Shown piece after piece: positions 1-45,006 of a DNA stretch of 45,006 nucleotides (its first letter is position 1; every line of letters begins with the position of its first letter). The notes beneath the pieces are model-generated. The model saw nothing but the letters and a program-made list of their open reading frames with translations. It made no database searches and was not told where the DNA came from. The position numbers and the translations under genes are program-made. Source of the DNA: Chitinophagaceae bacterium (lineage in GTDB: Bacteria; Bacteroidota; Bacteroidia; Chitinophagales; Chitinophagaceae); contig JAFMJI010000035.1 of the NCBI GenBank assembly GCA_017853575.1, positions 1 through 45,006 of the forward strand, written 5' to 3'.

Positions 1-191
1 TCTAAACATGGTAAAGTTTGCCAAATAGAATTAAATTTAGATAGTTTATTCTGAGAGTCTTGTCTCCTCATCAGAACTTGGGCATATTTAATTATAACAT
101 TATAAACATACCTATTAGTAAGAAATGCATCTTGTCTTACACTCTTAACTTGATTTTTTACCCTTGAGACTACGGTTCCAATAGTTACCAT
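1..191 (-). CDS. Conserved phage protein, N-terminal part only (cut by window edge)
   Basis: Reading right to left from an ATG at 191 gives 63 codons with no stop before the window edge, so only the N-terminus is visible. It begins MVTIGTVVSRVKN and contains DAFLTNRYVY and KYAQVLMRRQDSQNK, a basic, helical-looking start. From memory this pattern resembles conserved virion (neck or ring-type) proteins of crAss-like phages; I cannot confirm this without a search. It starts 5 bases after the stop of the upstream gene (197-778), so the two are probably co-transcribed. Confidence 0.7.
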   Translation of the reverse strand, partial: MVTIGTVVSRVKNQVKSVRQDAFLTNRYVYNVIIKYAQVLMRRQDSQNKLSKFNSIWQTLPCL

Positions 192-196
192 TTTTA

Positions 197-778
197 TTAA
201 AATTCAAATTCATCATATGAGCTAAGTATATCCTTATCTTCTTTCTTAACTCTTTGCTTTCTAAGAGCTTTTGAAAACATCTCTGACACTTTCTTATATG
301 AATCTACAACAATATATTTTTGCCAAGACACAGGATACTCTTTAGCTACAGATCTCTTGAATTGTCTAACTGCTTGAAAACCCCATAACTCACGGTTTGC
401 AAACTTATATTTGGTCTGATAGTTTGTATAGAAAATCTTAGCTAACTTAGAATCTGACTCTAGATTCCTGTTCTTTATTTCTTTACCGTATTTAACTGAT
501 AGACCATAATTTACATTAGTGTCACGGTTAAATGTACAGGTACCTATGAACAGGTATCCCAGACTTTCTGGTAACTCAACTCCATCTCTATACGCAATTA
601 CCTCTTTCCAAATATTTTCATTAAACTTCATCACTATCTTCTTGATAGTTTTGTCATCTAATGTAGAAAACTCAGGATGCCTCTCCTTGAACTCTGCTAA
701 AAAATCTTTTGTTAAGATTCTCTTAGGTTTTATTCTCAGCCTTGAGGCATGTAAATCAGGTGCTTTATATCCTCTCAT
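197..778 (-). CDS. Conserved hypothetical phage protein, 193 aa
   Basis: A 193-aa basic protein starting MRGYKAPDLHASRLR. Visible landmarks are a conserved-looking block around residues 65-85 (YRDGVELPESLGYLFIGTC) and a Lys/Arg-rich C-terminal third with an acidic tail (SSYDEFEF). There is no signal peptide or membrane segment. It lies between the metallophosphoesterase gene (39 bases upstream) and the partial gene at the window edge, in the same right-to-left operon. The pattern reminds me of a hypothetical protein that recurs in Bacteroidetes phages next to virion genes, but no biochemical function can be given. Confidence 0.8.
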   Translation of the reverse strand: MRGYKAPDLHASRLRIKPKRILTKDFLAEFKERHPEFSTLDDKTIKKIVMKFNENIWKEVIAYRDGVELPESLGYLFIGTCTFNRDTNVNYGLSVKYGKEIKNRNLESDSKLAKIFYTNYQTKYKFANRELWGFQAVRQFKRSVAKEYPVSWQKYIVVDSYKKVSEMFSKALRKQRVKKEDKDILSSYDEFEF

Positions 779-817
779 ACCTTGACTACATTAATAAGAT
801 ACAAAATTTAATCCAGA

Positions 818-2026
818 TTAAATACAGTTATAAACAAACTCTCCAATCTTACCATTGTCATAGTCATGAACCTCAATAAGGGCAGCTCTCTTACTACCAA
901 TAAACTTATTATGGTAGTGCCAGTAGTCTGTTTTAGATAGACTAGGAATAATCTTTATAGAGAAACCAGTTATTTCATCCTCTGTAATATACTCTACAGT
1001 TTTCTTCTTATGATAATGTCCAGTATATAGAGTTCTAAATTTAGTATTACCCCAGGGCTCTGAAAATTCAGTAGCATAAACTAGTAATGAGTTCTTAGTA
1101 TTTACATCTCCGTGCTCAAATGCAAAGAAGTTATTGTTAAACGTAAGTACTTTTCTCTCTGCATAATCAGCATGCCATACTATACCATCCTCTTGTACAG
1201 CTTTAGAGAGAGCATGTACTAGATGATAAGATGATAGTCTATCATGATTACCGGGTATAAACATTATATGTAATGTCTCACACCTCTCCTTTAAAAAACG
1301 AATGCCCCGGTATAGGGCATCAAAAGCTTCAGCATATACTTTGTAGGCTTTATCAGAGTTCTCTACCGGAGTACCTGATGTAGTAGTACCATTAAACGTA
1401 TCCATGTTTAATATATCACCACCTACAACATACACTAGATCATCTATAAAGTAATTATTAGATACACTCTCTGTAAGTTGTTCTAGTGAAGCAAAGTACT
1501 GTTCTATGATATCATCATTACCATCCTTACCAATATGCATATCTTGCATAGATAGTACACAGCTTACATATCGGTGTCTCTTTTGCTTCTTTACTACTAC
1601 TGGTTTATAATCCGGTTTAAAGTTTTCTATGATGTCTTTTAGATAATCTTCTTTAGTCTTTACTACTTTAGTTACTAAAGCTGATACTAACCATTTATCA
1701 CTTCTCTCCTTATTCCAATATTGAGATAACTTCCACTCTGTAGTATCTATACCCAAGATCTCTATAATCTCTTCAGGGGTTTTAGGATTAACTGATACTA
1801 ATTTCTCTATCTTACCTGTGCCTTTTTCTAAATCATAAGACTCCGAATTAATTCTTTCTACATTATGTTCTGAATTGTATTTTAATTTTTTAGATTTAAA
1901 TCCTAGAGACTTTTTAATCTTTAAATATTCATCTAAAGTAATACCAATTCTTCTTGCACACTCAATATTAGATAGCTTCCATTCTTTACTTTTAGCTACC
2001 TTATCTTTTAATTCTTGTGAATACAT
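818..2026 (-). CDS. Calcineurin-like metallophosphoesterase with HTH-like N-terminus
   Basis: A 402-aa protein carrying the metal-binding motifs of the calcineurin-like phosphoesterase fold in the right order: D-x-H at 162-164 (QDMHIGK), GGD at 202-204, GNHD at 259-262, H305 in FEHGD, and GHYH at 336-339. Family members bind two metal ions and hydrolyse phosphoester bonds of nucleic acids, nucleotides or phosphoproteins. The substrate here is unknown. Residues 13-45 (KEWKLSNIECARRIGITLDE) look like a helix-turn-helix, which would favour a DNA substrate. It is the first gene after a strong terminator at 2087-2109, so it needs its own promoter or read-through. Cytoplasmic; no signal peptide. 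The fold assignment is firm, the role is inference. Confidence 0.9.
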   Translation of the reverse strand: MYSQELKDKVAKSKEWKLSNIECARRIGITLDEYLKIKKSLGFKSKKLKYNSEHNVERINSESYDLEKGTGKIEKLVSVNPKTPEEIIEILGIDTTEWKLSQYWNKERSDKWLVSALVTKVVKTKEDYLKDIIENFKPDYKPVVVKKQKRHRYVSCVLSMQDMHIGKDGNDDIIEQYFASLEQLTESVSNNYFIDDLVYVVGGDILNMDTFNGTTTSGTPVENSDKAYKVYAEAFDALYRGIRFLKERCETLHIMFIPGNHDRLSSYHLVHALSKAVQEDGIVWHADYAERKVLTFNNNFFAFEHGDVNTKNSLLVYATEFSEPWGNTKFRTLYTGHYHKKKTVEYITEDEITGFSIKIIPSLSKTDYWHYHNKFIGSKRAALIEVHDYDNGKIGEFVYNCI

Positions 2027-2086
2027 GCGGTAATTGTTTTATCAAATGTAGTAAAAATAGTTTATAATCAAGTTATTATAAAATAA

Positions 2087-2109
2087 ACCCCGGCTTTTTA
2101 CACCGGGGT
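2087..2109 (-). terminator. Rho-independent terminator
   Basis: A 7-bp G+C-rich stem (ACCCCGG with CCGGGGT) and a 9-base loop. Read on the minus strand it is followed by TTTATTTTATAA. It sits about 80 bases after the stop of the gene ending at 2189 and before the metallophosphoesterase gene, separating the two. Confidence 0.8.
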
Positions 2110-2188
2110 CTAATCAGAGGGGTAAACCAACAAACCCTCTTAGTACTTATACAATATTAATATAGTAAATGATTTTTAATTATCCAAA

Positions 2189-2632
2189 TTAAAGTGGTGG
2201 TACGCAAGCACTACCTGCGGTAACAACTAATCCCGAAGCGGCTGTATACTGTCCAGTAACAATACATAATGAAATAGTAGTTCCAGCATTAATATTTAAA
2301 TTAACTTCTTCACCACTTGTACCACAAGCTTCATAGTTTAAAAGCTTAGCACTTCCTGTAGGATTATTAACTGTATAACTAGTACAACTTTGTACAATAG
2401 TTGTATCAGATGATACTAAGCTAAGCGTTACGTCTTCGCCAGAACCACAACGTGCATATACTTCAACATCATAAACAGTTGATGTTAATCCTGCTAACTG
2501 AATTGGTCCACTAGATTGTGGAAAAACCATACTTTGCCATGCTCCTTGAGGAGAATTAACTCTGTATTTTACCAAATAACCAAGAGCTGGTATAGGATTA
2601 GGAGGAGTAAAAGTTAAATATAAAGATGCCAT
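2189..2632 (-). CDS. Fibronectin-III-like virion protein, 147 aa
   Basis: A 147-aa beta-rich protein. Residues 1-75 fit a fibronectin type III or related Ig-like sandwich (FTPPNPIPALGYLVKYR near the start, then YDVEVYARCGSG). The C-terminal half (about 80-147) is a second beta-rich, Ser/Thr/Gly-rich segment with Cys residues and the end SACVPPL. No signal peptide or membrane helix. Its ATG shares one base with the stop of the preceding gene, which implies translational coupling. With the two Cys-rich genes upstream it forms a three-gene set, probably accessory tail or surface proteins. FN3-like domains on virions often bind surface glycans; that role is inferred from context. Confidence 0.75.
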   Translation of the reverse strand: MASLYLTFTPPNPIPALGYLVKYRVNSPQGAWQSMVFPQSSGPIQLAGLTSTVYDVEVYARCGSGEDVTLSLVSSDTTIVQSCTSYTVNNPTGSAKLLNYEACGTSGEEVNLNINAGTTISLCIVTGQYTAASGLVVTAGSACVPPL

Positions 2633-3168
2633 TAGGTTGTTAATGTTTTAAATGATAAGGTGATAGATGTACAGCAATCAGCACTACCAGAAGTACTAGT
2701 AAGTAATCTTACATAATAAGTTGTGTTTGCTGACAAGTTAATAATAGTCCACTTAGGCGTAGCACTAACAAGAATTGACTGAGAACCTGTAACCGTTACA
2801 AACGCAGGGTCTGTAGACCATTGTAATTTAGTTGAAGTAATAGTAGCAGGAGCACCAGGAACAGTATAACTGACAGTTGCTTCGGTTTGTTTAACATTAC
2901 TAATATTAAAATTCTTGATTGATTGACAAGTAGCTAGTGGATTAAAGCAGTTTGGATTAGTTAAATATAATACTAATTTTTTTACTACTAAATCAAGACG
3001 CTCATTCTTCTTGATATCAATAGTATAAATATCATTACCGGTATATTTAACGCATTCAAAACTTACTACCTCATCACATAGTTCAGAGATAGCACATTCA
3101 GTAGTAACTGGGGATACCAATTTGGTATCCTCACAGCCACAGGGTTTTGGTTGACAATTACAGCTCAT
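2632..3168 (-). CDS. Cys-rich N-terminus plus FN3-like domain, virion protein
   Basis: A 178-aa protein. The N-terminus is strikingly Cys-rich (MSCNCQPKPCGCE: Cys 3, 5, 10, 12, then 25, 31 and 39), suggesting metal binding or disulfide cross-linking. Residues about 85-178 look like a fibronectin type III domain (IKNFNISNVKQTEATVSY at its start, then LQWSTDPAF and NLSANTTYYVRLLTS). No signal peptide. It ends in a one-base overlap with the next gene and starts 2 bases after the previous gene's stop, so the three genes form one unit. Likely a tail or receptor-region component, judged only from domain type and position. Confidence 0.78.
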   Translation of the reverse strand: MSCNCQPKPCGCEDTKLVSPVTTECAISELCDEVVSFECVKYTGNDIYTIDIKKNERLDLVVKKLVLYLTNPNCFNPLATCQSIKNFNISNVKQTEATVSYTVPGAPATITSTKLQWSTDPAFVTVTGSQSILVSATPKWTIINLSANTTYYVRLLTSTSGSADCCTSITLSFKTLTT

Positions 3169-3170
3169 GA

Positions 3171-4709
3171 TTAGTTAATTATAAAGGAATTAAGGTTGCT
3201 TATTGGAGGACAACTGCCTGAACCAACAACAGTAGTTTGTTTAGGACAAACTTTGCTAACTACATCTACTCCAGATGCTACATCAATAATTGAAATTTCT
3301 ACCTTGTAGGTTCCAACTGTAAGACCTTGAAGTGTACCACTAATAGTTCCACCATATGTATTTGCAATGTTAGTAGTACTTTGTGAAAGCAATGCATCAG
3401 CATTAGTATACAATTTGATTCTATATTTCTTAGTAGAGCTAGACGAGTAAACGTTATTAAAGCTATAACTAAGAGTATAGGTTGTTCCAGATAAAGCAGA
3501 AGATAATGATAATGTAGGACAACTAATATTAGAGGTAACGTTGTAGGTTAAAGTATTCTGACAAACCAAACCTTGGTTATCAGTGAAACAATAAGCAATA
3601 GCTACTTGATAAGAACCAGACAAATCTAACTGAGTGCTAGACAAGTTCAAATCATAATAGTTAGTACCACCAATTAAGTTAGCAATATTAGGGAAGTTGT
3701 AGGTCTCAGTAAAAGGAATATTACTTACTGGAGATGCTACAGATAATGTAATAGTTGATCCTGGTGTAGGACATTGTACAAAACCTGAAGGAATTACACT
3801 AGTGCCGGTTAACCGTACACGTAAGTTTGTACTAGATGTCATATCTAATAAGAAACCTAAATCAATATCAGCACAAGTTTTAGTGCAACATGCTTTTAAT
3901 GACTCAATTTCATTACGTAAATCACAGATTGTAATCCAAAGATTATTTACGCTATCTGCTACAGTAGATACAGTAGTCTTCCATCTATCTGAATAAGCAC
4001 TTGCCATAGTACCAGTAGTACTTAAAGCAGGCTCATTAGAGATATCACAGTAAGGAACAATGCTGGCTGATAATAAAGCCGGAGTTCCAACAACTGATTG
4101 TAGATCACAAAGCTTCTGTTCAATAGTAGAAACAATTGTAGTCAATGGTGCAGAACCACTACTTAAACAAACGTAAGTAGAATTCTTAGGTGCATAGTTT
4201 GTACTTAAAGAAGAAAGGGTGTTATTAATAGTTGTAATAGAATTACTATTACTAACTACACTAGATTGTAAAGTAGTAACTGTTGTTTCTAATGTACAAA
4301 GCCTAGTTCCTAATAACTGGGCATATGATACAACACCTAATGTTGCACCACCAGCGGCTGCTTGCAAACAAGCTGCTACTGAACAAGTTAAATTAGCTGC
4401 AGGAGGAACACTAATAGCACTAATCTGTGATTGTAAACTACAAATTTTAGTTACTAAAGCTTGTATTAAAGCTGTAGAATTAGCTGGTGTAGAACCTAAA
4501 CTAAGACATGATAAGTTTAAAGTTGCAATATCAATACAGCAATCAGTTAAAACATCACATAACTGTTCACCCAGTTTTGCAACTACTTCACTTACTGTAT
4601 CTCCTTTACAAAGACTTAAACAAGGAATGTTAGGACCTTGCCAGATAACGCAGTTAGATGATACCTCTGAACATCCTGTGCTTTTATAATTTGAACCTAC
4701 GGGAAGCAT
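3171..4709 (-). CDS. Cys-rich tail or appendage protein with CVIWQGP-type motif
   Basis: A 512-aa secreted-looking but signal-less structural protein. The N-terminus has the spaced motif CVIWQGPNIPCLSLCKGD (residues 20-37), which I recall as recurrent in structural proteins of Bacteroidetes phages. Further Cys residues at 13, 51, 57 and 58 and through the chain are spaced like repeated short helical units (LQSQISAI, TLETTVTTLQSSV) with LCDL/ICSL repeats, giving a fibrous middle of about 60-290. From about 300 to 505 there are two beta-sandwich-like repeats. A 16-bp palindrome and a terminator lie upstream, so this is probably the first gene of a transcription unit. Confidence 0.78.
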   Translation of the reverse strand: MLPVGSNYKSTGCSEVSSNCVIWQGPNIPCLSLCKGDTVSEVVAKLGEQLCDVLTDCCIDIATLNLSCLSLGSTPANSTALIQALVTKICSLQSQISAISVPPAANLTCSVAACLQAAAGGATLGVVSYAQLLGTRLCTLETTVTTLQSSVVSNSNSITTINNTLSSLSTNYAPKNSTYVCLSSGSAPLTTIVSTIEQKLCDLQSVVGTPALLSASIVPYCDISNEPALSTTGTMASAYSDRWKTTVSTVADSVNNLWITICDLRNEIESLKACCTKTCADIDLGFLLDMTSSTNLRVRLTGTSVIPSGFVQCPTPGSTITLSVASPVSNIPFTETYNFPNIANLIGGTNYYDLNLSSTQLDLSGSYQVAIAYCFTDNQGLVCQNTLTYNVTSNISCPTLSLSSALSGTTYTLSYSFNNVYSSSSTKKYRIKLYTNADALLSQSTTNIANTYGGTISGTLQGLTVGTYKVEISIIDVASGVDVVSKVCPKQTTVVGSGSCPPISNLNSFIIN

Positions 4710-4735
4710 TTTTTATAAATATAAGAGTACACGAC

Positions 4736-4751
4736 TATAGTGTACACTATA
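4736..4751. promoter_or_regulatory. Perfect 16-bp palindrome, putative operator or promoter element
   Basis: TATAGTGTACACTATA reads the same on both strands. It lies 27 bases upstream of the ATG at 4709 and between that ATG and the terminator at 4775-4800, where a promoter for the three-gene Cys-rich unit must sit. A minus-strand TATATTTA, close to the Bacteroidetes -7 element TAnnTTTG, lies between the palindrome and the start codon. A related element is at 33724-33735. Dimeric-repressor binding is an inference. Confidence 0.5.
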
Positions 4752-4774
4752 ATATAAACAATTAATCACTAATA

Positions 4775-4800
4775 AAAAAGACCCCCGAAGGAGTCTTTTT
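4775..4800 (-). terminator. Rho-independent terminator (symmetrical)
   Basis: An 8-bp stem of AAAAAGAC with GTCTTTTT, extended by C-G pairs with a tetraloop. It has T runs on both strands, so it could stop transcription in either direction. It closes the unit ending with the 93-aa gene at 4825-5106. Confidence 0.85.
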
Positions 4801-4824
4801 ATTAAAATTAAAAATAATTAGAGA

Positions 4825-5106
4825 TTACTCTACTACAGACATAGTAGGTTCTGCAGGAGCTTCAGCAGCAATGTGCTCAAAGGTATCCAAATTGATCTGA
4901 CCTTTACCGTAGTTAGCTTCAATAGATTGGAAGAACTCATTCTGTTCTTTTACTACTTCAGCCATTGCTTCTTTTACTTTCTCTTTTACAGAAAGCAAGT
5001 CATTCATTTGAAGTTCGATCTTACCCAAATCCATAATTACGTTTTGAGTCTTTTGCTGGAAGCCTTTGATTGCTTCGATTTCTTGTTCAGTTAATTTGGT
5101 AGCCAT
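4825..5106 (-). CDS. Small coiled-coil protein, 93 aa
   Basis: An acidic, helical protein starting MATKLTEQEIEAIKGF. Residues about 5-65 form a long amphipathic helix or coiled coil rich in Glu, Lys and Gln, followed by a short acidic tail ending SVVE. I take the ATG at 5106 rather than the one at 5133, because the extra residues (MHKPTKYII) have no matching character. It is the last gene before the terminator at 4775-4800 and follows a 168-aa gene. It resembles small phage chaperone-like or tail-accessory coiled coils. Function unknown. Confidence 0.72.
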   Translation of the reverse strand: MATKLTEQEIEAIKGFQQKTQNVIMDLGKIELQMNDLLSVKEKVKEAMAEVVKEQNEFFQSIEANYGKGQINLDTFEHIAAEAPAEPTMSVVE

Positions 5107-5163
5107 GATTATATATTTAGTTGGTTTATGCAAATATAATACTTTTCTTTAAACTATGCCAAA

Positions 5164-5670
5164 TTAGCAGTCTTCTACCTTTGCGGCAGAGAATAAACTG
5201 ACAAGTTTGGCTTTCAAGTGGCTATAACCAAATGCAAAAATGTCAACACCTTCTGCAGAAGACAAATCAGGAACAGTCAAAGTAACGGTGTACTCTTCAG
5301 TAACTTCTTCAGTTACGTACTCTTGTACAGTGTACTCTTCTGATACTTCTTCACCTGCTTCGTTAGTGATAGTACGAGTCTTAACTACGTCCTTCTGTAC
5401 AGGCTGCATCATAGTGCGAGTCTTAGTCTCTTCAACTTGCTTAGTCAAAGGAATAGACAAGTACTCACCAATTTGTTGGTTACGTGCTTGACCTCCGTCA
5501 ATAGGAGCCATAGCGTTAGGAGAAGCTACTGCATCTGCAGCGCTCATGAATAATTGAATACGGAAGTTAGCGTTACCACTCTTAGAGATTTGGTAGTCAG
5601 CAATACGTACGTAAGCTTCATTGGTAATACCTTTATCGGTACCAATGCTTTTTGTGATTTTAAGTGCCAT
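5164..5670 (-). CDS. Hypothetical structural protein, 168 aa
   Basis: Starts MALKITKSIGTDKGI. Residues 1-60 look like mixed beta structure (YVRIADYQISKSGNANFRIQL). Residues about 75-135 are a highly charged Glu/Thr/Val segment (EETKTRTMM, SEEYTVQEYVTEEVTEEYTV) with alternating beta pattern. The C-terminus (about 140-168) is helical. No membrane segment or known motif. It sits between a 115-aa gene and the small coiled-coil gene in the appendage cluster. The closeness to fibre genes suggests a fibre-associated or baseplate accessory protein, but I do not recognise the family. Confidence 0.72.
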   Translation of the reverse strand: MALKITKSIGTDKGITNEAYVRIADYQISKSGNANFRIQLFMSAADAVASPNAMAPIDGGQARNQQIGEYLSIPLTKQVEETKTRTMMQPVQKDVVKTRTITNEAGEEVSEEYTVQEYVTEEVTEEYTVTLTVPDLSSAEGVDIFAFGYSHLKAKLVSLFSAAKVEDC

Positions 5671-5725
5671 TGTTGTAAAATTATAATTTTAGATTTGTAT
5701 ACATAACAAATATACTCAATAAAGT

Positions 5726-6073
5726 TTATTTTGTCAAGTTACTTAACGGGTTGTCACTTGTGTTCCATTCATCCGTAGATAACAATTCTAGAATTTCCTC
5801 ATGAGTATACTCTTTCATACCTTCTTGATAAATGTTAGGTCTACCGTAAATACCTGCAGGAACGGTTACAATTAACTTTTCACCCGTTTCAGAGTTAACA
5901 GTTTCTACTTCAGTTTCTGTAGTTTCTACAAGATTGTACTTAATAAAAGTTTTCGTACCATCTACAGAGTATCTTAAAGTATCTAAAGAGTTTTCTAATA
6001 TCTCATCAAAGTTAATGCTTTCTACTGCTGTAGCGGGAATAATTAGCCATCTGCGATTTATAAAATGTGTCAT
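5726..6073 (-). CDS. Hypothetical small acidic protein, 115 aa
   Basis: Starts MTHFINRRWLIIPATAVES. It has an acidic middle (ETTETEVETVNSETGEKL) like the charged Thr/Glu segment of the neighbouring 168-aa protein, then PAGIYGRPNIYQEG and a helical end. Its start is 2 bases from the stop of the LamG-like gene upstream, indicating co-translation with it. The length and position just downstream of fibre genes would fit a fibre-assembly accessory, but no family is recognised and the function is open. Confidence 0.7.
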   Translation of the reverse strand: MTHFINRRWLIIPATAVESINFDEILENSLDTLRYSVDGTKTFIKYNLVETTETEVETVNSETGEKLIVTVPAGIYGRPNIYQEGMKEYTHEEILELLSTDEWNTSDNPLSNLTK

Positions 6074-6075
6074 AA

Positions 6076-7362
6076 TTAAAAAATGTTGTATCTTGTTTTG
6101 TAGTGATTAAAATTTTGTAATACTTCCGAATCTGAAAGTATCTTATTGTATTGTTTAAATACACCTATCTCCCCATTAAACTGAGATGGTGCACCTCCAT
6201 ACCATTGTTGCGATATAGGGTCATGCCCTAAATACCACCTCTGTGCAGAAGACGCTGAAATATTAGAACCTTCAGTATCATTTGTAGCAGTAACTTCAAG
6301 TACACCATCAGTGTAAACTTTCATTTGTTTATTACTATTATTGTAAGTAAAGACAACATGATGCCAGTTACCATCTGTTACTACTTTTGATCCTTGAGGA
6401 TCTGATGATCCCCATCCATGCCACTGCGCTCTATTGTTTTCTATACCTAACCAGAATCTTTCATAGAAAGTAATAGATGAAGCATTTGTCATAACTGCTA
6501 TAGGCATCATAGATCCCCCATATGTTTTAAAGACCATTTCAAAACTTCTTGTATTAGAAGCATAAACTAATGGATTTTCTATAACTACGTGTGAGTTAGT
6601 TCCATCAAATTCTAGTTGCATGTTAGTGCCAAATGGTGTATTAACTACTGTTATAGAAGTACTATTGTTTGTAAGATCAAGTACAGATTGAGTCGTTGTT
6701 CTAGTAGCTAAAGGTAAAAACATTTGTCTAGGATCTTGTATCTCTGTTCCTTTTACAAGATTTACCGCAGCTAAAGAGACCTTGTCTGGAACTCCATATT
6801 GATAGTACCACATTCCAGGATAAAACATACTTGTACTTGCACTTGTTGTTAGGTAGTTCCAAGCAAAATACCAACCATCCCCTAAATGAGTTCTTTGCCC
6901 TTCTGTATGTACTCCATATTCAGTAACGTATCCAGAAGGACCATACTGATAATGATACATAAAATTCGGATGTGTGTAACCAGATTGTGTTTTATAAATA
7001 ATAGAATAAGTGTAAGTAGTAGAAGCTTCAATAGGGACTCCCCAATCTCCGTACCTCCATAGCGAAGGACAACAATAACAGTAGTCCCCACAACCACAAC
7101 AATTGTAGTCATTCCTAATTAAAACATACTGTACTGTTTTTTCTCCTAATTGGGGAATATAAGCTTGTTCTTGTCCGACTTGGCTAAAGTAACTTTGACC
7201 ATTTGCATAGTTTACTAGATTAGCATTACCTCCCCATTGAACAGGTGTACCAAGAATATTTGTCCCTGGCTTACCTTTATAGCAATTAAGCATGTCTTTA
7301 GTGTCAATAGATAATACTAAAGAGTCTTTTACTATCTGACCATATCCCTGTGTTATTCCCAT
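6076..7362 (-). CDS. LamG-like tail appendage protein with six-Cys insert
   Basis: A 428-aa protein. The N-terminus (ITQGYGQIVKDSLVLSIDTKD) matches the start of phage proteins that carry a concanavalin A-like/LamG domain. The C-terminal domain, about 235-425, has LamG hallmarks: RSFEMVFKT, WHHVVFTYNN, QMKVYTDGVLE and FNGEIGVFKQYNKILSDSEV. LamG folds usually bind carbohydrate, so host glycan recognition is likely. Residues 88-98 hold six Cys in eleven residues (CCGCGDYCYCC), absent from its paralogue at 7365-8495. It is 2 bases from that paralogue and part of a three-gene LamG-like series. The domain call is good; the ligand is unknown. Confidence 0.82.
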   Translation of the reverse strand: MGITQGYGQIVKDSLVLSIDTKDMLNCYKGKPGTNILGTPVQWGGNANLVNYANGQSYFSQVGQEQAYIPQLGEKTVQYVLIRNDYNCCGCGDYCYCCPSLWRYGDWGVPIEASTTYTYSIIYKTQSGYTHPNFMYHYQYGPSGYVTEYGVHTEGQRTHLGDGWYFAWNYLTTSASTSMFYPGMWYYQYGVPDKVSLAAVNLVKGTEIQDPRQMFLPLATRTTTQSVLDLTNNSTSITVVNTPFGTNMQLEFDGTNSHVVIENPLVYASNTRSFEMVFKTYGGSMMPIAVMTNASSITFYERFWLGIENNRAQWHGWGSSDPQGSKVVTDGNWHHVVFTYNNSNKQMKVYTDGVLEVTATNDTEGSNISASSAQRWYLGHDPISQQWYGGAPSQFNGEIGVFKQYNKILSDSEVLQNFNHYKTRYNIF

Positions 7363-7364
7363 TA

Positions 7365-8495
7365 TTAAATATTATGTTGTGTTTTAATTGCATTAAAATT
7401 CTCTACCACCTCAGAGGCTAGAAGAACTCTATTATAAACTTTAAATACAGGAAGAGTCATTGGAAAGTTATCTCCAGGAGTTCCTCCTATATAGTGTACT
7501 GCTTGAGTAGTATTTAAACCTCCAGAATCTTTTAAGTTGCCATCTATTGTTCTAACAAGTACACCATTCTTATAGCATTTAAACTGTCCAGTTCCTGCCT
7601 CATGTGTAAATATAAAATGAATTGTTTCATTAGCAGGAGCTGAATAATATATACCGGTAGTATATCCCCAAGCGGAATCACCATAGTTTCCACTATTATT
7701 AACTCTTCTTAAAAAATATAAAAGATCACCAGCCCAATCTCCTCTCATAAATATTGTAAATCCTATTCCTCCGGCACCATAAAGAAGATATCTAGATCCA
7801 ACAAGATTATGGGTATGTCTAAAAACAAATTCTACACTACAACTGCTTGTAGGATAGAACCCTGAAGAAAGTGTTAAATAGTCATCTGTTCCATCAAAAA
7901 CAATTTGACCTGAAGAATTATAAGAAAGATTTGTAAGAGTAATTGTAGTATTACCAGTAAGATCTTTTAAAGCTTCCGTTGTAGATCTTGTTCCTACTGT
8001 AAAAGGACTAACATAAGGTCCTGCTTCTATCTGAACATTTCTAACTGTAGGATTTCTTCCTGTACCATAGATAGTATAAGTAGCAAGCATTGCTCTGTTA
8101 TCTCCAGGAGTATTTGCTTGCCAAGTAGCGTCTGGACCAGAAGGCGTAATATTAGGAAATACAAAACGTTGCCACTCTGTTGTTAAAGTTACCCATTGAC
8201 CTACAAATCCATACTTAGTATATGAACCATTCTGCATATAAACAAGACAGTCTCCAAAAATATTACCCTTCATTTCCATAGAAAGAGTATAAGGTATTAA
8301 ACCATATGTTTCAAAAATTGGGACAAGATTATAATATTGACCAAACTCACCTCTAGACATAACCTCTGCAGGATTTCCTATTGTAGATATATAATTTACA
8401 ATAGGCTTGCCTAAATAAGAATTCTTAATGTCCTTTGTGTTAAAAGAGAATGTTAAACCTTGTTTAACTGTTTTAGGTCCTACTTTAGTTGGCAT
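7365..8495 (-). CDS. LamG-like tail appendage protein, paralogue
   Basis: A 376-aa paralogue of the preceding LamG-like protein. It has the same N-terminal layout (KTVKQGLTFSFNTKDIKNSY, compare KDSLVLSIDTKDMLNCY) and the same C-terminal LamG pattern (CSVEFVFRHTH, TIHFIFTHEAGTGQFKCYKNG, FKVYNRVLLASEVVENFNAIKT). The middle diverges and lacks the Cys cluster. The paralogues are adjacent and in the same orientation, so they arose by tandem duplication followed by divergence, mainly in the middle. Probable role: exchangeable carbohydrate-binding appendage at the tail tip or fibres. No signal peptide. Confidence 0.82.
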   Translation of the reverse strand: MPTKVGPKTVKQGLTFSFNTKDIKNSYLGKPIVNYISTIGNPAEVMSRGEFGQYYNLVPIFETYGLIPYTLSMEMKGNIFGDCLVYMQNGSYTKYGFVGQWVTLTTEWQRFVFPNITPSGPDATWQANTPGDNRAMLATYTIYGTGRNPTVRNVQIEAGPYVSPFTVGTRSTTEALKDLTGNTTITLTNLSYNSSGQIVFDGTDDYLTLSSGFYPTSSCSVEFVFRHTHNLVGSRYLLYGAGGIGFTIFMRGDWAGDLLYFLRRVNNSGNYGDSAWGYTTGIYYSAPANETIHFIFTHEAGTGQFKCYKNGVLVRTIDGNLKDSGGLNTTQAVHYIGGTPGDNFPMTLPVFKVYNRVLLASEVVENFNAIKTQHNI

Positions 8496-8509
8496 TGCTT
8501 TAGTTGTAT

Positions 8510-9220
8510 TTATACACCATACCGACTACGGTACATGTTAAAAGTCTGTTGTACTTTAGATAAATTATGTGCCTCAGAATAAATCATAAACACACCAATA
8601 TAACCATTAAAAAATCTCCATCCCCACAAAGAACCTAAGACTCCTTGGTTACCTCCTCCAAAGTATTGTCCTGTACCAGTATCAGCAGTTAGAGTCCCAT
8701 TCAAACTATCATTTAAATATAAATTCATAGTAGTAGAACTGTTTCTAACCCATGCAATCTGAGACCAAGTATTCAAAGGAACAGAAGGACCTGTACTAAT
8801 ATACTCTCTCCATTCAGTGTAGTACTGATACACTCCAATCTTTCCACCCGCTAATTCATATCCTAAATTTACAGGTCCACCACTATAGTGTGAAAATATT
8901 CCTCCTGTAGAAGATATAGGATATACCCAAGCATATACGGTACAAATTTCAGGTAAACCTAAAGGATTATATGTATTAGCTCCTAAATCATATCTAATTT
9001 GGTCATTACTACCATCAAAGAAAAACGATCCTGCACCAAGAGAAGAAAACTCAGCACCATTTGTTAAATTAGCAGTAGCGTTAATAGGATTATAAATTGA
9101 GTTTGCAACAAGATTACTAGCAGAGGTACTACCGTTATAGGATTTTCCTAACACGGGATCTAAGTAGTATTCACGATTTAAAACAATTCCTGGAATTATA
9201 GGACCATGATGTAGTGCCAT
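8510..9220 (-). CDS. LamG-like appendage protein, short paralogue
   Basis: A 236-aa protein starting MALHHGPIIPGIVLNREYY. I prefer the ATG at 9220 to a TTG six bases earlier. It is essentially a single LamG-like domain: SSLGAGSFFFDGSNDQIRYD, EICTVYAWVYPISS, NTWSQIAWVRNSSTTMNLYL and WRFFNGYIGVFMIYSEAHN. Its C-terminus (NMYRSRYGV) parallels YKTRYNIF and AIKTQHNI of the two longer paralogues. It lies 12 bases after the stop of the 2199-aa fibre gene. It may attach to or extend that fibre as a glycan-binding tip; this is inferred from order and domain type. Confidence 0.8.
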   Translation of the reverse strand: MALHHGPIIPGIVLNREYYLDPVLGKSYNGSTSASNLVANSIYNPINATANLTNGAEFSSLGAGSFFFDGSNDQIRYDLGANTYNPLGLPEICTVYAWVYPISSTGGIFSHYSGGPVNLGYELAGGKIGVYQYYTEWREYISTGPSVPLNTWSQIAWVRNSSTTMNLYLNDSLNGTLTADTGTGQYFGGGNQGVLGSLWGWRFFNGYIGVFMIYSEAHNLSKVQQTFNMYRSRYGV

Positions 9221-9232
9221 ATACAAATATAA

Positions 9233-12200
9233 TTATTTATTCTCTAATGCTTTTATACGAGTAAGTAAACTGTCAATGGTAGACTGCTGTTCCTTCATTG
9301 CTTCTACCAAGAGAGGAATAATCTTAGTGTAAGCCAAGTTCTTGTATCCATCTTCTTGAGTAGTAACGGCTTCTGGAAGTACTGCCTCAACATCTTGAGC
9401 AATAAGACCTACGTCATGTGTGCCTACTTGCTCACCTGAGTTCCAATCAAACTCTACTCCGCTCAAAGCCTTAATCTTTTCTACAGGAGTACTGATAGGA
9501 GTGATGTTATCCTTAAGTCTAGAATCTGAAGGCTGAACAATCGGGTAGTCAAAGTTAACAGTATTTCCGCCTCTAGGTACGTACCACATTCTTGAGTCTG
9601 CACCGTTTTCAGCAATACGTCTGAATTCAATGTCTTGACCTCCAGCATCCCCAGTAAGACGTATTTTAAGTGCTTTCCAACTAGTGTCTGCTTGACCTCT
9701 TATCAAGAAGTAAGTCAAAGGATCTTGGTTGTAACCTACATTACCGTGAACTTCTAAACCTGTTCCGTTACCTCCTACAATAGTACACAAGTTACCTTCT
9801 TGCTCTACCAATGTTTTCCATGTACTCCAGTTTCCATTCCAACCAGTTCTATAAGTACCTTTTCTAAAAATAGTACCAATGTTACCTGAGTTTTCTGGGA
9901 AGTACATTTGCAATAATGGACCACCAGTTTCTCCGTAAGATAAAGCTACACCGTAATCGTAGGTAAGGTTAGGTCTGTTAGCTCCACTGTGTCCTAGTGC
10001 GTTAGATACAATTAACTTACCACTTACGTAGTAACTATTCCAGTCTTGTCCATAGATGTCACCAAACTTACTAAGTTGTTGTGCCATTGTTGCACTTCCT
10101 GCAGTAGTAGCACTTCCTGCTGTAGAAGCATAACTTACTGATTGACTACCTATATTTCCATTATGTACAAGTGTTCTCCAAGGTCCTACATCTCCAGGAC
10201 TAATACTTCTAACAAAGAAGTCTGATTTATTCCAGAAAGCAGTTGCTATATGGAACTCATATTGGTTACTTGTTGAACTATTATGGTGAGCATTTACAAT
10301 CAAATGGTACCAATCACTTGTTGGCATATTTGACATACCACTTCCATCGTAGAACCCAGAAGATAATCCTCCAGCAGAATTAGCACCACTATTACCAGTT
10401 GTTCTATATCCAAGTGTATTTACACCGTTACCTTTAACGAAGTATATTGAATCAGTTCCATCAAATAATTCTGAGTCCGCAGCCTTACCTGAAGTGGTTA
10501 ACCAACCACCATAATTTCCAAGTTGATTTCTTACGTGAGCAATACTTGATTTTCTAGACCAACCATCACCATTAGAAGTAATAAAACTACTAATTGTTGG
10601 GTTCTCAGTCTCAGATGTATTGAAATTTACATGGTTAGCGTATATGTAACCATTAGAATCACGTTGAACAACATGGTTTCCAGTTACCCCAGTTGAGTAG
10701 CTAAATCCCAATGAAGTCAAGAATCCACCATAGTTGCCTAGATCATTGGAGAACTGAGACAAGGCAGTAGGACGAGAACTTACGTTAGTCCATGCTACTG
10801 ATCCTGCACTACCTGTAACATTGATTCCCCAAGTACCTGAAGCACCTGATCCTGTAAGAGAAGGGGAGTAAGCTGTATAGTTTGCATCGTTAAGTAGTAC
10901 TCTCCAAGGGTTAAATGAACCAGCATCGCCATTTCTTGTTCTAAAGGCAATACCTGTTCCACTACCACTATAGGCAGCGTTAAGTTGAAGTGAATATCCT
11001 GTCTCACTGAATCTAGCAATAGGTCCTGTATAAGGAGCATTTACTGAATATGTAAATCCAGTTGAGTTACCATCCATTGTATTTGCATCAAGAGTAAATC
11101 CTTGATAATACATAAGTAAAGACGGTTTACTTGATACATTACCCCACGCTACTGCATTTGCTGTACCTGCAGTAGTTGCGTAACTTACTGATTGGCTTCC
11201 TATATTAGCAGTAGTAATTGCATCTGTAATTCCATAACCACTAATTGTAGTTGGCTTAGATGAAACATTCGCAAATGAAATACCAGTTATGTATCCACTA
11301 TTATTAGTAAACTGGGAAATGTTCATGCTTGTTAAACTACCTGCAGTGGTTGCGTATGAAACACTTTGAGAACCTATACTAGATGATGTAATTACAGTAG
11401 CACCATTTACTAAAAGATCTGCATTAAAATAGAAGTTAGGTCTATCTGTGTAAATGTGAGCATGAGAACTATTTGCAGGGCCAAACTGAATCCAACCAGA
11501 AGGAGTGGTATGTCTAAAACCCCAATCCCCATTTGCAAAATAATAGTTTGATCCAAGACTATGATTCCAGATTTTATATGTACCTACACCATTCAGTACA
11601 GAATTACTGTTAGGATCTAGATAATAACCAGTATCATTAGAGTCATAAAAAATAGGTGCTCTTAATGAACTTCCAGCCTGTAAGCTATTGTTAACATATA
11701 CATTACCTGCCCCAAGTGGATCACTTCCATTATTAACAGACATGACTTGTGTAACCATGTCATAGTCAGTATAAAATTTTATACCTTGATAGCCGGAATT
11801 TGCTCCTAATTTAATTCCTGTATGAAATGCAATTCTTAAATCAGGATAAGGATGATCCCATGATCCACTTTCTCTATATATTCCATATGCAGGAGATAGA
11901 TCATTATCAAAGTACATTCCATAAGAATGATTAGTACTTACACCATAATGATTTCTTAAATGATAAGAACTAAGTTTATCAGCGCTGAAATCTTGACCAG
12001 CTGCACCAGCTTTGTATGCATATCTACCATCTGATTCACTTTCTGTATAGTATCTATCATCGTGATTATGCGAAGGTAGAGAAGTAAGGTATCCAGCAGA
12101 TGCATGGTTACCCCACCCAAATGCGGTATTCCACTGACTAGAGTTACCGTATCCAGTAGAATATATAAGTCCACTAAAGGTTGCATTACCGTCTGGAGTC

Positions 12201-15200
12201 AATGCTAAGGAGTCTATTCTAGTAGCAAAATTCTTTACAAAGAAATTTAAAGAACCTGAAGACCATCCTCCGCAGTTTCCAACGCTTTCTTTCTTAGCTA
12301 CAATACCTGCTAAATTTACTGAGTTACTTCCTACAACACATTCATTGGAAGCAAATACCATACTTGCAGTAGTTTGATCTCCTCCGTTATTGTTGAATAT
12401 TACTAAAGATGGAATAGAACCATTTACTCCTGTAGAAGCGTTATCTCTTCTAAGAATAAGACGGGCAGTCCATTGATTAGGATTCTGATAAGTTGCTCCA
12501 TCCCACTGAAAGTTACTTTGTCCATTAGATGTGGTACCTCCAATAGATTGGTATCCTACAATACTTAAATTAGTAAGGTTAGAGTTACTATTAGGGTCAA
12601 GATAGTAGTTAGTATCATTTGAATCATAAAAGATAGGAGCACGGAATGAACCAGCAACAGTATTGTTACCACTCATATCCAGTACCCAACGATCTGCAGA
12701 AGCAGACCATCCACCAATACGCATTATGTTATCAGAATCTAAACCAAAGTTTACAGCATAGTTTCCTGCTCTATGGAATGACATAAACGCAGCATTACCA
12801 CCTGTAGCATATGCTTGAAGACTAGGACTGTCTAGTCCTCCCAAGTAAGATCCTCTATTACTTCTAAAGTAGAAATAGTTTCCTTCCGTTAATGTAGTTC
12901 CAGACAGAGGTACATAAGAACTTAAGGCAGAAGAAGTAACATAGCCTGGACCATTAGAAAGTTGATTTAAATTAGTTAGATTACCCGAATCCCAAACTTG
13001 TCTCCAAGCCTGAGAATTATTTATAGCAGTTGCACTAAAACTCCTATAATACATACTTCCATTAGAACTGAATCCTAATTGACTATTGTATTCTCCAGGA
13101 TGTCTGTTAATATTTAAAATAGCATTAGAATTATCAGTAGCAGGCATACCTAAAAGAGCAGCTCCTGTACTAATTTGTCCTGTAAATATTATTCTGTCTG
13201 TTCCAGGATGTGTATCTGCAGCACCTCCATCACCTAAAAAAGTATTGGTTTCTGTATAACCTGTAATATATCCATTAGGATTACTAGAGTTGTAAGGAGT
13301 ATACCCTAAAGCACCTGTTACTTGTCCTGATGTTATTCCTGTTAAGTATCCCGCACTAGCATGATTTCCCCAGTTGTAAGCGGCTATCCAGTTAGCAGAT
13401 GTTCCATAAGAAGTTGTAGTAATAAGTCCTGCAGTCCAGATACCTGTACCAATAGCTGTTTGAGTATTACCATTAGTCACAAACAACGCTTGGTGATCTA
13501 ATCCAGGTTTAGATTGTCCTCCTACGTTTGTATGTGTCCATGCTATACCATAAAGAGACCCAGTAGAAGTTCCATCAGTAGCTAACTTGTATGCATCACC
13601 CATTGCAAATACACCTTGGTATCTAGTAGAAGAATAAACACCTACTAAACCGTCTCCAAAGTTTTGGTTTGTATAAACATTACCATTAACTGATATGCCT
13701 GCAGAAATAGTTGTTAATTTCCAGTTTCCCCCAGAATATAAAAGAGTATCTCCATTACCAGGATTTAATCTAATACCCCAAGAACCTGAAGAGTTTAGAA
13801 GTCCAAATCCATTAGCATCAAAGTAACCTAAATGCCCTTTTAATACACTATTTTGATCTCTAACTTGAATTGAGCCGTAACTATCTGAATTTACTTGAAA
13901 ATTTAAATAGTTAGATCCATTATTAATAAATCTAGTACCCGCATTAAAGTGAAGTTGACTAACGTAGTTAACCTCACGATTCTGCATGTTAAAATTCCTA
14001 GACCAGTTTACATAGGTAGTATCATTTGTAACGTAGTTAAACAAAGCAGTATCTGTACCAGCATTCCTTGTATTCCAAGTAAAGGTGTAACCTGAATCCC
14101 AATACCAATGTAAACCATAATCAGAACCTGCTTGAGAACCTTCACCAAAGTAGAAGTGTGCATCACCTGAATCAGTTGCTCCTACTCTAAGAATGTCATT
14201 GATGTGAACTTCATCTCCGTTACCATCTCCCAAGTAAGTGTTTCCGTAAACACTTAACTGGTTGATATTCAATGTACCCAGTCTAGAGGTACCATCCATA
14301 TTTAGGTAGTAGTTATTATTATCACGGTCGACCAGAGTGTATGTATACAATGTATTATTGAAGTACATATCACCACTTACAATAAAGTAATTACTACTAT
14401 TCCACATAATTCTTCCTCCACTATCTTGACCAGTAGAAGTTACAAAATCAATGTAAGATCCGTTTCCTCCAAATAATTGTAGCTGAGCGTAGTTATCGGC
14501 TAGGTTAAAGCCCATACCCTTATTAGTCAAAGAGTATCTAGAACCTGCTACACTTCTGTCTCCTACATAGAATGGGAAGTTTGCATCTACTGTATCACTA
14601 TTGATAGCAATTTTACTATCTGAAATTGTAATAGAGTTAGATCCGTATTTACCAATATTAACTCTATTGTCAGCAAAAGCCTCAATTACAGGAAGACCTG
14701 CAATTGTATTTACTGAAAACAAAGAGTCACTTAAGTCATCTGTTACTGTAAATAAACGTCCATTTACTCCGTCTACTGCTAATACATCTAAACCACTAGT
14801 TGTACCAGTAACATATAATGGTACAGAACTTGGAGAAACTACAGCCTCTCCTTCACCAATTGAAAGAGATTTTGCAATAACCATTCTACCATCTGTTGTA
14901 AGAGATGCTGCACCTTGATTATCATTATGTGCTTCATCCCCCCACCAGAATCCTCTACCACTATTGTTATTCATTTGAAATGACATAGCATACTCATCAG
15001 TACCCAAATGACCATAATCATAGCCATTTTTCATACCAATAGTATAAGTACCACTATCCCAAACTCTTAACTTATCTCTTGTTTGGTTACCATTAAAACC
15101 AACAAACCCTACTGCTTCAATGTTTACTACACGTGAATTACCATTAGGATCTAAATAATAACTAGTATCCTGAGAGTCATAAAAAATAGGAGCACGCATA

Positions 15201-15832
15201 GAATGATCACTAAACCAATTACCAGTATTATCACAATAAGCTCCCCAGTTACTAGAAGAATTTAGAAATCCTATTCTACCGCTGTTTGTGTGTATACGTC
15301 TAGTAGTCTCATCCGTATCTGTCATATAAATATCAGCCGATGTACCACTACCTACGGTTAGTGCTCCATATACTTGAACATTGTAACTGTTGTCCATTCT
15401 TAGTCCCCAGTTACCTGCTGAGTTTAAGAAACCAATTTCATTTGATGAGTTAGCATAAAGATAACCTCTCAATGCACTTACATGACCTCCTGTGTAGAAT
15501 CTAATTGCGGATAAACCAGTCGTAGATGATGCATCCCAATAACCATTTGCTTGTGATGACCAATGCATTGTAGTACTTTCATTATACAGACCTGTGTTAG
15601 AGTTGTCATTTCTAAACCATGCAGTAGTATAAGTATTTGAGAATCTTACAGTACTTGAAGTAGATACTCTTTGGTTTTCTAAGGGTTGGAATCTTCCATC
15701 AGATTCAGTCTCAGTAAAATACCTATCGTCATGGTTATGAGACGGAAGACTGGTTAAAGCATAACTCCCGATGTTACCTGTGTGTATAGACTGGTAACCG
15801 CCTATTGTGGTATTGGATAATAAATTAGCCAT
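9233..15832 (-). CDS. Giant tail fibre, C-terminal peptidase S74 chaperone
   Basis: A 2199-aa fibre. The N-terminus (SYALTSLPSHNHDDRYFTETES) is a repeat type seen at fibre collars. The body is built from repeats: the APIFYDS.DT.YYLDPN type three times plus a degenerate copy, WGNHASAGYLT twice, and SIGSQSVSYATTAG several times. Residues about 2102-2199 form a peptidase S74 intramolecular chaperone (SDSRLKDNI, then GLIAQDVEAVLPEAV and a C-terminal coiled coil). In this family the domain drives trimerisation of beta-helical fibres and is then cut off by self-cleavage near the conserved Ser. It overlaps the upstream fibre gene by 8 bases. Role: long host-binding fibre. Function is confident; receptor unknown. 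Confidence 0.92.
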   Translation of the reverse strand: MANLLSNTTIGGYQSIHTGNIGSYALTSLPSHNHDDRYFTETESDGRFQPLENQRVSTSSTVRFSNTYTTAWFRNDNSNTGLYNESTTMHWSSQANGYWDASSTTGLSAIRFYTGGHVSALRGYLYANSSNEIGFLNSAGNWGLRMDNSYNVQVYGALTVGSGTSADIYMTDTDETTRRIHTNSGRIGFLNSSSNWGAYCDNTGNWFSDHSMRAPIFYDSQDTSYYLDPNGNSRVVNIEAVGFVGFNGNQTRDKLRVWDSGTYTIGMKNGYDYGHLGTDEYAMSFQMNNNSGRGFWWGDEAHNDNQGAASLTTDGRMVIAKSLSIGEGEAVVSPSSVPLYVTGTTSGLDVLAVDGVNGRLFTVTDDLSDSLFSVNTIAGLPVIEAFADNRVNIGKYGSNSITISDSKIAINSDTVDANFPFYVGDRSVAGSRYSLTNKGMGFNLADNYAQLQLFGGNGSYIDFVTSTGQDSGGRIMWNSSNYFIVSGDMYFNNTLYTYTLVDRDNNNYYLNMDGTSRLGTLNINQLSVYGNTYLGDGNGDEVHINDILRVGATDSGDAHFYFGEGSQAGSDYGLHWYWDSGYTFTWNTRNAGTDTALFNYVTNDTTYVNWSRNFNMQNREVNYVSQLHFNAGTRFINNGSNYLNFQVNSDSYGSIQVRDQNSVLKGHLGYFDANGFGLLNSSGSWGIRLNPGNGDTLLYSGGNWKLTTISAGISVNGNVYTNQNFGDGLVGVYSSTRYQGVFAMGDAYKLATDGTSTGSLYGIAWTHTNVGGQSKPGLDHQALFVTNGNTQTAIGTGIWTAGLITTTSYGTSANWIAAYNWGNHASAGYLTGITSGQVTGALGYTPYNSSNPNGYITGYTETNTFLGDGGAADTHPGTDRIIFTGQISTGAALLGMPATDNSNAILNINRHPGEYNSQLGFSSNGSMYYRSFSATAINNSQAWRQVWDSGNLTNLNQLSNGPGYVTSSALSSYVPLSGTTLTEGNYFYFRSNRGSYLGGLDSPSLQAYATGGNAAFMSFHRAGNYAVNFGLDSDNIMRIGGWSASADRWVLDMSGNNTVAGSFRAPIFYDSNDTNYYLDPNSNSNLTNLSIVGYQSIGGTTSNGQSNFQWDGATYQNPNQWTARLILRRDNASTGVNGSIPSLVIFNNNGGDQTTASMVFASNECVVGSNSVNLAGIVAKKESVGNCGGWSSGSLNFFVKNFATRIDSLALTPDGNATFSGLIYSTGYGNSSQWNTAFGWGNHASAGYLTSLPSHNHDDRYYTESESDGRYAYKAGAAGQDFSADKLSSYHLRNHYGVSTNHSYGMYFDNDLSPAYGIYRESGSWDHPYPDLRIAFHTGIKLGANSGYQGIKFYTDYDMVTQVMSVNNGSDPLGAGNVYVNNSLQAGSSLRAPIFYDSNDTGYYLDPNSNSVLNGVGTYKIWNHSLGSNYYFANGDWGFRHTTPSGWIQFGPANSSHAHIYTDRPNFYFNADLLVNGATVITSSSIGSQSVSYATTAGSLTSMNISQFTNNSGYITGISFANVSSKPTTISGYGITDAITTANIGSQSVSYATTAGTANAVAWGNVSSKPSLLMYYQGFTLDANTMDGNSTGFTYSVNAPYTGPIARFSETGYSLQLNAAYSGSGTGIAFRTRNGDAGSFNPWRVLLNDANYTAYSPSLTGSGASGTWGINVTGSAGSVAWTNVSSRPTALSQFSNDLGNYGGFLTSLGFSYSTGVTGNHVVQRDSNGYIYANHVNFNTSETENPTISSFITSNGDGWSRKSSIAHVRNQLGNYGGWLTTSGKAADSELFDGTDSIYFVKGNGVNTLGYRTTGNSGANSAGGLSSGFYDGSGMSNMPTSDWYHLIVNAHHNSSTSNQYEFHIATAFWNKSDFFVRSISPGDVGPWRTLVHNGNIGSQSVSYASTAGSATTAGSATMAQQLSKFGDIYGQDWNSYYVSGKLIVSNALGHSGANRPNLTYDYGVALSYGETGGPLLQMYFPENSGNIGTIFRKGTYRTGWNGNWSTWKTLVEQEGNLCTIVGGNGTGLEVHGNVGYNQDPLTYFLIRGQADTSWKALKIRLTGDAGGQDIEFRRIAENGADSRMWYVPRGGNTVNFDYPIVQPSDSRLKDNITPISTPVEKIKALSGVEFDWNSGEQVGTHDVGLIAQDVEAVLPEAVTTQEDGYKNLAYTKIIPLLVEAMKEQQSTIDSLLTRIKALENK

Positions 15833-18800
15833 TTATCTTTTTGTTTAATTCTTGGACTTGATTAGTTAATTCCTTTACTGCACCTATAAGAGCAGCAGTT
15901 AAGCGAGAGTAGTGAACCCCTATAGGTTCTCCGTTCTCATCATATTGTACAAATTCTGGGTACACCTCAGCAACTTCTTCTGCAATAAGACCTAGTTCAG
16001 TAGTTTCAGACCCAATCTTATTGTAAGTGACTGGTCTCAAATTTACTACCTTTTCTAAATTTCCCTCACTTGTTTCTACGTTTTCTTTTAGTTTAATAGA
16101 AGAGTTTTCTGTAATAGTTCCATTAACAGTTAAATTTCCATTAACAGTCAAGGCTCCACCAATTGATCCTCCACTTAAGGGTAAGTAGTTTGCTAAAGCA
16201 GAGTTGAGCGCATATCCTGCTGAGGCATGATTACCCCAACCATATGCTGTATCCCAGTTTCCAGAATTGTAACCAGAAGCTGATATAGTTCCAACAACTA
16301 CTAAATTACCTGCATGCCATGCATAACCATCTGCTCTAAATACATGGTAAAGGTTTTCAGAAACAGAACCACAACCATAACCTACACAAGAGTTTCCATA
16401 AATTCTAATCTCTTCATTGTTATCATCGTTAAGTTGGAATTCAAGCCAGCTGTTACCTGCACCTCTAGCAGAAGCTTCACTTATCCAACGCATAGAGTAA
16501 GGATCACTTTGAGGACTTCCAGCAGTATCTCTAAATCTAATCTCGTTAACATAAATAGGCGAAGCATATGCATTCAGACCAGCATTAAGAGTAAGAGCAC
16601 CAGTCATGGTATCACCAGACTTAGATACCTTACCTGCAATACTGTTAGTTACTGTAGTAGCAAAGTTTGAATCATCTCCTAATGCAGCAGCCAATTCATC
16701 TAGAGTATCTAGTGCTCCTGGTGCTCCATTAATTAAGTTATTGATTTGGGTAGTTACATAAGATGTAGTAGCATAGCCAGCAGAAGCGTGATTTCCCCAC
16801 CCAAAGGCTGTGTTCCAGTTACTTACGTTAGTTGAAGTGAAGTTAGCAGTTGTCCATACGTCAACATAATCAGCATAAGGAGTAGTAGATCCAAATGTTT
16901 GCTGATAGATACGCATTCCAATACCTGACTTCTTGAACATGACCAAATTGTCTGTTCCACCAGAACTATCGGTGTAAGAACGCATATGCAAATAATCTGC
17001 ATATGGGGCTCCTCCGTCATTATTCCAAGAAGTAAATCCGAACTGAAGATAACCTGCAGTAGTTTCTGAAGGAGAGATAATTCTATTGTCGTACCTAAGA
17101 AGTTGTCCTGTTTGATTAGTTACTTGACCAGATTCTGATGCATAGCCTGCATTATTTGCATAACTAACGTTTTGAGACCCTATGTTTCCTGAGTGAATAA
17201 CAGTTTGGTTGTCCCAATAAAGAACACCGTTAGTACGCATCTCAAGGAACTTACCCACTACCCCACTAATATGAAATGCTATACCTGTGGTTGTGTTGTC
17301 GTAAGATTCTGTCCAAAGAGCAGCACTTGTGTAGAGATTGTTAGTCTGTGACTTTCTTCCTCTTATTGTATTGTATCCGTAAATACCTCCATAGTTAATA
17401 AATTCACCATCGTTTCTAAGAATACCAGGAGTGTATACACCAGAACCATATTCTCCAGATTGATTAAGTCTAAGCCAAGAATCGTATGAAGCTATTGTGT
17501 CTTTATTATTTAAGTGAACTCTACCATCTCCAGTAATTCTAGTAGTCCAATTAGTTCCATTATTTACACCAATAGCATATCCTGCAGAAGGAGATACCCT
17601 AGTATACATACCATAGTCAAGACCAGAAGCATTTACATATAATCCCCAGTCATTATTATTTGACTTAGTTATGTAAACTACAGCATCTGTAGAAGAGTTA
17701 CCTGATCCTCCATCAAATATAGCAGCACCACTAACGTGAAATTTTTCAGAAGGAGTAGAAGTTCCAACACCTACGTTTCTAGCAGCATCAATTGTTACGG
17801 CTCTATTTTCTTGAATACTAAATCTTAATTCTGAACCAACTACATTAAAAGGTGCCCAAGCACCTAATCCTGAGTTATGCCCTCCAATTACAGCACCGTT
17901 AGTACTAGATGATAGATAACCACTTATAACTTTATCAGTTCCGCTTTTACCAAATACAGCAGTTCCATACCATGCCGATTCAGCAGGAACTGCTACGTCT
18001 CCTAGTAGAAGAGATCCTCCTGGAGTAATACGCATTTTTTCAGTAAGTGCAGACCCATTATAAGTCTTAAATAAAAGATTATATCCACTATTAATAATCT
18101 CAGCATCTCCACTACCCCATCTTAAACTATTGCCGCTATATATATTTATAGAACCAGCTACATCAAGTTTATAATTAGGAGCTGTAGTTCCAATACCTAC
18201 GTTACCTCCACTTTGGATGTAAACAGCGGTTGGAGAATATCGTGTTCCAAATGATAAGTCAGTAGCTCCAGTGCTGTAATAATGAAGTTTTATGTTTCCA
18301 AGTTCAGTTGCGGCATCTAAATCTTGCGAAAACCTGATTCCCGTAAAGTTACCATCACTAATACCGCCAACGTTATTTATATTTAATTGATAAGCGGCAG
18401 CTTGTGTAGCCCTACTCAAGCTTAATAAATGTGTAGGAGCAGTAGTTCCTATTCCTACGTTGCCACCATTAGTAATTACTGCGTAAGTAGTTCCACCACC
18501 ACTACTTCTAAAGTTGTGTGTTGTATTATCATAGTAGTTTGCTGGATCTCCAGATCCTCCCAAGTACATAGTAACACTGTTTGAAGCGTTGTATATTACA
18601 TTATATGTTCCACTGTTCTGGGCAATAAAAATGCCCCTAGAAGAAATAATTCCATCAACATCTAAACGGGATACAGGACTGACAGTACCAATACCTAAAT
18701 TTCCATTATTTAAAGTCATCCAATAGGATGCACTTTGTGATCTCCAATAGTGTATGTTTGAATCTATGTAATTTCCATCTCCTGCATTATATAAATGTAT

Positions 18801-19208
18801 ATTATTCCAAGGATCACGTAAGTTTAAAAAGCTACTTCCTTTTTGTAATCTTACATTGTCTGTAACATTTGCAAACAATAGACTACCTGTCATAGTGTCT
18901 CCAGACTTAGCTACCTTGTTAGCTATACTATTTGTAATAGTAGTAGAGAAGCTAGCGTCATCTCCAAGTGCTGCTGCAAGTTCATTAAGCGTATCTAATG
19001 CTGCAGGAGCTGCATCTACTAAGGCAGCTATTGCACTAGTCACATAAGACTGAGTAGCATATCCGCTTAAACTAGCAGAAGTTAAATAAGCTTGAGATGT
19101 AACCCAAGATTGAGTAGCTGCAAGAGCACCATTAATAGTAATAGTCCCTGAGGTAACTACGTTACCCCCTACTATAAGTCCGTTTTTTACGATAAATTCA
19201 TTAGACAT
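15825..19208 (-). CDS. Tail fibre with peptidase S74 chaperone, 1127 aa
   Basis: Starts MSNEFIVKNGLIVGGNVV. It has an internal duplication: the block APAALDTLNELAAALGDD...SGDTMTGSL near residues 65-115 reappears as APGALDTLDELAAALGDD...SGDTMTGAL near 840-890. Between them are NVGIGT-type repeats (GNVGIGTTAPTHLL, GNVGIGTTAPNYKL) and WGNHASAGY units. Residues about 1036-1127 are a second, divergent peptidase S74 chaperone (SSIKLKENVE, LGLIAEEVAEVYPEF, coiled-coil end). Family knowledge predicts trimeric fibre folding followed by self-cleavage. It overlaps the next fibre gene by 8 bases and follows the homing endonuclease gene closely. Confidence 0.92.
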   Translation of the reverse strand: MSNEFIVKNGLIVGGNVVTSGTITINGALAATQSWVTSQAYLTSASLSGYATQSYVTSAIAALVDAAPAALDTLNELAAALGDDASFSTTITNSIANKVAKSGDTMTGSLLFANVTDNVRLQKGSSFLNLRDPWNNIHLYNAGDGNYIDSNIHYWRSQSASYWMTLNNGNLGIGTVSPVSRLDVDGIISSRGIFIAQNSGTYNVIYNASNSVTMYLGGSGDPANYYDNTTHNFRSSGGGTTYAVITNGGNVGIGTTAPTHLLSLSRATQAAAYQLNINNVGGISDGNFTGIRFSQDLDAATELGNIKLHYYSTGATDLSFGTRYSPTAVYIQSGGNVGIGTTAPNYKLDVAGSINIYSGNSLRWGSGDAEIINSGYNLLFKTYNGSALTEKMRITPGGSLLLGDVAVPAESAWYGTAVFGKSGTDKVISGYLSSSTNGAVIGGHNSGLGAWAPFNVVGSELRFSIQENRAVTIDAARNVGVGTSTPSEKFHVSGAAIFDGGSGNSSTDAVVYITKSNNNDWGLYVNASGLDYGMYTRVSPSAGYAIGVNNGTNWTTRITGDGRVHLNNKDTIASYDSWLRLNQSGEYGSGVYTPGILRNDGEFINYGGIYGYNTIRGRKSQTNNLYTSAALWTESYDNTTTGIAFHISGVVGKFLEMRTNGVLYWDNQTVIHSGNIGSQNVSYANNAGYASESGQVTNQTGQLLRYDNRIISPSETTAGYLQFGFTSWNNDGGAPYADYLHMRSYTDSSGGTDNLVMFKKSGIGMRIYQQTFGSTTPYADYVDVWTTANFTSTNVSNWNTAFGWGNHASAGYATTSYVTTQINNLINGAPGALDTLDELAAALGDDSNFATTVTNSIAGKVSKSGDTMTGALTLNAGLNAYASPIYVNEIRFRDTAGSPQSDPYSMRWISEASARGAGNSWLEFQLNDDNNEEIRIYGNSCVGYGCGSVSENLYHVFRADGYAWHAGNLVVVGTISASGYNSGNWDTAYGWGNHASAGYALNSALANYLPLSGGSIGGALTVNGNLTVNGTITENSSIKLKENVETSEGNLEKVVNLRPVTYNKIGSETTELGLIAEEVAEVYPEFVQYDENGEPIGVHYSRLTAALIGAVKELTNQVQELNKKING

Positions 19209-19211
19209 GTT

Positions 19212-19922
19212 TTAGTATTTATATTTCCAAACAAATCCGTATGCTAACTTCTTAGTTCCACGAATACACTTTCCTATATGACTATCATCATAATTTAAAG
19301 TAGAAGCTATGTTTTTTATGGTAGTTGCCCACTCTTTTATTACAGAATTATCTACTGGATTAATTTGCAATATACCACCATGATTTTCTAATAGATTCTT
19401 TTCTCTAGTGTTTAAACATGCTAATTTATAACTATCAGGTTTAATTTTATTTTTATTAGCTATTGATATTTTTTTCTTGGCTTCTTCAGAGCAAGCATAA
19501 TTAGACTTTTTTGGAGCCCTTCCTTTCTTTGCTAAACTCATAAGTTGTTTTGTTTCTTCTGATCTTTTCTGCCCTAAGTGATGACTACTTCTTTTTAATT
19601 TAGTTTCTTCTGTATCTACTCTACCAAAAGTACCATCTCCACCTGCAGTCATGTTCATACCTAAAGGATTGTTTTTGTAGAAAGTATTTAACAAAGTAAT
19701 ATACTCAATTTCTTTAGTAGAAAGTAAGTCGGGATTACATGTTTCTAAAACTTCTAAAGTATGGTTTTCCCAACCATACTTTTTTATACTATTGTAAATT
19801 AAGGGTTGCTTCTTACAGTTACAGTTTCTGTAACAAGAAGTCCTACTAGACAAGCACATAGTTTTACCTATGTAAACTTTTCCATTAGGGTTTGTGATTT
19901 TGTAAATTGTAGCTTGCTTCAT
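19212..19922 (-). CDS. GIY-YIG homing endonuclease, free-standing
   Basis: A 236-aa protein with an N-terminal GIY-YIG nuclease domain: IY at 6-7 (ATIYKITNPNG), YIG at 17-19, Arg27, Glu71 and the GMNMTAGGDG end of the fold. DNA-binding repeats follow: NUMOD3-like segments at about 116-135 (LGQKRSEETKQLMSLAKKGR) and 145-159, then a NUMOD1-like C-terminus (about 182-235, ending GFVWKYKY). Such enzymes cut intron- or HEG-free alleles and spread by repair. There is no intron around it: it lies between two intact fibre genes, 34 bases after one stop and 3 bases before the next ATG. It is much more Lys-rich than its neighbours, consistent with separate acquisition. Confidence 0.93.
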   Translation of the reverse strand: MKQATIYKITNPNGKVYIGKTMCLSSRTSCYRNCNCKKQPLIYNSIKKYGWENHTLEVLETCNPDLLSTKEIEYITLLNTFYKNNPLGMNMTAGGDGTFGRVDTEETKLKRSSHHLGQKRSEETKQLMSLAKKGRAPKKSNYACSEEAKKKISIANKNKIKPDSYKLACLNTREKNLLENHGGILQINPVDNSVIKEWATTIKNIASTLNYDDSHIGKCIRGTKKLAYGFVWKYKY

Positions 19923-19956
19923 TTTTTATTGTTTTCACTATCCAACAATGTTTGTA

Positions 19957-22900
19957 TTAGAAATATTTATAACTCATTACTATCGTGTAAGGATTAGCAC
20001 TTGAGTTGACTGCGTTAATTCTTGCATCTGAGCCCACTAGAGAGCTTGTAAAGTTAACAGAGGTAGTTGACCCTATGTCAGGGGTAGTTGTTTCCGTATG
20101 AGCGATTGTAGGCGTTCCTGATTGATTCCAGGTAACCATGATTGTACCAGCTCTTTGGTCTGTAAGTGAGTTGTTGTTTAAAATATAGTACTCAATAAAG
20201 GCACACATACCTACGCTTACGGTTTGAGCCCATACAACAGTAGTAGCACTAGGATTAATAGTAGCCGTAGAAGACATGTGTACTACTCCGTTACCAGTTC
20301 CTATTCTAAGTTTATCTTGTACTCTTACTTGTCCGTTTACATCTAAGTCATATCCTGGAGAAGCTTGGTTAATACCTACTCTGTTAGTAGTAGAGTTGTA
20401 AGTCAAAGCAGAGGCTCCTGCTAAAGATCCAGAACTGTTGTATTGGAATTGTGTATCAGATCCTCCTGGAGTTGTTGTTGCTATTGTCCAGCTTCTATTT
20501 GCGCTTAAGTCATAGCTAGTTCCATTAATAGTAAGCGTTCTTGCTTGTGGAACGTAACCTGCTGAACTATGATTACCCCAGCCATACGCAGTATTCCAGT
20601 TAGTACTGTTACCGCCTGTAGCTGTAATAACTCCACTTACGTCTAATTTAGTAGAAGGTGTTGTTGTGCCTATTCCTACGTTACCTGCGTCTATAGTAAT
20701 ACCCCCCGAAGTTGCTGGATCATATCCCCCTGCTACAATATAAACTTTATCGCCAGGAGTTCTAGCGGCTAAAGTCATAGCATTTTGGTTACTACCTACC
20801 CCTGCCGAATTAGCGTGCCATAAACTTCCAACATGGGTTCCTGTATTTTCATAAAAGTCTATACCAGAATATCCACTAGCGCTTGTGTGTTGAATATGTA
20901 CTGTAGCCTGACCAGCAGTACCACCGTTTACTGCTAAAGCTGTACCAGGACTAATAGTACCAATACCTACATTTCCTAAATTATCAATAAATAATCTTGA
21001 AGTTGTTGAGCCAGTTCCTGTTTCTAAACTTATAGTTTTAGCTTGTACTGATAATGGTTTAAATTCTGCTCCCCAGTCAACTGCATATAAGAAACTGATT
21101 CCTGATTGTACTGCAAGTGTTGTAGAATGTCCTTGTGCAGATAAACCAACAACAGAACCCGTTGCTGATATTGCTCCACTCACTTCAAGTTTTTCATATG
21201 GATTAGTAGTACCTATTCCTACGTTACCAGATGATAAAATGCTTAAAAACGTATTAGCTCCAGAATTCCAACTACCAGGTGAGGTGTTGTATTTAATATC
21301 AAACCTACCACCGTAAAAATCTAACCAGGGAGTGCCACTACCTACAGATAAAGCAAGACCATTGTTGTTACTACCGGAGCTATTTAAAATTCTAATAGCA
21401 TTATCATTACCTGTAGCAACATCTAGCTTATAAGCAGGACTAGTGGTACCAATACCTACATTATCAGAAGCATTTATGGTTATAGTTGCAACTGAGCTTG
21501 CTCCTAAGTGTAGATAGTTAGCTGCTCTTAAAGCGGTGCTGTCTGATTGAGCATTTGAAAATATATGATTAGCGTTACCGTATCCTAAAAAAGTTCTGAA
21601 TGTAGTATTTTCATTGATAACTAAACCACCATATTGATCTGTAGAATCTATTCTAATATTACCTGCATCTGAGCCATTAGCGGCCCCTACTATGTGCAAT
21701 TTATTTCCGGGGCTTGTAGTACCAATTCCTACGTTAAATCCAAAAATTGAATCACCATTTGTTTTCCACTGTTGTGAAGCATCAACTCTATAGGCAGCAC
21801 TTCCCGTAAGTCCATTTTTTACTACTTGTAATAACTCTCCTCCACCATCTCCAGAAAATGCTTTTCCTACTGCCCAAGTTCCAGTATAATTACTACCTTG
21901 AGCTCCCTCTAGTCTATAAAAAACAGCAGAATATCCACTTGCTGGATTTATTACAATACCCTCTCCCCATGCTACGCTTGAAGGTGTTATTTCAAGTTTA
22001 GAATAAGGACTAGTAGTACCAATCCCCACATTTCCAGTTGAGCGTTGGAATATTACTGCATTTCCAAGGTAAGCTCCATTGTCAGCATATCTTGCTAAAA
22101 ATAAATCACCCCCAACATTACTTCCTGGCTCAGCACCATGTACATATAAATCCCATCTGTTAAAACCAGATGTATTCCATATAAACTCTCTATAGTGAGA
22201 CGTAGCACCACCATCTAAAATGATACCACTTGTAAATTTAGCATATCCGTTTACATCTAACTTTTGTGAAGGAGTTGTAGTTCCTATACCTACATTTCCC
22301 GAAGTATTAATATATATTCTATTTACATTATTAGTATAAAATCCTAAAGGTGTAGCGTTAGTTGATCCTATATAACCTTCATTAGAAATAAGACCTGCAT
22401 ACATTAGATATGTACCTGAGTTCTCAATCTTTATAATTCGGTCACCAGCACCATATAGGTGAAGATTGTGTGAAGGACTAGGAGTACCTATTCCCACATT
22501 ACCACTATCTGTTATTTGAAATCTACCTCCAGTAATACCTGGGGCATCAACAGTTAGTGCACCTGTACCTCCTATGTTTAAAGCGGAGTATCCCCCACCA
22601 TTAGTATCAATACGTATACCGTTAGAGTTTCCAGAAGAAATAGATAGTTTACCATACATGGTAGTAGTACCTATTCCTACATTTGAACCATCATCGTAGA
22701 TCTGAGAGTTACCTAAAGTAGTAGATCCTGTGAACTTAGAAATGTAATTTGTTGTTCCGCTAGCATTGGCAGGAGTGTATCCTAACCATCCAGCAATAGT
22801 CTTGTTTACCCAAAGAGTTCCGTTAAATCCTAATAACTCTCCGTTTACTGGTAAGTTTGTTTTTAAATCTACATCATGAATCTCGTTTAACTCAAATCCA

Positions 22901-23574
22901 TTCTGTACTTTAACGAAGATTTCTCCGTTGTTAGAGTTCTTACGGGTTACTATACCGATAAAAACTAAGTGAGCAGGGGCATACGGTTTATTGATTAAGC
23001 CGTAAATTAAGTTTCCTCCTGTTCCCAACCACACAGGATCACCTGCTGCGCCTGCAGTTGAGGTATCTAATCCATCTAAAAGACCTTCTGTCACTACATT
23101 GGCAAAACCATTTGTAGAAACTGTGGCATCCAAAAGACCCATAGTCTTAGAAGATGTGGCTTCAGAAGCATTAGAAGCCAAACCAACAATCATGTTAGTT
23201 CCATCTGCACTAGTAACGTAAACTGCTTGTCCCTTGTTAATAGCTACACCTGCCTTTACGGTATGCTGTAGTTTAGAAACATAAGGAGTTGTAATTGTCC
23301 AAGACCTATTAGCAGTTAAATCATAACTTACACCGTTAATAGTTAACGTGCGAGATGTAGGAACGTAACCACTTAAGCCTATGCCAGATGTAATATCTGA
23401 CATTAATTGAGCATAGGTTCTAGTATATAGTTGTCCTTGTGCAGTTGTTCCTACAATAACATGATCCCAGCTAGCTGTGTTGGTTATTCCTGTTAAATAA
23501 ACAGTCCCTGAAAGAGTGGTTAAACCTTGTATAGTTACACCACATTGATAGGTTTTGCTGCTGAGTGACTTCAT
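19957..23574 (-). CDS. Tail fibre with VGIGTT repeats, 1205 aa
   Basis: A fibre built largely of NVGIGTT.P..KLDV units: I count nine VGIGT copies plus a degenerate one (RVGINQASPGYDLDV), spaced roughly 60-100 residues apart. A block reading RTLTINGVSYDLTANRSW occurs near residue 75 and again near residue 1040, so the ends share a module. The C-terminal domain, about 1130-1205, is beta-rich (GTIMVTWNQSGTPTIAHTE ... NPYTIVMSYKYF), a type seen at fibre tips. It carries no S74 chaperone, unlike its two neighbours. The preceding terminator at 23592-23621 suggests its own promoter. Function as fibre is confident; receptor unknown. Confidence 0.9.
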   Translation of the reverse strand: MKSLSSKTYQCGVTIQGLTTLSGTVYLTGITNTASWDHVIVGTTAQGQLYTRTYAQLMSDITSGIGLSGYVPTSRTLTINGVSYDLTANRSWTITTPYVSKLQHTVKAGVAINKGQAVYVTSADGTNMIVGLASNASEATSSKTMGLLDATVSTNGFANVVTEGLLDGLDTSTAGAAGDPVWLGTGGNLIYGLINKPYAPAHLVFIGIVTRKNSNNGEIFVKVQNGFELNEIHDVDLKTNLPVNGELLGFNGTLWVNKTIAGWLGYTPANASGTTNYISKFTGSTTLGNSQIYDDGSNVGIGTTTMYGKLSISSGNSNGIRIDTNGGGYSALNIGGTGALTVDAPGITGGRFQITDSGNVGIGTPSPSHNLHLYGAGDRIIKIENSGTYLMYAGLISNEGYIGSTNATPLGFYTNNVNRIYINTSGNVGIGTTTPSQKLDVNGYAKFTSGIILDGGATSHYREFIWNTSGFNRWDLYVHGAEPGSNVGGDLFLARYADNGAYLGNAVIFQRSTGNVGIGTTSPYSKLEITPSSVAWGEGIVINPASGYSAVFYRLEGAQGSNYTGTWAVGKAFSGDGGGELLQVVKNGLTGSAAYRVDASQQWKTNGDSIFGFNVGIGTTSPGNKLHIVGAANGSDAGNIRIDSTDQYGGLVINENTTFRTFLGYGNANHIFSNAQSDSTALRAANYLHLGASSVATITINASDNVGIGTTSPAYKLDVATGNDNAIRILNSSGSNNNGLALSVGSGTPWLDFYGGRFDIKYNTSPGSWNSGANTFLSILSSGNVGIGTTNPYEKLEVSGAISATGSVVGLSAQGHSTTLAVQSGISFLYAVDWGAEFKPLSVQAKTISLETGTGSTTSRLFIDNLGNVGIGTISPGTALAVNGGTAGQATVHIQHTSASGYSGIDFYENTGTHVGSLWHANSAGVGSNQNAMTLAARTPGDKVYIVAGGYDPATSGGITIDAGNVGIGTTTPSTKLDVSGVITATGGNSTNWNTAYGWGNHSSAGYVPQARTLTINGTSYDLSANRSWTIATTTPGGSDTQFQYNSSGSLAGASALTYNSTTNRVGINQASPGYDLDVNGQVRVQDKLRIGTGNGVVHMSSTATINPSATTVVWAQTVSVGMCAFIEYYILNNNSLTDQRAGTIMVTWNQSGTPTIAHTETTTPDIGSTTSVNFTSSLVGSDARINAVNSSANPYTIVMSYKYF

Positions 23575-23591
23575 GTTTTTGTTTGTAATGT

Positions 23592-23621
23592 AAAAAAGCT
23601 AGGGGTTTTTAGGCCCCTAGC
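23592..23621 (-). terminator. Rho-independent terminator
   Basis: An 8-bp stem (GCTAGGGG with CCCCTAGC) and a short loop, followed on the minus strand by TTTTTTAC. It lies just after the stop of the 477-aa fibre gene at 23643 and before the 1205-aa fibre gene, so it separates two fibre units or attenuates expression. Confidence 0.88.
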
Positions 23622-23642
23622 AAAGATAATAGTTTAATTAAA

Positions 23643-25076
23643 TTAAGCAATTTTAATCACCAATACTCTAAGAGCATTTGTAGCAACAGGAGAACAGAAT
23701 CCTAAAGTAACTACGTTGATGGTTGTACGTACTACGTCACACTCTACGTTCTCACCAGTAGCTAGTTCATAAACTTGAACTATGATATCGTTAGAAGCTA
23801 AAGCGTGAGTCACTATCATGCTAGTAGCTGGAGCTGCTGGACCTGTTGCAGCATAACGCAAAGCAGCTAATCCAGAAGGAGTTACTGCTACTGTAGAGCT
23901 ACTTAAAGCATTTACTTCAGCACTAGTAGCCAATTCTACAACACCTGCAGCACTTGTAGTAGCGTTTACACCACTTACAGTGATAGAAGTTGTTCCTGAA
24001 CCAGCAACTGCAACACCGTTAGATCCACTGATTGTGATTCCTGTAATAACGTCACCTGCTAAATCAGCAGAAGTTAAGTATTTGATTACACCTGAGTCAC
24101 TTACCAAGTATTTGTTTCCTGTGTAAGCAGCACCAGCGTCAGCAATAGAACCTACGTGTAAAGGCTCAGTTACAGTAGACCAGTAGTCACTAGTCTCATT
24201 CCAGATGAAAGAAACGTTAGTACTTGTTCCTCTTTCTACTTCAATACCTGCGTTCTGAGAAGGAGAACTAACTTCATCTCTGTTAAGAAGAAGAATGTTA
24301 TCACCAATCTCTACAGTGTTTGAGTTAACATAAGTTACTGTACCGTTTACAGTTAAGTTGCCACCGACAGTTACGGTAGTTCCGTCATCTGTAATAGTTG
24401 AGTTAGAGAATCCTGTACCATTCCACTTAGTTAAGTAGTTGGTAGTCAATGATCCAGCACCTGTGATAGCAATGTCATCAGCGTTAACTGTGATACCAGT
24501 TCCTGCACCTACTGCAAAAGAACGTGAAGCTGTGATATCTCCTCCGCCAGTTAAACCTGCACCTGCTGTCAAAATAACTGCAGAGTGATCAGTGTTACGA
24601 GTAGAAGTGGTGTCAAGAGCTACGTCATTGGCGTTTACAGTAATACCTGTACCTGCTCCAATGTTAAGAGTTACAGAAGCTCCAAGAGCAACAGAACCTC
24701 CATCAGTAAGACCTGCTCCAGCAACTACAGAAAGAGAAGAGTTAACCAACATTCCGTTAGTAACACCACCTGCCTTAATGGAAAGTTGATTAGAACCATT
24801 TAAACCAATAGAAGCATCGTCATACAGAACGTTTACGGTAATATCTCTGGTTCCGCTAACAGATATAGCGTTACCAGCTACAATTGACCTTAAATCACCT
24901 CCTACGTCTACCCAGGCAGTACCATCATAGAAGTAGATTGACTTGTCTCCAGTAGAGGAGTTGAAGTAGACCTGACCTGCAGCAGGAGTTCCTGGTGCTG
25001 TACCTAAGTTCTGGATGACCGCATTCTGCAGTTCGCATTTATTGAGGTCTATCGCTGTTAAGAATTTTTTTGCCAT
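23643..25076 (-). CDS. Tail fibre or fibre-hinge protein, 477 aa
   Basis: Starts MAKKFLTAIDLNKCELQNAV, followed by a typical fibre-attachment segment (GTAPGTPAAGQVYFNSSTGDK then SIYFYDGTAWVDVGG) found in many phage fibres. The middle is repetitive Gly/Ala/Thr-rich beta structure (ILTAGAGLTGGGDITASRSFA, AGTGITVNANDVAL, AGTGITVNADDIAI). The C-terminus (about 400-477) is a compact beta domain (MIVTHALASNDIIVQVYELAT), like short fibre ends. It sits between a tail-tip protein gene and the long fibres, so it may be the proximal fibre or adaptor linking them to the tail; that is inference. No chaperone domain is visible. Confidence 0.85.
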   Translation of the reverse strand: MAKKFLTAIDLNKCELQNAVIQNLGTAPGTPAAGQVYFNSSTGDKSIYFYDGTAWVDVGGDLRSIVAGNAISVSGTRDITVNVLYDDASIGLNGSNQLSIKAGGVTNGMLVNSSLSVVAGAGLTDGGSVALGASVTLNIGAGTGITVNANDVALDTTSTRNTDHSAVILTAGAGLTGGGDITASRSFAVGAGTGITVNADDIAITGAGSLTTNYLTKWNGTGFSNSTITDDGTTVTVGGNLTVNGTVTYVNSNTVEIGDNILLLNRDEVSSPSQNAGIEVERGTSTNVSFIWNETSDYWSTVTEPLHVGSIADAGAAYTGNKYLVSDSGVIKYLTSADLAGDVITGITISGSNGVAVAGSGTTSITVSGVNATTSAAGVVELATSAEVNALSSSTVAVTPSGLAALRYAATGPAAPATSMIVTHALASNDIIVQVYELATGENVECDVVRTTINVVTLGFCSPVATNALRVLVIKIA

Positions 25077-25103
25077 GATTATATTATTTTATATTTTTAT
25101 TTT

Positions 25104-25559
25104 TTAGTTAAAGTAAGCTTTGCCACTAAATGCTCCACAAAAAGTAATCTTGCAACTATTAAGAGAGAGATAATCAACAGCTCCTTCAACAATACTTCCA
25201 GCAGAATCTACAACAGTAACGGAAGGATATTTATTCATGTTATGAATAGCAGTCCATTCTATATTAGGTGTATTTTCATAGTGCACATAAGTATCTACAT
25301 AGGATACAGTAAGTGCTGCAGCATTTCTTCTATTAAAAACAATAGTTTTTATCAGATCTCCTACTAAAGATATAGATGTAATTGTTTCATCATATGCCTG
25401 ATCTCCTTTTTGAGATAAAACAGCTGATAAATTATCTAGTGTTATTTTCTTTGTAATGTTATTTACAACATCTACAATTGGAATAACATCATAGTAAATA
25501 TTTACCTCTTGTGAGAAGTAAGGAGGTAGTTGTGTTATAGTAGGATCGTAACTACGCAT
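25104..25559 (-). CDS. Tail protein, 151 aa
   Basis: Starts MRSYDPTITQLPPYFSQ. The C-terminal half (about 95-151) has a pattern common in phage tail proteins: IEWTAIHNMNKYPSVTVVDS, then GAVDYLSLNSCKITFCGAFS and the end GKAYFN. That C-terminal beta unit also occurs in fibre and adaptor proteins. It shares one base with the preceding gene's stop (25559), implying coupling, and leads into the 477-aa fibre gene 27 bases downstream. Likely a tail-tip or fibre-adaptor component. Family known by pattern only. Confidence 0.78.
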   Translation of the reverse strand: MRSYDPTITQLPPYFSQEVNIYYDVIPIVDVVNNITKKITLDNLSAVLSQKGDQAYDETITSISLVGDLIKTIVFNRRNAAALTVSYVDTYVHYENTPNIEWTAIHNMNKYPSVTVVDSAGSIVEGAVDYLSLNSCKITFCGAFSGKAYFN

Positions 25560-25807
25560 TATACAATGAATCTATTTCCTGCTTGAGTTAATAAGTATTG
25601 AGGACCATAATCTACAACTTCAGTCTCAGTATACTCAGCATCAATTAATTTCATGAGATCAAAAACCTCTTTGTTGTAAATATCTATTTCTGCTGTATCA
25701 CTACAACCAGTTTCAATACCATACTTGGTCTCTCTAAATTCAGCATACATTGCTTCACCAAATTTTAAAGAAACTTTAGCTTCATCACAGTTAGTGCACT
25801 TACCCAT
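25559..25807 (-). CDS. Small structural protein, 82 aa
   Basis: Starts MGKCTNCDEAKVSLKFGEAM, with an N-terminal CTNC pair and a further Cys at residue 35, mostly alpha and mixed elsewhere. It overlaps the zinc-ribbon mini-gene upstream by 8 bases and touches the 151-aa tail gene downstream, so the three are translationally linked. The position between tail candidates makes it a probable tail accessory. No family is recognised. Confidence 0.75.
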   Translation of the reverse strand: MGKCTNCDEAKVSLKFGEAMYAEFRETKYGIETGCSDTAEIDIYNKEVFDLMKLIDAEYTETEVVDYGPQYLLTQAGNRFIV

Positions 25808-25928
25808 TTTTTTGTTTTAAACTTTGTTCATACCCGTCTATACAATTAGCACAGACTTGTTTACCATCAGATGCAGTTTTCTTTTGACAACCACAACTTA
25901 ATCTTGATCCACAATTTTGACAATTCAT
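25800..25928 (-). CDS. Zinc-ribbon mini-protein, 42 aa
   Basis: A short gene starting at an ATG at 25928: MNCQNCGSRLSCGCQ, then VCANC. Cys at 3, 6, 12, 14, 26 and 29 give three close Cys pairs, typical of a small zinc-binding fold. It starts 17 bases after the stop of the 182-aa gene (25945) and overlaps the 82-aa gene by 8 bases, which supports real translation. Very similar tiny zinc proteins recur in crAss-like phages in my recollection; the function is unknown. Confidence 0.75.
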   Translation of the reverse strand: MNCQNCGSRLSCGCQKKTASDGKQVCANCIDGYEQSLKQKNG

Positions 25929-25944
25929 ATTGGTTTATATTTAA

Positions 25945-26493
25945 TTAATTGCAATAAGTACAGTTTAGTTTTTCAAGTTGTTTCTTAGCATAGTTATATA
26001 TTGCTTGACCTTGTTCAGGACTATGGCAAAATTCTACTTTTGCTTTAGCACCCTCTAACATCATCTTTAACAACCTTAACTTATTTAATTTTTCTTTTTC
26101 TGCAGGTAATGGCTCACATCCAGACAAGTTAATACTACAAAGAATATTGTAGTATATATTCATAGATTGTGCTATACGTAAGTGATTATATTCTACCCAA
26201 ACTTTATCATTTGGTGCAACACTGTAGCGCAAAGTATAAATACCGTCAGGTAATTCACTTAATGCTGTATCACAGTTTGTATCTTGCAAATGTAAAGTAC
26301 ATGCATTAAATACGTTTTCACTATTAGGTAAAATCTCAAGAACTACTTCCTCTAAATACCCCGGAAGTAAAATTTGTAATCTATTACAAGTAATTCCTAA
26401 CTCTGTACTGTATGTACTAGTATCTACAACTCTAAAGATTTTTGCATTAAGAGTTTCTGGAATATCTAAACTGAGGATGTGTTTTTGTGCCAT
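25945..26493 (-). CDS. Conserved tail-region protein, 182 aa
   Basis: Starts MAQKHILSLDIPETLNAKIF. Residues 1-110 are beta-rich (LQILLPGYLEEVVLEILP, LPDGIYTLRYSVAPNDKVWV). Residues 120-182 are helical with several Cys residues (KLRLLKMMLEGAKAKVEFC, ending NCTYCN). It is the first gene after the terminator at 26552-26583 and heads the small-gene cluster leading to the fibres. The beta-plus-helical-tail layout fits a tail or fibre-attachment protein. I cannot name a family with certainty. Confidence 0.75.
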   Translation of the reverse strand: MAQKHILSLDIPETLNAKIFRVVDTSTYSTELGITCNRLQILLPGYLEEVVLEILPNSENVFNACTLHLQDTNCDTALSELPDGIYTLRYSVAPNDKVWVEYNHLRIAQSMNIYYNILCSINLSGCEPLPAEKEKLNKLRLLKMMLEGAKAKVEFCHSPEQGQAIYNYAKKQLEKLNCTYCN

Positions 26494-26551
26494 AGGATTG
26501 TTAAATAGACGGTATGCCTACTCATATATAATTTACTAAATAAATCTAAAT

Positions 26552-26583
26552 AAAAAAAGGGGAAGATCACTCCTCCCCTTTTT
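26552..26583 (-). terminator. Rho-independent terminator
   Basis: GGGGA..TCCCC stem with matching A and T runs on either side and a short loop. Read on the minus strand it ends in a run of T. It stands just after the stop of the 476-aa structural gene (26603), closing that highly expressed-looking unit. Confidence 0.88.
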
Positions 26584-26602
26584 ATATGATAATAAAGTGT
26601 TA

Positions 26603-28033
26603 TTACAATGATTGTAAAGTTACACCATTACCAGCAGCGCTCAAAATTGAAGCCATATCGCTTTCAAAAGTAGAAGCTACTGAGCTAGTAATTACTTCAC
26701 ACACATACTGATCATTATCAAATGTGCTAGTAGGATTACTGAAGCGAGGTACATTGTGTACAACCATATAACGGTAGTAAGAGTTGTTACGGTTAACACC
26801 AAATACTGCATTACCATTCAAGATTTCACGGATACGTGGATCATCATTGAAATGATTCTGTGCATAACGCTCAGACAAAATCAAATCACGGATGATAGTT
26901 TCACCAAAACCTTCACCTTGCTTAGGAAGTTGTAAAGTATTAACACAAGTTCCACCAAAAGCACAAGGATCACCAACTTGATCAATTTCAGAAGCTAAAA
27001 CAATAACGCCCTCTTTTTCAAAATGATCAGTAGGTTGGAAAGAACAATCACCAAACTTAGTGTCAACATAAGCACCAGTAATGATAATACCAGCTTTGTT
27101 GTCAGCAGTTGGAGTAGTATCTTCAACAAAAGAATCCCAAGAGATAGCTTTAACAGCGTAAGCAGCAGCACCAGATCCAGAACCACCAGAGAAAGTAACA
27201 CCAGCAGCATCAGATAAAACATAACCTGAACCAGATACATTGATGGTAATTGCAGTAACAGCACCACCAGAAATAGTAGCAGTAGCAGTAGCTTGAACAC
27301 CTGAAGCAGGAGCAGCAATAGCTACAGTAGGAGCAGAAGAATAACCACTACCACCGTTAGTAATTTTAATTTCAATTACTTTACCAACGTTAGCAGAAGT
27401 AGGATTAACATATGCAGTGTAGCTAACACCAGCATTAGTACTAACGTAAGCTACAGGAGAAATGAACTGATTAATACGGGGATCTTCAGCCAAGCTCTTA
27501 GCCCAACCAACCATAACTGCAGCAGGATCAACACTAGTTTGACCAGTAGCGCAACAACCAGTGTAGTAATCAGCTACATAGTAAGCATTACGACCCAAGA
27601 AACGCAAAGCAGGAGAACCTTTAACATCTACACGTAAGTAGTAGGTTTCATCACACTTGTAAGTTTTGGTACAAGCAGCATAAGGAGTGTTGTTCAAACC
27701 AGCAGTAAGTCCTACAGCAACAATACTATTAGTTGCAGTTTTAGGAGATACTTTGTAGAAACCGCTAATGTACTTAGGGTTAATAGTTTTAGACTTTGAA
27801 GACTCAGCATAACCACCGTGGAAAGGACCAATCTTGTCATTAGCAGGAGTTAAGCTAGAAGATGCAAGAATAAAGTTTGTTCCGGTAGTAGCATTTAAGT
27901 TTACAAAAGTAGAGGCATTGTAAAGACCAAAGTTACCTACAGTGGTCAATTCAGATGCAGTAGTTCCGCTGGCGCTTTTCTGGTAAGTACCAGTCCCAAG
28001 GAACACCTTTTTGAAAGCATGATTGAAATACAT
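26603..28033 (-). CDS. Virion structural protein with inserted Gly-rich beta domain
   Basis: A 476-aa protein, large and followed by a strong terminator, which fits an abundant structural protein. Residues about 215-297 look like an inserted domain of two similar units (ITNGGSGYSSAPTVAIA and INVSGSGYVLSDAAG), separated by a GGAVTAI turn; this GGSGY..APTV type is common in phage surface proteins. The flanking parts (1-210 and 300-476) look like one split domain, with RFLGRNAYYVADYYTGCC and FGETIIRDLILSERYAQN. It lies between the Dps-like gene and the tail cluster, so a major tail or surface protein is likely. The exact role is uncertain. Confidence 0.75.
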   Translation of the reverse strand: MYFNHAFKKVFLGTGTYQKSASGTTASELTTVGNFGLYNASTFVNLNATTGTNFILASSSLTPANDKIGPFHGGYAESSKSKTINPKYISGFYKVSPKTATNSIVAVGLTAGLNNTPYAACTKTYKCDETYYLRVDVKGSPALRFLGRNAYYVADYYTGCCATGQTSVDPAAVMVGWAKSLAEDPRINQFISPVAYVSTNAGVSYTAYVNPTSANVGKVIEIKITNGGSGYSSAPTVAIAAPASGVQATATATISGGAVTAITINVSGSGYVLSDAAGVTFSGGSGSGAAAYAVKAISWDSFVEDTTPTADNKAGIIITGAYVDTKFGDCSFQPTDHFEKEGVIVLASEIDQVGDPCAFGGTCVNTLQLPKQGEGFGETIIRDLILSERYAQNHFNDDPRIREILNGNAVFGVNRNNSYYRYMVVHNVPRFSNPTSTFDNDQYVCEVITSSVASTFESDMASILSAAGNGVTLQSL

Positions 28034-28064
28034 AATTTTATTTTTTTAATTGTTTATAAATAGA

Positions 28065-28082
28065 TACACTAATATTATACTA
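28065..28082 (-). promoter_or_regulatory. AT-rich putative late promoter element
   Basis: TACACTAATATTATACTA lies 31 bases upstream of the ATG at 28033. It shares the TACAYTA-AATAT pattern with the elements at 4736-4751 and 33724-33745, which also precede probable unit-leading virion genes. Weak: the sequence is A+T-rich and the alignment needs gaps. Confidence 0.3.
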
Positions 28083-28084
28083 AA

Positions 28085-28489
28085 TTATTTTAAGAAAAGC
28101 AACTTATATTTTGTAGAATTTATTAAAGCCTTGATTTCATCCATAGTATTTATGATACTAGAGCATATTACCATACCTTGAACAAGACCAATTTTATCAT
28201 ATAAACTGCGAAGATATTTTACAGCTTCATCTGTAGTTTTAATAGTAGGAATAGCTGCTTGATCCGGGTAAGGTAATAATACCTCTTCTTTACCCTGATA
28301 CTGTTCTGCTAAACCATCCGTAATATCTACAAGAGAATCATAAAACTCTCCCATTGCAACGTGTGCTGAATAATTTGTACTTAATAGATGAGCAACATGC
28401 ACCTTAGTTGAGGCATGTAATAACTCATAAATCAACTCTCCCATTGCTTTATGGACAGAGGAAGAAGGTCTTTGTAATTTATTAATCAT
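28085..28489 (-). CDS. Dps/ferritin-like helical protein (DUF5856-type)
   Basis: A 134-aa, almost entirely helical protein: MINKLQRPSSSVHKAMGELI, then ASTKVHVAHLLSTNYSAHVA, EFYDSLVDITDGLAEQYQG and a C-terminal helical pair ending KYKLLFLK. The H..H/E spacing recalls Dps and bacterioferritin-like four-helix bundles, and from memory similar phage proteins are annotated DUF5856. It sits 2 bases from the connector-like gene (28492) in the head-neck region, so a structural or virion-borne role is as likely as iron or DNA protection. I am fairly sure of the helical-bundle fold, not of the activity. Confidence 0.72.
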   Translation of the reverse strand: MINKLQRPSSSVHKAMGELIYELLHASTKVHVAHLLSTNYSAHVAMGEFYDSLVDITDGLAEQYQGKEEVLLPYPDQAAIPTIKTTDEAVKYLRSLYDKIGLVQGMVICSSIINTMDEIKALINSTKYKLLFLK

Positions 28490-28491
28490 CT

Positions 28492-29193
28492 TTAATTATT
28501 TCTTTCAGCGTTTTGAGAACCACGAGCAAACTGACTTACTGATTCAATATCACCAGCAATAATGCTAACTGTTTCATCAATAAGTACTTCAGTTATATCA
28601 TCTTTAAATTCACAAATTACATCAACTGTAGATACTAAACCAGTGTAAGGATTTACTGCACCAGTGATTTCTATATAAGCTGGTTTCCTGTAATATGTAA
28701 GAATAGGATTTACAATAGTAAATAAACCATCATGATAGATCTTTATTCTATTACCCATGATAGTACAGAATGTTTCACCCCATTCAAAACTGGGCTTTCT
28801 AAATTCATCAACTAATAAGTTTGCAGTATTAGCTTCTTCAACTAGATATACAGTCATTGAATCAGCAGGACAGCATTCTGATTTAGCATCAGTAGACACT
28901 TTCTTATACTCTAAGTAATCAGCAGGTAAAGGGTTAGACTCAAAATACTCAGGTTTATTTAAGCCAGTTATTGGTAATTCTAACAACAAGATCTGTAAAT
29001 CATCTATACGTCTTTTAGAACCCTCATCACCTTCACGGAAAACATTACTAGCATGGAGTTGTCTTCTAACCCATTCTAGTTGTGCCTTGTTAAAAGCTTC
29101 AATAATCTGCCATGCCTCAAGATTATCATAATCATTTGAGGCCAACTTATTAAGCCGCTGCTTAATTTTTAACTGGAGTATATCGTTATTCAT
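28492..29193 (-). CDS. Head-tail connector (neck) candidate, 233 aa
   Basis: Starts MNNDILQLKIKQRLNKLASN. The N-terminal 60 residues are helical and basic (NLEAWQIIEAFNKAQLEWVR, RQLHASN), followed by a beta-rich middle (PLPADYLEYKKVSTDAKSEC) and another helical or beta end (ISIIAGDIESVSQFARGSQN-type). The gene order after capsid (decoration, 337-aa, this gene, helical protein) matches the place where neck or ring proteins are coded in crAss-like phages. The assignment rests on order and remembered pattern, not on a motif. Confidence 0.68.
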   Translation of the reverse strand: MNNDILQLKIKQRLNKLASNDYDNLEAWQIIEAFNKAQLEWVRRQLHASNVFREGDEGSKRRIDDLQILLLELPITGLNKPEYFESNPLPADYLEYKKVSTDAKSECCPADSMTVYLVEEANTANLLVDEFRKPSFEWGETFCTIMGNRIKIYHDGLFTIVNPILTYYRKPAYIEITGAVNPYTGLVSTVDVICEFKDDITEVLIDETVSIIAGDIESVSQFARGSQNAERNN

Positions 29194-29207
29194 ATGTGTT
29201 AACTGTA

Positions 29208-29227
29208 GGGGTATTATATTATACCCC
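29208..29227. repeat. Inverted repeat (hairpin) between genes
   Basis: GGGGTAT with ATACCCC and a 6-base loop. There is no T run on the minus strand, so it is a poor intrinsic terminator. It lies between the 337-aa gene and the connector candidate and may act as a processing or mRNA-stability element. Confidence 0.5.
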
Positions 29228-29249
29228 CTCAGTGTTATTCTATATTAGA

Positions 29250-30263
29250 TTACTCTTTCCAATGCTTTTCAACCTTCTCTATAATCTTGTCAGAAACATC
29301 CTGATTTAAAGGATTTTTCATATACTCAACTATATCAGCTGGTGTTCTACCAAGCATTGTGCTAGATTCAAGATGATAAATAAATCCATCACTCTTACTA
29401 ACTATATATTTATAAAAAGAAGAATCTTTAACAACTGCTCTGAGTTTAAGATTAGTTAAATCCTCATTAGCAAGTGCTAAGAACTTCTCTGCTGTTTTAG
29501 TTTTATCAGTTTCAATTGTCTCACCATTAATGTATTTGTCCATGTTATCATAAACAATATCATTAGGTGTAGACTTTTTATACTGTGCACTATCAATGTC
29601 AAGAACTTTGGCAATATAAAATAATTTTCCTTGGTTCTTGTCAAACATTTTTTGTAATTCAGACAAAGCTTTGTTACGTAACTTTTTACTTTCTGTTTTA
29701 ATTGTTACAGTCTCTTCAGCTCTATCTAAATAGAATTTTGGAGGAACGGCCCTACGTCTTGCATCATCGTAGTTTTTAGCTACAATACTAAAACCATTTG
29801 ACTCAATTGCATAAAGCTTGATAAGATCATATGGATCTTTAGCAGGCTCTAAGAATAATGGTTCATTACCACATCTTATTGCAATCTTACTCCAGAACTC
29901 ATCATTATCTGGTTTAAGAAGTTTAATCTTATTCCAGAAATCAGGATCATCAGGATTAACAACGTTAGCTGCTAATTCCTTTTCTAATTGAGAAACTACT
30001 TTTCTAATCTCTCTGATTTTAGCTTCACGCTCATCATCTGGTAAGAATTTTACTTCAGGAGCAAATTCATTTAATCCAGTTACATAGCGCTTAATCCCGT
30101 TAATCTCAAGACAAGCAAGTTGTTCTTCATGAAATACCCCATCAAAAAGGGATAATCCGTACTTTTCAAGACCCATATTATTGATTGTTGAATCAAAATA
30201 GGGACGTACACTTACAGTACTTTTTTTGTTCTGTGGGTACCTTTCTACAATTGTTATACTCAT
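29250..30263 (-). CDS. Conserved virion-module protein, 337 aa
   Basis: Starts MSITIVERYPQNKKSTVSV. Mostly charged and soluble with no membrane segment: an early FDGVFHEEQLACLEINGIKR block, helical segments (EAKIREIRKVVSQLEKELAA), a DPDFWNKIKLLKPDNDEFW pair of aromatic repeats around 105-125, and a Lys-rich C-terminus. It sits directly behind the capsid and decoration genes, bounded by hairpins at both ends. From memory, a protein of this type follows the capsid gene in crAss-like phages; its role is not established. Confidence 0.75.
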   Translation of the reverse strand: MSITIVERYPQNKKSTVSVRPYFDSTINNMGLEKYGLSLFDGVFHEEQLACLEINGIKRYVTGLNEFAPEVKFLPDDEREAKIREIRKVVSQLEKELAANVVNPDDPDFWNKIKLLKPDNDEFWSKIAIRCGNEPLFLEPAKDPYDLIKLYAIESNGFSIVAKNYDDARRRAVPPKFYLDRAEETVTIKTESKKLRNKALSELQKMFDKNQGKLFYIAKVLDIDSAQYKKSTPNDIVYDNMDKYINGETIETDKTKTAEKFLALANEDLTNLKLRAVVKDSSFYKYIVSKSDGFIYHLESSTMLGRTPADIVEYMKNPLNQDVSDKIIEKVEKHWKE

Positions 30264-30284
30264 GGTTTTTTGTTGGTTTGATTA

Positions 30285-30311
30285 TATAGGGGAGCTATTA
30301 ACTCCCCTATA
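30285..30311. terminator. Strong hairpin after the decoration gene, weak terminator
   Basis: A perfect 10-bp stem (TATAGGGGAG with CTCCCCTATA) and a 7-base loop. The only clear T run (ATTTTTTAA) is on the plus-strand side. In the operon direction it is followed by TAATC. It may stabilise the 3' end of the upstream mRNA or partly terminate it, which would lower downstream expression relative to capsid genes. Confidence 0.55.
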
Positions 30312-30316
30312 ATTTT

Positions 30317-30751
30317 TTAATTAATTACTGAGAAATGTACAGATACTGCAGCATTTAATGCAGCAGAAGAATGCACATTGTAAAGTTTTACACTGAAACT
30401 ATTAGCAGCAATAGCTGAAATAGTTGCATATGCAATACCATTTCCTGCGTATTGTACAGATACTAAAACTTTAGAAGTAGCTAACACTTTGCTATTTGTA
30501 ACAACAAATACAGCAGAAGCATCAGCAGCTAAAGTACTAGATACTGTAGTAATAACACCTGCTTCAGCATTCACAGTAACACCTGAAGTAATGCTACTAG
30601 ATTGAGTTACATTAGCAGTAGTAATAGCAGCAGCTTTTGTATTTAATTCATTTACAATAGCATTAATGTGTCCAAATTTAGCTAAGGACATATCAGATTC
30701 TTTTACTAAGAAAGCATCTGGAGAAGCGGGAGAAAATGTAGAGATTGCCAT
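30317..30751 (-). CDS. Head decoration or head-fibre protein candidate, 144 aa
   Basis: A small Ala/Ser/Thr/Val-rich protein starting MAISTFSPASPDAFLVKESD. Residues 10-45 look helical (SLAKFGHINAIVNELNTKAA). Residues 65-144 are a regular beta-strand pattern (VVTNSKVLATSKVLVSVQYA, ISAIAANSFSVKLYNVHSSA, ending VHFSVIN). It sits immediately after the capsid gene with a strong hairpin on each side, the usual place for decoration or head-fibre proteins. A short N-terminal helix plus C-terminal beta domain fits a trimeric head fibre. No known family is recognised by sequence alone. Confidence 0.7.
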   Translation of the reverse strand: MAISTFSPASPDAFLVKESDMSLAKFGHINAIVNELNTKAAAITTANVTQSSSITSGVTVNAEAGVITTVSSTLAADASAVFVVTNSKVLATSKVLVSVQYAGNGIAYATISAIAANSFSVKLYNVHSSAALNAAVSVHFSVIN

Positions 30752-30776
30752 TTTATTTTATATTTTTTTTAATTAG

Positions 30777-30809
30777 AACCCAGAGCCAGCAACGAAGTGA
30801 CTCTGGGTT
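30777..30809 (-). terminator. Hairpin after capsid gene, partial terminator
   Basis: A 9-bp stem (AACCCAGAG with CTCTGGGTT) between the capsid gene stop (30823) and the next ATG (30751). On the minus strand it is followed by CTAATTAAAAAA, not a T run, so it is more likely an attenuator or 3'-end stabiliser for capsid mRNA than a full stop. Confidence 0.6.
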
Positions 30810-30822
30810 GATATGTTTATTA

Positions 30823-32442
30823 TTAGAAGCTTCCGCCAGTAATAGGGTTACGCATAACAATTTTCAACACTTTAGTTGGGTCTTTTACCCAAACTGCAGG
30901 CATTGTTTGAGACATCATTACACGGTATCCGTTAAAGTTACCAGAAGATTGGAATCCTTGGCTACGGCCCATATAATCCATAGTTCCGTTTTGGTAGAAC
31001 CACTTCAATTGATTATCCCAAGACAATTTCAACAAGTAAAGGTTTTCATTTACGTTATCAGTAATGTCAAAGATAATGAAATTATATGAACTCAAAGGAT
31101 GACCATCAATTAAGGGGTTTTCAATATCGTTAGTATGTAAGTTATCAAATGCAGGGTTCAATACAAACTTAACGTTAGCCAAGAAAGGAATTACGTAGCT
31201 GGTGTATGCAAATCCAAAGTTCAAATCCATACCTTTACCGGTAATAGCTCCAACTTCAGAAGCATTGATAACCAAACCACTGTTAACAGCTTCTTTCTTA
31301 ATAGCCTCATTCACCATTTTCATACCACCCAAACCGGTTTGTACAATCAATTGGCGCTTAGGATCTGGACCTTGGAAGTCAACTTTACCAACGTAGAAGT
31401 TGTACAATTCAGCACGGAACATATCCAAAGTGAAACTAGATTTGTTGTAGATACGCTTGAAAGAGTTATCCAACTGCTTCCAAAGACCCACTGACAAACG
31501 GATATCATCTGGACCATCTTGCTTAATCTTACCACCTTGTCCCCACATCAAGTAGGTCTCAATGTCATTAGCAATTTTGCTCAAGTGAGCAGCTTCCATA
31601 GTAGTCAAGAAAGTACGGCTTAACTGACCATTGTCAAATGCACGCTTAACTGCATCTTTACCCATAGTCTGTACCATAGACTCCAAGCTATTGATTGCAG
31701 GGTCCATAGACTTATCAAAGTTACGCCAGATTTCTACAACAGGAACAGTACCATCAGCTTTCATACCACCCTTCAACATCAAGTCAGCACGACTAGAGAT
31801 TGAGTAAGATACGTGAGCTTCAGCACCACCTACGAAGTTGTAGAATTCACGGAAACCAGCACCATAGTGTCCGATATCAGAGAAACGCTCACCGTATTCA
31901 CCACGAGCAGAACCTTTACGGAAAACTTTAGTACCAGATGCTAAGTATTTGTTATCCAAGTATTTAGCGTTGTCATTGTTTACTAACTGAACAGTGTAGA
32001 TGAAACCATCACCTGTAGGAAGAATATCAGCAGCAGTTACATACATTTCCAAACCGTTGTATTTGTCATAAGTAATGATATCACCATGTCCAAAAGAACG
32101 CTTGTTTAATTTGATTTTGAAGGTAGTACCATCAACACCTTTAGCAGCATTTGCAGATTCAATATCTTCTACAATGTAAGGAAGATCTTGAGCTACAGGA
32201 ACTTGCCATTTGTACTCACCACGAGCATTGTCTACAGAGATGATGTTTTTTCCACCAAAACTAGAGAATTGATACAAGGGCATTTCAACTTTTTGAGCCA
32301 TTGCCCATAAGTCTACTGGACCCATGTCCATAGGTTCACTGCTTTTCAGCATGTTTACGAGGTGGTATGAATCTACGTGAGAGCTAGCTTGGTAGCTGGT
32401 ATCACGCAGAAATATACCATTGTTTAAAACTGGAGTTGCCAT
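30823..32442 (-). CDS. Major capsid protein
   Basis: A 539-aa protein in the place of the major capsid gene: directly after the scaffold-like gene and before the decoration candidate. It starts MATPVLNNGIFLRDTSYQAS. Patterns include a FKIKLNKRSFGHGDIITYD beta region around 110-130, GEYGERFSDIGHYGAGFREF and WGQGGKIKQDGPDDIRLSV near the spine, and a C-terminal strand-rich end NPITGGSF. From memory this fits a crAss-like HK97-fold capsid protein. The length is usual for that group. It is flanked by a strong 3' hairpin, consistent with high expression. The HK97 fold itself cannot be shown from sequence alone. Confidence 0.85.
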   Translation of the reverse strand: MATPVLNNGIFLRDTSYQASSHVDSYHLVNMLKSSEPMDMGPVDLWAMAQKVEMPLYQFSSFGGKNIISVDNARGEYKWQVPVAQDLPYIVEDIESANAAKGVDGTTFKIKLNKRSFGHGDIITYDKYNGLEMYVTAADILPTGDGFIYTVQLVNNDNAKYLDNKYLASGTKVFRKGSARGEYGERFSDIGHYGAGFREFYNFVGGAEAHVSYSISSRADLMLKGGMKADGTVPVVEIWRNFDKSMDPAINSLESMVQTMGKDAVKRAFDNGQLSRTFLTTMEAAHLSKIANDIETYLMWGQGGKIKQDGPDDIRLSVGLWKQLDNSFKRIYNKSSFTLDMFRAELYNFYVGKVDFQGPDPKRQLIVQTGLGGMKMVNEAIKKEAVNSGLVINASEVGAITGKGMDLNFGFAYTSYVIPFLANVKFVLNPAFDNLHTNDIENPLIDGHPLSSYNFIIFDITDNVNENLYLLKLSWDNQLKWFYQNGTMDYMGRSQGFQSSGNFNGYRVMMSQTMPAVWVKDPTKVLKIVMRNPITGGSF

Positions 32443-32475
32443 AATTATTTATTTATTTGTTTGTTTGTTGTGTTG

Positions 32476-33702
32476 TTAAAATCTTTTAAAAATATTTGCT
32501 TGTCTTGGAATCTTACGCTGTTTGGGTTCCTCTCTTTCTTCAGGTACAGTACTAGAAACTTTTCTTGACTGTTCTGTTTTAAGTTGCCTTACAGTGTTTT
32601 CAACCACTTTATTTTTGCCTTGCTCCATGATCTTTGACTTGTATCCATCAGGATCTGCCAATAACCACAGCGCTTCAGCTACTAATGGGTAGTTAGGTTC
32701 TACAAATTGATGTTTCTCTAACAAATGACCCAATAGGTTTGTGTTTCTTCCTGAGATAGAAGGATAGTTAGGTTGTACAAGACCAGCATATAACATAGAC
32801 TGGGTTTTCTTATCCAACTTAACACCAGCTAACTCAGCGGGTTTAAGAGCCTCATACACGTTATCCATGTAAGCTGCTGCTGCTTGTTCTTGTTGTGCCT
32901 TCATATGCTCTTGTTCAGCAATCTTTTGGGCTACAATAGACTCTTGCATCTTATCCAACTTTGGTTTAAACTTATTAGCTTGTTGTTCTAACTTACCTAA
33001 GTCTTTCCAGGTTGTGATTTCCTCATCAATATCTTCATCATTACCAAATCCAGTAGCACGCAAATAAGAACGTACAATTTGTTCTTGATCCATTTCATCT
33101 GTAGGATCTAAACCACGTACTTCTTCTACTTGTGCTAATGCACTGAACAAACCTTTAAGATCTGTACCACCATTAGCTACATACTGGGCAGCATACTGAA
33201 GTTCTTCAGGAAGCGCTTCAAAGAACTCTTTTGGAGTTTGCTCTTTAATTGCTCGCTCCTTTTCTTCAAAGTTAGCTTGCAAGAGCTCCTTCCAATCTTT
33301 AATAGAGTATTCATCCATTGGTTTATCATCTTCAAAACCAATCAATACACCCTCTTCAATAAGTTTAGAGAAGGTTTCCACCATACCACTCTTATCTACT
33401 TTAGGTCTACCTCCTCTGGGTGACTCCTCTTCTTGCTCTAATAAATCATCAACCTCATTGGTTAACTCTTTAAGAACTTGTTCAGCAGATTGAGTTGGTT
33501 TCTTGATGTTACCATCCTCATCCTCTTCTTCTTTATCTAAGAACGTTAAATCCGTTTTAGGAGATGAAAAGATACTTGGTTTCTTTTCTTCTTCTGTTGG
33601 AAGCATGATACTATCTGCTCCCGGAGCTCCACCAAAGATATCATCAATGTTGATATCTACTTGTTGTACGGTGGTTTGCTCAGTTGGTTTGGTTTCACTC
33701 AT
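32476..33702 (-). CDS. Acidic, coiled-coil capsid scaffold candidate
   Basis: A 408-aa, strongly acidic, low-complexity protein (PTEEEKKPS, LDKEEEDEDGNIKKPT, LLEQEEESPRGGRPK) between portal and capsid genes, the usual scaffold position. Residues about 225-300 are coiled-coil-like and Gln-rich (AQKIAEQEHMKAQQEQAAAA). The C-terminus is basic (EREEPKQRKIPRQANIFKRF), like the capsid-binding tail of scaffolds. No protease motif is visible. The early part (residues 10-30, VDINIDDIFGGAPGADSIML) may be a separate short motif. Role inferred from order, charge and coiled coil; sequence homology cannot be shown. Confidence 0.72.
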   Translation of the reverse strand: MSETKPTEQTTVQQVDINIDDIFGGAPGADSIMLPTEEEKKPSIFSSPKTDLTFLDKEEEDEDGNIKKPTQSAEQVLKELTNEVDDLLEQEEESPRGGRPKVDKSGMVETFSKLIEEGVLIGFEDDKPMDEYSIKDWKELLQANFEEKERAIKEQTPKEFFEALPEELQYAAQYVANGGTDLKGLFSALAQVEEVRGLDPTDEMDQEQIVRSYLRATGFGNDEDIDEEITTWKDLGKLEQQANKFKPKLDKMQESIVAQKIAEQEHMKAQQEQAAAAYMDNVYEALKPAELAGVKLDKKTQSMLYAGLVQPNYPSISGRNTNLLGHLLEKHQFVEPNYPLVAEALWLLADPDGYKSKIMEQGKNKVVENTVRQLKTEQSRKVSSTVPEEREEPKQRKIPRQANIFKRF

Positions 33703-33723
33703 ATAGTTGGTTATTTTAGTTTG

Positions 33724-33745
33724 TAGTGTACATTAAGAATATAAT
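33724..33745 (-). promoter_or_regulatory. Putative promoter/operator element upstream of scaffold and capsid genes
   Basis: TAGTGTACATTA at 33724-33735, next to an AT-rich AATATAATAT stretch, lies in the 107-base gap between portal and scaffold genes. It matches the core of the 16-bp palindrome at 4736-4751 in 11 of 12 bases. Both precede the first gene of a probable unit. Function inferred from position and recurrence. Confidence 0.4.
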
Positions 33746-33809
33746 ATATTACTTCTAATAAACTTTAAAAATTTGATTTTAAAGCCGTATTTTTTGTAAT
33801 ATAAGGCTA

Positions 33810-36557
33810 TTACTTCTTCTTGTTATCTTTAACATCATACTTATTCTTGTTCACTCTAGCTATTTCTAATTGTTTATTAGCAATCTCTCTTTGTGAAGCA
33901 AGCTTTTCTCTTTCAATAGATAACTTATCCATGTTAATAGCTTTCTGAGTACTGGCAGATTCTTTCTTTAAGTCCATTTGTTGCTGAAACTCCTCACTCT
34001 TACGGATATCTTTCATAGCATCTTGATAATCAGACTGTAAATTTTGGTTAATATCTACACCAGCACCATAACCAGCAGCCCTAATTTCAGCAATAACAAT
34101 ATCATTCTGTCTATTCTTCTCATTCTCTTCAGCTTCAAACTGCATCTTCATCATAGCCTCTTGATTCTTAGCTTGTAAAGCCTGCTCTTGCATAGCTTGT
34201 TGTTGTTGCATTTCCTGCTGACGTTGAGCTTGTTGTTTCTCATCAGAAGATTTAAGGATGTGAGATACTTCTGCAATAGACTCAGCCTTCATGATATTAC
34301 CTAAATCATAAATAGAGGCACCTGCGGTGTTGTTTGTGATAGCCAATTGCTTTAACTGCTCCAGAGTAGCTCTGTGATTAGTTTTGGTCGTACAGAAGAT
34401 ATTAAAGTCTCTAAGCAATAAGTCAGTACCATTCATCTCAAAGTTAACCTTCTCATCAGTAGAGGTAATATACTGCAATCTAATAGATGGTTTGGTTGAC
34501 TGATAGAACTGGGCTAAGTCTGTACGCATCTGATGTACACGAGGCATTAAGTAATCACAGTGATTAATAAAGTATGTCTCTGTCTGTGCATAAGAGTTTG
34601 ATACAGCAATTCTTACACCAGTAGCTGTTGCTTGCTCTACTTGTTCTCCAAGACGCTGTGGTGTAATACCTATTACCTCAAATGCTTGCTGCTTAAAGTA
34701 GTTAGCCAATTGAGTTCTAGACATCAAACGCTGTGTCTGTTCTAAGTTTAATACCTGATAGTGTTGAAAGTTAAGAGCATTCTCAGTGTTAGTGATAGAT
34801 GTATCCAATGGTAACATCTGGAAGTTCTTCATTGCAACGTAGGCTTTTGCTAAGTTGTTCTTTCCCCAATCTTCTCCCAATGAGTGTCTAGGTAAAGCAT
34901 TCTGATCTAACATGATCACAGTACCTAATTCATCTACAAGAATATCAGCAATTTGGTTATTTACAATGTTATAACCAATCTGGTAAGGCTTCATTAAATC
35001 TACTAAAGATGTAGACTTAGTGTTTCTATCTGAGAATACAGATCCTTCTACTGGTAATTTACAACCGTACAATGTAGAATCTCCTTTAAATTGGAAAGGT
35101 ACTCGTCCTGGTTTAGAACGATTAATACCTAAGTAAATAGGATTAATACCACTTGCATTGTTGTTCATCCCAAAATATGCAGGGTAGTTAGGCCCAATTT
35201 TTACTCCACCCCATACCTCATTAATCCAAATCCAATCAATATGTTCTCCTGCAATTAAGTTCTCTTTAGTTTTATTCTTAAGTACACTTGTATCATAGAT
35301 AGGTTTTTGAGTAATAGCATATGACTCATCTACCACATCTTGCATAACTTGTCCGGTCTCATCAATCTTAATTAAATGTCCAACTTTACGCTGTGACTTC
35401 CAATAGATATGAGCTACACGTAACATATCTGTATTCTGATAATCTGTATAATCTTCAGATTCAGACATGATATAACTAACTATATCATTACCAGCAGTAC
35501 TATTTTGCTCCCATACAGACATAAACTGACGGTATTGTAATGATGGCATGTTAGTATTCCATTCATGAGACTTAGTAGCATCATAGTAAGAACCATCATT
35601 TTGCATTCCTTGCAATGGATATCCTGCTGCTCTTGTTGGATAAATAGCTTCTAATGATTGTAATTGAGCATCAGTCATTAAATATCCATACTTGTCAATA
35701 ATATCAGAGACTGTATATAACTCAACTTTACCTACCCAGTTACCTTGAGAGATATACCTAATGTCTGGAGACTTATGATAGAAAGTAACCAAAGGATTCC
35801 ACAATTCTAATTCATAATCATCTTCATTCATCTTAAAGTGCCAGAACTCTCTATCTGTGATTAACATATCACGGAAAGCTCTTTCCTCAAGTTCATCCAT
35901 TTTAAATCTTTCCTCATCCACACGGGCTTGATGTTCTGCCCACTCTTCTAACATTGAACGATAGTCTTTCTTAAAGAACTGTTCAATCTCAGGTAATGAT
36001 TTAAGATTTTCTGGGGCTAATGCTTTCTGAATCTCAGGATCTTCCATATCAGCACCCTGCTCAATCATACTCATAACTATCTTACGTTCAGCATCAGCTA
36101 ATAGCCTTTGCTCAATCATAGCTCTTTTCTGATCTAATAATTCATTGTAGGAGATCTCATCTACAGCCCGGAATGTTACTCTTGTATTTCTTTTAGCAAA
36201 TTCTGCTACTAATACATTAATTACATTAGGAATAATTGGGTAAAATTTTAACTCTAATGCTGACTGATCTTCTTTAGTAAGAACATCAATTAATTCAGCA
36301 TACTCTACATCTTCCTCAACTATATAATCACTACGATCAATAATACCTTTAGCAAGCTTGTAGTTCTTAGAGAGTCTGCGTGCATTTCTACGCAACTGCT
36401 TCATACCCTGCCACTCTAACCAATCAAGGTTATGTGCAGCCCAATCATCATCTTTATCCTTTCTTGGAATAAATTGGATTGGTTGAGTAAGAGTACTCAT
36501 CTTATTGTATTCTGCCTTAGCTCCATTTTTGAGCTGCATAGCATTATATAACTGCAT
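33810..36557 (-). CDS. Portal protein (crAss-like type)
   Basis: A 915-aa protein in the portal position, between terminase and scaffold-like genes. Recognisable stretches: FRAVDEISYNELLDQKRAMI at about 130, DELEERAFRDMLITDREFWH near 220-240, SPDIRYISQGNWVGKVELYT, the DATKSHEWNTNMPSLQYRQF block and HIDWIWINEVWGGVKIGPN. I recall closely similar text in crAss-like portals. The C-terminus (about 770-915) is a long Gln- and Lys-rich coiled coil. Twelve copies should form the DNA gate at one capsid vertex. Start: the annotated ATG overlaps a 48-aa upstream gene by 14 bases; an ATG at residue 20 (MSTLTQPIQF), in A-rich context, is a good alternative. Confidence 0.88.
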   Translation of the reverse strand: MQLYNAMQLKNGAKAEYNKMSTLTQPIQFIPRKDKDDDWAAHNLDWLEWQGMKQLRRNARRLSKNYKLAKGIIDRSDYIVEEDVEYAELIDVLTKEDQSALELKFYPIIPNVINVLVAEFAKRNTRVTFRAVDEISYNELLDQKRAMIEQRLLADAERKIVMSMIEQGADMEDPEIQKALAPENLKSLPEIEQFFKKDYRSMLEEWAEHQARVDEERFKMDELEERAFRDMLITDREFWHFKMNEDDYELELWNPLVTFYHKSPDIRYISQGNWVGKVELYTVSDIIDKYGYLMTDAQLQSLEAIYPTRAAGYPLQGMQNDGSYYDATKSHEWNTNMPSLQYRQFMSVWEQNSTAGNDIVSYIMSESEDYTDYQNTDMLRVAHIYWKSQRKVGHLIKIDETGQVMQDVVDESYAITQKPIYDTSVLKNKTKENLIAGEHIDWIWINEVWGGVKIGPNYPAYFGMNNNASGINPIYLGINRSKPGRVPFQFKGDSTLYGCKLPVEGSVFSDRNTKSTSLVDLMKPYQIGYNIVNNQIADILVDELGTVIMLDQNALPRHSLGEDWGKNNLAKAYVAMKNFQMLPLDTSITNTENALNFQHYQVLNLEQTQRLMSRTQLANYFKQQAFEVIGITPQRLGEQVEQATATGVRIAVSNSYAQTETYFINHCDYLMPRVHQMRTDLAQFYQSTKPSIRLQYITSTDEKVNFEMNGTDLLLRDFNIFCTTKTNHRATLEQLKQLAITNNTAGASIYDLGNIMKAESIAEVSHILKSSDEKQQAQRQQEMQQQQAMQEQALQAKNQEAMMKMQFEAEENEKNRQNDIVIAEIRAAGYGAGVDINQNLQSDYQDAMKDIRKSEEFQQQMDLKKESASTQKAINMDKLSIEREKLASQREIANKQLEIARVNKNKYDVKDNKKK

Positions 36558-36690
36558 AGTCTGTAATTGTTGTATTAAATTGTTCTATTAATTCATTAAC
36601 ATTAATGTCAACAGTTTCTTCATCTTCATCAGAATAATAACTGATATAAGTTACATTAACTGTAACATTTTCCATCGCTGTAGTACTCAT
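36544..36690 (-). CDS. Small acidic protein between terminase and portal, 48 aa
   Basis: A short gene starting MSTTAMENVTVNV; the middle is very acidic (SDEDEETVDINVNELIEQ). It lies in the gap between the terminase stop (36702) and the portal start and overlaps the annotated portal ATG by 14 bases. Its length, position and gap-filling suggest a real co-translated gene, but there is no motif. It could also be a leader whose end sets the portal start. Confidence 0.6.
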   Translation of the reverse strand: MSTTAMENVTVNVTYISYYSDEDEETVDINVNELIEQFNTTITDYAVI

Positions 36691-36701
36691 GCACCAGTTT
36701 A

Positions 36702-38894
36702 TCATTTTAAATTTCTAAACGCCTGTTTTGGTCTTTGCATATTGCTAGAAGACCCACTTTTTCCAATATGCCTAAAAGCCCCTACTTTTAATTTATATAA
36801 ATCTTTTGACTTATCCAAACTTTCAGGGTTTAGTTCTCTACGTTTTAAATATCCACGGTTTGATTGTTGGATTTTTGCAAAGGCTACAAGAGCTGTAAAT
36901 GCCACTAATCTATCCACGTTTAAACCCTCTCTATATGCCAACATCTCTTTGATCAGCATAGGATCTGGTATTCTAGATACACCATAGGTAGTCTTTACAA
37001 CTGTACCATCTGTTTTATAATCATGATCAATCTCCTCTCTAAGAAATTCAATTGCATAAGAAAGTAAATGAGCTTTAAATAATGTACCCGTGTTTCTCCA
37101 ACCATACTGTTGATATACACTAGCATTACTACCAATGTCTTTCAAGAATAAGATCTGATCTTTAGTAACTAGGTATCTCTGTTTTCTCTGAGATATCATG
37201 TACTGGATAAATAGGGATACGTTATTCTCCACTAATGTCCAAGCGTTATACCACTCAATAATTAACTCTAGTCTTTCATGTGTTTTCTTGATATCATCAA
37301 AACGTCCACACCATGCTGCTACAATTCTATCCTGTTCTATATGCGTTTTCTGCTCTCCACCCTCTTCTCTAGATACTTCCACAGGAGCTTTATAAACAAA
37401 AATGGAACAAAGAGAATCAGAGGTAGTAGTCTTACCTTCAGAAACCGGGTCAATACTTGCATAATACATTCCAAATGTAGGATCTTTTTTAGGTCTTTCC
37501 CACACGACCAAACATCCTGTCTTATCTTCTGTCTTTTTAGAGATAGGAAACTCATTAATAGGTAGTTTATTAGAGTCTTTAACAGCTAAATTACTATGCT
37601 CATCTCTATATAACTCTAATAATTCATAAGCATATTCTTTATCTTCAATTCTTCGTAATTGTGCAGCAAGTAAATGTACAGAAAATACAGACTCTCTTCT
37701 AAATGCAAAAGCCTCTTCAATATTTGTAGGCTTCTGGGAGATACGTAACTGGTACTTATCAGGCTCAATCTCTTTCTTCCACTTAATCCTCTCTTCTTTA
37801 ATAGCTTCTAAAGCAGTCTCTACTAATGAGTTACCATACTTATCTACATACGGCATCATTGACCACTGTTCAGGAATAAATAATCCGGCTGTACCAATAG
37901 TCCCTTTACTATCTAATAGATTAGTTTCTACAGCAAAGATATCATTAGCTTCCGGGTTCATGATTAAGTTCTTTAATGGTTCACACTGATCAAGGTCACC
38001 GACAGATCCTGCTGCAATAAATACCCCGGTAGTTACCATACCAGATTGTAATGCAGGTCGTAAGTATTCATATGTCTCCCCCATCTTAGGAGCAATACCT
38101 GCTTCCTCGTGGAAGAAGTACTGACAAGGACCACCCACACCCGCTGTTGCAGATTTCTCAAATGACATACCTTGTATAGTACCTTTTAATCCTACCTCAG
38201 TTTTCTTATTCCCTTTTCTTACCTCAATCTTTTGCTGCCATAGCATTACTTTATCCGGATTCATTGGTCTGTACCAGGCTGTATGCTCATTCAGAAACGA
38301 TGCATACTCATCTAAGAACTTCCATGTACCCTTATCGTTTATATAATCTTTAAGCGAAGCTCCTATCTTAAGAGTAACACCCTCTTCAAACCATAATGAG
38401 TTGATTAGTTTACCAGCATGAAAGTATGAAGATGCAATCTGACGTTTCTTAAGAATAGCTACGTGCTTGTAGTATAGTTCAGCCAAGATCTCATACAGAG
38501 CCATGTGGTACTGAGCATCCCGGACTTTAGCAAATCCAAACCTCTTCTCTTCTTTATCATAAATAGGTAAGAAGTTTAACCACATGTAATAATCTCTGCT
38601 TAAGTACCAAACATTTGTTTGATCCTTATACAGTACACCATTCCTGCATTTCTTTTTCTGGTCATCCCAGTAATATATGTAATCCTTAGATTTAAAAGGC
38701 GCTACTGTATAGAAGCCTAACTTATTAAAAGTAGTTGCCTCTTTATTAAACAATAGACTAGTCTCATTAAAATTATACTGCCCTGGTTCCTTAAATAGTG
38801 TAAGTAAATAACTTCTCCATTCCTCTCTAGAAGAAAATTCTGTAATTGTCCAAACACCATTATCCCAAGTAGGAATTTCAATAATACTATTCAT
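36702..38894 (-). CDS. terL: Terminase large subunit
   Basis: A 730-aa DNA-packaging motor. The N-terminal ATPase: an adenine-binding/Walker A-like segment at about 149-156 (KKRQIASS; not a classical GKT), a Walker B at 259-264 (YFFHEE) and a motif III-like TTGVFIAAGSVGD at 288-300. The C-terminal RNase H-like nuclease: YASIDPVSEG with Asp482, Asp493 nearby and TLVENN with Glu556. The crAss-like order is followed: terminase, then portal, scaffold and capsid. It overlaps the preceding 77-aa gene by 8 bases. It translocates DNA into the prohead and cuts concatemers. Assignment is confident. Confidence 0.93.
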   Translation of the reverse strand: MNSIIEIPTWDNGVWTITEFSSREEWRSYLLTLFKEPGQYNFNETSLLFNKEATTFNKLGFYTVAPFKSKDYIYYWDDQKKKCRNGVLYKDQTNVWYLSRDYYMWLNFLPIYDKEEKRFGFAKVRDAQYHMALYEILAELYYKHVAILKKRQIASSYFHAGKLINSLWFEEGVTLKIGASLKDYINDKGTWKFLDEYASFLNEHTAWYRPMNPDKVMLWQQKIEVRKGNKKTEVGLKGTIQGMSFEKSATAGVGGPCQYFFHEEAGIAPKMGETYEYLRPALQSGMVTTGVFIAAGSVGDLDQCEPLKNLIMNPEANDIFAVETNLLDSKGTIGTAGLFIPEQWSMMPYVDKYGNSLVETALEAIKEERIKWKKEIEPDKYQLRISQKPTNIEEAFAFRRESVFSVHLLAAQLRRIEDKEYAYELLELYRDEHSNLAVKDSNKLPINEFPISKKTEDKTGCLVVWERPKKDPTFGMYYASIDPVSEGKTTTSDSLCSIFVYKAPVEVSREEGGEQKTHIEQDRIVAAWCGRFDDIKKTHERLELIIEWYNAWTLVENNVSLFIQYMISQRKQRYLVTKDQILFLKDIGSNASVYQQYGWRNTGTLFKAHLLSYAIEFLREEIDHDYKTDGTVVKTTYGVSRIPDPMLIKEMLAYREGLNVDRLVAFTALVAFAKIQQSNRGYLKRRELNPESLDKSKDLYKLKVGAFRHIGKSGSSSNMQRPKQAFRNLK

Positions 38895-39120
38895 CTTCTA
38901 CAACGTCTACAATGCTTTCAAAGTTTTCAGGTTTACCATTTGTAGTAATAATCATATAAAGTAATGTATCAATTGTCTTAGATGCAATCTTTGACTTACA
39001 TTCTTTACCATTACCAAAATATGCTTCTTTATCATCACGATGAAAAGCATTCCATTGTTTTGTGTACGTGTTGTAATTAAACAACCAGTCGTACAAGCTG
39101 TGTTCTATATCATTGATCAT
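38887..39120 (-). CDS. Small protein before terminase, 77 aa
   Basis: Starts MINDIEHSLYDWLFNYNTYT; it contains WNAFHRDDKEAYFGNGKEC and an acidic tail (VDVVEDE). It overlaps terminase by 8 bases and the 171-aa gene by 11 bases, so it is translationally coupled in the same operon. Its size and position would allow a small-terminase role, but there is no visible helix-turn-helix or other evidence. Left as hypothetical. Confidence 0.7.
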   Translation of the reverse strand: MINDIEHSLYDWLFNYNTYTKQWNAFHRDDKEAYFGNGKECKSKIASKTIDTLLYMIITTNGKPENFESIVDVVEDE

Positions 39121-39625
39121 AAGCTAATCCTATATTTCCTCTTACTTGACTTTGCTGTTCTTCAGCTAAATCTTTATATGCTCCCTTAAATGACTGTCTA
39201 ATCTGCTCAAACTTAGCAGCAGCATTCACTAAAGCTGTAATATTACCATCTCTACCATGCTGTATTTCCGTAGTCTCCATGTAATGGGCTAATCTATCCA
39301 GCATAGACTTAATTCCTACATACGTTCTATACGTAGGAGTCTCGTATAACTTCTTACATGTATTCATACCCCGGATAATTAAATCATCCTCAGTAGAAAC
39401 ATCCATATCAATCTCAGACATTATAATCTCTTCCTTCTCATGTTCAGGAACATTGAAGAAAGGATTAAGATCTGGGTTAGGGCAAGTCATATAAAACAGG
39501 TAGGTATATACTTTTAAATAATCCTCTGGATATTCCGTCATTATATCATTAAGAGAGGAGATTGTATAACAGTGCTCTGTAGGCACCACCTTATTATTAA
39601 CTATATCAAATAGTTTAATTAGCAT
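39110..39625 (-). CDS. Conserved hypothetical protein upstream of terminase, 171 aa
   Basis: Starts MLIKLFDIVNNKVVPTEHCY. Mostly helical: TYLFYMTCPNPDLNPFFNVP, EKEEIIMSEIDMDVSTEDDL, LYETPTYRTYVGIKSMLDRL and a Lys/Gln-rich C-terminus. It is adjacent to and overlapping both neighbours (10-11 bases), in the run from the nuclease-like gene to terminase. From memory a similar protein precedes terminase in crAss-like phages. Function unknown; a packaging accessory is possible from context. Confidence 0.75.
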   Translation of the reverse strand: MLIKLFDIVNNKVVPTEHCYTISSLNDIMTEYPEDYLKVYTYLFYMTCPNPDLNPFFNVPEHEKEEIIMSEIDMDVSTEDDLIIRGMNTCKKLYETPTYRTYVGIKSMLDRLAHYMETTEIQHGRDGNITALVNAAAKFEQIRQSFKGAYKDLAEEQQSQVRGNIGLAYDQ

Positions 39626-40427
39626 CTTGTTTATGTTTAATTAGGTTTATCACCTCTGTTTTAAGGTAAGGCAAATCATATGGGACAATCTTTTTAACTA
39701 AAGGTTCTCCTTGATCATCAAGCTTGGTAATAGGGTTTCCAAACTTATCTGTACCCTCTGTATAGAACAATACATGGTGAATTGTTAGTTTTCCCGGCTT
39801 TAGTTTAGGGTTGTGCTTCAATATAATATACATATATGTAGACAACTGTAGTGCATAATGCCAGAAATTACAATCATCTAGGTGACTAACGGGCGTTAGC
39901 ATCTTCTGACTAACACCCTCCCAATTTACATAGGATTCTTTCTTAATCTCTTTATTCGTCTTATAATCTGTGATATTTACATAACCTTTTGCCACCTCTA
40001 CAAGATCTGATTGACCACATATACCAGCAGACTTCAAGTAAACAAAATGTTCCGGATACATACCCTCTACTAGCTTCTGTGCTGGAGCATACTTTATATC
40101 ATCAGTAACTAGGGGCCTAATAATAGGTAGAATACAACCATGTCTTTCAATAGTATTTAACTGGAGTAAGTCTGCTTCACGCTGATTGTGATACCAGTTA
40201 CCCTGATCAATAGCTCTATTAGATTCATTAGACCATGCCTGTAAAATATCCTCTACAGTCATACCGTACCACTTAGACTTCTTAGACTTAGCTGACTTCT
40301 CTGCTACAGTTTGAGCATCAAATGGCTTCTTATACTTAGATATAAACGAGGTCACTGATGTCCATTCTATACCGTCAGTATCTACTGACTCATATTTATG
40401 ATTCTGGGATTTAAATATTACACTCAT
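39615..40427 (-). CDS. PD-(D/E)XK nuclease-like protein
   Basis: A 270-aa protein with the RecB/Cas4-like nuclease pattern: Asp141 in GICGQSDLVEV, then ITDYKTN with Asp154 and Lys156, and the downstream helix with H190, Gln194 and Tyr198 (HYALQLSTYMYIIL), which matches the QxxxY motif of the exonuclease subfamily. Members are metal-dependent DNA nucleases in recombination, repair or DNA end processing. Residues 18-60 (GIEWTSVTSFISKYKKPFD) are a helical N-terminal part. It is coded just before the terminase cluster, overlapping neighbours by 4 and 11 bases. A role in phage recombination or genome processing is likely, but the substrate is unknown. Confidence 0.85.
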   Translation of the reverse strand: MSVIFKSQNHKYESVDTDGIEWTSVTSFISKYKKPFDAQTVAEKSAKSKKSKWYGMTVEDILQAWSNESNRAIDQGNWYHNQREADLLQLNTIERHGCILPIIRPLVTDDIKYAPAQKLVEGMYPEHFVYLKSAGICGQSDLVEVAKGYVNITDYKTNKEIKKESYVNWEGVSQKMLTPVSHLDDCNFWHYALQLSTYMYIILKHNPKLKPGKLTIHHVLFYTEGTDKFGNPITKLDDQGEPLVKKIVPYDLPYLKTEVINLIKHKQDAN

Positions 40428-40759
40428 AGTTTAGATAATAAATCATTCTCTTGTTCTTCAGTAAGTAAAGCCGGCCATTTCTTTAATGGACACTCAGAAG
40501 ATAAACTCCGTGTCTTAAACTTTAAAGAACACCCACACTCAGAACAACATGGTTGTGTACCAGGTGCTAAACAATTAACACCACTAAGGTCTACATTAGG
40601 ACAAGCCAAACAAATAGTGTTACGCTCAAGAGCAATCTGCTCAATAGTATCTGTAGTAAATAAATAATTCTTAATTCCCTCAAGAATAAGTTCTTTGTTA
40701 TTCCACAGAGTCGTCAGTTTGTTGTTTTTTATTTTTTCTATGATCTTTCTTTTTCTCAT
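40424..40759 (-). CDS. Zinc-binding small protein, 111 aa
   Basis: N-terminal helix very basic (MRKRKIIEKIKNNK). Then Cys at 50, 53, 63, 71, 72, 75, 77 and 90 (NTICLAC, VNCLAPGTQPCCSECGCSLK), enough for two zinc sites. The annotated start overlaps the preceding gene by 62 bases, longer than usual, so the first residues may belong to a later, non-ATG start; no later ATG is available early. It is followed with a 4-base overlap by the nuclease-like gene, a typical ATGA coupling. A zinc-dependent DNA or RNA binding role is inferred. Confidence 0.72.
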   Translation of the reverse strand: MRKRKIIEKIKNNKLTTLWNNKELILEGIKNYLFTTDTIEQIALERNTICLACPNVDLSGVNCLAPGTQPCCSECGCSLKFKTRSLSSECPLKKWPALLTEEQENDLLSKL

Positions 40760-41081
40760 ACTCTTCTTTCATTTTAATCTCTAAATTTTGCATCTTCTCT
40801 AGCTTATCTACTGTACTCTTGTACACATGATACCTAGAAAAAATCAAGTTCTCCCGGTTCTCTAAGTACTCAGAATATCTCCGGATATTAGTCTGAAGAA
40901 TATCCCACTTAATATTAAACGTACCAAGACCATCTATAAGTACATGGGGATCCTCTAAAGAAGAGAGAGACTTCCTAGCTTTATCCCAGTAAAAGTCTGT
41001 CACTGCTTTAATCACCTTTTGTTCCATTTCTAACTCTATAGATGTCTCCTTTAAAATGTCTTTATACTTCTTCGGATTCAA
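40698..41081 (-). CDS. HU/IHF-like DNA-binding protein with coiled-coil tail
   Basis: A 127-aa protein. Residues 5-58 fit the N-terminal half of HU/IHF: two helices (KDILKETSIELE and KAVTDFYWDKARKSLSSLE) then a beta turn LIDGLGTFNIK (48-58), parallel to GFGTF in HU. The usual DNA-gripping arm is missing and replaced by a helical, Lys/Glu-rich coiled coil (MKEEYEKKKDHRKNKKQQ). IHF-like genes are known in crAss-like phages. Placement upstream of the packaging genes would fit DNA bending in replication or packaging. A single DNA-bending arm is not visible, so activity is uncertain. Confidence 0.68.
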   Translation of the reverse strand: MNPKKYKDILKETSIELEMEQKVIKAVTDFYWDKARKSLSSLEDPHVLIDGLGTFNIKWDILQTNIRRYSEYLENRENLIFSRYHVYKSTVDKLEKMQNLEIKMKEEYEKKKDHRKNKKQQTDDSVE

Positions 41082-41430
41082 GACTTACAAATTTATAATC
41101 TAATAAAACATTACCTTTAGCTTGTACATTAAGAGAGGTTGCTAACTTAATCATCTTTCTACCCTTACCATTCTTCTCAATCATTCCCTTACGCTCAAAC
41201 TTAATAACCGCATTACGCACAGACTGAGGGGTTTTAAATACCCCCTCGTCTGATGCATAATTACAAAACTCAGTAAGCTCAATCTCTCCGTTAAATGCAA
41301 GCATAGTAAGACAATCAAGATCAGCGTTACTAACATTAATCTTCTCCAGATAACAATGGGTGAGAAGCTGATACTTTACAATATCACTCTTCCCCATCTT
41401 AACCTTCTTACTAACTTGATTTACAATCAT
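41062..41430 (-). CDS. Winged-helix DNA-binding protein candidate, 122 aa
   Basis: Starts MIVNQVSKKVKMGKSDIVKY. Residues 25-95 fit a winged helix: HCYLEKINVSNADLDCLTML, then FCNYASDEGVFKTPQSVRNA (recognition helix) and VIKFERKGMIEKNGKGRKMI (wing). The C-terminus is LLDYKFVSLESEEV. It overlaps the upstream gene by 4 bases (ATGA) and the HU-like gene by 20. A similar protein near terminase in crAss-like phages is remembered but not verified. It could be a regulator of the late operon, since it is near its head. Confidence 0.72.
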   Translation of the reverse strand: MIVNQVSKKVKMGKSDIVKYQLLTHCYLEKINVSNADLDCLTMLAFNGEIELTEFCNYASDEGVFKTPQSVRNAVIKFERKGMIEKNGKGRKMIKLATSLNVQAKGNVLLDYKFVSLESEEV

Positions 41431-41666
41431 GACCTCTTAAGTGTTCTAGGTTGCTCAGCTTCCTCCTCTTCAGGCTCCTCAGCTAACATGTTAGCTACCA
41501 TCACCTGAAACTGCAAGCGCTTAGCTCTCTGTTCCTCAATGTCAGTAACCAACGTTTCATACTTTAACTGTACAGTTAAAAACTCTACTTGTTCAGTATA
41601 GTACTGAACCAACTTCTCTTTGCGCTCTTTTACCTCTTCAGGTGTAAGCTCTTTATTTTCTTCCAT
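41427..41666 (-). CDS. Small acidic coiled-coil protein, 79 aa
   Basis: Helical, Glu/Lys-rich: MEENKELTPEEVKERKEKLV at the start, YYTEQVEFLTVQLKYETLVT in the middle, and an acidic end (EEPEEEEAEQPRTLKRS). The ATG at 41666 is used; an upstream TTG at 41684 would overlap the preceding gene and is less likely. It ends overlapping the winged-helix gene by 4 bases. No family is recognised; a structural or regulatory adaptor is possible. Confidence 0.68.
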   Translation of the reverse strand: MEENKELTPEEVKERKEKLVQYYTEQVEFLTVQLKYETLVTDIEEQRAKRLQFQVMVANMLAEEPEEEEAEQPRTLKRS

Positions 41667-41671
41667 AATTA

Positions 41672-41800
41672 TTAAATTTCCCAATATACAAATACCAACT
41701 CATTACAATCACAAGGATCTCTGGGATCCATTGGTCTACCACACCTAATACAAGTGGTGCTGGTTGGTTTATTATCTTCTCTAACTTCTTCATTCTCCAT
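41672..41800 (-). CDS. Zinc-finger mini-protein, 42 aa
   Basis: The first minus-strand gene at the strand switch. It starts MENEEVREDNKP and carries CIRCGRPMDPRDPCDC: Cys at 17, 20, 30 and 32, which can coordinate one zinc ion. It stops 5 bases before the next gene's ATG, so the two are probably coupled. Its position at the head of the late operon would suit a regulator. The reading is supported by spacing and Cys pattern only. Confidence 0.65.
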   Translation of the reverse strand: MENEEVREDNKPTSTTCIRCGRPMDPRDPCDCNELVFVYWEI

Positions 41801-41995
41801 GATATACAAGATTACACTTTATATATTTACCCCCACTAACATTTTATCAACAAGTATCCCCCCGTACATGGGGTTCACTCTAATACCCCCTACCACGTAT
41901 ATGGAGATTATTTTATGGGTGAGGATGTGGAGGTCTATAAGCTATCAACTCCCCTCCTTACTTAGAGTCGGGACTAACCCCCCGCAAAAACTACC
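41801..41995. promoter_or_regulatory. Divergent intergenic switch region with C tracts
   Basis: This 195-base region separates the minus-strand block from the plus-strand genes, so it should hold promoters for both. On the plus strand, C tracts stand out in A+T-rich sequence: CCCCC at 41830-41834, CCCCCC at 41858-41863, CCCCC at 41886-41890, CCCC at 41951-41954 and CCCCCC at 41978-41983. On the minus strand these are G tracts, possibly quadruplex-forming. A minus-strand TAATCTTG close to the -7 consensus lies just before the first minus gene. No clear -33 partner. Confidence 0.45.
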
Positions 41996-42259
41996 ATGAT
42001 GTACTTTTATAAAAAAACAGACAAAGCAATTATTTGCACAACAGGAACATTGGGAACCAAGACCGTGACTTTGCCCAATGGTAAGAAGATTGAGTCACGC
42101 ATCCAAGTAGCAGACCTTAAATTTGGGGTCATTGCTGTGGGTGATCAAGAGGTGGGTGACATGAAAGTAGGGGATAAACTGCCCTACAAAATCATTGGTG
42201 ATCCCATCATTGACCAGGATGGGAATCCTACAACTCTGTATTGGTGCACACCTGAATAA
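41996..42259 (+). CDS. Small hypothetical protein, 87 aa
   Basis: The first plus-strand gene. Starts MMYFYKKTDKAIICTTGTLG; the second Met (41999) may be used. Beta-rich and compact, with LPNGKKIESRIQVADLKFGV, three repeats of the GDQEVGDMKVGDKLPYKIIG kind, and the end LYWCTPE. No signal peptide or membrane helix. An unrecognised family; it may be an early protein, judged from being first after the strand switch. A hairpin (CACACC/GGTGTG at 42247-42265) encloses its stop codon. Confidence 0.68.
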   Translation: MMYFYKKTDKAIICTTGTLGTKTVTLPNGKKIESRIQVADLKFGVIAVGDQEVGDMKVGDKLPYKIIGDPIIDQDGNPTTLYWCTPE

Positions 42260-42368
42260 GGTGTGTGCCCTTACGGGTTACAGGCATAGGCACTTTCTAT
42301 ACAAGTTCTCAATTGTCCAGAGATTAAATTATGGTGGCTCCATAAGCTTGTTATATAGTTAAATATAG

Positions 42369-42435
42369 TTTTGTTTAACTTTTGAAAGTCTCAACCCGGG
42401 AATTCTTGAGACAATTGTCATTTTGTTTAACTTTT
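42369..42435 (+). repeat. Pair of 15-bp direct repeats around a hairpin
   Basis: TTTTGTTTAACTTTT occurs exactly at 42369-42383 and at 42421-42435. Between them lies the inverted repeat GTCTCAA/TTGAGAC (42388-42412). Each member is followed by or close to an ACAATTGT core. Spacing 52 bases from start to start, about five helical turns. Confidence 0.75.
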
Positions 42436-42489
42436 TTCTGACAATTGTAAGGGTGTGAGAGTAAATGACTAACACACTTCACCATAAAA

Positions 42490-42543
42490 CTACATATGTA
42501 GCAAAGTGGTAAGAAGTGGGGTTAGGTGGGAACAAGTGGGCCA
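42490..42543 (+). repeat. Palindrome plus four phased 10-bp tandem units
   Basis: CTACATATGTAG (42490-42501) is a perfect 12-bp palindrome. It is followed by AAGTGG at 42504, 42514 and 42534 and AGGTGG at 42524, spaced exactly 10 bases, that is one turn of the helix. This layout would place a bound protein repeatedly on the same DNA face. Iteron or operator function is inferred. Confidence 0.7.
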
Positions 42544-42626
42544 TTATATGGCTAATACATTGATTAACACTCGTTTGAGCGAGTATAAACAGCATTTAGG
42601 CTCAAAGCGTCACTATATGAGTGGGT

Positions 42627-43001
42627 ATGGAAACAATAAAAGAAACATTAGATATTAAAGGAGTAACAATTGAGTTAGTTGTTAAGCTTCCTTATGGTAG
42701 AATGATAGAGCATTGCATCACTACAGTAGAAGGTAAAGAAAGATGGGGATACATTAGTAACCCTGTTTTATTTGCGCACATCTGCTATCATGGTAAGTTT
42801 GCGTTTACGCTAACCCGTAAGGAGTTTGCTGATCATATTAAGGTAGATATGAGTGATGCTCTTAACAGGCTAAGAGAAAAGACTGTCGCTTTCTTAAACA
42901 ACGGTTATGAGTTAAACGAGGGTACTCGTTGGCATGAAAGAGCTGTTGAAGAAAGAGATAGTCATTTGGCTTTCTTACCTAGAATTTTTGGGGGGGCTTA
43001 G
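42627..43001 (+). CDS. Small hypothetical protein, 124 aa
   Basis: Starts METIKETLDIKGVTIELVVK; I use the ATG at 42627 rather than a GTG two codons earlier. N-terminal half beta-rich (LPYGRMIEHCITTVEGKERW, GYISNPVLFAHICYHGKFAF), C-terminal half helical (RKEFADHIKVDMSDALNRLR, EKTVAFLNNGYELNEGTRWH). No membrane segment or known motif. It lies downstream of the repeat-rich control region, so it may be the gene those repeats regulate. Function unknown. Confidence 0.7.
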   Translation: METIKETLDIKGVTIELVVKLPYGRMIEHCITTVEGKERWGYISNPVLFAHICYHGKFAFTLTRKEFADHIKVDMSDALNRLREKTVAFLNNGYELNEGTRWHERAVEERDSHLAFLPRIFGGA

Positions 43002-43016
43002 GCTCCCTTTACTTTA

Positions 43017-43136
43017 ATGCATCATAACTCACTTCCAAAGGGTGAGCAGTGGTATCTACATACTAATGAACTGGTATGGTGTACTACTGAATGCAGATGG
43101 GAGATAAAAACTACAAGGTATGGTATATCCTACTAA
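43017..43136 (+). CDS. Hypothetical 39-aa peptide
   Basis: Reads MHHNSLPKGEQWYLHTNELV, then WCTTECRWEIKTTRYGISY. It has an aromatic- and Cys-containing composition like its neighbours and fills the gap between two genes. The terminator-like hairpin at 43109-43159 overlaps its end. Small and without motif, so only a moderate claim. Confidence 0.4.
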   Translation: MHHNSLPKGEQWYLHTNELVWCTTECRWEIKTTRYGISY

Positions 43137-43159
43137 CACATCTAGAGGACCTTGTAGTT
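43109..43159 (+). terminator. Possible terminator hairpin
   Basis: An 11-bp stem including ACTACAAGGT with ACCTTGTAGT, a 29-base loop and then CTTTTATTATA. The loop is long for an intrinsic terminator, but the stem is perfect and followed by T-rich sequence. It would stop the plus-strand unit before the gene at 43239. Confidence 0.55.
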
Positions 43160-43238
43160 CTTTTATTATACTCTGTGGTATTATACCTACTAGTATTACC
43201 GGATTTTTTAATTGAACTAAACTTAAATAGATATAGAA

Positions 43239-43436
43239 ATGGAAAACACTTTTGAACCTACTGTTAGACATAATACTATGTTACGTATTATGGATGATCA
43301 AACTAAAGCTGCTATTAAGCAGATTGTTGACACTGTTGGATATTACCGCACTATCCAATATTTAACTACTGAGTGTGGTAAGTCTAATACACAGGCCCGG
43401 ATTTTGGCTGATATTGGATGTTATATGCTTAACTAA
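43239..43436 (+). CDS. Small hypothetical protein, 65 aa
   Basis: Reads MENTFEPTVRHNTMLRIMDD, then a helical stretch (QTKAAIKQIVDTVGYYRTIQ) and KSNTQARILADIGCYMLN. The helix-rich layout with a short loop could be a helix-turn-helix, but there is no strong match. It is followed one base after its stop by the next gene's ATG, so both are co-translated. Unknown function, perhaps regulatory. Confidence 0.6.
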   Translation: MENTFEPTVRHNTMLRIMDDQTKAAIKQIVDTVGYYRTIQYLTTECGKSNTQARILADIGCYMLN

Positions 43437-43437
43437 C

Positions 43438-43650
43438 ATGAAGAACTTTATAGTCTTCTCTACATTAGGTCAAGTGAAGAACTTTATTAAGCGTAAACTT
43501 CCCACTTATTACTCTAATGACGGATGTGGTTGTTGTTATAATGAATCATATCCTTTAATTAGGGGTAAGCGGTTACTTTATGTCCGGGTAAATTCTACAC
43601 ACGGCCACATAACTGCGGAAGTAACTGTCATTGGCAGATACAAAAGATAA
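43438..43650 (+). CDS. Small Cys-containing protein, 70 aa
   Basis: Starts MKNFIVFSTLGQVKNFIKRK at the ATG at 43438, one base after the upstream stop; a longer reading from 43375 would run through the previous gene and is rejected. N-terminal basic helix, then GCGCCYN (three Cys in four), and a beta end (LYVRVNSTHGHITAEVTVIG). It could bind metal or be a small DNA-associated protein. Not recognised. Confidence 0.62.
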   Translation: MKNFIVFSTLGQVKNFIKRKLPTYYSNDGCGCCYNESYPLIRGKRLLYVRVNSTHGHITAEVTVIGRYKR

Positions 43651-43796
43651 AGAGTTATATAAACTCTGCAGAACACTCTACTGGCCATAGGGTGTATTTT
43701 TATCCGTGATTGGCCTCACGTCAAGGTACCTAAAGATACCTTTGAAACACAAAGGGTGTTTCTAAAGGGGATTAGTGAACAAACGATCTAATCCCC
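43651..43796 (+). ncRNA. Candidate structured RNA or 3' UTR: five consecutive hairpins
   Basis: Five inverted repeats follow the stop of the preceding gene: AGAGTT/AACTCT (43651-43667), GGCCA/TGGCC (43683-43715), AAGGTA/TACCTT (43723-43742), GAAACAC/GTGTTTC (43744-43762) and a 9-bp GGGGATTAG/CTAATCCCC (43767-43796). The last is followed by AATCTTTATTTT and is a probable terminator. The dense, ordered stems suggest a stable 3' UTR or an independent small RNA. No known RNA family is recognised. Confidence 0.45.
43767..43796 (+). terminator. Rho-independent terminator candidate
   Basis: A perfect 9-bp stem (GGGGATTAG with CTAATCCCC) and a 12-base loop, followed by AATCTTTATTTT. It should end the plus-strand unit of small genes before the membrane peptide gene. 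Confidence 0.65.
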
Positions 43797-43823
43797 AATC
43801 TTTATTTTAAAATAAAAACAGAT

Positions 43824-44003
43824 ATGAATATATATAAAGAGATTCCAAGCTTGGTACTGATAGTATTAGGCTTGTTGGCTGCTTGGGTAGCCTTAACAGT
43901 ATGTCAGGTAGGTACCGGTGTTCAGTATTTTAGTGCTTTCTTAGCATTGGGTTACTGGTTACTGGCTTTTTTGAGTTGGCCTAATAAAACTAAAGAGATA
44001 TGA
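43824..44003 (+). CDS. Two-pass membrane peptide, 59 aa
   Basis: Starts MNIYKEIPSLVLIVLGLLAA. Two hydrophobic segments are visible: about residues 9-29 and 33-53, joined by a short QVGTGVQ loop, with a charged end NKTKEI. Such phage two-pass peptides can be holins, superinfection-exclusion proteins or membrane anchors; no lysis enzyme is next to it here, so no choice is made. Its stop overlaps the next gene's start (ATGA), which shows translational coupling. Confidence 0.65.
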   Translation: MNIYKEIPSLVLIVLGLLAAWVALTVCQVGTGVQYFSAFLALGYWLLAFLSWPNKTKEI

Positions 44004-44158
44004 CTTTTGAAGAAGCAAGTGACATGTATGCTATGTATAGCATTAGTCCGGAATTAACTTGTCAGTGTGATGAATTTCACATGTGCCAACAATGCCATGA
44101 AGACGCTAAGAATGAAAGTGATCTTAATGCATTAGAGAATCAAACTTATGAAGGATAA
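44000..44158 (+). CDS. Small zinc-binding protein, 52 aa
   Basis: Starts MTFEEASDMYAMYSISPELT; then CQCDEFHMCQQCH, with Cys at 21, 23, 29 and 32 and nearby His residues, a probable zinc site. The rest is acidic. It shares the ATGA overlap with the two-pass membrane peptide, so the two are made together. A cytoplasmic partner of the membrane peptide is a possible role, unproven. Confidence 0.62.
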   Translation: MTFEEASDMYAMYSISPELTCQCDEFHMCQQCHEDAKNESDLNALENQTYEG

Positions 44159-44167
44159 ATATACAAC

Positions 44168-44198
44168 TTGCCCTATTACCGGGTGAGTTGTATATTTG
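44168..44198 (+). promoter_or_regulatory. Bacteroidetes-type promoter before tRNA-Leu
   Basis: TTG at 44168-44170, 20 bases of spacer and TATATTTG at 44191-44198 match the Bacteroidetes primary sigma consensus (TTG, 19-21 bases, TAnnTTTG). The expected start point, a few bases downstream, falls just before the tRNA at 44205. The same segment is an 11-bp hairpin (about 44157-44197, containing ATATACAAC/GTTGTATAT), so it may also end the upstream transcript, although no T run follows. Confidence 0.65.
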
Positions 44199-44204
44199 TA
44201 CTAT

Positions 44205-44293
44205 ACTACTATGGCGGAATAGGTAGACGCGCAGGACTTAAAATCCTGTTGTCAGTAATGACAGTGTGGGTTCAATTCCCACTGGTAGTACCA
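44205..44293 (+). tRNA. tRNA-Leu (anticodon TAA)
   Basis: A complete class II cloverleaf. Acceptor ACTACTA (44205-44211) pairs with TGGTAGT (44283-44289). D arm GCG/CGC, anticodon stem CAGGA/TCCTG with loop CTTAAAA, giving anticodon TAA at 44239-44241. Long variable arm (TGTCA/TGACA, typical for Leu) and T arm GTGGG/CCCAC with loop TTCAATT. CCA is encoded (44291-44293). Phage tRNA genes commonly support late codon usage; here Leu UUA codons are frequent in the A+T-rich genome. Confidence 0.96.
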
Positions 44294-44493
44294 AAAAACA
44301 ACTTCTTACAGAAGACGGATTAGCACCGTTGAAAGAAACCTTGACTCCTGGGAGTAATTACCCAAGTGAGTAAATGCCTCAAGGTTACTGTGATGGACCC
44401 TGCTCTGCCAGTGCGCACTTTAGCAACAGGTGAACAGTAAACTATGTTCAGTAAAATCTAAAAGCATGGTGATCATGCAAGGAGTTGTTTTTT
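44294..44493 (+). ncRNA. Candidate structured RNA A, directly after tRNA-Leu
   Basis: A roughly 200-base element with nested helices. The closing stem AACAACTTCTT (44297-44307) pairs with AAGGAGTTGTT (44479-44489), 11 bp. Inside lie ACGG/CCGT (44315-44329), AACCTTGA/TCAAGGTT (44337-44386, 8 bp), TGAACA/TGTTCA (44431-44450) and GCATG/CATGC (44464-44478), stacked directly on the closing stem. A T run (44488-44493) ends it, so it also resembles an intrinsic terminator. It has no good reading frame. No known family is recognised. Confidence 0.6.
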
Positions 44494-44643
44494 AAGATCA
44501 ACCCTGTGAATAGTATTCATAGGCCATGTACCATTAAGCATACCGTAAGAACTGCTAAATGGTCATTCTAGTTACTGGGAATACATAACTAGTAACAACC
44601 CCCAGTAAGCTTGTCTGATCAACAGAAACTGCTGGGGTTTTTT
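44494..44643 (+). ncRNA. Candidate structured RNA B with terminator
   Basis: Roughly 150 bases following RNA A. GATCA (44496-44500) pairs with TGATC (44616-44620). Inside lie a TGAATagtATTCA hairpin, an ACCATT..AGC/GCT..AATGGT arm and CTAGTTA/TAACTAG. It ends in a strong terminator: CCCCAG (44600-44605) with CTGGGG (44632-44637), then TTTTTT. It could be a second domain of RNA A or a separate RNA. No known family is recognised. Confidence 0.55.
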
Positions 44644-44645
44644 AT

Positions 44646-44760
44646 AGTCAGGTGGCGGAATGGTAGACGCTAAATGTGAAAATTGGAATTGCGGTGTGGA
44701 AGCCGTAGTTCCGCTAACAAAATCACTTTACCATTACAGGTTCAAATCCTGTCCTGACTA
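44646..44760 (+). tRNA. tRNA-like element with non-canonical anticodon arm
   Basis: Acceptor AGTCAGG (44646-44652) pairs with CCTGACT (44753-44759), discriminator A. The D arm is normal (GCG, loop GAATGGTAGA, CGC) and the T arm is normal (ACAGG, TTCAAAT, CCTGT). The anticodon region is not: instead of a 17-base arm there are about 65 bases, with a stem AAA/TTT plus GTGA/TCAC (one bulged T) and a 10-bp hairpin GGAATTGCGG/CCGTAGTTCC inside. No normal 7-base anticodon loop can be formed, and CCA is not encoded. The D arm is Leu-like. It may be a tRNA with a small insert or a tRNA mimic. Confidence 0.6.
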
Positions 44761-44778
44761 CAAATAATAAATCTAAAT

Positions 44779-44946
44779 ATGACAGTTAAAGAAAATACCT
44801 TAAGTGAAATCAACACTGACGAATCTGATTTGAACGAAGTCGAAGGAACAGGTCCTTACTGCTGTAATGTGAGGATGGTATTAGCACCTTCTGAAATAGT
44901 TTATGAATGCTTAGAATGTGGTGGTTGGTGTTACAGCAGTTCTTAA
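44779..44946 (+). CDS. Cys-rich 55-aa peptide, precursor-like or zinc-binding
   Basis: Starts MTVKENTLSEINTDESDLNE. Residues 1-25 are acidic, without Cys, and end EGTG; residues 26-55 carry all five Cys: Cys28-Cys29, C44-x-x-C47 (YECLECGG) and Cys51, with the end CYSSS. This split resembles a modified-peptide precursor with a leader, comparable to Bacteroidetes 'GG' leader precursors, though the pair is G-T-G rather than G-G. A mini zinc-binding protein (CLECGGWC) fits as well. It lies alone between two tRNA-like elements. The reading frame is short but complete. Confidence 0.55.
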   Translation: MTVKENTLSEINTDESDLNEVEGTGPYCCNVRMVLAPSEIVYECLECGGWCYSSS

Positions 44947-44953
44947 TAAACAT

Positions 44954-45006
44954 AGTCAGGTGGCGGAATGGTAGACGCTAGAAGTGAATAGATAAGTAAG
45001 TGTATT
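44954..45006 (+). tRNA. Second tRNA-like element, cut by window edge
   Basis: Begins with the same 5' half as the element at 44646: 29 identical bases, covering acceptor AGTCAGG, linker, the whole D arm and two following bases. After that it diverges (GAAGTGAATAG...). The end is outside the window, so the anticodon and T arms are not visible. The duplication of the D-arm half with a different anticodon half points to a series of related elements. Confidence 0.55.

Follow-up and report, generated by a model that had tools for sequence, protein, structure and literature searches.

Hypervariable cores in place of the anticodon arm: a predicted family of tRNA-like RNAs in phages

Overview

At the right end of a 45,006-nucleotide contig (contig C26 of a 2.3-Mb assembly, GCA_017853575.1; this whole stretch of DNA is "the window" in what follows) lie one complete and one truncated member of a large family of units in which the acceptor, D and T arms of a tRNA appear to be joined to a variable, folded domain that stands where the anticodon arm should be. 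As read from the sequences, the family combines a constant chassis, compensatory pairing, absence of an anticodon arm, hypervariable cores, arrays, apparent swapping of cores and recurrence in unrelated contexts. The explanation toward which we lean, if only slightly, is that these are stable, non-coding RNAs for which a tRNA body serves as chassis, with exchangeable cores that act in trans, probably by blocking proteins of the host or of rival phages; such RNAs would be transcribed, matured in the manner of tRNAs and directed at a target. The units are not normal tRNAs, an intron is without support, and we rate the family as a new kind of RNA. Among the titles and opening lines of abstracts searched, where subscription journals and preprints are thinly covered, so that absence from print is not implied, we found no description of such RNAs, and a search for terms in PMC10264068 gave no match.

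The two modules described in a first-pass annotation of the window are real, and the window proved to be the edge of something larger. Chance is excluded, because the 26-base 5' end of the modules is present in at least 120 stretches of the IMG/VR viral contigs.

The window and its RNA gene cluster

The window is a tailed-phage contig, with PHROGs family matches to terminase, portal and head proteins. For the terminase there are 121 matching phage records, mostly of uncultured crAss-like, Bacteroides and Flavobacterium phages, with identities of 23.9-26.4% among the 15 of the 121 matches listed; for the head protein there are 11, of which seven are from Cellulophaga phages and the best is Leptolyngbya phage Lbo-JY46 (28.5%). 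From these phage relatives and from one Chitinophagaceae metagenome-assembled genome (MAG), we infer that the host phylum is Bacteroidota. Several other features of the contig deserve mention. A gene for a homing endonuclease of the GIY-YIG type lies among the tail genes (19212-19922, minus strand), and a GIY-YIG-like ORF was seen by eye in a related contig, L074 (8209-8943, plus strand). The tail-fibre-like ORFs at 9233-23574 (minus strand) are very long (2199, 1127 and 1205 aa), and the ends of the 2199- and 1127-aa ORFs resemble by eye what we take to be intramolecular chaperone (S74-type) domains. A Pistol self-cleaving ribozyme (42569-42630, plus strand; 63.4 bits with Rfam) is found at the start of a 126-codon ORF (42621-43001) for which there was no PHROGs or Pfam match.

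The RNA genes at the right end are all on the plus strand and follow one another in the order tRNA-Leu(UAA), structured stretch with freshwater-1 RNA, module 1, 55-codon ORF and start of module 2. The cluster is headed by a normal tRNA-Leu(UAA) (44205-44293), identified by both ARAGORN and Rfam. Immediately 5' of it, the sequence TATATTTG (44191-44198) is a candidate -7 box of the Bacteroidota type, a motif that is not enriched over the window as a whole (61 occurrences vs 56.5 expected), and from its position it may drive the entire cluster. The non-coding stretch between the tRNA-Leu and module 1 (44290-44645) is structured: the fold of 44290-44646 has a z of -3.95 and was equaled by one of 100 shuffles. 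In this fold, a long helix spanning about 200 nt closes the first part of the stretch, which also includes a match to freshwater-1 RNA (RF02979) at 44389-44456, with 66.3 bits and an E of 1.4e-14, under the gathering score of 72. The cysteine-rich small ORF of 55 codons between the modules (44779-44946) has no Pfam match at E 0.1.

As the first-pass annotation had reported, a distance of 308 bases separates the starts of the two modules (44646 and 44954), and 29 bases are common to both (44644-44672 and 44952-44980). Module 1 (44646-44760) is a complete tRNA-like RNA, recognized by the Rfam tRNA model, by sequence and by fold, and the same unit occurs in the phage contigs L074 and L103. Its acceptor strands, AGTCAGG/CCTGACT (44646-44652/44753-44759), pair fully, as does the stem ACAGG/CCTGT of its T arm (44736-44752), so both arms are as good as had been claimed; A73 is at 44760 and C74 at 44761. 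The D arm, which had also been called good, is a more qualified case. The D region (44653-44671) is placed by the Rfam model alignment, but in the minimum-energy fold the D loop pairs with the end of the insert and the D arm is open, so the assignment rests on the model alignment and on the rest of the family. Between the D region and the T arm, a core insert of 64 nt (44672-44735) takes the place of the anticodon arm, in good agreement with the earlier estimate of about 65 bases with a 10-bp hairpin; the fold extends this hairpin (44684-44713, loop 44696-44701) to 12 pairs, with G-U ends. The fold of the module is better than that of all 200 shuffles (z -4.36). The Rfam tRNA model (RF00005) spans module 1 end to end with 38.0 bits, against a gathering score of 29, in an alignment that skips the anticodon region, and no intron family matched. 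ARAGORN, though it calls the tRNA-Leu(UAA) in the same window, makes no tRNA call for module 1.

Of module 2, only the 5' part (44954-45006) lies within the window. Module 2 is complete in both L074 and L103, where its L074 form (2261-2367) has a 56-nt insert with a covarying pseudoknot. Behind these examples is a large family, with arrays and exchange of cores, that could not be seen from the window on which the first-pass annotation was based.

Distribution of the units

We read 132 occurrences of the 26-base 5' end, of which 127 had the T arm in place, four were cut by the end of the sequence and one had a variant T arm. The 127 complete modules, from the IMG/VR stretches and other loci, hold 88 different inserts between identical ends. 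Further scans left either the acceptor or the D arm free, and together five scans of viral contigs and one of genome contigs yielded at least 614 units with 471 different cores at 352 of 366 loci, a set that excludes the window stretches, sub-stretches of records and cores longer than 170 nt. What is constant across the units is the acceptor and T arms, A73, C74 and, for the most part, the D arm; the remainder is hypervariable, and the stretch from D arm to T stem ranges from 20 to 140 nt (median 59.5) among the 264 cores with a recognizable D arm. The median length of a whole unit is about 105 nt. A small number of units are tRNAs of the ordinary kind or nearly so; of 277 units, ARAGORN accepts 54 as tRNAs, and the anticodons that it assigns are scattered.

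In bacterial genomes the units are rare. In a set of 84,980 genomes, one per species, the exact 26-base start was found in three contigs (L123-L125), all of them in MAGs, one labeled Chitinophagaceae and the others Neisseriaceae and Helicobacteraceae. A D-to-T pattern with 45-75 bases between was present in one of 195 genomes of the host family, this being the window, and in two of 395 genomes of the class; the second (G334) has one copy on a long bacterial-genome contig, with the same core as a unit in L136, a contig that encodes a repressor-like ORF by eye and has no near match among phage records. When the constant arms were compared with 50,697 GenBank phages, 113 records matched, and among the best 60 of the 113 by coverage none exceeded 30% of the query; thus, no annotated cultured member was found among the matches listed.

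The units often lie in tRNA clusters. Another tRNA called by ARAGORN lies within 1 kb of 105 of 277 units, GOLLD RNA occurs in seven of 35 unit-bearing records, and freshwater-1 RNA occurs in eight of the 35, three of which exceed the curated score. In L278 (2366-2783, plus strand), a GOLLD RNA (262 bits) is followed directly by a tRNA-Leu and then by a tRNA-like unit.

The tRNA chassis

All seven acceptor pairs are formed in 257 of 277 units or, counting distinct units only, in 175 of 193 (window stretches are counted twice in the larger figure). The fully paired acceptors comprise 34 different sequences, e.g., TCCCTTG/CAAGGGA, GAAGTGG/CCACTTC and AGTCCTG/CAGGACT. Alignment A1, made up of 54 units out of a selection of 72 in which paired acceptors were required, has changes on both sides in seven of seven acceptor pairs and in three of five T-stem pairs, and 99.5% of its cells pair, as compared to 29.5-41.6% in slid registers. 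The D stem is invariant in A1; in a larger set, there are 87 cores with a D stem that is not GCG, and the stem pairs in 45 of them vs 18.6 by shuffling. The D arm has the exact Leu-type form in 135 of 258 cores, and D arms of other types are also present. Of the 471 cores, 461 retain U8 and 404 retain U48, while A73 is found in 556 and C74 in 597 of the 614 units. Since the ordinary tRNAs at the unit-bearing loci also encode C74, in at least 298 of 329 cases, we infer from these retained bases that units and tRNAs share the processing of their ends. At the level of the family, then, the paired 7-bp acceptor, T arm, D arm and elbow bases of tRNA (RF00005) are all present.

Some units have long insertions in the D loop, a few of them hairpin-like (L274 453-650, minus strand; L108 near 4910, plus strand; L281 541-713, plus strand), and the insertion in L274 contains a second T-arm-like motif.

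The variable core

The proposal that module 1 is a tRNA mimic held up for the family as a whole, which consists of tRNA-like RNAs without an anticodon loop. Among the 264 cores with a recognizable D arm, a loose test for an uninterrupted anticodon arm (7-nt loop) next to the D arm found 16 vs 14.8 by shuffling, and a strict test found three vs 1.7 expected. What many cores have instead is a long-range helix whose 3' strand ends two nt (61 of 150 core families vs 10.7 in shuffles) or three nt (38 of 150 vs 11.3) before the T stem; there is a small excess at one and four nt (20 vs 12.1 and 22 vs 12.2, respectively) and none elsewhere. Given the long-range helix, a helix that crosses it is found in 14 of 72 cases at p 0.1 vs 7.2 expected, in seven vs 3.6 at p 0.05 and in none at p 0.01. 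The long helix is thus strongly supported and the crossing helix weakly, and a pseudoknot as the general rule of the cores has modest support. These two separate tests replaced a combined test of pseudoknot architecture, which 34 of 102 clusters passed at p 0.05.

In individual families, the evidence comes from covariation. The family of module 2 (seven sequences) has changes on both sides in two pairs of the first and three pairs of the second helix of its predicted pseudoknot, with 97.5% of cells paired and a score that none of 500 shuffles reached; one member, L068, has an apparent shift of two bases in the first helix. The four sequences of the L018/L005/L088/L270 family, with a small H-type pseudoknot, have one such pair in the first helix and two in the second, a number reached by 144 of 500 shuffles, with a covariation score reached by none of 500. 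A third family, also of four sequences, has two covarying pairs in its long helix; 236 of 500 shuffles reached the number of doubly changed pairs and three of 500 the covariation score. Compensatory changes thus support the predicted acceptor and T arm across the aligned units and, in these three families, the core helices, which in two of the three would form pseudoknots. When families were clustered loosely, so that unrelated cores were chained (one cluster had 63 members), the covariation count in helix cells was 127 paired vs 139 unpaired double changes, a figure on which we do not rely. A first clustering of the inserts had been dropped when it chained 68 of them into one cluster.

In L171, more than 1 kb that is mostly non-coding by eye (4380-5510, plus strand) lies between tRNA-like units and is perhaps another large structured RNA.

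Arrays and exchange of cores

Units often occur together. Covariance model R1, run over whole virus records, matched repeatedly in 26 of 30 records and in 28 of 39, two sets that share one record and in which the matches include ordinary tRNAs. Under stricter rules, 11 units are counted within 3.5 kb of L272 and 12 in L273; ARAGORN calls one and three of these, respectively, tRNAs. All units are on a single strand in 133 of 133 multi-unit loci, an overlap with an ORF of at least 100 codons is seen for 36 of 614 units, and the nearest long ORFs run in the direction of the unit both upstream (431 of 487) and downstream (429 of 483). Boxes of the form TAnnTTTG are present 34 times in the 60 nt 5' of 357 units vs 12.2 by shuffling, so that most units have no recognized promoter of their own. 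A downstream leader common by eye to the window and L272 is rare (one of 364 units).

The cores of the first 451 units form 254 families, and copies of the same core have unrelated flanks on both sides in 37 of the 85 families with at least two flanked copies. Seven core families are each joined to two or more different 5' acceptors, and four of the seven show changes that compensate. The converse was also observed: among 496 flanked units, unrelated cores were found in 12 of 39 pairs with alike flanks, seven of which were re-aligned (weakest flank, 198/265). The L171 and L119 units match at 300 of 300 bases upstream and 298 of 300 downstream, yet their cores, 137 and 80 nt long, are unrelated, and the flanks of L247 and L069 match at 293/298 and 292/298 around cores that are likewise unrelated. 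Such near-identical flanks argue that the cores have been replaced in place. Within one locus, related cores were seen in none of 548 pairs vs 1.6 expected, a difference that is not significant.

What the units may do

According to the explanation that we favor, the tRNA half of the RNA (acceptor, D and T arms, elbow bases and A73-C74) would most likely make the RNA a substrate of the host tRNA machinery, which would trim it on either side, complete its CCA end and keep it protected. The place of the anticodon and variable arms would be taken by an exchangeable folded domain, often with the long-range helix that stops 2-3 nt short of the T stem and, in certain families, with a pseudoknot. Phages would gather different cores in same-strand arrays, where one core would be exchanged for another in situ, probably through homologous recombination within the constant ends and the flanks. 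The core would probably act in trans, a mode favored because the same core adjoins unrelated genes, and would most likely bind and block proteins of the host or of a competitor phage, e.g., defense factors. Hypervariability and in-place swapping suggest shifting opponents, and hence counter-defense or rivalry between phages; a counter-defense role is perhaps the one to consider. A bolder version, which we find possible but would not count on, is that phages of Bacteroidota draw on a common, mobile stock of RNA effectors with tRNA bodies, in which aptamer-like cores would each bind a particular protein of the host or of a rival phage, arrays would constitute a repertoire and swaps would track the defenses of the host. 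It would be an RNA parallel to the cassettes of polymorphic toxins or anti-defense proteins.

There is some chance, a rather small one, that the units are instead punctuation or recombination cassettes, whose tRNA-like fold would do no more than show where long phage transcripts are to be cut and provide homology for recombination, and whose core would be filler. They do lie among small genes and tRNAs that share their strand, and recombination cassettes fit the constant ends and the core swaps; the mobile regulatory cassettes of T4-type phages offer a parallel. Filler, however, should not preserve long-range helices and pseudoknots by compensatory change, or recur in unrelated flanks, although recent transfer could partly explain the latter. 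Because the cores are structured, punctuation alone is an insufficient explanation.

We think it unlikely that the units serve as decoys or competitors for enzymes that recognize tRNAs, such as tRNA-targeting nucleases, leucyl-tRNA synthetase or EF-Tu. Leucyl-tRNA synthetase is not known to need the anticodon of tRNA-Leu, so charging of Leu-type units with A73 is possible, and the exact Leu-type D arm of about half of the cores, together with the A73 of most units, speaks for such a role. A decoy for anticodon nucleases, by contrast, would have no anticodon arm to offer, and a single enzyme target leaves the 471 different cores and the non-Leu D arms unexplained.

That the units are tRNA debris, i.e., pseudogenes with ends homogenized by gene conversion, is quite improbable. 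Their frequent position in tRNA clusters, with an ARAGORN tRNA within 1 kb in the 105 cases noted above, and the few near-normal tRNA units are what debris would predict; the compensatory changes in the acceptor, the retained elbow bases and the paired cores are not.

Still more doubtful are antisense RNAs carried on a tRNA scaffold. Hypervariable payloads would suit many targets, but the cores are folded and complementarity to their own loci is not in excess: in 243 families, the mean longest match was 9.33 vs 9.35 in shuffles. Antisense action within the own locus was rejected on these figures; sense matches were slightly in excess (10.28 vs 9.55).

Interrupted tRNA genes whose transcripts would be spliced into normal tRNAs, a reading encouraged by the location of the insert at the anticodon arm and entertained in the first-pass annotation as an intron-like insert, are highly improbable, given inserts that differ between members and, at 20 nt, can be too small for an intron plus an arm, an anticodon arm (scored uninterrupted) at chance level beside the D arm, and no match to an intron family in the window, L136 and the other loci scanned.

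If the explanation in terms of chassis RNAs with trans-acting cores is true, the units are a widespread class of phage RNA in which the body of a tRNA is the natural carrier of hundreds of different exchangeable RNA domains. They would then offer a new angle on the large tRNA islands of phages and on unexplained stable RNAs such as T4 species 1 RNA, and a natural library of folded RNA domains for tests against host defense. The constant ends are a simple handle by which many members can be sequenced from any sample.

Comparison with known systems

GOLLD and ROOL occur near tRNA islands (PMC12286853). These RNAs and freshwater-1 resemble the units in being phage RNAs of such neighborhoods. They differ in that they are separate families with conserved sequence, whose matches lie beside the units; the covariance-model matches to freshwater-1 and GOLLD in the window, L275 and L278 are all outside units.

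Phage T4 provides two older examples, species 1 RNA (rnaC) and species 2 RNA (rnaD), stable RNAs that are annotated in its tRNA cluster with no stated function. Like the units, both are RNAs of a phage tRNA cluster that exceed the length of a tRNA, and rnaC has a perfect T arm after a long middle, with a 3' end that pairs by eye with the 5' end at about five of seven positions, two of them G-U. Unlike the units, each is a single copy, and a T arm was not seen in rnaD. With model R1, the match to rnaC is confined to its 3' 92 bases and takes an inner stretch for the 5' acceptor. The score, 25.3 bits, is under those of two and over those of six of the eight T4 tRNAs; as this is within the range of T4 tRNAs, a likeness and not a kinship is claimed.

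The tmRNA molecule has a tRNA-like end domain without an anticodon arm, plus pseudoknots, and the units share both properties, the pseudoknots in some families. The units depart from it by the tRNA-type D arm that most of them retain, and neither ARAGORN nor Rfam found a tmRNA match in the window or the loci scanned. In the decoys of type III antitoxins (pseudo-ToxI), a pseudoknot is bound by a ToxN-type nuclease, and pseudoknots are again present in some families of units; no Rfam antitoxin match was found in the stretches scanned.

There is also a likeness in design with engineered tRNA scaffolds for recombinant RNA, in which a foreign RNA replaces the anticodon arm for the sake of stability. 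The scaffolds are man-made and carry single inserts, whereas the units are natural and hypervariable, and their cores appear to be swapped among phages.
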